Shown: in pieces, positions 1-34,162 of the stretch
How the letters are laid out: every line of letters begins with the position of its first letter
Numbering within the stretch: position 1 is the stretch's first letter
Source: Myxococcales bacterium
GTDB lineage: Bacteria; Myxococcota_A; Polyangia; Polyangiales; Houyiibacteriaceae
Reading direction: 5' to 3'
DNA length: 34,162 bases
Assembly: GCA_019637115.1 (NCBI GenBank)
Contig: JAHBWH010000082.1
Coordinates: 1 to 34,162, forward strand
Position numbers and translations under genes: made by a program
Notes under the pieces: generated by a model
Database searches by the model: none
What the model was told of the DNA's origin: nothing
Seen by the model: the letters and a program-made list of their open reading frames with translations, nothing else

Positions 1-217
1 GAGTCGGAGTCGGACTCGGAGTCGGACTCGGAGTCGGAGTCGGAGTCGGACACGGAGTCGGAGTCGGACACGGAGTCGGAGTCGGACACGGAGTCGGACA
101 CGGAGTCGGACACGGAGTCGGAGTCGGACACGGAGTCGGACACGGAGTCGGACACGGAGTCGGACACGGAGTCGGACACGGAGTCGGACGCGGGGGTGGA
201 CGTGGACGTGGACGTGG
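1..217. repeat. Hexanucleotide array A (GAGTCG/GACACG, then GTGGAC units)
   Basis: Near-perfect 6-bp units run from the window edge. GAGTCG, GACTCG and GACACG variants come first, then GTGGAC units near 199-217. Read on the minus strand in the glycosyltransferase frame it gives Ser-Asp-Ser-Val dipeptides preceded by Thr-Ser. The 6-bp period keeps the frame when the unit number changes. The array continues beyond the left edge, so its full length is unknown. It has relatives at 19275, 23866, 25787 and 31615. Confidence 0.95.
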
Positions 218-1094
218 GCGCCGCGCGCGCGCGCAGGCTCACCAAGCTCCCCACGATCGCCAGCAGCACCCAGGGCGCGTGCTCGAGCCAGAACGTCCCG
301 AAGCGCGCAGCGAGATCGGGCTTCGACCGCGTCCCGTAGCGCGAGACGATCGCGAGGTACTCTCCGAGGCTCGCGAGCGCGCCGCCCTCGCCGAAGACGT
401 CGACGAGCGCGTAGACGGAGACGAAGACCCCGAGCGGCAACGCGCCGCCGGCGGCGAGGCGCCCCAAGCGCGCGCCTCGCGACGTCGGCCCGCGCGGGAC
501 CAGCGCGACGATCGCGACGAAGAGCGCCGGCAGCGCCGCCGTGAGCTTGAAGAGGATCGCGACGCCGAGCGCGAGCCCCGCGCCGAAGAAGCGCCGCCGG
601 ACGACGAGCGCGAGCCCCGCGACGAGCGCCAGCGCTTGGAAGAGCTCCGTCTGCGCCGAGTGATAGAAGTCGAACGCCGCGAAATGCCACGCCGCGGCGA
701 GGAACGCGCCGAGCCCGATCGCCTCGCCCGCGCCTCCTCCGCCGAGCCCCTTCCCGCGCCGCGAGTCGGCGTAGACGCGGCCCGCGAGCGCGCCCACGCC
801 GACGACGGCGAGCAGCGACGCCACGCGCAAGACCACCTGGGACTCCCCGAAGAGCGCGAGGAGCAGCGCCTCGAGCACGAAGATGCCAGGCGGCTTCACG
901 TCGAAGACGTCGCGATAGGGCAGGCGTCCATCGAGCCACTCGCGGGCGACGTAGTGGAACATCGCCTGGTCGGGGCCGTAGCGGTACCAGAGCGAGGGGA
1001 GCCCCCACACGAGCGCGGCCGCGATCCCGAGGAGCGCGGGCGACCTGGGCCGCCGCGTCAGCAGACCGACGGCGCGTTCCCACGTGATGCTCAC
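1..1094 (-). CDS. GT39/ArnT-type polytopic glycosyltransferase, 3' end outside window
   Basis: About 364 residues are visible from a GTG start at 1094; the C-terminus lies beyond the left edge. After a first membrane helix comes a loop with DQAMFHYVAREW and, later, DVKPPGIF, matching the acidic and KPP motifs of the first periplasmic loop in GT39/PMT/ArnT-type lipid-linked sugar transferases. Several hydrophobic helices follow (for example FGAGLALGVAILFKL and APWVLLAIVGSLVSL). In that family the enzyme moves a sugar from a polyprenyl-phosphate donor on the periplasmic side of the inner membrane; the substrate here is unknown. From about residue 293 the protein enters a Thr-Ser then Ser-Asp/Ser-Val low-complexity tract where family members have a loop between helices. 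GGAGGA lies 3 nt before the GTG, closer than ideal, so an upstream start is possible. It is divergent from the FKBP gene. Confidence 0.72.
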   Translation of the reverse strand, partial: MSITWERAVGLLTRRPRSPALLGIAAALVWGLPSLWYRYGPDQAMFHYVAREWLDGRLPYRDVFDVKPPGIFVLEALLLALFGESQVVLRVASLLAVVGVGALAGRVYADSRRGKGLGGGGAGEAIGLGAFLAAAWHFAAFDFYHSAQTELFQALALVAGLALVVRRRFFGAGLALGVAILFKLTAALPALFVAIVALVPRGPTSRGARLGRLAAGGALPLGVFVSVYALVDVFGEGGALASLGEYLAIVSRYGTRSKPDLAARFGTFWLEHAPWVLLAIVGSLVSLRARAAPTSTSTSTPASDSVSDSVSDSVSDSVSDSVSDSDSVSDSVSDSVSDSDSVSDSDSVSDSDSDSESDSESDSD

Positions 1095-1285
1095 GGCTCC
1101 TCCACGCCGCCCCGCCGGCCTCGGAGGGCCGCGAGCACGACGCCTCGCCCGCAGAGCGAGCGGCGAGGGAGCGAGGAGCCGGAAGAGCCGTCGGTCACGG
1201 CGGGCCACGCTGGCACGAGCCAGGGGGAGCGCGCCAGCGCTTGCAGCCCTCGTCGTGCGCGAGTACCACCCCGCCCGAGGTTCTC

Positions 1286-2218
1286 ATGTCCGATCGTCTT
1301 CGACTCCTGCTTCCCCTCCTCTCGCTGATCGCCATCGGTTGTCCGAGCAACCGCCCCGACCGAGGCCAAGCGACGGAGAGCACACGAACCGCGGAGCCCG
1401 AGCGCGAGCGAGCGCCCGAGGAGGACCGCCGCGCGGCGGCAGGGGAGCGGCCCGCGGCGCCGGAGCGGCCGAGCGCCGTCCCCGCCCCCGACGACGTCGC
1501 GGCGGCTCCAGGAGACGCGGAGCGCACCGCGAGCGGCCTCGCGTCGAAGGTGCTGACGCGCGGCACGGGCACCAGCCACCCCGACGAGAACGACCGCGTC
1601 ACCGTCCACTACACCGGGTGGACCACCGACGGAAACATGTTCGACAGCTCGGTCACGCGCGGACAGCCCGCGACCTTCCCGCTCAACGGCGTCATCGCCG
1701 GCTGGACCGAGGGCGTGCAGCTCATGGTGGTCGGAGAGAAGCGCCGCTTCTGGATCCCCGAGGAGCTCGCCTACCAGGGCCGCCCCGGCCGCCCGCAGGG
1801 CATGCTCGTCTTCGACGTCGAGCTCCTCGAGATCCAGGAGACCCCCGATCCCCCGGCCGCCCCCGAGGACGTCGCCGCGCCGCCCGCGAACGCCGAGCGC
1901 ACCGACAGCGGGCTCGCCTCTCGGGTGCTCGAGCGCGGCACCGGCACCCGCAAGCCGACGGCCACGAGCCGCGTCGAGGTGCACTATACGGGCTGGACGA
2001 CCGACGGACGCATGTTCGACAGCAGCGTCGTGCGTGGCCAGACGGCGACCTTCCCGCTGAACGCCGTCATCGCGGGCTGGACCGAGGGGCTGCAGCTGAT
2101 GGTCGAGGGGGAGAAGCGCCGCCTCTGGATCCCCGAGAGCCTGGCGTACCAAGGCCGCCCCGGCGCGCCGCAGGGCATGCTCGTCTTCGACGTCGAGCTG
2201 GTCCGCATCGCCGACTGA
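1286..2218 (+). CDS. Lipoprotein with two tandem FKBP-type peptidyl-prolyl isomerase domains
   Basis: The 310-residue product should catalyse cis-trans isomerisation of Xaa-Pro bonds in the cell envelope. The ATG at 1286 is chosen because it begins a classical lipoprotein signal (MSDRLRLLLPLLSLIAIGC, lipidated Cys19); a frame open from 1241 would add 15 residues before it. A Pro/Glu/Arg/Ala-rich linker follows to about residue 80. FKBP domain 1 covers about 82-185 and domain 2 about 206-310. Each has the motifs VHYTGW, MFDSS, FPLN, VIAGW, GEKRR, WIP and GMLVFDVEL. The domains are offset by exactly 375 bp and are very similar at DNA level, so they look like an internal duplication. GAGG lies 5 nt upstream of the ATG. 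Two FKBP domains in one short lipoprotein is less common than one. The family call is firm; the client proteins are unknown. Confidence 0.93.
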   Translation: MSDRLRLLLPLLSLIAIGCPSNRPDRGQATESTRTAEPERERAPEEDRRAAAGERPAAPERPSAVPAPDDVAAAPGDAERTASGLASKVLTRGTGTSHPDENDRVTVHYTGWTTDGNMFDSSVTRGQPATFPLNGVIAGWTEGVQLMVVGEKRRFWIPEELAYQGRPGRPQGMLVFDVELLEIQETPDPPAAPEDVAAPPANAERTDSGLASRVLERGTGTRKPTATSRVEVHYTGWTTDGRMFDSSVVRGQTATFPLNAVIAGWTEGLQLMVEGEKRRLWIPESLAYQGRPGAPQGMLVFDVELVRIAD

Positions 2219-2293
2219 TCGCATCGCCGAGAGATCGACTGGTCTCTCGCGTCCCGTCCCCCGCTCCGAAGCCCGTCTCGATCGAAAGGCACC

Positions 2294-3970
<1,677 letters not shown>

Positions 3971-4086
3971 GCCAGCGAGAGCGCGCCTCGCTCCACTGCG
4001 CGAAGCGCGCTCGGGCCGAGGCGTGCGAATCCGCGCCCTGGCCGTGGATCCCCGGACGAACTTCGGGTTGGGGGCGCTCGTGCTCC

Positions 4087-4092
4087 TAGGGT
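4087..4092 (+). promoter_or_regulatory. Candidate -10 element TAGGGT before the MopE-like gene
   Basis: TAGGGT fits the TANNNT pattern of bacterial -10 elements and sits 13 nt before the ATG at 4106. It is embedded in the 10-bp palindrome AGGGTACCCT (4088-4097). No convincing -35 box is seen at 16-18 bp. A similar TAGGGT precedes the gene at 5273. Confidence 0.28.
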
Positions 4093-4105
4093 ACCCTCTT
4101 CGGGC

Positions 4106-5164
4106 ATGTCTCCCCGCCTCTCGCTCGCCCTCCTCCTGACCGCTGCGTGCGCGAGCGGCGCGGGCGGCGCGTCCGACGGCGGCGCGCGCCACGACGGCGG
4201 CGTCTCCGACGCTGGCGCGCGCGACGGCGCGATGGACGCTCGGACCGACGCACCCATGATGGAGCTGGACGCCGGCCCGGGCGACGCCGGCCCAACCTGT
4301 GACGATGTGATGTGTGGCCCCTGGGAGCGCTGCGTCGCGGGCGAGTGCCTCCCCTACCCCGACTGCGTCGACGTCGAGGACTGCGACGGCGAGATCGTCG
4401 CGTGCCGCAACGGCCGCTGCCTCCCATGCGACGTGGACATCGACGGTGATGGCTACGGGGCGTGCGAGGACTGCGACGAGACGAACCCGAACGTCAACCC
4501 GGGGGTGGCCGAAGTCTGCAACGGCGTCGACGACAACTGCAGCGGCACCGCGGACGACGGCGACCCGGCGGCGATGTGCGTGGACCTCGGCGGCGGCGAG
4601 TGCATCGACGGCGGCTGCGGCTGCCCCATGGGGACGTGGGACATCGATCCGGCGGTCCCCGGTTGCGAGTGCGTCGCCGCGCCCGACCCCGCGATCGGTG
4701 TGAGCTGCGCGGGCGCGATCAACCTCGGCGACCTCGCCGACGATGGCGCCGTCTCGATCGTGAGCGGCAACGTCATGCCCGCGGACCGCGAGCTCTGGTA
4801 CCGCTTCCGCGGCGTCGACTCGGTGGACACGAGCTGCGACAACTTCCACGTGCGCGTCCGCTTCACCGAGAACCCGGACGACACCTTCGAGTTCACGACC
4901 TTCCGAGGCGGCTGCGCGACCCCCCAATGCGCGGACGCGGGCTTCACGGACTACCGCTGGGCGACCGACTTCCGCGCCTCGATCGGCGGTCGCCTCTCCG
5001 GCCAATGCCCCTGCACCGCGCCCGGCGCCACGCGCCTCAACAACGTGAGCGTGTGCACGAACGACACCGCCGAGTTCTTCGTCCGCGTCCGACGCCGTGA
5101 CCCGGGCGTCGAGAGCTGCCCGTCGTTCACCCTCGAGGTGAGCAACGGCCTCTACGACTCCTGA
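4106..5164 (+). CDS. MopE-like metal-binding motif lipoprotein
   Basis: The 352-residue predicted lipoprotein has the signal MSPRLSLALLLTAAC with lipidated Cys15, then an Asp/Ala/Gly-rich linker (about 16-60) typical of myxobacterial surface lipoproteins. A Cys-rich part (about 65-190) contains DIDGDGYGACEDCDETNP followed by NPGVAEVCNGVDDNCSG, the signature of the putative metal-binding motif named after the copper-binding protein MopE. A C-terminal domain of about 150 residues has scattered cysteines, probably disulfide-bonded, and no family I can name. It is expected at the outer membrane or surface. No catalytic residues are evident. Metal binding is inferred from the motif; the identity of the metal is unknown. 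It is separated from ettA by 135 bp and probably has its own promoter. Confidence 0.85.
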   Translation: MSPRLSLALLLTAACASGAGGASDGGARHDGGVSDAGARDGAMDARTDAPMMELDAGPGDAGPTCDDVMCGPWERCVAGECLPYPDCVDVEDCDGEIVACRNGRCLPCDVDIDGDGYGACEDCDETNPNVNPGVAEVCNGVDDNCSGTADDGDPAAMCVDLGGGECIDGGCGCPMGTWDIDPAVPGCECVAAPDPAIGVSCAGAINLGDLADDGAVSIVSGNVMPADRELWYRFRGVDSVDTSCDNFHVRVRFTENPDDTFEFTTFRGGCATPQCADAGFTDYRWATDFRASIGGRLSGQCPCTAPGATRLNNVSVCTNDTAEFFVRVRRRDPGVESCPSFTLEVSNGLYDS

Positions 5165-5259
5165 TCGTCCGTCGAGATCCCGCGGAGCTCGTCGGCGCCC
5201 AGAGCACGCACGGCGTCGAGCGGACCGAACTCGACAGTGCGTCCGCGCGGCTGTCGTCG

Positions 5260-5265
5260 TAGGGT
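5260..5265 (+). promoter_or_regulatory. Candidate -10 element TAGGGT placed for a leaderless transcript
   Basis: TAGGGT ends 7 nt before the ATG at 5273, and no Shine-Dalgarno sequence is visible between. This is the spacing expected when transcription starts at or next to the start codon. A TTGACA-like TCGACA at 5231-5236 is 23 bp upstream, which is too far for a normal -35. Confidence 0.3.
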
Positions 5266-5272
5266 CCGCCGC

Positions 5273-6805
5273 ATGTCGAGAGCCGAACGAGCACAGATGC
5301 TCCTCGCAAAGATGGGCGTGGACCGGATCGAGGGCGGCGTCCGCGCCGCGGACGGATGGCGGGTCGGCGGTGGTGGGCCGCTCGCGAACCTCGATCCGAC
5401 GGAGGGCGCGCCGCTCCCGTCGGTTCGGGGCGGCGACGCCTCGGACTACGACGCCGTGATCGACGGGGCGCGGGCGCGCTTCGAGGAGTGGCGCACGCGG
5501 CCCGCGCCCAAACGCGGCGAGCTCGTGCGCGCGCTCGGCGAGCTGCTCCGCGCGCACAAGGAGCCTCTGGGCGAGCTCGTCTCGCTCGAGATGGGGAAGA
5601 TCCGCACCGAGGGCCTCGGCGAGGTCCAAGAGATGATCGACGTCTGCGACTTCGCCGTCGGTCTCAGCCGGCAGCTCTACGGGTTGACCATCGCGTCCGA
5701 GCGGCCGCGCCACCGGATGATGGAACAATGGCACCCGCTCGGGCCCGTCGGGATCATCACGGCCTTCAACTTCCCGGTCGCGGTCTGGGGGTGGAACGCC
5801 GCGATCGCCGCCGTCTGTGGTGACACGTGCGTGTGGAAGCCGTCACCGCGGACGCCGCTCGTCTCGGTCGCGGTGCAACACCTCTGCGACCAGGCCGCGG
5901 CCGCGCACGACGCGCACGGTGTCTTCGGGCTCATCTGCGGAGGCGGCGAGCTCGGCGCGCGCATGAGCGACGACGCGCGCCTGCCGCTCGTCTCCTTCAC
6001 GGGGTCCATCGCCGTCGGCAAGCAGGTCGCGTCGCGGGTCGGGGCCCGCCTCGGCCGGACGCTGCTCGAGCTCGGGGGCAACAACGCCGTCATCGTCATG
6101 AGCGACGCGGACCTCGACCTCGCGACCCGCGCCATCACCTTCGGGGCGGTCGGGACGGCAGGCCAGCGGTGCACGAGCACGCGACGGGTCTTCGTGCACC
6201 GCTCGGTGGCTGACGAGCTCGTGGACCGGCTCGCGCGGGCGTACGCGACCGTGAGCATCGGCGACCCGCTCGCGGAAGGCACGTTGATGGGGCCGCTCGC
6301 GGGCGCCCCGGCCGTGCGGGCCTTCGAGCAGGCGCTCGACGCTGCGAAGCGGCAAGGAGGCGAGGTGGTGCGCGGCGGGCACATCGTCGAACGACCGGGT
6401 TTCTTCGTCGAGCCGACGCTCGTGCGAGCGCCGAGCCAGGGCAATTTCCCGATCGCGTGGGAGGAGACCTTCGCCCCCATTCTCTGGATCTTCGAGGTCG
6501 ACGACCTCGAGGAGGCCATCGCGGCGAACAACGCGGTGCCCCAGGGGCTCTCGAGCGCGATCTTCACCGAGTCGATGCGAAGCGCCGAGCGCTTCGTGAG
6601 CGCCAGCGGCAGCGACTGCGGCATCGCCAACGTGAACCTCGGCACGAGCGGCGCGGAGATCGGCGGCGCGTTCGGCGGCGAGAAGGAGACCGGCGGGGGC
6701 CGCGAGTCCGGCTCCGACGCTTGGAAGGCCTACATGCGAAGACAGACGTGCACGGTGAACTGGGGCGGCGAGCTCCCGCTGGCGCAGGGCGTCGAGTTCG
6801 TCTGA
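5273..6805 (+). CDS. ALDH7-type aldehyde dehydrogenase (alpha-aminoadipic semialdehyde dehydrogenase-like)
   Basis: This 510-residue NAD(P)-dependent aldehyde dehydrogenase has general-base Glu266 in LLELGGNN and nucleophile Cys300 in GTAGQRCTSTRR. The C-terminal block AFGGEKETGGGRESGSDAW with later YMRRQTCTVNW and LPLAQGVEF matches the ALDH7/antiquitin family closely. Members oxidise alpha-aminoadipate-6-semialdehyde in lysine breakdown, or other semialdehydes and betaine aldehyde. The ATG at 5273 is preferred over an in-frame start at 5237, because the intervening residues are a basic stretch and the family begins near the sequence AERAQMLLAKMG. No other lysine-degradation genes lie nearby, so the physiological substrate is open. 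The hydrolase starts 10 bp downstream, suggesting co-transcription. Confidence 0.9.
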   Translation: MSRAERAQMLLAKMGVDRIEGGVRAADGWRVGGGGPLANLDPTEGAPLPSVRGGDASDYDAVIDGARARFEEWRTRPAPKRGELVRALGELLRAHKEPLGELVSLEMGKIRTEGLGEVQEMIDVCDFAVGLSRQLYGLTIASERPRHRMMEQWHPLGPVGIITAFNFPVAVWGWNAAIAAVCGDTCVWKPSPRTPLVSVAVQHLCDQAAAAHDAHGVFGLICGGGELGARMSDDARLPLVSFTGSIAVGKQVASRVGARLGRTLLELGGNNAVIVMSDADLDLATRAITFGAVGTAGQRCTSTRRVFVHRSVADELVDRLARAYATVSIGDPLAEGTLMGPLAGAPAVRAFEQALDAAKRQGGEVVRGGHIVERPGFFVEPTLVRAPSQGNFPIAWEETFAPILWIFEVDDLEEAIAANNAVPQGLSSAIFTESMRSAERFVSASGSDCGIANVNLGTSGAEIGGAFGGEKETGGGRESGSDAWKAYMRRQTCTVNWGGELPLAQGVEFV

Positions 6806-6815
6806 TCCTGCGCCC

Positions 6816-7562
6816 ATGCCCGCGAAGCTCGACCACCCCCTCGTGACCGAACGCTACTTCTTCCCACGGGTGGGCCGCCCGCCGTGGGAGGTCCGCGTGC
6901 CAGTGGAGGGCGCGGAGCTCTCCTGCGCGTCGCATCGTCCCCACCCGGGCGCCCCGACGGTCGTGCTCTTCCACGGCAACGGCGAGATCGTCGCGGACTA
7001 CGTGCCGGAGTACGCAGAGCGCTTCGCGCGCGCGGGGCTGAACAGCTTCTTCGCCGAGTACCGCGGCTACGGCGGATCCAGCGGCGCGCCCGCGCTCGTC
7101 CGCATGCTCGACGACGTCGAGGCGATCCTCGACGCGGCGGGGGCGCCCGACGAAGATCTCGTGGTCTACGGCCGCTCGGTCGGATCGATCTACGCGATCG
7201 AGGCTGCGCACCGTCGCCCGCGCGTCCGCGCGCTCGTCCTCGAGAGCGGCATCAGCAGCCCCCTCGCCCGCGTGCTCCTCCGCGTGGCGCCGCGCGAGCT
7301 CGGCGCGACCCTCGACGAGCTCCGCGCCGAGGCGGCGCGCGCGCTCGACCACGAGCGGAAGCTCCGCGGCTACCCCGGCCGCACGCTGGTGCTCCACGCA
7401 GCCGGCGACGACCTCGTGCGGCCGACCGAGGCGCGCGAGAACGCCGCGTGGGCTCGCGACGCCGAGCTCGTCCTCTACGAGCGCGGCGACCACAACTCGA
7501 TCCACGCCTACAACCTCGCCGACATCGTGGCGCGCGTCGCCGCCCTCGCGGGCATCGCCTGA
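6816..7562 (+). CDS. Alpha/beta-hydrolase
   Basis: This 248-residue soluble alpha/beta-hydrolase has the oxyanion-hole strand VVLFHGNGE, nucleophile elbow GRSVGS with Ser121, a probable acid Asp198 or Asp199 in HAAGDDLV, and catalytic His226 in RGDHNSIHAY. The order and spacing are those of the BEM46/YfhR-like group (ABHD13/17 relatives), hydrolases of unknown natural substrate. There is no signal peptide. It follows the ALDH7 gene by 10 bp, so the two are likely one transcript, though no pathway link is evident. The triad appears complete. Confidence 0.85.
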   Translation: MPAKLDHPLVTERYFFPRVGRPPWEVRVPVEGAELSCASHRPHPGAPTVVLFHGNGEIVADYVPEYAERFARAGLNSFFAEYRGYGGSSGAPALVRMLDDVEAILDAAGAPDEDLVVYGRSVGSIYAIEAAHRRPRVRALVLESGISSPLARVLLRVAPRELGATLDELRAEAARALDHERKLRGYPGRTLVLHAAGDDLVRPTEARENAAWARDAELVLYERGDHNSIHAYNLADIVARVAALAGIA

Positions 7563-7639
7563 CGCGCGTCGCCCGACGAAAGGCGCCGGTGTAAACTGAC
7601 CCGTCGAGCCGCAGCCGCGCGACGGCCGCACGAGAGACG

Positions 7640-8578
7640 ATGGAAGAAGACACGAGGCAAGAGCCTGACTCCGAGGTCTACAAGACGCTGCTCGAGTCGA
7701 CGCGGGCGATCCCTTGGAAGATCGACTGGCGGACGATGCGCTTCGCCTACATCGGGCCGCAGATCGAGGGGCTGCTCGGCTGGACGCCCCAGAGCTGGCA
7801 GACCGTCCAGGACTGGGCCGACCGAATGCACCCCGAGGATCGACAGCGCGTCGTCGACTTCTGCGTGGCGCAGTCGAAGGCGGGGGTGGACCACGAAGCG
7901 GACTACCGCGCGCTGACGAAGGATGGCAGCTACGTCTGGCTCCGCGACGTGGTGCACGTCGTCCGTGACGAGGCGGGCGAGGTCGAGGCGCTGATCGGCT
8001 TCATGTTCGACATCAGCGAGCGCAAGCGCACGGAGGAGAAGCTCCTCGCGCTGCAGCGAGAGCTCGAGGACCTCTCGTTCAAGGACGGCCTGACCGGCGT
8101 CGGCAACCGGCGGCGCTTCGACACGGTCCTCGAGACCGAGTGGGAGGCCGCGCGTCGGGACCAGAGACCTCTCTCGCTCGTCTTGATCGACATCGATCAC
8201 TTCAAGGACTTCAACGATCGCTACGGCCACGTGCGCGGGGACGAGTGCCTGCAGCGCGTCGCGACGACCCTCCGCGCGGGCGCCACCCGCCCGCGCGACT
8301 TCCTCGCCCGCTTCGGCGGCGAAGAGTTCGTGCTCGTCCTCCCCGACACCGACGCGGCCGGCGCCGAGCGCGTCGCGACGCGCTGCCGCGAGGCGCTCGC
8401 CGAGGAGGCGATCGCCCACGAGAGGTCCTCGGCGGGTCCCTTCGTGACCGTGAGCATGGGCGTCGGGAGCACGATCCCACGGCCCGGCGACGACGCCGTC
8501 ACGTTCCTCGAGGTCGTCGACCGCCGCCTCTACCAGGCGAAGCAGCGCGGCCGAGACGTCGTCGTGACGGGCGAGTGA
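7640..8578 (+). CDS. PAS-GGDEF diguanylate cyclase
   Basis: The 312-residue cytoplasmic signalling protein has a PAS fold at about residues 15-135 (motifs FAYIGPQIEGLLGW, WADRMHPEDR, YVWLRDVVHVV, and the PAC end GFMFDISERK). A short coiled segment leads into a GGDEF domain (about 145-312). The active site is GGEEF at 226-230, a competent variant. An RxxD inhibitory site (RPRD, 217-220) lies exactly five residues before it, so feedback inhibition by cyclic di-GMP is likely. DIDHFKDFNDRYGH holds the metal and substrate loop residues. The PAS ligand is unknown; no transmembrane helix is seen. TAAACT upstream near 7592 could serve as a -10 element. Confidence 0.94.
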   Translation: MEEDTRQEPDSEVYKTLLESTRAIPWKIDWRTMRFAYIGPQIEGLLGWTPQSWQTVQDWADRMHPEDRQRVVDFCVAQSKAGVDHEADYRALTKDGSYVWLRDVVHVVRDEAGEVEALIGFMFDISERKRTEEKLLALQRELEDLSFKDGLTGVGNRRRFDTVLETEWEAARRDQRPLSLVLIDIDHFKDFNDRYGHVRGDECLQRVATTLRAGATRPRDFLARFGGEEFVLVLPDTDAAGAERVATRCREALAEEAIAHERSSAGPFVTVSMGVGSTIPRPGDDAVTFLEVVDRRLYQAKQRGRDVVVTGE

Positions 8579-8635
8579 CGGACGCGCGCGACGACCCGCG
8601 CGCCTCTCCCACCGCCACGATCTCGGCCCCTCGTC

Positions 8636-8663
8636 TTGACGCCGTGATCGACGGACTTACTCG
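8636..8663 (+). promoter_or_regulatory. Weak sigma70-like promoter candidate before the small ORF
   Basis: TTGACG at 8636-8641 is a good -35 match. TACTCG at 8658-8663, 16 bp on, is a poor -10. A start near 8670 would leave a short leader with the strong Shine-Dalgarno at 8677. Confidence 0.22.
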
Positions 8664-8676
8664 TGCGCGCACCTCG

Positions 8677-8684
8677 AAAGGAGG
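8677..8684 (+). promoter_or_regulatory. Strong Shine-Dalgarno AAAGGAGG
   Basis: AAAGGAGG is an almost perfect anti-16S match and is the strongest ribosome-binding site noticed in the window. It stands 6 nt before an ATG at 8691 that opens only a 34-codon frame. Confidence 0.5.
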
Positions 8685-8690
8685 AAGCGA

Positions 8691-8795
8691 ATGAGAGACC
8701 GCGTCTCGAGCGAAGCCTGCTCTCGCGTCCGCCCCCTTCGAGGGTCGCGGAGCAGCACCACGACGTGCGATGGGACCGTCGACCTCCGCTCGTGA
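8691..8795 (+). CDS. Possible 34-residue small protein or leader peptide
   Basis: A short frame, beginning MRDRVSSEAC and ending at the TGA at 8793-8795, follows the strong Shine-Dalgarno. The product would be basic and Ser/Arg-rich with two cysteines and no hydrophobic segment. I do not recognise it. It could be a real small protein, a leader, or the 5' remnant of a gene lost to deletion. Its codon use resembles the surrounding spacer more than the neighbouring genes, which lowers confidence. Confidence 0.28.
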   Translation: MRDRVSSEACSRVRPLRGSRSSTTTCDGTVDLRS

Positions 8796-9221
8796 TCCAT
8801 CCGTCGGAAGCGTCATCGCTCGTGACCTGAATGGGTCGCGATCACCTTTGCTGCGTCGTCACGAGGGCTTCTCCGGTGGGAGCAGCCTGGCGCGGTACCC
8901 GGATGCTCCTCGTCCACCTGCCGTGAAGAAGTCCGTACTCGGACCGCCTCCGCGGCGGGAGCGTCCAGCGGGGCACGCGTCGGCTTCGGCGCGTGAGCGC
9001 GTTGGTTCGTCGGATCCACTCGTTGGATTCGAACGATCGGCGCGCCCTCGTGAGCACACGACGGACTCGTTCCGTCCCGCTTCCGTACGATCGACCATCG
9101 TTCGCGGCGAGCCCTCGGGCTCGCGAGCGACGGTCGTGCTCGATGGCTCACGAGCGGCGGTCGACGCGCCGCTCTTTTCGGTTTCCTTCTTCCTCCGCTC
9201 CGTCGAACCTCGCCGTGCGTC
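8796..9221. other. Spacer without convincing genes upstream of the HEAT-VWA gene
   Basis: No frame here looks protein-like; the open ones are Arg/Ser-rich with no recognisable motif. The stretch holds two direct copies of CGCTCGTGA (8787-8795, overlapping the small ORF stop, and 8817-8825) and one inverted copy TCACGAGCG (9148-9156). It also holds an 8-bp inverted repeat GCGAGCCC/GGGCTCGC with a 2-nt loop (9107-9124), and a pyrimidine-rich tract (about 9172-9199) just before the next gene. These may be regulatory, but I cannot assign them. Confidence 0.5.
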
Positions 9222-12200
9222 ATGAGGGACGTCGTCCTCTATCGAAACCTGCGCGAGGGACGCCGTGAGCACAGCGACCTCCACACGCTCGCGGCCCTCG
9301 CCGCGCTGCCTCCGGCGCGGCGGGTCGGCTTCGTGGTCGAGCTCGCGCCGCTGCTCGACGATCCCGATCCGACGTGGCGGATCGCGTCGCTGCGTGCGCT
9401 CACCGGTATGCGTGGGCACGCGATCGAAGAGTCAATCGTCGCACGCCTCGACGATCCGCACGCCGAGGTACGTCGCGCCGCGGTGAAAGCGCTGCGTGCA
9501 TCACCGAGCGTGGCGCGCTTCGCCCATGCGCTCTTGCATGCGCGGGTCGACGTGCGTCGCGCGGCGCTCGCGGACGTGCCTCCACAGCTCGGCTTCCTCG
9601 CGTTCACGCTGCGCGCCGATCCCGAGTGTCGCGACCTGGTGCCGCTCGGGCTGCGCGCGCCCGGGCTCGCGTTCGTGCACACGTACGTCACGCGTGGTGT
9701 GCTTCCGCTCGCGGAGGCGCGGACCCGGCTCTTCGACGGGATTCGACCGCTCGTCGAAGCGCGCGCGTACCCGCCGCTGCGCGAGCCGCGCACGCTCTGG
9801 GAGTGGGTCTTCGAGCTCTTCGCGGAGGCCGACGACGGCGCCCGCGTGCCGATGCTCTCACAGCTCCGCACGTTCGCCGTGGGTCCCGCGCCCGCGATCG
9901 ACGATGCGATCGCGGTCCTCGCAGCCGAGCTCGCGCGGCGTCCGCGCGACGACGTCGCACGCCTGCTGGCAGTCCTCGACGCGCGTTTCTTCGCCGACGA
10001 GTCGCGCCCGTTGGCCCAACGGCGCGCGCTGCTCGCGCAGGTGCGTCCGCGCGAGGCGCTCGCGCCGGCGGCGCGGTTTCGCAAAGAGCTCGCGCAGACG
10101 CTGCTCGCGGGTCCGGTGGTGCGACACCACGAAGGCCCGGACGCAGGTCAGCTCGATCTCTCCGCCGCGGTCGCGGTCGCGGAGCTTCACTCGGACTCCG
10201 TCTACGGCGTGTTGGTCGACGCATTCGGCTTCGACCCGCTCGCGGACGCGCTCGGTCGCGATCCGCGCGGCGCGGCGCGACTCTACGAGCGGCTCGGCGG
10301 CGGCGCGCGCGATCGCGCCTGGTTCCTCGACGCGCTGACGCACCGTCGGCCCGACTTCGCACGGGACGGGCGCGCTGTGGCGTTGATCGGCGCGAGCGTG
10401 ATGGATCCGAAGCTGCGCGAGGCTCTCGATGCCGAGGTCACGCGCGCGGATCATGCGAGCGTGTTCGCGCGGGTGGTCGCGCTTGCAGCGGACTTCGCGC
10501 TCAAGGCCAAACGCGCGACGCGGCTCGCGGAGCGCATCGCGGAGCGCGTGCGCGAGGAGGACCTCGAAGCGTTGCTCGCGGTCGCGACGGGGGGCGACGC
10601 GCCGCTCGGAGCGTTCGCGGATCGTCTACTCGGCGCGCTCGGACGACGCTTCGATTCGCAGCTGGTGGAGCTCGTCGACGCCGCGCCTGGGACTCGGCTC
10701 GCGGAGCGGCTCGCGGAGGCCACGACGTTTCCGTTCGTGGTCGAGCGCGCGATCGCGGAGCGATGGCGGGATCATGCGGAGGAAGCGCGCCGCGCCTTCG
10801 CGACCCCGCGGCTGCCGAAGCCGGCCCCGCCCCCGCCCGCGACGGTCGGCGCGCTCTCGGACCCCACACGCACGGCGATCGCGAACGCGCCGAGCTTGGC
10901 GGACGCGCTGCAAGCAATCCGCGGTCCGACGACGGGCCTGACCTCCGCTTTGCAGAAGCGCGCGGGCGAGCCGAACGTGAGCGCGTGTGCAGCGCTGCTC
11001 GCGTCGCACGATCCGCGGACCGAGGTCGTGCGCGAGCTCGTGCGCTTCGAGCAGGCGAACGATTCGTTTCGCGAGCTCGTGATCACCGAGTGCGCAACGC
11101 GTTTCCTGATGCGTTGCGATCTGCCGCTCTTCGGGCACGCGATCGTGCACCGCTGGGAGCACCACGCTTACGCCACGCTCGACGCGCTGGAGCAAGAAGG
11201 CGCGCGACCGGCAGACCGCGAGGACGCGGGCTCCGTCTCGGAGAGCGAAGGGACGAACCGATCGGGAGCGACGTTGGCGCGCGCGCTGACGGTCCTGCGC
11301 ACCAGCCCGTCCGTGCTCGTGCGACGCGAGGTGTGGTGCGCGTGCGCGCGTGCGTTCGCGCTACTGCGCTGGAACGGCAAAGAGCGGCTCGCGCGGCTCG
11401 CATGCGACGCGCTCCTCGATCGACTGCTGGAGACCTTCCGCTCGGAGCTCGGCGTGCACGCGGCGCGAATGTTCGTCGCGCTCTTCGAGGCGGGCGTTGC
11501 GGATGGGCTCGTGCGCGCACGCCACGCGGCGGTGATGGCGCTCTTGCCGAGCCTCGACGACGCGACGCGCGCGGTGCTCTCGTCGTTCGCGAAGCTCGAC
11601 GGGTTGCCCGCGCGCACGAGCTCGACGCACAGCTTCGTCGACGCGAGCGAGACCCTGCGCGCGCTCCGCGCTTCGACCGACGTGACGTACCTCGCGTCGC
11701 TCGTGACGCAGGGCTCGGCGCCCTTCGCGGAAGAGGCCGTGCAGCGGCTCTTCGAGCTCGGCGCGAACGGAGAAGCGGCGCTGCTCGCGCTCTTCGACGT
11801 CGGCGGCGACGGCGCGGTCGCGATCGCGCGTTACGGCTCGCTCTTCATGCACGTGAAGCGCGAAGCGCTGCTGGAGCGACTCCCCCGGCTGCCCGCGGCG
11901 GCGCGTTTTCACCTCGCGCTCGAGCTCGCCGAACCGCAGACCGCTCTCGACGCCGCGAACGCACCGCTGGAGGGATCGAGCTGGCTGGAGCTCGCCGACG
12001 TCGAGCGGTTGACGGCGAAGGTCGGTCTGCGCGAGGTCGCGCTCGCGCTCGTGATCTCGCCGCACCCCGCGGCGTACGAGCTCGCCGTGCGCGCGTGCCT
12101 CGACGGCAGCGCGTCGATCTCGGACGACGAGGCGCGCCTCGCGCTCGTGCGTTTCCTCGAGCAAGGCACCGAGCGCATCGCGGTGCTGCGAGTCGACGTC

Positions 12201-14153
12201 GCGAACCACCTCGCGCGCGGCGGAAACCCGCTCGGAATGCCGTTGCTCGTGGAGGACTCGCTCACGAAGCGAAGCTGGAAGGTCCTCGGGGCGGTCGAAC
12301 CGCGCGCGGCGGTGATCGGCGCGCTCGCGATCGGAGAGCACGAGGCGGCCGCGTCACAGCTCGCGCGGCGGTTCGCGCCGCGTCCCGAGCTCCTGGAGCT
12401 CGCGACGCTCTTGATCCAAGCACGCGATCCCGAGGAGCGCGCGCGCGCGGCGGAGATGCTCGCCGACGTGCGGTCCAGCACGCGGAATCACAAGCTCCGG
12501 ACGCTCGCGGAGATCTTCGCGTGGGGCGTGCGGCGCGGACGCGAGCTCACGGGTCGCGTGGTGGGCGTACGACTGACCACGGGGCGAAACCAGCTCGGGC
12601 ACACCCGTCTCGGCGGATCCACGATCTTCGTCGGCGGTTGGCCGGTCTTCGACGGCGCGGAGCACGGGCGCGACGTGGTCGAGGGGCTCGTGATGCACGA
12701 GCTCGGTCATCAGGCGTGGCACGCGGACGCGGCGTCGGTCGATTTGTGGGCGAAGGCGGGGCGCGACGGGCTCCAACACCTGTACAACCTGGTGCTCGAC
12801 GAGCACCTCGAGCGACGGTTGCGCGCGCGTGAGGCCCGTGACGGCGACCGTCTCAAGCGGCTCGCGTCGTACGCGTTCCAACACTCGGGGCGCGAGCTGG
12901 CGCCGCTCACGCTGGTGTACGCGCTCGGTCCGGACGTCGCGCGCGTGCTGATGGGCCGGGTGCTCGTGGCGTTCGAGCCGGACTGCGTGCGCATCGAGAG
13001 CGGCGCGATCCTCCGCGCGGCCTGCGAAGAAGGGCGCTCGTTCGCGCGCTTCGTGCGCGCGCTCCGGATGGGGCTCGGCGATCGCGACGCAGACCCGAAA
13101 GTGCGCGAAGCGCTCGCGCTCTTCGATCGCCACTTCAAGGAGCTCGACACCGCGGCGCTCTACGAGCTCACCCAGAAGCTCGCGAAGATCTTCGGTGACG
13201 AGGCCGTGCTGCTGCGTTGCCTCGGCACCCCGGAGGAGATCCCGGGTGACGATCCGCGCTCGCTCGAAGATCGCGAGGACATCGGTGACGAAGAGGTGCA
13301 ACGCGAGGTCGAGCGCATCTTGGCGCCCCCGTCGAAGACCGGCGGTGGCCGCGGTCGCCCGGGCGGCGCGCTCCAGATCAATGTCGGGGCGGACGACGGA
13401 TTCTCGCCGATCCGCGAGGTGATCCGGCTACCGCCGAGCCTCGATCGGCAGCGCGAGCTCGCGCGCGAGGTGGCGCGGCCCGCGCGACGGCTGCGCGAGG
13501 AGCTGGAGCGGCTCGGGCTCGCGCGGGTGTCGGTGGGCGCGCGGCTCGCGGGCACGCGGCTCGATCGCGCGCGGCTCCGAGGGCTCGTACTGCGCGGCGA
13601 CCCGCACGTGATGCAGACGCGGGTGCTCCTCCCACGCGCGGATCTCTTCCTCGGCGTCGCGGTCGACTGTTCGGGCTCGATGACCGGGACCAGCATCGAG
13701 CTCGCGCGCCGCTTCGCGGTGTTGCTCGCGGAGAGCGCGCGCGGGATGCGAGGCGTCGATCTGCGGGTCTTCGGCTTCACCGATCGACAGCTCTACGACG
13801 CGGGCGACGCGGAGCGATCCACGGCCGCGTCGCTCTACCCCGGCGGCGGCAACAACGACGCGGCCGCGCTCGCGCACGTCGCGGAGGTCGCGCGGCGCTC
13901 GGGTCGGCGGGCGAAGCTGCTCGTGATGATCAGCGACGGGCTCCCGACCGAGTGTTCGGTCGAGGCGCTGCGCAAGCTGGTGCGGCGCCTCGGCCGCGAG
14001 GGCATGGCGTGCGCGCAGATCGCGGTGCGCCCGCTCGAAGAGCGTTGCTTCGACGACTACGTCGAGGTGCGCGATCTCCCGACCGACGAGGCCGTGCGAC
14101 GCTTCGGCGCGATCGTCGCGCGGCTGGTGCAGCGCACGGTGCGTCCGTCGTGA
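9222..14153 (+). CDS. Giant HEAT-repeat, HExxH metallopeptidase-like and VWA protein
   Basis: The 1643-residue soluble protein starts with HEAT-like repeats (visible from PTWRIASLRALTGM and AEVRRAAVKALRAS), and helical repeat-like sequence fills most of the first 1000 or so residues. A zincin-like module at about 1110-1300 holds HELGHQAWH (His1159, Glu1160, His1163, possibly His1167) followed by NLVLDEHLERRL. This resembles the putative metallopeptidase domain found with VWA proteins of the DUF2201/CobT type. A VWA domain (about 1465-1643) carries the MIDAS DCSGSM (Asp1482, Ser1484, Ser1486) and later VMISDGLPTE. No signal peptide is present. There is no clear Shine-Dalgarno before the ATG. 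The AAA+ gene 119 bp downstream makes a MoxR-VWA pair. Recruitment of targets to the AAA+ partner and their proteolysis is inference. Confidence 0.82.
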   Translation: MRDVVLYRNLREGRREHSDLHTLAALAALPPARRVGFVVELAPLLDDPDPTWRIASLRALTGMRGHAIEESIVARLDDPHAEVRRAAVKALRASPSVARFAHALLHARVDVRRAALADVPPQLGFLAFTLRADPECRDLVPLGLRAPGLAFVHTYVTRGVLPLAEARTRLFDGIRPLVEARAYPPLREPRTLWEWVFELFAEADDGARVPMLSQLRTFAVGPAPAIDDAIAVLAAELARRPRDDVARLLAVLDARFFADESRPLAQRRALLAQVRPREALAPAARFRKELAQTLLAGPVVRHHEGPDAGQLDLSAAVAVAELHSDSVYGVLVDAFGFDPLADALGRDPRGAARLYERLGGGARDRAWFLDALTHRRPDFARDGRAVALIGASVMDPKLREALDAEVTRADHASVFARVVALAADFALKAKRATRLAERIAERVREEDLEALLAVATGGDAPLGAFADRLLGALGRRFDSQLVELVDAAPGTRLAERLAEATTFPFVVERAIAERWRDHAEEARRAFATPRLPKPAPPPPATVGALSDPTRTAIANAPSLADALQAIRGPTTGLTSALQKRAGEPNVSACAALLASHDPRTEVVRELVRFEQANDSFRELVITECATRFLMRCDLPLFGHAIVHRWEHHAYATLDALEQEGARPADREDAGSVSESEGTNRSGATLARALTVLRTSPSVLVRREVWCACARAFALLRWNGKERLARLACDALLDRLLETFRSELGVHAARMFVALFEAGVADGLVRARHAAVMALLPSLDDATRAVLSSFAKLDGLPARTSSTHSFVDASETLRALRASTDVTYLASLVTQGSAPFAEEAVQRLFELGANGEAALLALFDVGGDGAVAIARYGSLFMHVKREALLERLPRLPAAARFHLALELAEPQTALDAANAPLEGSSWLELADVERLTAKVGLREVALALVISPHPAAYELAVRACLDGSASISDDEARLALVRFLEQGTERIAVLRVDVANHLARGGNPLGMPLLVEDSLTKRSWKVLGAVEPRAAVIGALAIGEHEAAASQLARRFAPRPELLELATLLIQARDPEERARAAEMLADVRSSTRNHKLRTLAEIFAWGVRRGRELTGRVVGVRLTTGRNQLGHTRLGGSTIFVGGWPVFDGAEHGRDVVEGLVMHELGHQAWHADAASVDLWAKAGRDGLQHLYNLVLDEHLERRLRAREARDGDRLKRLASYAFQHSGRELAPLTLVYALGPDVARVLMGRVLVAFEPDCVRIESGAILRAACEEGRSFARFVRALRMGLGDRDADPKVREALALFDRHFKELDTAALYELTQKLAKIFGDEAVLLRCLGTPEEIPGDDPRSLEDREDIGDEEVQREVERILAPPSKTGGGRGRPGGALQINVGADDGFSPIREVIRLPPSLDRQRELAREVARPARRLREELERLGLARVSVGARLAGTRLDRARLRGLVLRGDPHVMQTRVLLPRADLFLGVAVDCSGSMTGTSIELARRFAVLLAESARGMRGVDLRVFGFTDRQLYDAGDAERSTAASLYPGGGNNDAAALAHVAEVARRSGRRAKLLVMISDGLPTECSVEALRKLVRRLGREGMACAQIAVRPLEERCFDDYVEVRDLPTDEAVRRFGAIVARLVQRTVRPS

Positions 14154-14272
14154 GCGTGAGGTGATGCAGACTCTCTCGAGACTCTCTTTCGATCTTCTCC
14201 CGACGAGACCCACCGCACTCTCCCGCGCGCTTCGTGGTTTCGATTCCTCCTTCGACCAACGCGAGCGACATC

Positions 14273-15382
14273 ATGAACCGCCTAACCCTCGACGACCTCG
14301 CCCCCGGCCGCACCTTCGAGACGAGCTTCTTCGCGAACGACGCGCCCGGCTCGCGCTTCCGCTGGCGCGCCACGCAGCTGGACGGACGGCGCGCGCCGAA
14401 GGTCGTGCTCAGCGACGACGCGCGCATCCAGGAGGGCGTGCCCTGCGTCGTGCGCGTGGTGCACGTCGGCAAACCCGAGAGCGCGACGCACGGCCACGTC
14501 GAGGTGGTCTGGGATCGCGCGGCGTCGTTTCGGGTGGAGGGTGTGTGGCTCGATCCGAGCGTGGCGCGGAAGCTCGAGGTGCTCCTCGACAGCGGCCTCA
14601 ACATCTTGCTCGACGGACCGCAGGGCTGCGGGAAGACCACCCTCGCGCGCGCGGTCGCCACGCAGCTCGGGATGGATTTCGTGTTCTTCAACTGCGGCGC
14701 GGTGGTCGAGGCGAGCGACTTCTTCGCGACCATCCAGGTGCGCGCGTCGGAGTCCGGCGCGCCCGTCACGGACTTCGTGAAGACCGAGATCCTCGAAGCG
14801 ATCGAGCGCGCGTCGAGCGATGCGAGCCGCCGCGTGCTGGTCTTCCTCGACGAGCTCAACCGCTGCCCCGAGCCGGCGCGCAACGCGCTCATGCCCGCGC
14901 TCGACAGCACGCGGCGCGTGTTCCACCCGATCGAGAATCGGTTCCTCGCGATCCCCGATCACGTGCAGTTCGTGGCCGCGATCAACCGCGGTCGTCAGTT
15001 CAGCGCGACGTTCGGCCTCGACGCCGCGCAGCTCGATCGTTTCGCGCCGCTGCGGATGACGTACCCGCCGCCGGAGGAGGAGGTGAAGATCCTCCGTCGA
15101 CGTCACCCGAGCCTCGCCGCGAAGGTGGTCGAGCGGGTGGTGGTGGTGGCGGACGCGGTGCGGCGCTCCCCCGAGATCGCGACGGGGCTCTCGGTGCGCG
15201 CGACGGACGAGGCGTGCGTGTACCTCGCGCACCCCCGCTTCGGCGGCGGGACCGACGATCAGATCCGCGACGTGCTCCGAACGAGCTTCTGCCTACGCTT
15301 CGACGGCGACGCGGACGACGTGACGACCGACGCGGGCGCGGTGTGGACGATCGTCGAGCAGACGCTGCGTCAGGCGGAATGA
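14273..15382 (+). CDS. MoxR/CobS-like AAA+ ATPase (AAA_5 type)
   Basis: The 369-residue ATPase is the partner of the upstream VWA protein. An N-terminal domain of about 95 residues (LTLDDLAPGRTFETSFF and onward) has no family I recognise. The AAA+ core has Walker A GPQGCGKTT (115-123), Walker B VFLDELN (Asp193, Glu194), sensor-1 region QFVAAINRG, and an Arg-containing LDRFAPLRM block, all in the MoxR/dynein-related style. ATP hydrolysis would drive remodelling of a VWA-bound target. The ATG at 14273 is preferred over a GTG at 14234, since the extra 13 residues look non-homologous. No Shine-Dalgarno is evident. A pyrimidine-rich leader like that before 9222 precedes it, so the gene may have its own promoter. 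Confidence 0.86.
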   Translation: MNRLTLDDLAPGRTFETSFFANDAPGSRFRWRATQLDGRRAPKVVLSDDARIQEGVPCVVRVVHVGKPESATHGHVEVVWDRAASFRVEGVWLDPSVARKLEVLLDSGLNILLDGPQGCGKTTLARAVATQLGMDFVFFNCGAVVEASDFFATIQVRASESGAPVTDFVKTEILEAIERASSDASRRVLVFLDELNRCPEPARNALMPALDSTRRVFHPIENRFLAIPDHVQFVAAINRGRQFSATFGLDAAQLDRFAPLRMTYPPPEEEVKILRRRHPSLAAKVVERVVVVADAVRRSPEIATGLSVRATDEACVYLAHPRFGGGTDDQIRDVLRTSFCLRFDGDADDVTTDAGAVWTIVEQTLRQAE

Positions 15383-15752
15383 GCTCGCGGCTCGGAAGGC
15401 ACGAGGTTCCGGGCGCGTTTGCCATCCCGGGGTAACGTGCGTGCTGAACCGTCGCAGCCGTTGTGGTCCCGCAGCTCCCAGGAGGGCTCTCCAAGGTGCT
15501 GGGATCGATGGCGGGTGCGACCACCTCCAGGCCGAAGCGCGCGAGCATCGCGGGCAGCCCTGGCTCGGCGAAACGGGTCGGGCGCGGCGAGAACCTCAAC
15601 CCGCGAGCGTCGCGGCGAGCGCCTCGGCCAAGCTGCTCACGGGGACGACGCCGGCCGAGGCTCCGTCGAGGCGCCGCTCGTCGGATCTCTCCTGGCTGTC
15701 GGCTACGCACAGGCGACTGACGTCCGATCGCCAGCGTTCGCTCCGCCGAGCC
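15383..15752. other. Convergent intergenic stretch, no assigned gene
   Basis: This 370-bp gap lies between two convergent operons. No start codon with a ribosome site and no recognisable protein was found. A minus-strand frame ending at a TGA near 15598 reads like a C-terminus (GVVPVSSLAEALAATLAG), and another reads PAMLARFGLEVVAPAIDP. Both may be remnants of a lost gene or chance. A 9-bp inverted repeat GCCTCGGCC/GGCCGAGGC (15621-15629 and 15653-15661) is present, but it has a long loop and no T-tract, so it is not a convincing terminator. Confidence 0.45.
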
Positions 15753-17753
15753 TCAGCGCGCCTCGAGCGCGAGCTCCACCCGCAGGCCCGCGTCGATCCA
15801 CGCCGCCGCCGCGTCGTCCCACGACGCCTCGTCGCTGACCACGCGCGCGTGCTCCAGGGCCGCGCCGGCGCGCTCGAGCACGTTCGCCGTGCGCGAGAGG
15901 CCTCCGCGCTCGAGCGCCCGCGAGAGCTCCCCGAGCCGCGCGCGCGCGGCGCCGGAGAGATCGCGTAAGCCGAGCTGGACGCCCTCCGCGAGCAGCCCGC
16001 GCGCCCGCTCGAGCTCGTCGCCTGCGTCGGGAGGCAGCGCGCCTCGCGCGATCGGCGCGCGCTCTCCGTCGCGGGGCTCCCACGCGCGGAGCTCGGGCAC
16101 GATCACCTCGCCCGCGACGACCGCGGTCGGGTCGAAGAAGACGGCGCCGCCGCGCACGTGCACCTCGCCCGCCAGGTAACGCGGCGCGCCAAAGCGGCCG
16201 CTGAGCGCGGCCGCGAGCACGTCCTCTGCGTCGGGCGCGTGGGCGCGGTGCTCGCGGACGACCAGCACGAGCGTGTCCTCGAGGTCGCGCGCGACCGCGA
16301 CGAGGCGCTGCGTCGCCGGGTCCCAGCGCACGTCGTCCACCCCCGCGATGGGCAGCACGTAGACGTCGTCCGCGAGCACGCGTGGTCGCAGCGCGTGCGG
16401 AGGCCGAGTCTCCCGCTCCCGCAGGAGCGCCGCGACGCTCTCCGCGCGCAGCGGCGCTGGCAGCCGATCCCAGTCGCCGACCTGCGGGGTCACCGAGGTC
16501 GCCCCGCGCGCGTTCCCGAAGAGCACCGCGCGGTTCGCTCGCCGCTTGGCCGCGCGCGTCACGACCTGCCCCGCCGCGAGCTGCGCGAGGCTCGTCCCCG
16601 CCGCCCGGCGGCGGCCGAGCTCCGAGATGGAGGGCACCTCCGCGTCCGCCGCGAAATCCCACGACTTCGTGTGCACGAGGACCGCCCCCGTGTCGGGATC
16701 GGCGAGCAGCACCTCGACGCCGCGGGTCGTCCCTTCGCTCACGCCGCGGGCCCCGAGCCCGACGAGCCGTAGGTGATCGAGCGCCGTCTCGTGCCGCTCG
16801 CCCTTTCCGAGCACGTGCGCGGCGGGCAACGCCACGCCCGCGCTGCGCGCGACGGCCCGGCGACGCGCTTCGAGCTCGACGACCAAGTCGAGCACGTCCT
16901 CCGGGGTGTAGCGGGCGCTGCGCGAGCGATAGCGCGCCAGTGAGGCCTCGAGCGCCTCGAGCGCGCTCTCCGGCCAGAGCCAGCCGCGCGCGCCAAGCTC
17001 CGAGCGCGCGAGCGCGAAGCGCTGACCGAGCGCCTCGCGCGCGTTCGCCACCCCATCCACGACGAGGTGCCGCGCGAGCGAGACCGCCACCTCCAGCGGG
17101 CTCTCGTCGACCGCCTCGGCGCGCGCGTCGCGCACCTCGACGGTCTGCTCGAGGGCCTCCCGGTCGCGCGTGTCCGCCTCGCGGAACGCCCAGACCGCGA
17201 GCGCCACGTGCGCGCAGCCGATGCCCACGCGGCAGTCGCAGCGCGCGTACGCGAGCTCGCGCGGGACGAGGAAGCGCACGGTGCAGCTCGGCAGCTCGAC
17301 GGTGGCGGGCTCACTGGGTCGCGGCCGTCGCACGACCGCGACGACGCCTCGGCGCCGCGCCGCGCGCGCCTCCTCGAGCGGGCGACGACCGAGGGTCGCG
17401 AGCGCCGCGTCGTCGAGCTCCCCCGGCGACCACGGCTCGAAGTCGGGCTCGCGCGCGCCCTCGTGGGCGCCGGACGCGGACGACGCGAACGCGCGATAAG
17501 CGAGCGCGGTCGCCACGCGGTGACGGCAGACCCCCATCGCCGGGCACGAGCACGGCACGTCCCGGAGTGGCCGCCCCGGGACGAGGCGCGCGACCACGCC
17601 GTCCGGGAAGGTGCCGATGACCGTACCGTCCGACTCCTCGGTGAGGCTCGGCCCCTGCCCCGCCTCGAGCTCCCGGAGGGCGCGCTTGACGAGCCCGACG
17701 TTCGCGAGCGCGGCGACCGCCTCGGGCGTCAGCGCGTAGAGATCCTCCCTCAT
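15753..17753 (-). CDS. SWIM zinc-finger protein of the MoxR-DUF5682-VWA operon
   Basis: The 666-residue protein begins MREDLYALTPEAVAALANVG. It carries two SWIM zinc fingers of identical spacing (CxCx5CxH): Cys68, Cys70, Cys76, His78, and Cys172, Cys174, Cys180, His182. SWIM motifs bind nucleic acid or protein partners. The remaining 450 residues are alpha-helical and beta-rich with no further motif I can name. It is the last gene of the operon. Its ATG overlaps the VWA stop as ATGA at 17750-17753, a translational coupling arrangement. The same frame stays open upstream across the VWA gene, but that part is an antisense-like composition artefact, so the start at 17753 is used. SWIM proteins are regular members of this operon type in actinobacteria and other phyla. 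Confidence 0.86.
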   Translation of the reverse strand: MREDLYALTPEAVAALANVGLVKRALRELEAGQGPSLTEESDGTVIGTFPDGVVARLVPGRPLRDVPCSCPAMGVCRHRVATALAYRAFASSASGAHEGAREPDFEPWSPGELDDAALATLGRRPLEEARAARRRGVVAVVRRPRPSEPATVELPSCTVRFLVPRELAYARCDCRVGIGCAHVALAVWAFREADTRDREALEQTVEVRDARAEAVDESPLEVAVSLARHLVVDGVANAREALGQRFALARSELGARGWLWPESALEALEASLARYRSRSARYTPEDVLDLVVELEARRRAVARSAGVALPAAHVLGKGERHETALDHLRLVGLGARGVSEGTTRGVEVLLADPDTGAVLVHTKSWDFAADAEVPSISELGRRRAAGTSLAQLAAGQVVTRAAKRRANRAVLFGNARGATSVTPQVGDWDRLPAPLRAESVAALLRERETRPPHALRPRVLADDVYVLPIAGVDDVRWDPATQRLVAVARDLEDTLVLVVREHRAHAPDAEDVLAAALSGRFGAPRYLAGEVHVRGGAVFFDPTAVVAGEVIVPELRAWEPRDGERAPIARGALPPDAGDELERARGLLAEGVQLGLRDLSGAARARLGELSRALERGGLSRTANVLERAGAALEHARVVSDEASWDDAAAAWIDAGLRVELALEAR

Positions 17754-18883
17754 CCGCGCACCTTCTCGGCGATCCAACCGGCGAGCTCGCCCGGCGTCAT
17801 CGCGCCGACGTGCGCGCCGACCTTGACGAGGCGTGCGGCGAGCTCGCGGTCGTACGCGGGGGCCGCGGACTCGTCGAGCGCGGCGAGGCCGAGCACCTTG
17901 GTGCCCTGCGCCGTGAGGCTCGCGACCTCGCGCACGAGGCGCTCGGGCGATCCACCTTCGTAGAAGTCCGTGATGAGCACGACGATGGCCCGCCGCGGCG
18001 CCTCGACGAGCTGCGCGGCGTAGGCCATCGCCTGATCGATGAAGGTCCCGCCGCCGAGCTGCACCTTCATCAAGAGCTCGACGGGATCGGTCACGTCCTG
18101 CGTGAGGTCGACGACCGCGGTGTCGAAGGCGACGAGGTGGGTCTTGATCCCCGGCAGGCCCCAGAGGCACGCGGCGGTCACCGCCGAGTGGATGACCGAG
18201 CTGACCATGCTCCCCGACTGGTCGACGACCAAGATCACCTGCCAACGCTCCGTGTGCCGCCTGGTGCGAGCGTGGAAGATCGGCTTCTCGAGGTAGAGGC
18301 GCTTCTTCTTCGGGTCCCAGCGGTGGAGGTTCTCGCGCAGCGTCTCGCGGAAGGCGAGGTTGCGCGCGATCTTGTAGAGGCTGCGGCGGCGCCGATCGCG
18401 CGTCCCGGCGAAGCTCTGGCGCACCTCGCGCGCGAGGCTCTCCATCAGCCGTCGCACCACCTCGGCCACGAGCTTGCGCGCCATCGCGAGCACCTCCGGG
18501 TTCATGAGGTGCTTGGTGCGCAGGACGGCACGGAGCAGCGACTCGTTCGGCTCGATGCGCTCGAGCACGTCGGGGCGCGTGACGATCTCGTCGACGCCGA
18601 AGCGCTCGACCGCGTCCTGCTCGAGACGCTCGATGGTCTCCTGCGGGAAGAGCCGGTGGATGTGATCGATCCAGTCCGGCACCGAGAGCTGCGAGGCCTC
18701 TCGGCCGCCCTGGCGCGACGCGATGTCGCGACCGACGAGCTCCGAGTCGCGGTCGTAGAGCCACCCCAGGGCGGCGTCCATCGCCTGGGCGTCGCCGTCG
18801 AGGCAGCCGCCGCCGAGCGCGCCGTCCGCCGCCTCGCCGAGCACGAGCCGCCACCGCACGAGCGGCGCGATCGGGTCGCTCAT
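17750..18883 (-). CDS. VWA-domain protein (CoxE-like) of the second MoxR system
   Basis: The 377-residue protein has a helical N-terminal half (about 1-200) and a C-terminal VWA domain. The MIDAS is DQSGSM at Asp221, Ser223 and Ser225; a distal Thr lies in LGGGTFID, and a late acidic motif is VLITDFYEGG. These are the metal-ion adhesion site residues, so Mg2+-dependent binding to the MoxR hexamer or a client is likely. There is no signal peptide or membrane segment. The ATG overlaps the DUF5682 stop as ATGA (18880-18883), and its own stop overlaps the SWIM start the same way. It should therefore be made in fixed ratio with both neighbours. Confidence 0.9.
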   Translation of the reverse strand: MSDPIAPLVRWRLVLGEAADGALGGGCLDGDAQAMDAALGWLYDRDSELVGRDIASRQGGREASQLSVPDWIDHIHRLFPQETIERLEQDAVERFGVDEIVTRPDVLERIEPNESLLRAVLRTKHLMNPEVLAMARKLVAEVVRRLMESLAREVRQSFAGTRDRRRRSLYKIARNLAFRETLRENLHRWDPKKKRLYLEKPIFHARTRRHTERWQVILVVDQSGSMVSSVIHSAVTAACLWGLPGIKTHLVAFDTAVVDLTQDVTDPVELLMKVQLGGGTFIDQAMAYAAQLVEAPRRAIVVLITDFYEGGSPERLVREVASLTAQGTKVLGLAALDESAAPAYDRELAARLVKVGAHVGAMTPGELAGWIAEKVRG

Positions 18884-21357
18884 GGTGCCTCCTCGCGCTC
18901 GCTGGGACCGAGCCCGTACTTCGCCTCGATGGCGTCGACGCGCGCCTCGAGCGCGTAGCCGCCCGCGACCCGAGCCGCGTCCGTCGGCAACGACAAGAGG
19001 CTCCGCGCCTCACCGACATCCTCGCCTCGATGCGCGAGCACCCGCCGCGCGAAGCGCTCGCGCTCCCTCGGCGGAAACCACGAGTACGCGAAGCGGAGAC
19101 TGGGCAGCGCCACGAGGAAGTCGTCCCGGGTCATCTCCTGCAGGACCTCGTCCAGCGCGCCCACCAAAACCGCAGACTCGAGCACCTCCTCGCGCGCCAG
19201 CGCGAAGAGACCCGCGAGGAAGTCCCCGAGCGTCGAAGGCCGGGCCGCCCCGCGCACCGCAAGCGCCGCAAAGCCCCCGACGTCCCCGACGTCCCCGTGC
19301 CCGTGCCCGTGCCCATGCCCAAAGTCCCCGTCCCCGAGGTCCCCGTCCCCGTCCACGTCCACGTCCACGTGCGCGTGACCCGTCTCTGCGTCCGAACCCG
19401 CCTCCACCTCCGAACCCAAACCCAAACCCACCCAATCCGCTCCCTCCGACCCGAGCCCGAGGCTCCAGAGCCACCCGAGCGCGCCCCCCCGAATCGCGGG
19501 CGGCGCGTCCAGATCCACCGAGCGGCGCTCCATCACACCCGCCGCGCGATCGACGTCCAGGACGAGCGTCGCGCCGCGGCGGACGAGATCGCGCAGCGCC
19601 ACGATCGCCCGCAGGTGGCCGGTGTCGGCAGGCGCCTCCGCGCCGCTCACGCCCTCGAGCAGCCAGAGCCCTCGATCGAACGCCGCCTCGAGCACCCGCG
19701 CGAGCACGAGCGCCTGGGAGGCGCCGACCAGATCGCCATGCCGGTAGAGATCGAAGAGCCGGTGCGTCGCCTCGCCGAGCTCCCCGAGCGACGGCTCGCT
19801 CGCGACCGCGCTCGCGATCTGTCCGACCACGCGCGACGAGAGCGTGTCGATCCCCGTGAACGCCGCCTCACCGAGGAGCCCCGCGAGCCGCGCGAGGGAC
19901 GCGCCCGCCGCGATCAGGCCCTCCTCGAGCCGCGCGGTCGCCGCGCTCTCGAGCGTGCCCCCGTAGCTCGCCGCCTCGATGAGCGCGGCGTCGGCGTCCT
20001 CGTGGCGCACGATCATCCAGCGCTCCTCGAGCTCGGCGTCGGTCGCGAAGCCCGGCCCGGCGACGCGCTGGATCCCCGGAACCCCGAGCACCCGCAGCCG
20101 GTGCAGCACGCGGCTCGTGTCTCGCTCGCGCGGGTCCGCCAGGCGGACCCGCACCTCGCGCGGGGTCGCGCGCGGGTCGAGATCGTGAGCCGCCAAGATC
20201 GCCTCGACGTCCGCCGCGAGCGGGGGCCGCGGCGTGCCCGCGCCGAGCTTGCCGCGCTGCTCGCCCGAGAACGCCGAGACGACGGCCACGATCAGCGGGT
20301 CGGTCCGCGGGAGCAGCGGCCCGCGCCGGGACCACGGCAGCGGCACCTCGAGCGCGTCCTTCACGAGCGCGCTGGCGACCGCGTCGAGCAGGTCGGTGCG
20401 GGCGAGCGCCGCGTGCCCGCGGAGCTGCGCGAGGCCGCGCGCCACCGACAGACACGCGATGAGATCCGCCGTAGAGACGTGTTGTCTCTTCGCCCGCAGC
20501 GACGCGACCGCGCGCTGCAGCAGCGCCTCGCAGGCCGCGTCGGCGCCGTGGGTCCAGACCGCCTCTTGGAAGGCCGGCGAGGGCATGCCGGCCTCGTAGC
20601 CGGCGAACGCGTCGAGGCGCTTCTCGGAGTAGGGCACCAGGTAGCTGCCGCGACGTGTGTCGGGCGGCGGGCTCGGATCGAGGGCGGGCGCGGCCGGGCT
20701 CGCGTCCTCCCAGAGGCGCTCGATGGCCGGCGCGTGATAACCGCCGCAGACGACGACGACGTCGCCGCCGTCGCGCATCGCCCACGCGACCGACGCCGCC
20801 ATGAAGTCCTCGCGCGGGCCGTCGCGGTCGCCTCCCGGCTCGTCGGCGCGCAGACGCTCGAAGTAGGTCGCGAGGCGCTCGCGCAGCGCCGAGAGCGGCA
20901 TCGGCTGCTCGAAGAGGTGGTCCCAGAGCGTGTCCACGTCGTCGACGCCGAGCTCACGGCAGAGCGCCTCCACGTAGCGGCTCGCGTGCGAGCGCTCCTC
21001 GAGACCGAGGCGATCGGCGAAGCGGTTGCGGAGGCCCTCGAACGCCGGATGCCACGCCGGCAGATCGAAGAAGCGCGCCGCGGCGCCGACCTCGTCGGCC
21101 ACCTTCAACGCGACGTGCTCGGGGCTGTAGTTGCAGAAGGGTGTCCACGAGGCGTGGTCGCGCGCGGGCCCTCGCTCGAAGGTGAAGATCGCGATCGGCA
21201 GCGTGTGGTCGAGGCGCAGCTCGTCGAGCCGCTCGTTCCAGTCCGCGGGCCCCTCGATCAGCACGTGGCGCGGGCGGACCTCGCGGATCACGTGCGCGAC
21301 GAGGCGCGCGCACGCGGGGCTGTGGTGGCGAACGCCGACGACGTGCAAGGCGCCCAC
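18880..21357 (-). CDS. DUF5682 family protein (ChaN/EreA-like fold suspected) with low-complexity insert
   Basis: The 825-residue protein opens with HVVGVRHHSPACA, then VLIEGPADWNERL, and further on VVVVCGGYHAPAI. This H, E, GxxH pattern recalls the TIKI/EreA/ChaN superfamily of metal-dependent hydrolases and is typical of DUF5682. The enzymatic role is inferred. The middle is helical. Residues about 641-694 are a Gly/Asp/Val/His-rich tract ([20 protein letters not shown]) encoded by a hexamer array that family members are not expected to have. The normal C-terminal region resumes after it. The GTG start at 21357 lies two codons after the MoxR stop in the same frame, and no better start exists. 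It is the second gene of the MoxR-DUF5682-VWA-SWIM operon. Confidence 0.82.
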   Translation of the reverse strand: MGALHVVGVRHHSPACARLVAHVIREVRPRHVLIEGPADWNERLDELRLDHTLPIAIFTFERGPARDHASWTPFCNYSPEHVALKVADEVGAAARFFDLPAWHPAFEGLRNRFADRLGLEERSHASRYVEALCRELGVDDVDTLWDHLFEQPMPLSALRERLATYFERLRADEPGGDRDGPREDFMAASVAWAMRDGGDVVVVCGGYHAPAIERLWEDASPAAPALDPSPPPDTRRGSYLVPYSEKRLDAFAGYEAGMPSPAFQEAVWTHGADAACEALLQRAVASLRAKRQHVSTADLIACLSVARGLAQLRGHAALARTDLLDAVASALVKDALEVPLPWSRRGPLLPRTDPLIVAVVSAFSGEQRGKLGAGTPRPPLAADVEAILAAHDLDPRATPREVRVRLADPRERDTSRVLHRLRVLGVPGIQRVAGPGFATDAELEERWMIVRHEDADAALIEAASYGGTLESAATARLEEGLIAAGASLARLAGLLGEAAFTGIDTLSSRVVGQIASAVASEPSLGELGEATHRLFDLYRHGDLVGASQALVLARVLEAAFDRGLWLLEGVSGAEAPADTGHLRAIVALRDLVRRGATLVLDVDRAAGVMERRSVDLDAPPAIRGGALGWLWSLGLGSEGADWVGLGLGSEVEAGSDAETGHAHVDVDVDGDGDLGDGDFGHGHGHGHGDVGDVGGFAALAVRGAARPSTLGDFLAGLFALAREEVLESAVLVGALDEVLQEMTRDDFLVALPSLRFAYSWFPPRERERFARRVLAHRGEDVGEARSLLSLPTDAARVAGGYALEARVDAIEAKYGLGPSEREEAP
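19275..19435. repeat. Hexanucleotide array B inside the DUF5682 gene
   Basis: GTCCCC, GTCCAC and GTGCCC-type 6-bp units dominate 19275-19380, followed by looser (AACCC)-type repeats to about 19435. The word AAAGTCCCC occurs inside (19321-19329), matching the AAAAGTCCCC edge of the arrays at 24026 and 25777. The array is read on the minus strand as Asp-Val/Asp-Gly/His-Gly dipeptides. Confidence 0.88.
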
Positions 21358-21363
21358 GCGCGC

Positions 21364-22500
21364 TCAGCCTCCGCCGAGCAGGCCACGCGCGGCGTGGTAG
21401 GCCTGCCAATGCTCGCCCTTCTTCTTCGAGGCGCGCTGCTCGAGGTAACGGCGGAGCTTGCGGAGATCCTCGGCGTCGTCCTTGGCGGCGGTGCCCGCGA
21501 GGTGCTCGACGAGATCCGCGGGCGTGCCCGCGTCACCTCGGAGGTAGAAGCCGCGGACACCGACCGCGTGCGCGACGCTCACCGCCTCCGCCGTGGACAT
21601 CACGGCCGAGAGGCGCTCCATGCCGCTGCCGTCGTCGCTCGTCCCCGAGCGCAGCTCGCGGAAGGTGGTGACGAGCAGGTCGAGCACGTCCTCGGAGGGC
21701 GCGAGCGGCACGCCGCTCTTCTCGAGCAGCCGCGTCGTCTCCTCGCGGACGAGGCGCAGCTCCGCCTGGTGGTCGAGGATGGGGAAGACGGTCTCGAAGT
21801 TGAAGCGCCGCTTGAGCGCCGCGCTCATCTCGTTGACGCCCTTGTCGCGCGTGTTCGCTGTCGCGATGACGTTGAAGCCCTCGCGCGCGAAGAGCATCCC
21901 GTCGGGGCCGTCGAGCTCGGGCACGGCGAGCACGCGATCGCTGAGCACGGAGAGCATCGAGTCCTGCACCTCGAGCGGACAGCGCGTGATCTCCTCGAAG
22001 CGGACGATCGCGCCGTCGCGCATGCCGAGGAAGAGCGGCGCGGGCACGAGCGAGCGGAGTGACGGCCCCTCGTTCACGAGCAGGGCGTAGTTCCACGAGT
22101 ATTTGATCTGGTCCTCGGTGACCGACGCGCCGCCCTGGATGGTCAGCGTGCTTCGCCCCGAGATGGCCGCGGTGAGCAGCTCGCTCACCAAGGACTTCGC
22201 CGTGCCCGGCTCGCCGACGAGCATGAGCCCGCGGCTCGTCGCGAGCGTCACCATGCACCGGTCGATGAGCGACGGCGGGAAGACGACCTTGCGCCGGATC
22301 GTGACCTTCTCCTTGGAGGTCGGAGGGTCGCCGAGGAGGAAGCGGCGCACGGCGCGGAGCGAGAGCTGCCAGCCAGGCGGGCGCGGACCCCGGTCGGTCT
22401 CGCGCAGGTACGCGAGCTCTTCGGCGTGGAGCACCTCGGCGGGCGGGCGCTGCACCGTCGCCTGAACGTCATCCTTCTTCGCCGCCTTCTCCTTCGCCAT
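21364..22500 (-). CDS. MoxR-family AAA+ ATPase, first gene of the DUF5682 operon
   Basis: The 378-residue MoxR ATPase has Walker A GEPGTAKS (96-103), Walker B region VRFEEITRCP, sensor motif NVIATANTRDKG, and arginine-finger region LKRRFNFE. The C-terminal lid helices contain LDLLVTTFRELRSG. It would form hexamers that act with the VWA protein three genes on. The ATG at 22500 is preferred over starts further upstream, because GGAGG lies 8 nt before it and the upstream residues are not family-like. Upstream on the same strand are a 10-bp hairpin (22567-22588) and a 13-bp tandem repeat. The gene is divergent from the CBM21-like lipoprotein. Confidence 0.92.
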   Translation of the reverse strand: MAKEKAAKKDDVQATVQRPPAEVLHAEELAYLRETDRGPRPPGWQLSLRAVRRFLLGDPPTSKEKVTIRRKVVFPPSLIDRCMVTLATSRGLMLVGEPGTAKSLVSELLTAAISGRSTLTIQGGASVTEDQIKYSWNYALLVNEGPSLRSLVPAPLFLGMRDGAIVRFEEITRCPLEVQDSMLSVLSDRVLAVPELDGPDGMLFAREGFNVIATANTRDKGVNEMSAALKRRFNFETVFPILDHQAELRLVREETTRLLEKSGVPLAPSEDVLDLLVTTFRELRSGTSDDGSGMERLSAVMSTAEAVSVAHAVGVRGFYLRGDAGTPADLVEHLAGTAAKDDAEDLRKLRRYLEQRASKKKGEHWQAYHAARGLLGGG

Positions 22501-22566
22501 CCGAAGTGCCTCCGCGCGGGAGCGTACACGACCCGGTGACTCCCCGTGCTGGAGGACGTGGCGCAG

Positions 22567-22588
22567 AGGTCCTCCGCCCGGAGGACCT
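22567..22588 (-). promoter_or_regulatory. Perfect 10-bp hairpin in the MoxR operon leader
   Basis: AGGTCCTCCG (22567-22576) and CGGAGGACCT (22579-22588) are perfect inverted copies with a 2-nt gap. The dyad ends 67 nt before the MoxR ATG, so it could be an operator, or a leader stem if transcription starts upstream. No T-run follows on the minus strand, which argues against a simple terminator. Confidence 0.5.
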
Positions 22589-22630
22589 TTGCGGAGGCGA
22601 AAGCTCGCGCTCGACGAACCGCTCGGCGGG

Positions 22631-22656
22631 CGAAGGACGTCCGCGAAGGACATCCG
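22631..22656. repeat. 13-bp tandem direct repeat in the divergent promoter region
   Basis: CGAAGGACGTCCG at 22631-22643 is followed immediately by CGAAGGACATCCG at 22644-22656, one mismatch in 13. The first copy contains the palindrome GGACGTCC. Position and form suit a regulator binding site between the two divergent genes. Confidence 0.45.
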
Positions 22657-22705
22657 CGGGGGCCCGCGTGGGACCGTCCGTGATGTAGGACCCGCTGCGC
22701 CAGAT

Positions 22706-22774
22706 GTGAGCCAACTCACGTGCGGACAGGAGAATCCTGACGTAGAGGAGCGACGTAACTCACGTTCGAGTTAC
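22706..22774 (+). promoter_or_regulatory. Candidate operator: repeated AACTCACGT and two dyads
   Basis: GTGAG-CCAA-CTCAC (22706-22719) and GTAACTC-N6-GAGTTAC (22755-22774) are both perfect inverted repeats. The word AACTCACGT occurs in each (22713-22721 and 22757-22765), 44 bp apart. The second dyad ends 17 nt before the preferred ATG at 22792, a repressor-like place. The regulator is unknown. Confidence 0.5.
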
Positions 22775-22791
22775 TAATGGAGGATCCGAAT

Positions 22792-23811
22792 ATGTCGGAG
22801 AAAACGGAGACGACGACCTTCGGCGAGGCCGTCGAGTGGCTGATGCGACGGATGCGCGAAGGGCGCGGGGTCGCGCGGGGCGTGGCGGCCGCGGGCGCGA
22901 TCACGCTGGCCAGCGGACAGCTCCTCACCGGCTGCGCGACGGAGACCGTGTCCTCGGTCGAAGAAGCGCTGATCAACAGCAACGTCCGGTCGTGGGCCCA
23001 GGACCGCGGCACGCGGACGACGCACATGGTCCGCTACGACGGGCACTACTGGACGCAGGTCCGGGGGTGCGGTTTCCGGGGTGGCTGCAGCGAGCTCGAG
23101 TACTTCATCCAGCTCTTCGTGGAGCCCGTTCAGGGCGCGAACCTGGAAGACAAGCAGGTCGGCGTCGTCTATCGGGTCCCCGGCTGGCAGGGGCCCCGCA
23201 CGGCGACCGGGCACTACGTCCGCACGTTCGAGGATGGGCGCGAGGAATGGCACGTGCCCGTGCGCGTCGCGACCTGGGAGGGCTCGATCATCACGTTCGA
23301 CGCCTGGTACGAGGACGGCACGTGGTACTGGGACGAGGGGGCCTACCAGTGGCGAAAGCGCACTTGGGTCGATGACAACGGCGGCGACCTCTACCCCGCG
23401 TCGCAGGGGGCGTACTCGGTGATCTCGCGTTGGTGGACGCCCGACGGGCAGCCGGAGCTGGACGCGCAGGGCGTCCACGGCTTGCTCGACCTCCGCGTCG
23501 CCAACCTCGACTGGGACAAGGAGATCGAGATGGTCTGGACCACCGACGGGTGGGCGACCGTGAACACCTTCGGCATCGGCGAGGGGCCCAACGCCTTCCG
23601 CTTCGTCAACCCGCTCGGCCCCGTCATCGACGGCCAGCACGACTTCGAGCATTGGCGCATCGAGCTCGACATCCCGGGCTCGTTCCAGGTCTTCGAGTAC
23701 GCGCTCGTCTACCGACACGGCTTCGCCGAAGGCGCGACGCGCTCGGAGGTCTGGGACAACAACTTCGGCAACAACTACGTCTTGGTCGCGCCGAACCAAG
23801 GACCGTTCTGA
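22792..23811 (+). CDS. Lipoprotein with CBM21-like starch-binding modules
   Basis: The 339-residue predicted lipoprotein starts at 22792, because GGAGGA (22779-22784) lies 7 nt before it; an ATG at 22777 would add five residues. A long basic N-region leads to a hydrophobic core and the lipobox LLTGC with Cys48. Two similar beta-rich segments follow. The first (about 60-200) has KQVGVVYRVPGW, EEWHVPVRV and GTWYWDEG. The second (about 220-339) has KEIEMVWTTDGW, EHWRIELDI and WDNNFGNNY (Trp321-Tyr329). The last is the hallmark of CBM21, a starch- and glycogen-binding module also found in phosphatase-1 targeting subunits. Surface starch binding is inferred and agrees with the GH13 gene next door. 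It is divergent from the MoxR operon and preceded by a repeat-rich operator region. Confidence 0.72.
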   Translation: MSEKTETTTFGEAVEWLMRRMREGRGVARGVAAAGAITLASGQLLTGCATETVSSVEEALINSNVRSWAQDRGTRTTHMVRYDGHYWTQVRGCGFRGGCSELEYFIQLFVEPVQGANLEDKQVGVVYRVPGWQGPRTATGHYVRTFEDGREEWHVPVRVATWEGSIITFDAWYEDGTWYWDEGAYQWRKRTWVDDNGGDLYPASQGAYSVISRWWTPDGQPELDAQGVHGLLDLRVANLDWDKEIEMVWTTDGWATVNTFGIGEGPNAFRFVNPLGPVIDGQHDFEHWRIELDIPGSFQVFEYALVYRHGFAEGATRSEVWDNNFGNNYVLVAPNQGPF

Positions 23812-23816
23812 TCGCA

Positions 23817-23850
23817 GGGCCCCGCCGACGCCACGGCGTCGGTGGGGCCC
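23817..23850 (+). terminator. Strong hairpin after the CBM21-like gene
   Basis: GGGCCCCGCCGACGCC (23817-23832) pairs with GGCGTCGGTGGGGCCC (23835-23850). This is a 16-bp stem with one G-U pair and a 2-nt gap, starting 5 nt after the stop codon. No T-run follows, so it may be an imperfect intrinsic terminator or an mRNA-stabilising stem. It overlaps a GTG at 23842 that would otherwise be an early start for the next gene. Confidence 0.55.
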
Positions 23851-23865
23851 AATGGCGTCGGGCGT

Positions 23866-24020
23866 CACGTGGACGTGGACGTCGGGGACGTGGACGTGGA
23901 CGTGGACGTGGACGGGGACGGGGACGGGGACGGGGACGGGGACGGGGACGGGGACGGGGACGGGGACGGGGACGGGGACTACGGCTGGGGCATGGGCAGG
24001 GGCAGGGGCAGGGGCATGGG
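23866..24020. repeat. Hexanucleotide array C (GTGGAC, GGGGAC, GGGGCA) at the start of the GH13 fusion gene
   Basis: Units of GTGGAC grade into a long uninterrupted GGGGAC run (about 23912-23978), then a short unique stretch, then GGGGCA units up to the ATG at 24016. The array lies between the hairpin and the first residues of the E-set domain. It would encode Asp-Val and Asp-Gly dipeptides if translation began at 23842, but I judge it mostly untranslated leader. Confidence 0.93.
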
Positions 24021-24026
24021 ACTTTT
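23999..24026 (+). repeat. 28-bp inverted repeat, left copy
   Basis: Three GGGGCA units followed by TGGGACTTTT. The reverse complement recurs at 25777-25804 with one mismatch in 28. The copy spans the preferred start codon of the GH13-radical SAM gene. Confidence 0.85.
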
Positions 24027-27000
24027 TTACTCTTTTCACGTCTTCCGCCATCGCCCCATCCCGGGCTCTCCTCGCGTCTCCCTCTTCGGTGAGACGACCG
24101 ACTGGGCCGCCCCCGTCGAGCTCGCGCGTCGGGATGACGGCGCCTTCGAGACCACGCTCCCGCTCGGGCCCGGCGTGTACCGCTACAAGCTCCGGCACGA
24201 GGACGGCTCGTGGCACCTCGACCAGAGCCACGGGCGCACGTGCACCGAGGGCGGCGTCACCAACAGCGTGCTGGTGGTCGGGGGGACCTCCGAGCCCATC
24301 CTCCACGGCCCGGTCGCTCCGTGGCTCTTCCGCCGCGACGACGGACGCCTCGTCGTCCGCGCGGCGCTCCGTCGCGGCGCTGGCGACGCGCTCGCGCTGC
24401 GCTGGCACGAAGGGCACGACTGGCGCGACGCGCCCATGCGCGCGATCGGCGGCTGCGACTCCCACACCGAGTGGGAGCTCGACCTCCCGACGAGCGCGCG
24501 CCACGTCGACTACCTCTTCGCGCTCCCGAGCGGTCGCCTCGTCGGGCGCGGCGACGCGGCCGAAGCGCTCCGCGTCGAGCCACGCCGCCTCGACCGCGTC
24601 CCCCCAGCGTGGTGGAAGGACGCGGTCGTCTACACGATCTTCGTCGACCGCTTCCGTCGCTCGGGCGGGTGGCCGCCACCGTCGTCCGACGACACGCCCC
24701 GCCGCCGCGGCGCGAGCGCACCGCTCGACCCAGATGACCCCATCGTCGCGGCCCACGAGCGGAGCTGCCTCGATCCGAGCGGCGCGCCCGCTCCGCGCTT
24801 CGCGCCGACCAACGAGCAGGGGCGCTGGGGAGGCGACCTCGACGGCGCGCGCGAGGCGCTCCCGCACCTCACCGCGCTCGGCGTGACCACGATCCACCTC
24901 ACGCCCGTCTTCGTCTCGCCCTCCGCGCACCGCTACGACGTCGCGGACTTCTTCCGCGTCGACCCCGCGCTCGGTGGCGACGACGCGCTGCGGCGCTTCC
25001 TCGACGACGCGCACGCGCGCGGCCTGCGCGTCGTGCTCGACGTCCCCGTCACGCACACGAGCCGGATGTTCGCGCCCTTCCTCGACGTGCGCGACCGCGG
25101 GCGCGCGTCGCCCTACGCCGACTGGTTCTTCGTCCACCACCACCCGTTCACCGAGAGCCTGGACCCTGGCTACCGCACGTACCCGAAGGGCGCGTGGCGC
25201 GAGCCGCTCCTGAACCTCGACGAGCCTGGCGTGCGCAGCTTCCTCGTCGACGTCTTCCGCCACTGGGCTCGCTTCGGCGCCGACGGCTTCCGCGTGGACG
25301 CCGCCGCCGAGGCCCCCAAGGCGCTGCTCGCCGACGTCGTCCGCGCGGTGCGTGAGATCCGCCCGGACGCCGCCCTCTTCGGCGAGCTCGTCACCGACCA
25401 CGTCGCCTCTTGGACCGACGCCGACCCGCGCCTCCTCGACGCGGGCACCGACTTCGCCACGCAGGACGCGATGCTCGGCTTCCTCTCCGGCGCGCGAGAC
25501 GCCGAGGCGACGCGCGCGCTCGAGGCCCGCGTCCGCGCGCGCCGCACCGAGGGCCACGCCCGGTTGGCCTTCACCGCCACCCACGACCAGGTCCGCCTCG
25601 CGACGCGCCTCCACGACCCCTCGCTGCTCCGCCTCGCGCACGTCTGGCTCGCGACCCGCGCCGAGATCCCCGCGCTGCTCTACGGCGAGGAGGTCGACGC
25701 GAGGAGTGCGACGAGCGAGGCCGCGGAGCGAGGCTTCGAGGACGTGTGGCCGGACCGCATGCCGCTAACCTGGCCGAAAAGTCCCCTGCCCCTGCCCCTG
25801 CCCCTGCCCTTGCCCCACTCCGACTCCCACGACTCCCACGACTCCCACGACTCCCACGACTCCCACTCCCACTTCGAGTCCGCGTCCAAGTCCGAGTCCG
25901 AGTCCGAGTCCGAGTCCGAGTCCGCGTCCGTGTCCGACTCCGTGTCCGATTCCGTGTCCGACTCCGTGCCCGCGTCCGAGTCCGAGTCCGCGTCCGCGTC
26001 CCAGTCCGCGTCCGCGTCCGCGTCCCAGTCCGTGTCCGACTCCGTGTCCGACTCCGTGTCCGACTCCGTGTCCGACTCCGCGTCCGACCCCGTGTCCGAC
26101 CCCGTGTCGGACCCCGTGTCCGACTCCCACTCCCACTCCAAGTCCGACTCCGACTCCCCCTCCAAGTCCCCCTCTCACTCCAACTCCGACCCCACGCTCG
26201 TCCCCTCCGGCGACCCCGCCGCTCTCTCCCTGCTGCGCGCGGCGCTCGCGCTTCGTGCGCGCGAGACCGTCCTGCGGCGCGGGGACACCCTCCCCCTCGC
26301 GGCAGAGACCCCAGACGGCGACCCGCTGCCCGACGTCTACGCCTTCCGCCGCGCGCTCGGCGAAGACCGCGTCGACGTCTTCCTCAACCGCGCCACGCAC
26401 GCGACCACGCTCGCGCTGCCGGCCGGAGCGCCGAGCGACGCCCGTCCGTTGCTCGCCGTCGGCGACGTCCGCCTCGAACGAGGCGACGACGTCACGACCC
26501 TGCACCTCGGCCCGCGCGCCGCCGCCGTGCTCGCGCGCGAGCCGCGCGCGGAAGATCGCGCGCTCTTCGACGCGGTCCTCGAGGAGAACGACGCCGTCGC
26601 CGCGCACGCATTCGTCGAAGGCTGGGACGAGTGCCCGGCCCTCCCGTCGCGCCTCTACCTCACGCTCACCGAGCGCTGCAACCTCCGCTGCGTCCACTGC
26701 ATCACCGACGCCCCGCGGCACACCGCCGAAGGCACCGCACGACAGATGGCGCCGTGGGTGCTCGAGGCGCTCCGCGAGGTGTTCGGGACCGTGAGCTACG
26801 TCGGCTTCTCGCACGGCGGCGAGTCGCTCGTGCATCCGCGCTTCTTCGACACCCTCCGCTTCATCACGCGCGAGCGCGCGCGCCGCCCCGGCCGGCTCGA
26901 CATGCACCTGCTGACGAACGGCATGCGGCTGACGCCCGAGACGTCCGCGCGCCTCGTCGACCACGGCGTGACGAGCCTCGCCGTGAGCCTCGACGGCGTC

Positions 27001-27801
27001 TCCCGCGAGACGCAGGATCGCATCCGCCTCGGCAGCCGCCTCGACGTCGTGCTCGAGCACCTCCGCGCGGCGATCGCGCTCCGCGACGCGGGCGCCGATC
27101 TTCGCGTCGGCGTCTCGACCGTGCTCACCGCGCCGCTCGTGCCCGAGCTCGAAGCGCTCGGCCGCGCCTGCGTCGAGCTTGGCGTCGACTGGCTCAAGAT
27201 CGAGGAGACGGTCGGCGTGAACCAAGCCGCCCGTGAGCTGATCCCGGGGGCGCGCTCCCTCGCCGGGCCCGACGCCCTCCGGCCCGCGAGCTCCTCGTCG
27301 AGCGACGCCCCGAGCGCGCGACGCTCGAGCTCCTCGTCGAGCTCCGCAGCACGCGCCCCTACGAGCGACGCCCCGAGCGCCCGACGAGGACACCGCGTCG
27401 CGCTCCCTCTCGCCGCGCGAGGCACCGACGCGCCCGAGGTGAGGGACGCGCTCGTCGCGCTGCGCGAGGCGCTCTCCGGGACCGGCGTTCGGCTTGTCGA
27501 TCACCTCCACACCCCCGCGCGCTGTGCGTGCGTCGATCCGAGCGCGGCCGACTTCCGCGCCGCCGACGACTTCGCGAACCGCGCCCGCTTTCGGCCCTGC
27601 CGCATGGCGTGGGAGCAGGCGGTCGTCGACCCCGACGGCGCGGTGCGCCCGATCGACTACGAGCACCCCATCGCGGGACGCCTCGACGAGGCGCCGCTGC
27701 TCGCGATCTGGAACGGCGACGTCTTCCGAAGCCTCCGTCGCGCGTCCCTCCGCGCGCACGGACGCGACACCCGCGCGCGCTGCATCGCTGGGTCTCCTTG
27801 A
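24016..27801 (+). CDS. GH13 alpha-amylase-family enzyme fused to a radical SAM/SPASM-like domain
   Basis: The 1261-residue protein is numbered from ATG 24016; an in-frame ATG at 23992 is also possible, and GTG 23842 lies in a hairpin. Residues about 1-95 form an E-set/CBM48-like domain ([25 protein letters not shown]). A GH13 barrel follows: region [10 protein letters not shown], nucleophile Asp428 in GFRVDAAAE, acid/base Glu457 in FGELV, and Asp524 in TATHDQ; the catalytic triad is intact. After MPLTWPK the barrel is interrupted by a hexamer-encoded Ser/Asp/Glu/Val tract (about 592-725), then the C-terminal GH13 part resumes ([12 protein letters not shown]). A radical SAM domain begins near 870 with the [4Fe-4S] motif CNLRCVHC (Cys888, 892, 895) and HGGES. 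A Ser-rich insert and a degenerate SPASM-like end ([14 protein letters not shown]) close the protein. No signal peptide is seen. Confidence 0.88.
25777..25804 (-). repeat. 28-bp inverted repeat, right copy
   Basis: AAAAGTCCCC followed by three TGCCCC units, the reverse complement of 23999-24026 with one mismatch. It lies at the junction between the GH13 barrel sequence and array D. Confidence 0.85.
25787..26190. repeat. Hexanucleotide array D inside the GH13 domain
   Basis: TGCCCC units (25787-25815) are followed by five exact 9-bp units GACTCCCAC (25822-25866), then a long run of TCCGAG, TCCGCG, TCCGTG and TCCGAC hexamers to about 26150, and a looser tail. The encoded sequence is Pro-Leu, then Asp-Ser-His, then Ser-Glu/Ser-Val/Ser-Asp/Ser-Ala dipeptides. 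There are no stops or frame breaks. Confidence 0.95.
27287..27386. repeat. Imperfect direct repeat encoding a Ser-rich insert in the radical SAM part
   Basis: A 25-bp word (27299-27323) recurs at 27362-27386 with one mismatch, and CGAGCTCCTCGTCGAGC occurs at both 27287 and 27325. The repeats encode poly-Ser blocks and two SDAPSARR copies between the radical SAM core and the C-terminal Cys-containing region. Confidence 0.75.
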
Positions 27802-27878
27802 GCGAGCCGCCGATGGACGCTCGCGAGCCGCCCCCGCCTGGCACGCGGCGTCGAAGCACGACGTGCATCGAGGGGTGA

Positions 27879-27884
27879 TAAGCT
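27879..27884 (+). promoter_or_regulatory. Candidate -10 element TAAGCT before plsX
   Basis: TAAGCT (TANNNT form) ends 6 nt before the plsX ATG at 27891. The only Shine-Dalgarno-like GGAG is 1 nt from the ATG, too close to work well. A leaderless start is therefore possible, though no -35 box is clear. Confidence 0.28.
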
Positions 27885-27890
27885 CGGAGC

Positions 27891-28958
27891 ATGCCTCGAA
27901 CGACCCGGATCGCGCTCGACGCGATGGGCAGCGACCTCGGACCGGCCGCGACGGTCGCGGGCGCGGCCGCCGTCAGCTTGGGCGCGAGCACCCCGACGCT
28001 CGTGCTCGTCGGCGACGAGCCCACGCTTCGTCGAGAGCTGACGCGCCACCGCCACGACCCGAGCGCCATCGAGGTGGTCCACGCGAGCGAGTTCTGCGCG
28101 ATGGCCGACTCACCCAAGGAGTCGCTCGCGAAGACCCCCGACGCGTCGATCCTCGTCGCGGCGCGCCTCGTCGCGAAGGGCGAGGCGGACGTGCTCGTCT
28201 CGGCGGGGAACACGGGCGCGGTCACGCTCGCGTGCGCGCGATCCTTCGAGCGCTTGCCCGGCGTCGCGCGCGCCGCCCTCGGCGCCGTACACCCGTCGGA
28301 GCGCCGACGCGGCGAGAAAGAAGACCCGTTCAGCCTGATCCTGGACGCGGGGCTCACCCTCGACGCGAGCGCGGACGACCTCGTCGCCTTCGCGATCATG
28401 GGGTCCGCTTATTCGCGGATGATCTCGCGGAACCCTCGGCCGCGGGTCGGCCTGCTCTCGGTCGGCAGCGAGCCCAAGAAAGGCCCCCCCGCGATCGTCG
28501 AGGCGCACGCACGCCTCGCCGCGCTCGCGGCGCACGGCGACCTCGAGTTCATCGGCAACGTCGAGGGCATGGACGTGCCGCGAGGCACCGCCGACGTCGT
28601 CGTCGCCAGCGGGTTCGTCGGCAACGTGGTGCTCAAGATGCTCGAAGGCATGAGCGACACCGCGATGCGACTCGCCCGCGCCACCGCGGCGCGGAGCCTC
28701 CGCTACAAGCTCGCCCTCGCGTTGCTCGCGCCCGCGCTCGCGCGAATGCGCGAGGTCACGGACTGGCAAGAGTACGGCGGCGTGCCGATCCTCGGCTTCG
28801 ACCGCCTCTGTATCAAGGCGCACGGCCGCAGCACGCCCCGCGCGATCGCCAACGCGCTCAAGGTCGCGTCGATCTCGGCGCGCAGAGACATCCTCGGCGC
28901 GATCCGCGCGGGCCTCGCCGCGACGAGCGCCCCCGGCGCCGCCGCCCTCCCCCCCTGA
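27891..28958 (+). CDS. plsX: Phosphate acyltransferase PlsX
   Basis: The 355-residue soluble acyl-ACP:phosphate acyltransferase makes acyl-phosphate for PlsY in membrane phospholipid synthesis. Diagnostic blocks are IALDAMGSDLGP near the N-terminus, DVLVSAGNTGA, PRVGLLSVGSEPKKG, FIGNVEGMDV, VVVASGFVGNVVLKMLEG and EYGGVPILGF. The length is normal. In many genomes plsX sits beside rpmF and fabH; here it stands between the GH13 fusion and a convergent minus-strand run, so it is an isolated copy. The last 20 or so codons (from 28901) lie in a 71-73-bp unit that is repeated twice more downstream. The function call is strong; whether this is the only plsX in the genome cannot be told. Confidence 0.95.
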   Translation: MPRTTRIALDAMGSDLGPAATVAGAAAVSLGASTPTLVLVGDEPTLRRELTRHRHDPSAIEVVHASEFCAMADSPKESLAKTPDASILVAARLVAKGEADVLVSAGNTGAVTLACARSFERLPGVARAALGAVHPSERRRGEKEDPFSLILDAGLTLDASADDLVAFAIMGSAYSRMISRNPRPRVGLLSVGSEPKKGPPAIVEAHARLAALAAHGDLEFIGNVEGMDVPRGTADVVVASGFVGNVVLKMLEGMSDTAMRLARATAARSLRYKLALALLAPALARMREVTDWQEYGGVPILGFDRLCIKAHGRSTPRAIANALKVASISARRDILGAIRAGLAATSAPGAAALPP

Positions 28959-29110
28959 GCTCACCGCTGCCGATCCGCGCGGGCCTCGCCGCCGGCAGCG
29001 CCCCGGCGACGCCGCGCTCCCCCCCTCTGAACTGACCGCTGCCCGATCCGCGCCAGCCTGGCTGCCAGCAGCACCCGGCCGACGCCGCTCTCACTCCTCG
29101 AGCTCGCCAC
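28901..29110. repeat. Three tandem copies of the plsX 3' end (71-73 bp unit)
   Basis: Units begin with GATCCGCG at 28901, 28972 and 29045, spaced 71 and 73 bp. Copy 1 holds the plsX C-terminal codons and stop. Copy 2 is close to copy 1, including the CTGA-type stop region and ACCGCTGCC end. Copy 3 is more diverged and runs into the 3' end of the convergent gene at 29091. Confidence 0.82.
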
Positions 29111-29708
29111 GCAGCGCGAGGCGCACGAAGAGGAGGCGGTCTTGTCCCCAGACGAGCCGCGTCTGCCCGGCGACGTGCGTGATGAAGGTCGGCGCGCCGG
29201 GCACGCCGCGCGCCTCGGCCTCTCTCGTGGCCTCGCGCAGCGCGAGCTTCGGCGCGGGCGCGTCGACCGCGTCGACGAGCGCGGCGTCGAGCCCGACGTC
29301 CGCGCAGCAGCGACGGAGCACGTCGCGGGAGACGCCTTCGTCGTCGACCCACGCGGCGCGCATGATCCGCCCGATGAGCGCCGAGCGCGCGTCGGCGGGC
29401 GCCGCGTACGTGAGCCGCAGCGCCTCGACCGTCCGCAGAGGGAACGACGAAGGGAAGCGGAAGCCCACCCCATGCACCGCCGCCCACCGCCGCAGATCGA
29501 GGAGTATCGCCTGCCGCTTCGCCTCCGAGAAGGTCGCGATGGGCACGTCGGGGGTGCCGATCGCGCGAAAGAGCGCGCCGAGCAGGAAAGGCCGCCAGTT
29601 CAGGGTCGCGCCCTCTTCGGTCGCGACCCGCTCGATCTGCGTCGTCCCGAGGTACGCGAAAGGAGAGGAGTAGTCGAAGAAGCACTCGACCCGTCGCGCG
29701 TCGCTCAT
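29091..29708 (-). CDS. 2-hydroxychromene-2-carboxylate isomerase / DsbA-like thioredoxin-fold protein
   Basis: The 205-residue protein starts at ATG 29708 (MSDARRVECFFDYSSPFAYLG). The frame stays open upstream, but that sequence is Arg/Ala/Pro-rich and unlike the family. FFDYSSPFAYLG is the kappa-GST/HCCA isomerase active-site region with a Ser in place of the DsbA cysteines, and GVPGAPTFI provides the cis-proline loop. The middle WRPFLLGALFRAIG is also typical. Family members use glutathione to isomerise naphthalene-pathway intermediates or act as kappa-class GSTs. No aromatic-degradation genes are nearby, so the substrate is open. The 3' end abuts the tandem repeats shared with plsX; the gene is convergent with plsX. 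Confidence 0.87.
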   Translation of the reverse strand: MSDARRVECFFDYSSPFAYLGTTQIERVATEEGATLNWRPFLLGALFRAIGTPDVPIATFSEAKRQAILLDLRRWAAVHGVGFRFPSSFPLRTVEALRLTYAAPADARSALIGRIMRAAWVDDEGVSRDVLRRCCADVGLDAALVDAVDAPAPKLALREATREAEARGVPGAPTFITHVAGQTRLVWGQDRLLFVRLALRGELEE

Positions 29709-29776
29709 CGCGCGACGATGCCGCGCGCGTGGCGCCTCCGCAACAGCCCCCACTCGCTCTGCTCGGCCGACGGGAC

Positions 29777-29898
29777 ACTCGGACGGCGCGCCTCTCCGAC
29801 CGCTCCTCCGTCCGCGCGCTCGGCGTCTCGGACGCGCCCTCGGACGGCGCGCCTCCCCAGACGCGGTCCGCGCGCTCGGCGTCTCAAGCCGCGCGGGC
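29777..29898. repeat. 62-bp direct duplication of the nitronate monooxygenase 3' end
   Basis: The unit beginning CTCGGACGGCGCGCCTC at 29777 recurs at 29839. Both copies share the block CCGCGCGCTCGGCGTCTC; in the second this carries the gene's stop codon (29884-29886). The spacer copy is therefore a duplicate of a gene end, as also seen after plsX. Confidence 0.72.
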
Positions 29899-30867
29899 GG
29901 CGGCCGCGTAGCGCTGGACGACGTCACCAGCGGGCTCGACGCGCGAGACGCCGTCGACGCTGCGCCCGGCCTGGAAGTAGTCTTTGTAGGTCATCCCCTG
30001 CAGCGAGGCCTTCTTGAGCTGCCAGACGCTCTTCACCTGGTAGAACATGCGCATGTAGTGCTTGCCCTTGGGGTGACGGAGCAGGCGCTTCGCGACGAAG
30101 CCCGCCTTGGTTCCGACGCGCTGGACGTAGGGCGTCTTGATGACCGCGACCGGGATCCCGCTGATCTTCTCGGTCAGCACGATGTCGTCCGCGCGTGCGT
30201 CGACGATGGCGCGCTTGTAGTCGTCGTGCGCGCGACACTCCTCGGTCGCGATGAAGCGCGTGCCCATCTGCACGCCGGCGTAGCCGAGATCGAGCATGCG
30301 CACGAAGGTCGCCTCGTCACCGACCCCGCCCGCGCAGACGAGCGGCGCGCCGAGGCCGCCGAGCTCGTCCATGAGCGCCTCGGGCGTCTTGGCGCCCGCG
30401 TGCCCGCCCGCGCGCGCGTTCACGCAGATCAGCCCGTCGACGCCGTGGCCGAGCGCCAGCTCCGCCCACCGGCGCTCGGTCACGTCGTGATAGACGACGC
30501 CGCCGACCGCGTGGACGCGGTCGACGACCCACCGAGGGTTACCGAGCGCCGTGATGAAGAAGCGCACCCCCTCTTCGAGCGCGACGTCGATCCACTTGCG
30601 CATGCGGTCTTCGTAGACGCGCGACGACTTCTCCACGATCGCGTTGAAGCCGATCGGCCGATCCGTGAGCGACCGGATCAGCCGGATCCCCTCGCGCAGG
30701 TCGTGCCCGTGCACGAACGACATCGAGATGGGCTGCACCACGCCGATCCCGCCCGCGGCGCTCACGGCGGCGACGAGCTCGGGGTTGCTGCAGGGGTACA
30801 TCGCGCCGCAGATCAGCGGCACCTCGATGCCGAGCGCGCGCGTGAGGGGAGTGTCGAGTCGGTCCAC
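29884..30867 (-). CDS. Nitronate monooxygenase-like flavoprotein
   Basis: The 327-residue FMN-dependent TIM-barrel protein of the nitronate monooxygenase/2-nitropropane dioxygenase family begins at a GTG (30867). Family blocks are PLICGAMYPCSNPELVAAVS, AGGIGVVQPIS, the phosphate-binding ARAGGHAG and VCAGGVGDEA, and GVQMGTRFIATEE. These enzymes oxidise alkyl nitronates, or act as NAD(P)H:quinone or enoyl reductases in some subgroups. MYPCSNPELVAAV and the long C-terminal tail (LLRHPKGKHYMRMFYQV) fit a subgroup of uncertain substrate. It is 41 bp downstream of the DUF2894-like gene on the same strand, possibly by read-through. The 3' end lies within a 62-bp duplication. Confidence 0.88.
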   Translation of the reverse strand: MDRLDTPLTRALGIEVPLICGAMYPCSNPELVAAVSAAGGIGVVQPISMSFVHGHDLREGIRLIRSLTDRPIGFNAIVEKSSRVYEDRMRKWIDVALEEGVRFFITALGNPRWVVDRVHAVGGVVYHDVTERRWAELALGHGVDGLICVNARAGGHAGAKTPEALMDELGGLGAPLVCAGGVGDEATFVRMLDLGYAGVQMGTRFIATEECRAHDDYKRAIVDARADDIVLTEKISGIPVAVIKTPYVQRVGTKAGFVAKRLLRHPKGKHYMRMFYQVKSVWQLKKASLQGMTYKDYFQAGRSVDGVSRVEPAGDVVQRYAAAARAA

Positions 30868-30908
30868 GGCGAGCGTGTAGCAGCCGACCGAGCCCGCGGC
30901 ATCCCCGC

Positions 30909-32291
30909 TCAGCGAGCGCGCTTGCGGCGACGCGGCTCGGGAGGCTCGGGCTCGGGCGGAGGGGCCGGAAGCGGGAGCGTGTCGAGGCGAGCGAGCCAGG
31001 CGCGGAGCAGCGGACGATGGAGCTCGCCGAGTCGCTCGAGCGTGCGCGCCGCGACGGTGGGCCCGTGGTAGGGGCCGGCCTCTTCGGGCAAGCGGCTCCG
31101 GAGCGCCTCCAGCGCGCGCTGCGCCTTGGCGTCGCCCACACGCTCGGCGTGCAGACGCGCCGCCAAGACGAGCGGCGCGTCCGTCCTCGCGACCTCCGAG
31201 GTGGGCGGTGGGGTAGACGAGCGCGTCGAGGTCAGCTCTCGGAAGCGCTGCTCCTGGGCGGTCGCGAGCTGGCGCGCGAGGCGCGGCGCGCGCTCGGGGT
31301 GACGTCGCGCGGCGTGCAAGACCACGCGGACGTCTCCTCGGTTGAGGGCCTCCGAGAGCGAGCCCTCGTCGTCGACGCCGATCGCTCGGAGGCGCTCGAT
31401 CTCCTCGGCGGCGCGGGCCCGCGCGCGCTCGTAGTCCTCGACGACGGCGTCGAGGCGGGCGCGGGCGCGCGCGAGGAGGGCGGCGCGCGCCCCCTCGACC
31501 ACGTCAGGGAGGCGCTCGATGAGTCGCTCGATGAAGCGCACCCGGGGACGATCGAACGTAGCGAGGTGCGGCGCGTCCGCGAGGCGGGCGCGGAGGGTCT
31601 CTTCGTCGGTGGCGTGCTCCGAGTCCGAGTCCGAGTCCGAGTCCGAGTCCGAGTCCGAGTCCGAGTCCGAGTTCGAGTCCGAGTCCGAGTCTGTGTCCGA
31701 GTCCGAGTCCGAGTCCGTGTCCGAGTCCGTGTCCGTGTCCGTGTCCGTGTCCGTGTCCGAGTCCGTGTCCGAGTCCGTGTCCGAGTCCGAGTCCGAGTCC
31801 GTGTCCGAGTCCGAGTCCGTGTCCGTGTCCGAGTCCGAGTCCGAGTCCGACTCTGAGACCGAGTCCGAGTCCGAGTCCGACTCTGAGACCGAGTCCGACT
31901 CCGTGTCCGACTCTGAGACCGAGTCCGACTCCGTGTCCGGCTCCGTGTCCGACTCCGTGTCCGACTCCGTCTCCGACGCCGTCTCCGACTCCGTGTCCGA
32001 CTCGGCGACCGTGCCCGAATCCGTCGACCCCGAAAGGGCCACGTTGGGCTTCGTGTCCGACGCTGCTCCCGTCGCGCTCGTGACCTCGACCGTGCTGGCG
32101 GATGGAGACGTCGCCGTCTCCGATCCGTCGTGCTCCATCTCTGTGACGGGCGCCTCGACCTCGGTCACCGGGGTCGCGCCCGTCGACTGCTCCTCCGGCG
32201 CGAGCTCGGTCGCGGACACCTTGCGCTTGCGCGATCGGCGCACGACGCGCCCCTCTCGCTCCGCTCGGGTCGCTCGGCTCGCGGCGGCCAT
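30909..32291 (-). CDS. DUF2894-like protein with very long Ser/Asp/Thr repeat
   Basis: The 460-residue cytoplasmic-looking protein starts at the ATG overlapping the stop of the OmpA-like gene (TGATG, 32289-32293). Residues about 1-90 are basic, then Thr/Ala/Ser-rich. Residues about 94-225 are nearly pure Ser-Asp, Thr-Asp and Ser-Glu dipeptides encoded by array E, an extremely acidic tract. The C-terminal domain has [31 protein letters not shown] and, at the end, [20 protein letters not shown] with [12 protein letters not shown]. Together these match the DUF2894 pattern, which accompanies DUF802 and OmpA genes in proteobacteria. The role is unknown. The stop codon is followed 41 bp on by the nitronate monooxygenase gene. 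Confidence 0.68.
31615..32010. repeat. Hexanucleotide array E (TCCGAG/TCCGTG/TCCGAC) inside the DUF2894-like gene
   Basis: About 395 bp of 6-bp units: mainly TCCGAG and TCCGTG at first, then TCCGAC with scattered CTCTGAGAC variants that recur at about 31851, 31881 and 31911. It is the longest array here alongside D and uses the same unit spellings. The gene reads the opposite strand from the one giving Ser-Glu in D, so it yields Ser-Asp and Thr-Asp. Confidence 0.96.
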
Positions 32292-33055
32292 CAGTCGTCG
32301 CGCCCCTCTTCGGCGCTCGGCGGGTTGGCATCGCCGTTCGGCGCGTTGGCATCGCCGTTCGGCGCGTCCGCTCGCTCGCCGAGCGGCTCTCCGAGGGCTT
32401 GCTCCCCGACGTCGTCCAGGTCGTCCACGCCCCCCGTGAGGCGCGCGAGCATCGGCCGCGGCACCGGCGCGATCTCCACCCGCCGGTTGAGCTGGCGGTT
32501 GTCGTCGCTGTCGTTCGGCACGGCGGGGTGGTGGTGCCCGAAGCCCGCGGCGAAGACCCACTCCGGCGGCATGCCGGCCGCGACGAGCTCACGCGTCACG
32601 GTGAGCGAGCGCTGCGCGCTGAGCTCCCAGTTGTCGGCGAAGGGGCTGTTCGGGCGCACCGCGAGATCGTCGGTGAAGCCGCTCACCATCAACGCCTCGC
32701 GCCGCTCCGCCAGGTACCCGTGCAGCGGCCCCGCGAGCTCGCGAAGGAGCCGCCGGCCCTCCCCACGAAGCTCCGCGCTGCTCAGGTCGAAGAGCACCGA
32801 GCCGCGGATGCCGATGCGCCCGTCCGTGAGCGTGATGAGCCCGGACGCGAGCGGCCCGGCGAGCACACGCTCGAGGCGATCGAGGCGCTCCTCCGTCGCG
32901 GCCTTCTCAGCCTCGGCCTGTCGGAGCTCCGCGGTCAGCGAGACCTCCATCAGCACCATCCAGCAGAAGAACAGGACGAAGATGCCGAAGAGGCAGGCCA
33001 TCAGGTCGCCGAAGGCGGGCCAGATGGGCAGCGAGTCGTCTTCCTCAGCGTGCAT
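32291..33055 (-). CDS. MotB/ZorB-like stator protein with OmpA peptidoglycan-binding domain
   Basis: The 254-residue inner-membrane protein has a short cytoplasmic N-terminus and then one membrane helix (about 12-38, [20 protein letters not shown]). It carries Asp17 near its start, at the position of the ion-binding Asp in MotB and ZorB. A short coiled coil follows ([20 protein letters not shown]), then an OmpA-like domain (about 75-215) with [25 protein letters not shown] and NRRVEI for peptidoglycan binding. The C-terminal tail contains two copies of a 21-bp repeat (period at 32324 and 32345) giving APNGDAN. GGAGG lies 6 nt before the ATG. It is 59 bp after the DUF802-like gene and overlaps the DUF2894-like gene, so the three form one operon. 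Confidence 0.88.
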
Positions 33056-33114
33056 CGCCGACCTCCGTCCATGCCCTGGTGGGGAGCGAACGCCACGTCC
33101 CTGCGAGGGGTCGC

Positions 33115-34162
33115 TCAGGCGAGCACATCGACGTCCTCGATGTTCGGGCCCGGCTTGGGCGTGCGGAGCTGGTCCACGAGCTCCTGCTGGAAGCCGAGCT
33201 GCTGATCGAAGAGCTCGTGCGTGCGCGCGAGGTACTGACCGAGCACGTCGACCGCCGCGCCCTCGCCGGCCTCTTCGACCGCGCGCTCGACGTTCGCGAG
33301 CCCCTCGAGCCAGCGCTGCGCCGCCTCGGCGTGCTGCTCGACCGACGCGCTGAACATCTCGGCCGCGGCGCCGAGCTCCGCCCCCGACGACTGCACCAGC
33401 GTGGCCGCCTGCGCGACGAGCGCGCCTGTCTCGGCGAGCCCCGCCCCGAGGGCCTCGGCGCGCGAGAGCATCTCGCCGCTCAGCTCGCGCACGTGCGACT
33501 CGTGGCGATCCACCAGCGCCCGCTCGAGGTCGGCGAGCCGCTCTCGCTGGGCCTCGACGGCGTCCGCGACCTTCGCGAGCAGCGCGTCCACCTTCGCGGC
33601 CGTCCGCGCCTCGGCCTCGACCAAGCGCTCGCGCGCCTCGTCGACGAGCCCCTCGAGCGCCGCCGCCTGTCGACCGGCGGCCTCCCCGACCGAGCCGGCC
33701 GCGCCGCCGAGGGCCTCGACCAGACCGCGCAGCTGCGACTCGCGAGCCACCTCGAGCTCGCCGCGCCGCTCGGCCTCGTCGCGCAGCGCGCGCGAGGTCT
33801 CGCCGAGCTCGGCCTGGAGCACGCTCGCCACCTCGGCGAGCCGCCCCGCGCGGCCCTCGTCGCGCGCGGCCGCCTCGTCCGCGACGGCGCGCTGCGCTGC
33901 CGCCAGCTGCTCGAGCCCCGCGAGCACGCGCGCGACGCGTTCTTCGTCCGCCTGTCGCAGGCGGGCGCTCTCCTCGACCACGCGCGCGACGAGCGCGCCA
34001 TCGGCCTCGCGGCGCGCGGCGGCCTCGGCTTCGAGCCGCCCGAGCAAGGTCGAGAGCGTCTCCTCGGCCCGCTGCGCGCGCGCGGCTTCGTCGACGCGCC
34101 GGGCCTCGGCGTCCTCGCTCGCGAGCGAGCGCAGCTCCAGCAGGTGCGCCTCTGCCGCCTCG
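33115..34162 (-). CDS. DUF802-like/ZorA-like coiled-coil protein, 5' end outside window
   Basis: The C-terminal 348 or so residues are visible, ending at the TGA at 33115; the start lies beyond the right edge. Nearly the whole visible part is an Ala/Glu/Arg heptad-rich coiled coil (for example RLADLERALVDRHESHV). The C-terminal block has YLARTHELFDQQLGFQQELVDQLR, as in DUF802 proteins next to OmpA genes. By analogy with MotA and ZorA, the missing N-terminus should carry membrane helices that assemble around the MotB-like partner; that part is inference. It is the first visible gene of the DUF802-OmpA-DUF2894 operon. Confidence 0.62.
   Translation of the reverse strand, partial: EAAEAHLLELRSLASEDAEARRVDEAARAQRAEETLSTLLGRLEAEAAARREADGALVARVVEESARLRQADEERVARVLAGLEQLAAAQRAVADEAAARDEGRAGRLAEVASVLQAELGETSRALRDEAERRGELEVARESQLRGLVEALGGAAGSVGEAAGRQAAALEGLVDEARERLVEAEARTAAKVDALLAKVADAVEAQRERLADLERALVDRHESHVRELSGEMLSRAEALGAGLAETGALVAQAATLVQSSGAELGAAAEMFSASVEQHAEAAQRWLEGLANVERAVEEAGEGAAVDVLGQYLARTHELFDQQLGFQQELVDQLRTPKPGPNIEDVDVLA

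Follow-up and report, generated by a model that had tools for sequence, protein, structure and literature searches.

A HEAT-extended, CobT-like VWA protein with a predicted zincin domain and its MoxR-type AAA+ partner

Described MoxR/VWA machines and the nearest relatives

MoxR/VWA pairs are found widely, and how they act is poorly understood. To our knowledge, none of the VWA partners that have been characterised (NorD, CbbO and CobT) is known as a protease. In NorQD, one NorD binds the NorQ hexamer with the finger of its VWA domain sitting in the pore; as the nucleotide steps proceed, the VWA domain turns relative to the N-domain, and a proposal is that either the MIDAS or the linker holds on to the client (PMC13036017, PMC9976466). 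In CbbQO, the MIDAS of CbbO engages an acidic residue of Rubisco (PMC4660213). A 2023 paper described the sequence ahead of the NorD VWA domain as having no obvious homology to other proteins (PMC9976466).

The window analysed here, a 34,162-nucleotide stretch from a Myxococcales bacterium, encodes a very large VWA protein whose closest described relatives are the CobT-like VWA proteins of phages and plasmids (PF06213/PF11775 and relatives), which are encoded beside CobS-like AAA+ genes. These share with the window protein a zincin N-domain, a linker, a pre-VWA region and a MIDAS-bearing VWA domain, but they are only ~600-745 aa long, and in the six examined a long HEAT front is always absent. 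Five of the six (four phage proteins and one plasmid protein, which made up the comparison set) carry HExxH together with NxxxDxxxE; the sixth, phage ZY21 CobT, has no HExxH. When the HEAT-zincin-VWA family was aligned by hhalign with a profile of the five, the two matched at 99.8% (E 4e-29) over 494 columns, with HEAGH placed on HELGH and NTLEDIWMER on NLVLDEHLER. With the N-domain alone the score was 58 (E 7e-8), and none of 60 column-shuffled controls exceeded 22.7. Among viral models, the zincin domain by itself matched phage proteins labelled 'VWFA domain' and 'CobT subunit' over ~230-290 columns with probability 1.00. The Pfam CobT_C model came just below its cut-off on the window protein (19.5 bits versus 21, E 8e-4), and Pfam CobT (PF06213) gave no match. 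As judged from these profile comparisons, the C-terminal 560 residues of the large protein are homologous over their full length to CobT-like VWA co-chaperones, and we regard the whole as a HEAT-extended CobT-like co-chaperone with a putative zinc site, that is, a variant within the MoxR/CobT-like machines and not a new kind. The two-gene system to which it belongs is undescribed in the libraries and literature searched, and is fairly widespread. A further MoxR-type set was seen on the Marinobacter plasmid pMAQU02 (224-4674), where a AAA ATPase, a hypothetical protein, a DUF3150 protein and a CobT-like VWA protein form one gene run; the last of these shows the same zincin pattern (HESAH...NLIEDIRIE).

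More distant systems share fewer parts. CobT of the aerobic cobaltochelatase (PDB 9uka) has the pre-VWA region, the VWA domain and the AAA+ partner in common with the window protein and aligns with it through the zincin region, but it has neither the HExxH motif nor a HEAT arm. The list that VIA-align returned for our zincin model omits CobT, which we take as no evidence against kinship. NorD (with NorQ) and CbbO (with CbbQ) likewise combine a MoxR partner and a long N-terminal part with a C-terminal MIDAS VWA domain, but in the three NorD proteins compared by hhalign only the C-terminal (VWA) half aligns with the family. The N-domain of NorD was considered as a relative of the zincin and set aside, having no HExxH and no profile match in these three proteins. 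The earlier note had drawn its comparison with smaller MoxR-linked proteins that pair a metallopeptidase with VWA, probably meaning DUF2201 (PF13203/PF09967, a putative metallopeptidase and a VWA-like domain), whose members also have an HExxH domain with VWA behind it on a single chain but are 400-800 aa long, with the motif W-N-x-A-x-D-x-x-x-N in one branch. That comparison did not hold up: the profile search led to the CobT-like proteins, and DUF2201 was rejected as a parent family, with no match to PF13203 or PF09967 at E 1 and an hhalign result of 15% over 30 columns. PF13203 was not found in genome G000.

The two-gene unit

The large protein is encoded by an open reading frame of 1643 residues at 9222-14153 (+), starting with ATG; its extent and the position of HELGHQAWH (residues 1159-1167) agree exactly with those first reported for it, and there is no second HExxH anywhere in the chain. 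The frame is backed by its homologues and by purifying selection, and the start at 9222 is supported because the homologue L048 begins at its own ATG with MKDLELHQQLREGR, similar to the window start MRDVVLYRNLREGR. An overlapping frame at 8770-9225, for which Pfam gave no match, is taken as spurious. Pfam saw little of the large protein: HEAT_2, VWA and CobT_C all fell slightly below their cut-offs, and the middle of the protein had no match. Neither NCBIfam nor PADLOC has any model that matches it.

Residues 1-1090 (9222..12491) were predicted by AlphaFold to be almost all helix, arranged as a solenoid with a mean pLDDT of 84. Foldseek placed large proteins of helical repeats, such as karyopherins, CAND1, TBCD and RRP12, as the best matches, with E-values down to 3e-6 and low TM-scores, and the only HEAT repeats visible to Pfam lie at residues 41-117 (9342-9572; HEAT_2, 26.7 bits versus a cut-off of 27.7, E 7e-6). 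The HEAT-like arm is followed by the zincin domain (approximately residues 1091-1335; 12492..13226), a linker that is variable in the family alignment (approximately 1336-1384; 13227..13373), the pre-VWA region (1385-1478; 13374..13655) and the VWA domain (1479-1603; 13656..14030). Thus the proposal that HELGHQAWH stands between a HEAT-like solenoid and a C-terminal MIDAS domain is borne out by AlphaFold, Foldseek and the conserved MIDAS.

The arm evolves faster than the rest. Across the family, alignment columns of the HEAT region average 25% identity and those elsewhere 45-55%, and the comparison of the window with one same-genus species gave dN/dS values of 0.27 (residues 1-550) and 0.39 (551-1090) for the arm, 0.13 for the zincin, 0.07 for the finger and VWA domain and 0.10 for the ATPase. 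The large-protein frame is under purifying selection. The very large HEAT front end stressed in the earlier note is present in the window protein, but it is not a constant feature of the family: in L101 and L104 the chain starts directly with the zincin, and L092 and L097-L100 have ~540-590 residues ahead of it that a long-HEAT profile does not recognise. Since the arm is missing or unlike in some homologues, the core consists of the zincin, the linker, the pre-VWA region, the VWA domain and the ATPase. The arm is a variable attachment, compatible with client selection. In the subgroup of L095, L101 and L104, the stretch aligned with the zincin is ~190 residues longer.

The pre-VWA region contains a RLAGTRLDRARLRGLVLRGDP stretch that is matched by the CobT profile (E 2e-7) and aligned by hhalign, and it is the probable pore finger by analogy with the described machines. 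The VWA domain was matched by Pfam VWA at E 1e-4, just below the cut-off, and its MIDAS residues (D1482/S1484/S1486, N1544/D1546 and D1572) are identical in 63 homologues. Read against the pattern DxSxS...T...D, the first element is DCSGS (residues 1482-1486), the last is the invariant D1572, and an invariant NND stands in place of the threonine.

The AAA+ partner that had been expected next to the large-protein gene is indeed found there, on the same strand and 119 bp downstream. It is a MoxR/CobS-type ATPase of 369 aa (14273..15382, +), the homologues favouring the ATG at 14273 over the GTG at 14234 that opens the frame 14234-15382 (+). A 424-aa frame at 14161-15435 was rejected as the AAA gene, being in the wrong frame and having no Pfam match. 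AAA_5 matched the ATPase with 48.3 bits versus a cut-off of 22 (E 1e-12), and GPQGCGKT, VFLDELNR, AAINRG and DRF (Walker A, Walker B, sensor 1 and the Arg finger) are invariant or nearly so; a conserved N-terminal region of ~100 residues precedes the AAA module. Among other models, a phage AAA family labelled porphyrin biosynthesis matched at E 2.5e-22 and bpMoxR at E 0.0085, with PADLOC returning weak P-loop matches.

We searched 377 sampled Myxococcota genomes with the C-terminal 597 residues and obtained 16 strong and two weak matches. The ATPase was found in the same 16 of the 377 genomes, the window's ATPase being 47-65% identical to its co-occurring orthologues, and additionally in G332, where it lies 90 bases from a contig end. 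In G268, G354, G388 and G253 it is not adjacent to the large-protein gene, a 61-65% identical copy being located on another contig. Regular co-occurrence across genomes supports the AAA+ gene as a dedicated partner of the large protein. No third gene was found to accompany the pair, as no widely recurrent neighbour appeared within ~8 kb across loci (the largest recurrent cluster covers 9 loci), and the same-genus copy, over the stretch compared, is flanked by none of the window's other neighbours that were tested. The HEAT-zincin-VWA protein and the AAA+ ATPase are a real two-gene MoxR system. L037 (G282; 5706-17140, -) has a single ATPase gene with a HEAT-zincin-VWA gene on either side of it, an arrangement that would suit one motor working with two client adaptors.

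A GTDB genome scan yielded 61 loci, labelled Myxococcota/Deltaproteobacteria, Planctomycetota, Gammaproteobacteria, Acidobacteriota, Gemmatimonadales, Krumholzibacteriia and others. Two of the carriers are named, sequenced strains, Minicystis rosea DSM 24000 and Plesiocystis pacifica SIR-1. No relative was found in IMG/VR viral contigs, and none of the window protein on plasmids.

The zincin domain and its candidate metal site

AlphaFold2, given 53 family members as input, modelled residues 1070-1335 with a mean pLDDT of 92. A long helix leads into three strands, after which come the helix with HExxH, a shorter one and finally the helix carrying DExxERxxR. In the numbering of this model the strands lie at 46-68 and are followed by helix 80-98 with HExxH at 90-94, which is the gluzincin-type placement of the motif on a helix after a beta sheet. 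The predicted structure, which the earlier note had proposed as a check of the zinc site, speaks against the note's refuting case of an exposed helix lacking any further ligand: it has a zincin fold, HExxH on the active-site helix and a candidate ligand motif beyond it.

The structural neighbours point in the same direction. Foldseek against the PDB returned the minigluzincins abylysin, selecase and jannalysin among the first matches (probability up to 0.94, E 0.28), although these best matches are stand-alone proteins of ~105 residues. We know of no VWA or AAA+ link for the minigluzincins. VIA-align ranked 3cmn at the top (Z 6.1), followed at Z 3.7-5.3 by selecase, jannalysin, abylysin, 3c37 (a putative Zn-peptidase), PprI, LTA4 hydrolase, M1 aminopeptidases, Wss1 and thermolysin. 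Single matches are weak, but zincins dominate the list and the solved neighbours are mostly gluzincins. By sequence, a profile of the domain matched no zincin among PDB sequences, and Pfam Zincin_1 gave weak matches in 9 of the 53 family members. Taken together with the N-domains of the phage CobT-like proteins, the model supports a predicted zincin fold with a conserved metal-site pattern at approximately residues 1091-1335.

The HELGH motif (residues 1159-1163; 12696..12710) is not a chance occurrence, because HExGH (H1159, E1160, G1162 and H1163) is unvaried in every one of the 59 homologues spanning the zincin domain and the MIDAS residues are identical in 63. Conservation was one of the points on which the earlier note had been ready to give up the site, and it came out in favour. 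A second-helix motif that the note had missed, DEHLERRLR (residues 1193-1201; 12798..12824), lies 30 residues beyond HExGH. Its pattern DExxERxxR is equally constant: D1193, E1194, E1197, R1198 and R1201 are identical in 59/59, and the three invariant acids fall on the next helix (116-134 in model numbering), so the stretch DExxER (1193-1198) probably supplies the third metal ligand. D1193 and E1197 are common to the family and to the CobT-like proteins with the site, while E1194 is invariant within the HEAT-zincin-VWA family and not outside it. D1193 or E1197 is the likeliest third ligand since these two acids are shared across all aligned HExxH-bearing proteins; E1194 remains a candidate. 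For the site itself we infer proteolysis as the role, while a metal-handling or structural role may also be considered.

One distant relative, L106 (Obscuribacterales, 6330-8831, +), is the exception at the zincin, having lost HExxH and kept NDEHDER. Its protein also has long hydrophobic segments inserted before the VWA domain, and its ATPase is distant.

Proposed mechanism, alternatives and surrounding genes

We favour, with a probability of roughly 0.5, a stand-alone two-gene MoxR/VWA machine acting as a motor-coupled processing metallopeptidase and not as a threading protease. By analogy with NorQD and CbbQO, the ATPase would assemble as a hexameric ring and take the pre-VWA region into its pore as a finger, the MIDAS metal would bind an acidic residue of the client, and ATP hydrolysis would turn or pull the VWA domain against the remaining protein. 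The fast-evolving HEAT arm, by our own suggestion here, may select or hold the client, and the zincin, placed between arm and gripper, would cleave the client, or else the large protein, in a limited and site-specific way after remodelling has brought the cleavage site to it. Limited proteolysis by the zincin stands at about even odds, and metal transfer by its site is considerably less probable; catalysis is favoured because Glu1160 is invariant, and metal handling because relatives insert metal. The complete chain of events, in which the MoxR ring drives a site-specific metallopeptidase through MIDAS/finger motion that presents a HEAT-held client to the zincin of the same chain, is offered tentatively and as short of even.

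The known functions of the relatives suggest another use for the site, in which the protein would be a metal-insertion chaperone whose zincin site holds a metal or passes it to a gripped client metalloenzyme opened by the ATPase, with no peptide bond cleaved. NorQD inserts iron (for cNOR), CobST acts in cobalt chelation, and the large protein is CobT-like. But CobT and NorD, which are known for metal insertion, do so without an HExxH site, the general-base Glu1160 is invariant here though not needed as a metal ligand, and no metalloenzyme gene recurs beside the pair. We consider this possible, if unlikely.

The motif is absent from CobT and ZY21 CobT and has been lost in L106. CobT keeps the domain region without HExxH, so the scaffold can evidently work without the site, and the zincin might be a catalytically silent scaffold with structural zinc, the protein being only an ATP-driven remodelling adaptor. 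The full motif is nevertheless unvaried in 59 family sequences, which makes this account improbable.

The MoxR-vWA ternary conflict systems also have a MoxR and vWA core, and HEAT repeats have been noted in some of their vWA components (Kaur et al. 2020, PMC7159879). If the pair were a component of such immunity systems of multicellular bacteria, the HEAT arm would recognise the invader and the zincin would be the effector; the patchy distribution, the neighbourhood unshared even within the genus and the fast evolution of the HEAT region would suit this. The ternary systems have a conserved third component, however, and none recurs at the HEAT-zincin-VWA loci; PADLOC has no model for the large protein, the bpMoxR match of the ATPase is marginal, and no association with mobile elements was seen. 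We think such a role very doubtful. A role of the pair as CobST in an aerobic cobaltochelatase, at which the CobT profile and porphyrin-biosynthesis AAA matches might hint, is hardly credible, because CobN, the catalytic subunit and CobT's partner, was not found in 14 of the 16 carrier genomes, the window's own included, and the solved CobT has no HExxH.

In a bacterial and phage branch of CobT-like VWA co-chaperones, the zincin N-domain has its metal-site pattern intact; the CobT of the B12 chelatase lacks that pattern. This raises the question of whether CobT-like N-domains were originally peptidases or metal sites. If the reading as a motor-driven peptidase is true, proteolysis in this system would be coupled to ATP without any threading of the substrate into a chamber, and CobT-type co-chaperones might descend from such peptidases.

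A second, unrelated MoxR system adjoins the pair at 15753-22719 (-), consisting of an AAA_5 ATPase (21364-22719, -), a DUF5682 protein (18880-21357, -), a CoxE-type VWA protein (17750-18883, -) and, inside 15753-19019 (-), a protein weakly matched by SWIM. It presumably recalls YehL/YehP/YehQ of E. coli. The same-genus HEAT-zincin-VWA gene was not accompanied by this SWIM/VWA/DUF5682/MoxR cluster, and we therefore treat the cluster's position as coincidence. Further along, a 1319-aa frame at 23842-27801 (+) joins an alpha-amylase domain (residues 319-622) and AMPK1_CBM to a radical SAM domain with SPASM in the C-terminal part (941-1302); provided that the frame is correct, this fusion is unusual. 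On the other side of the pair, an aldehyde dehydrogenase at 5237-6805 (+) scores above the NCBI cut-off for L-piperidine-6-carboxylate dehydrogenase (750.7 versus 730).
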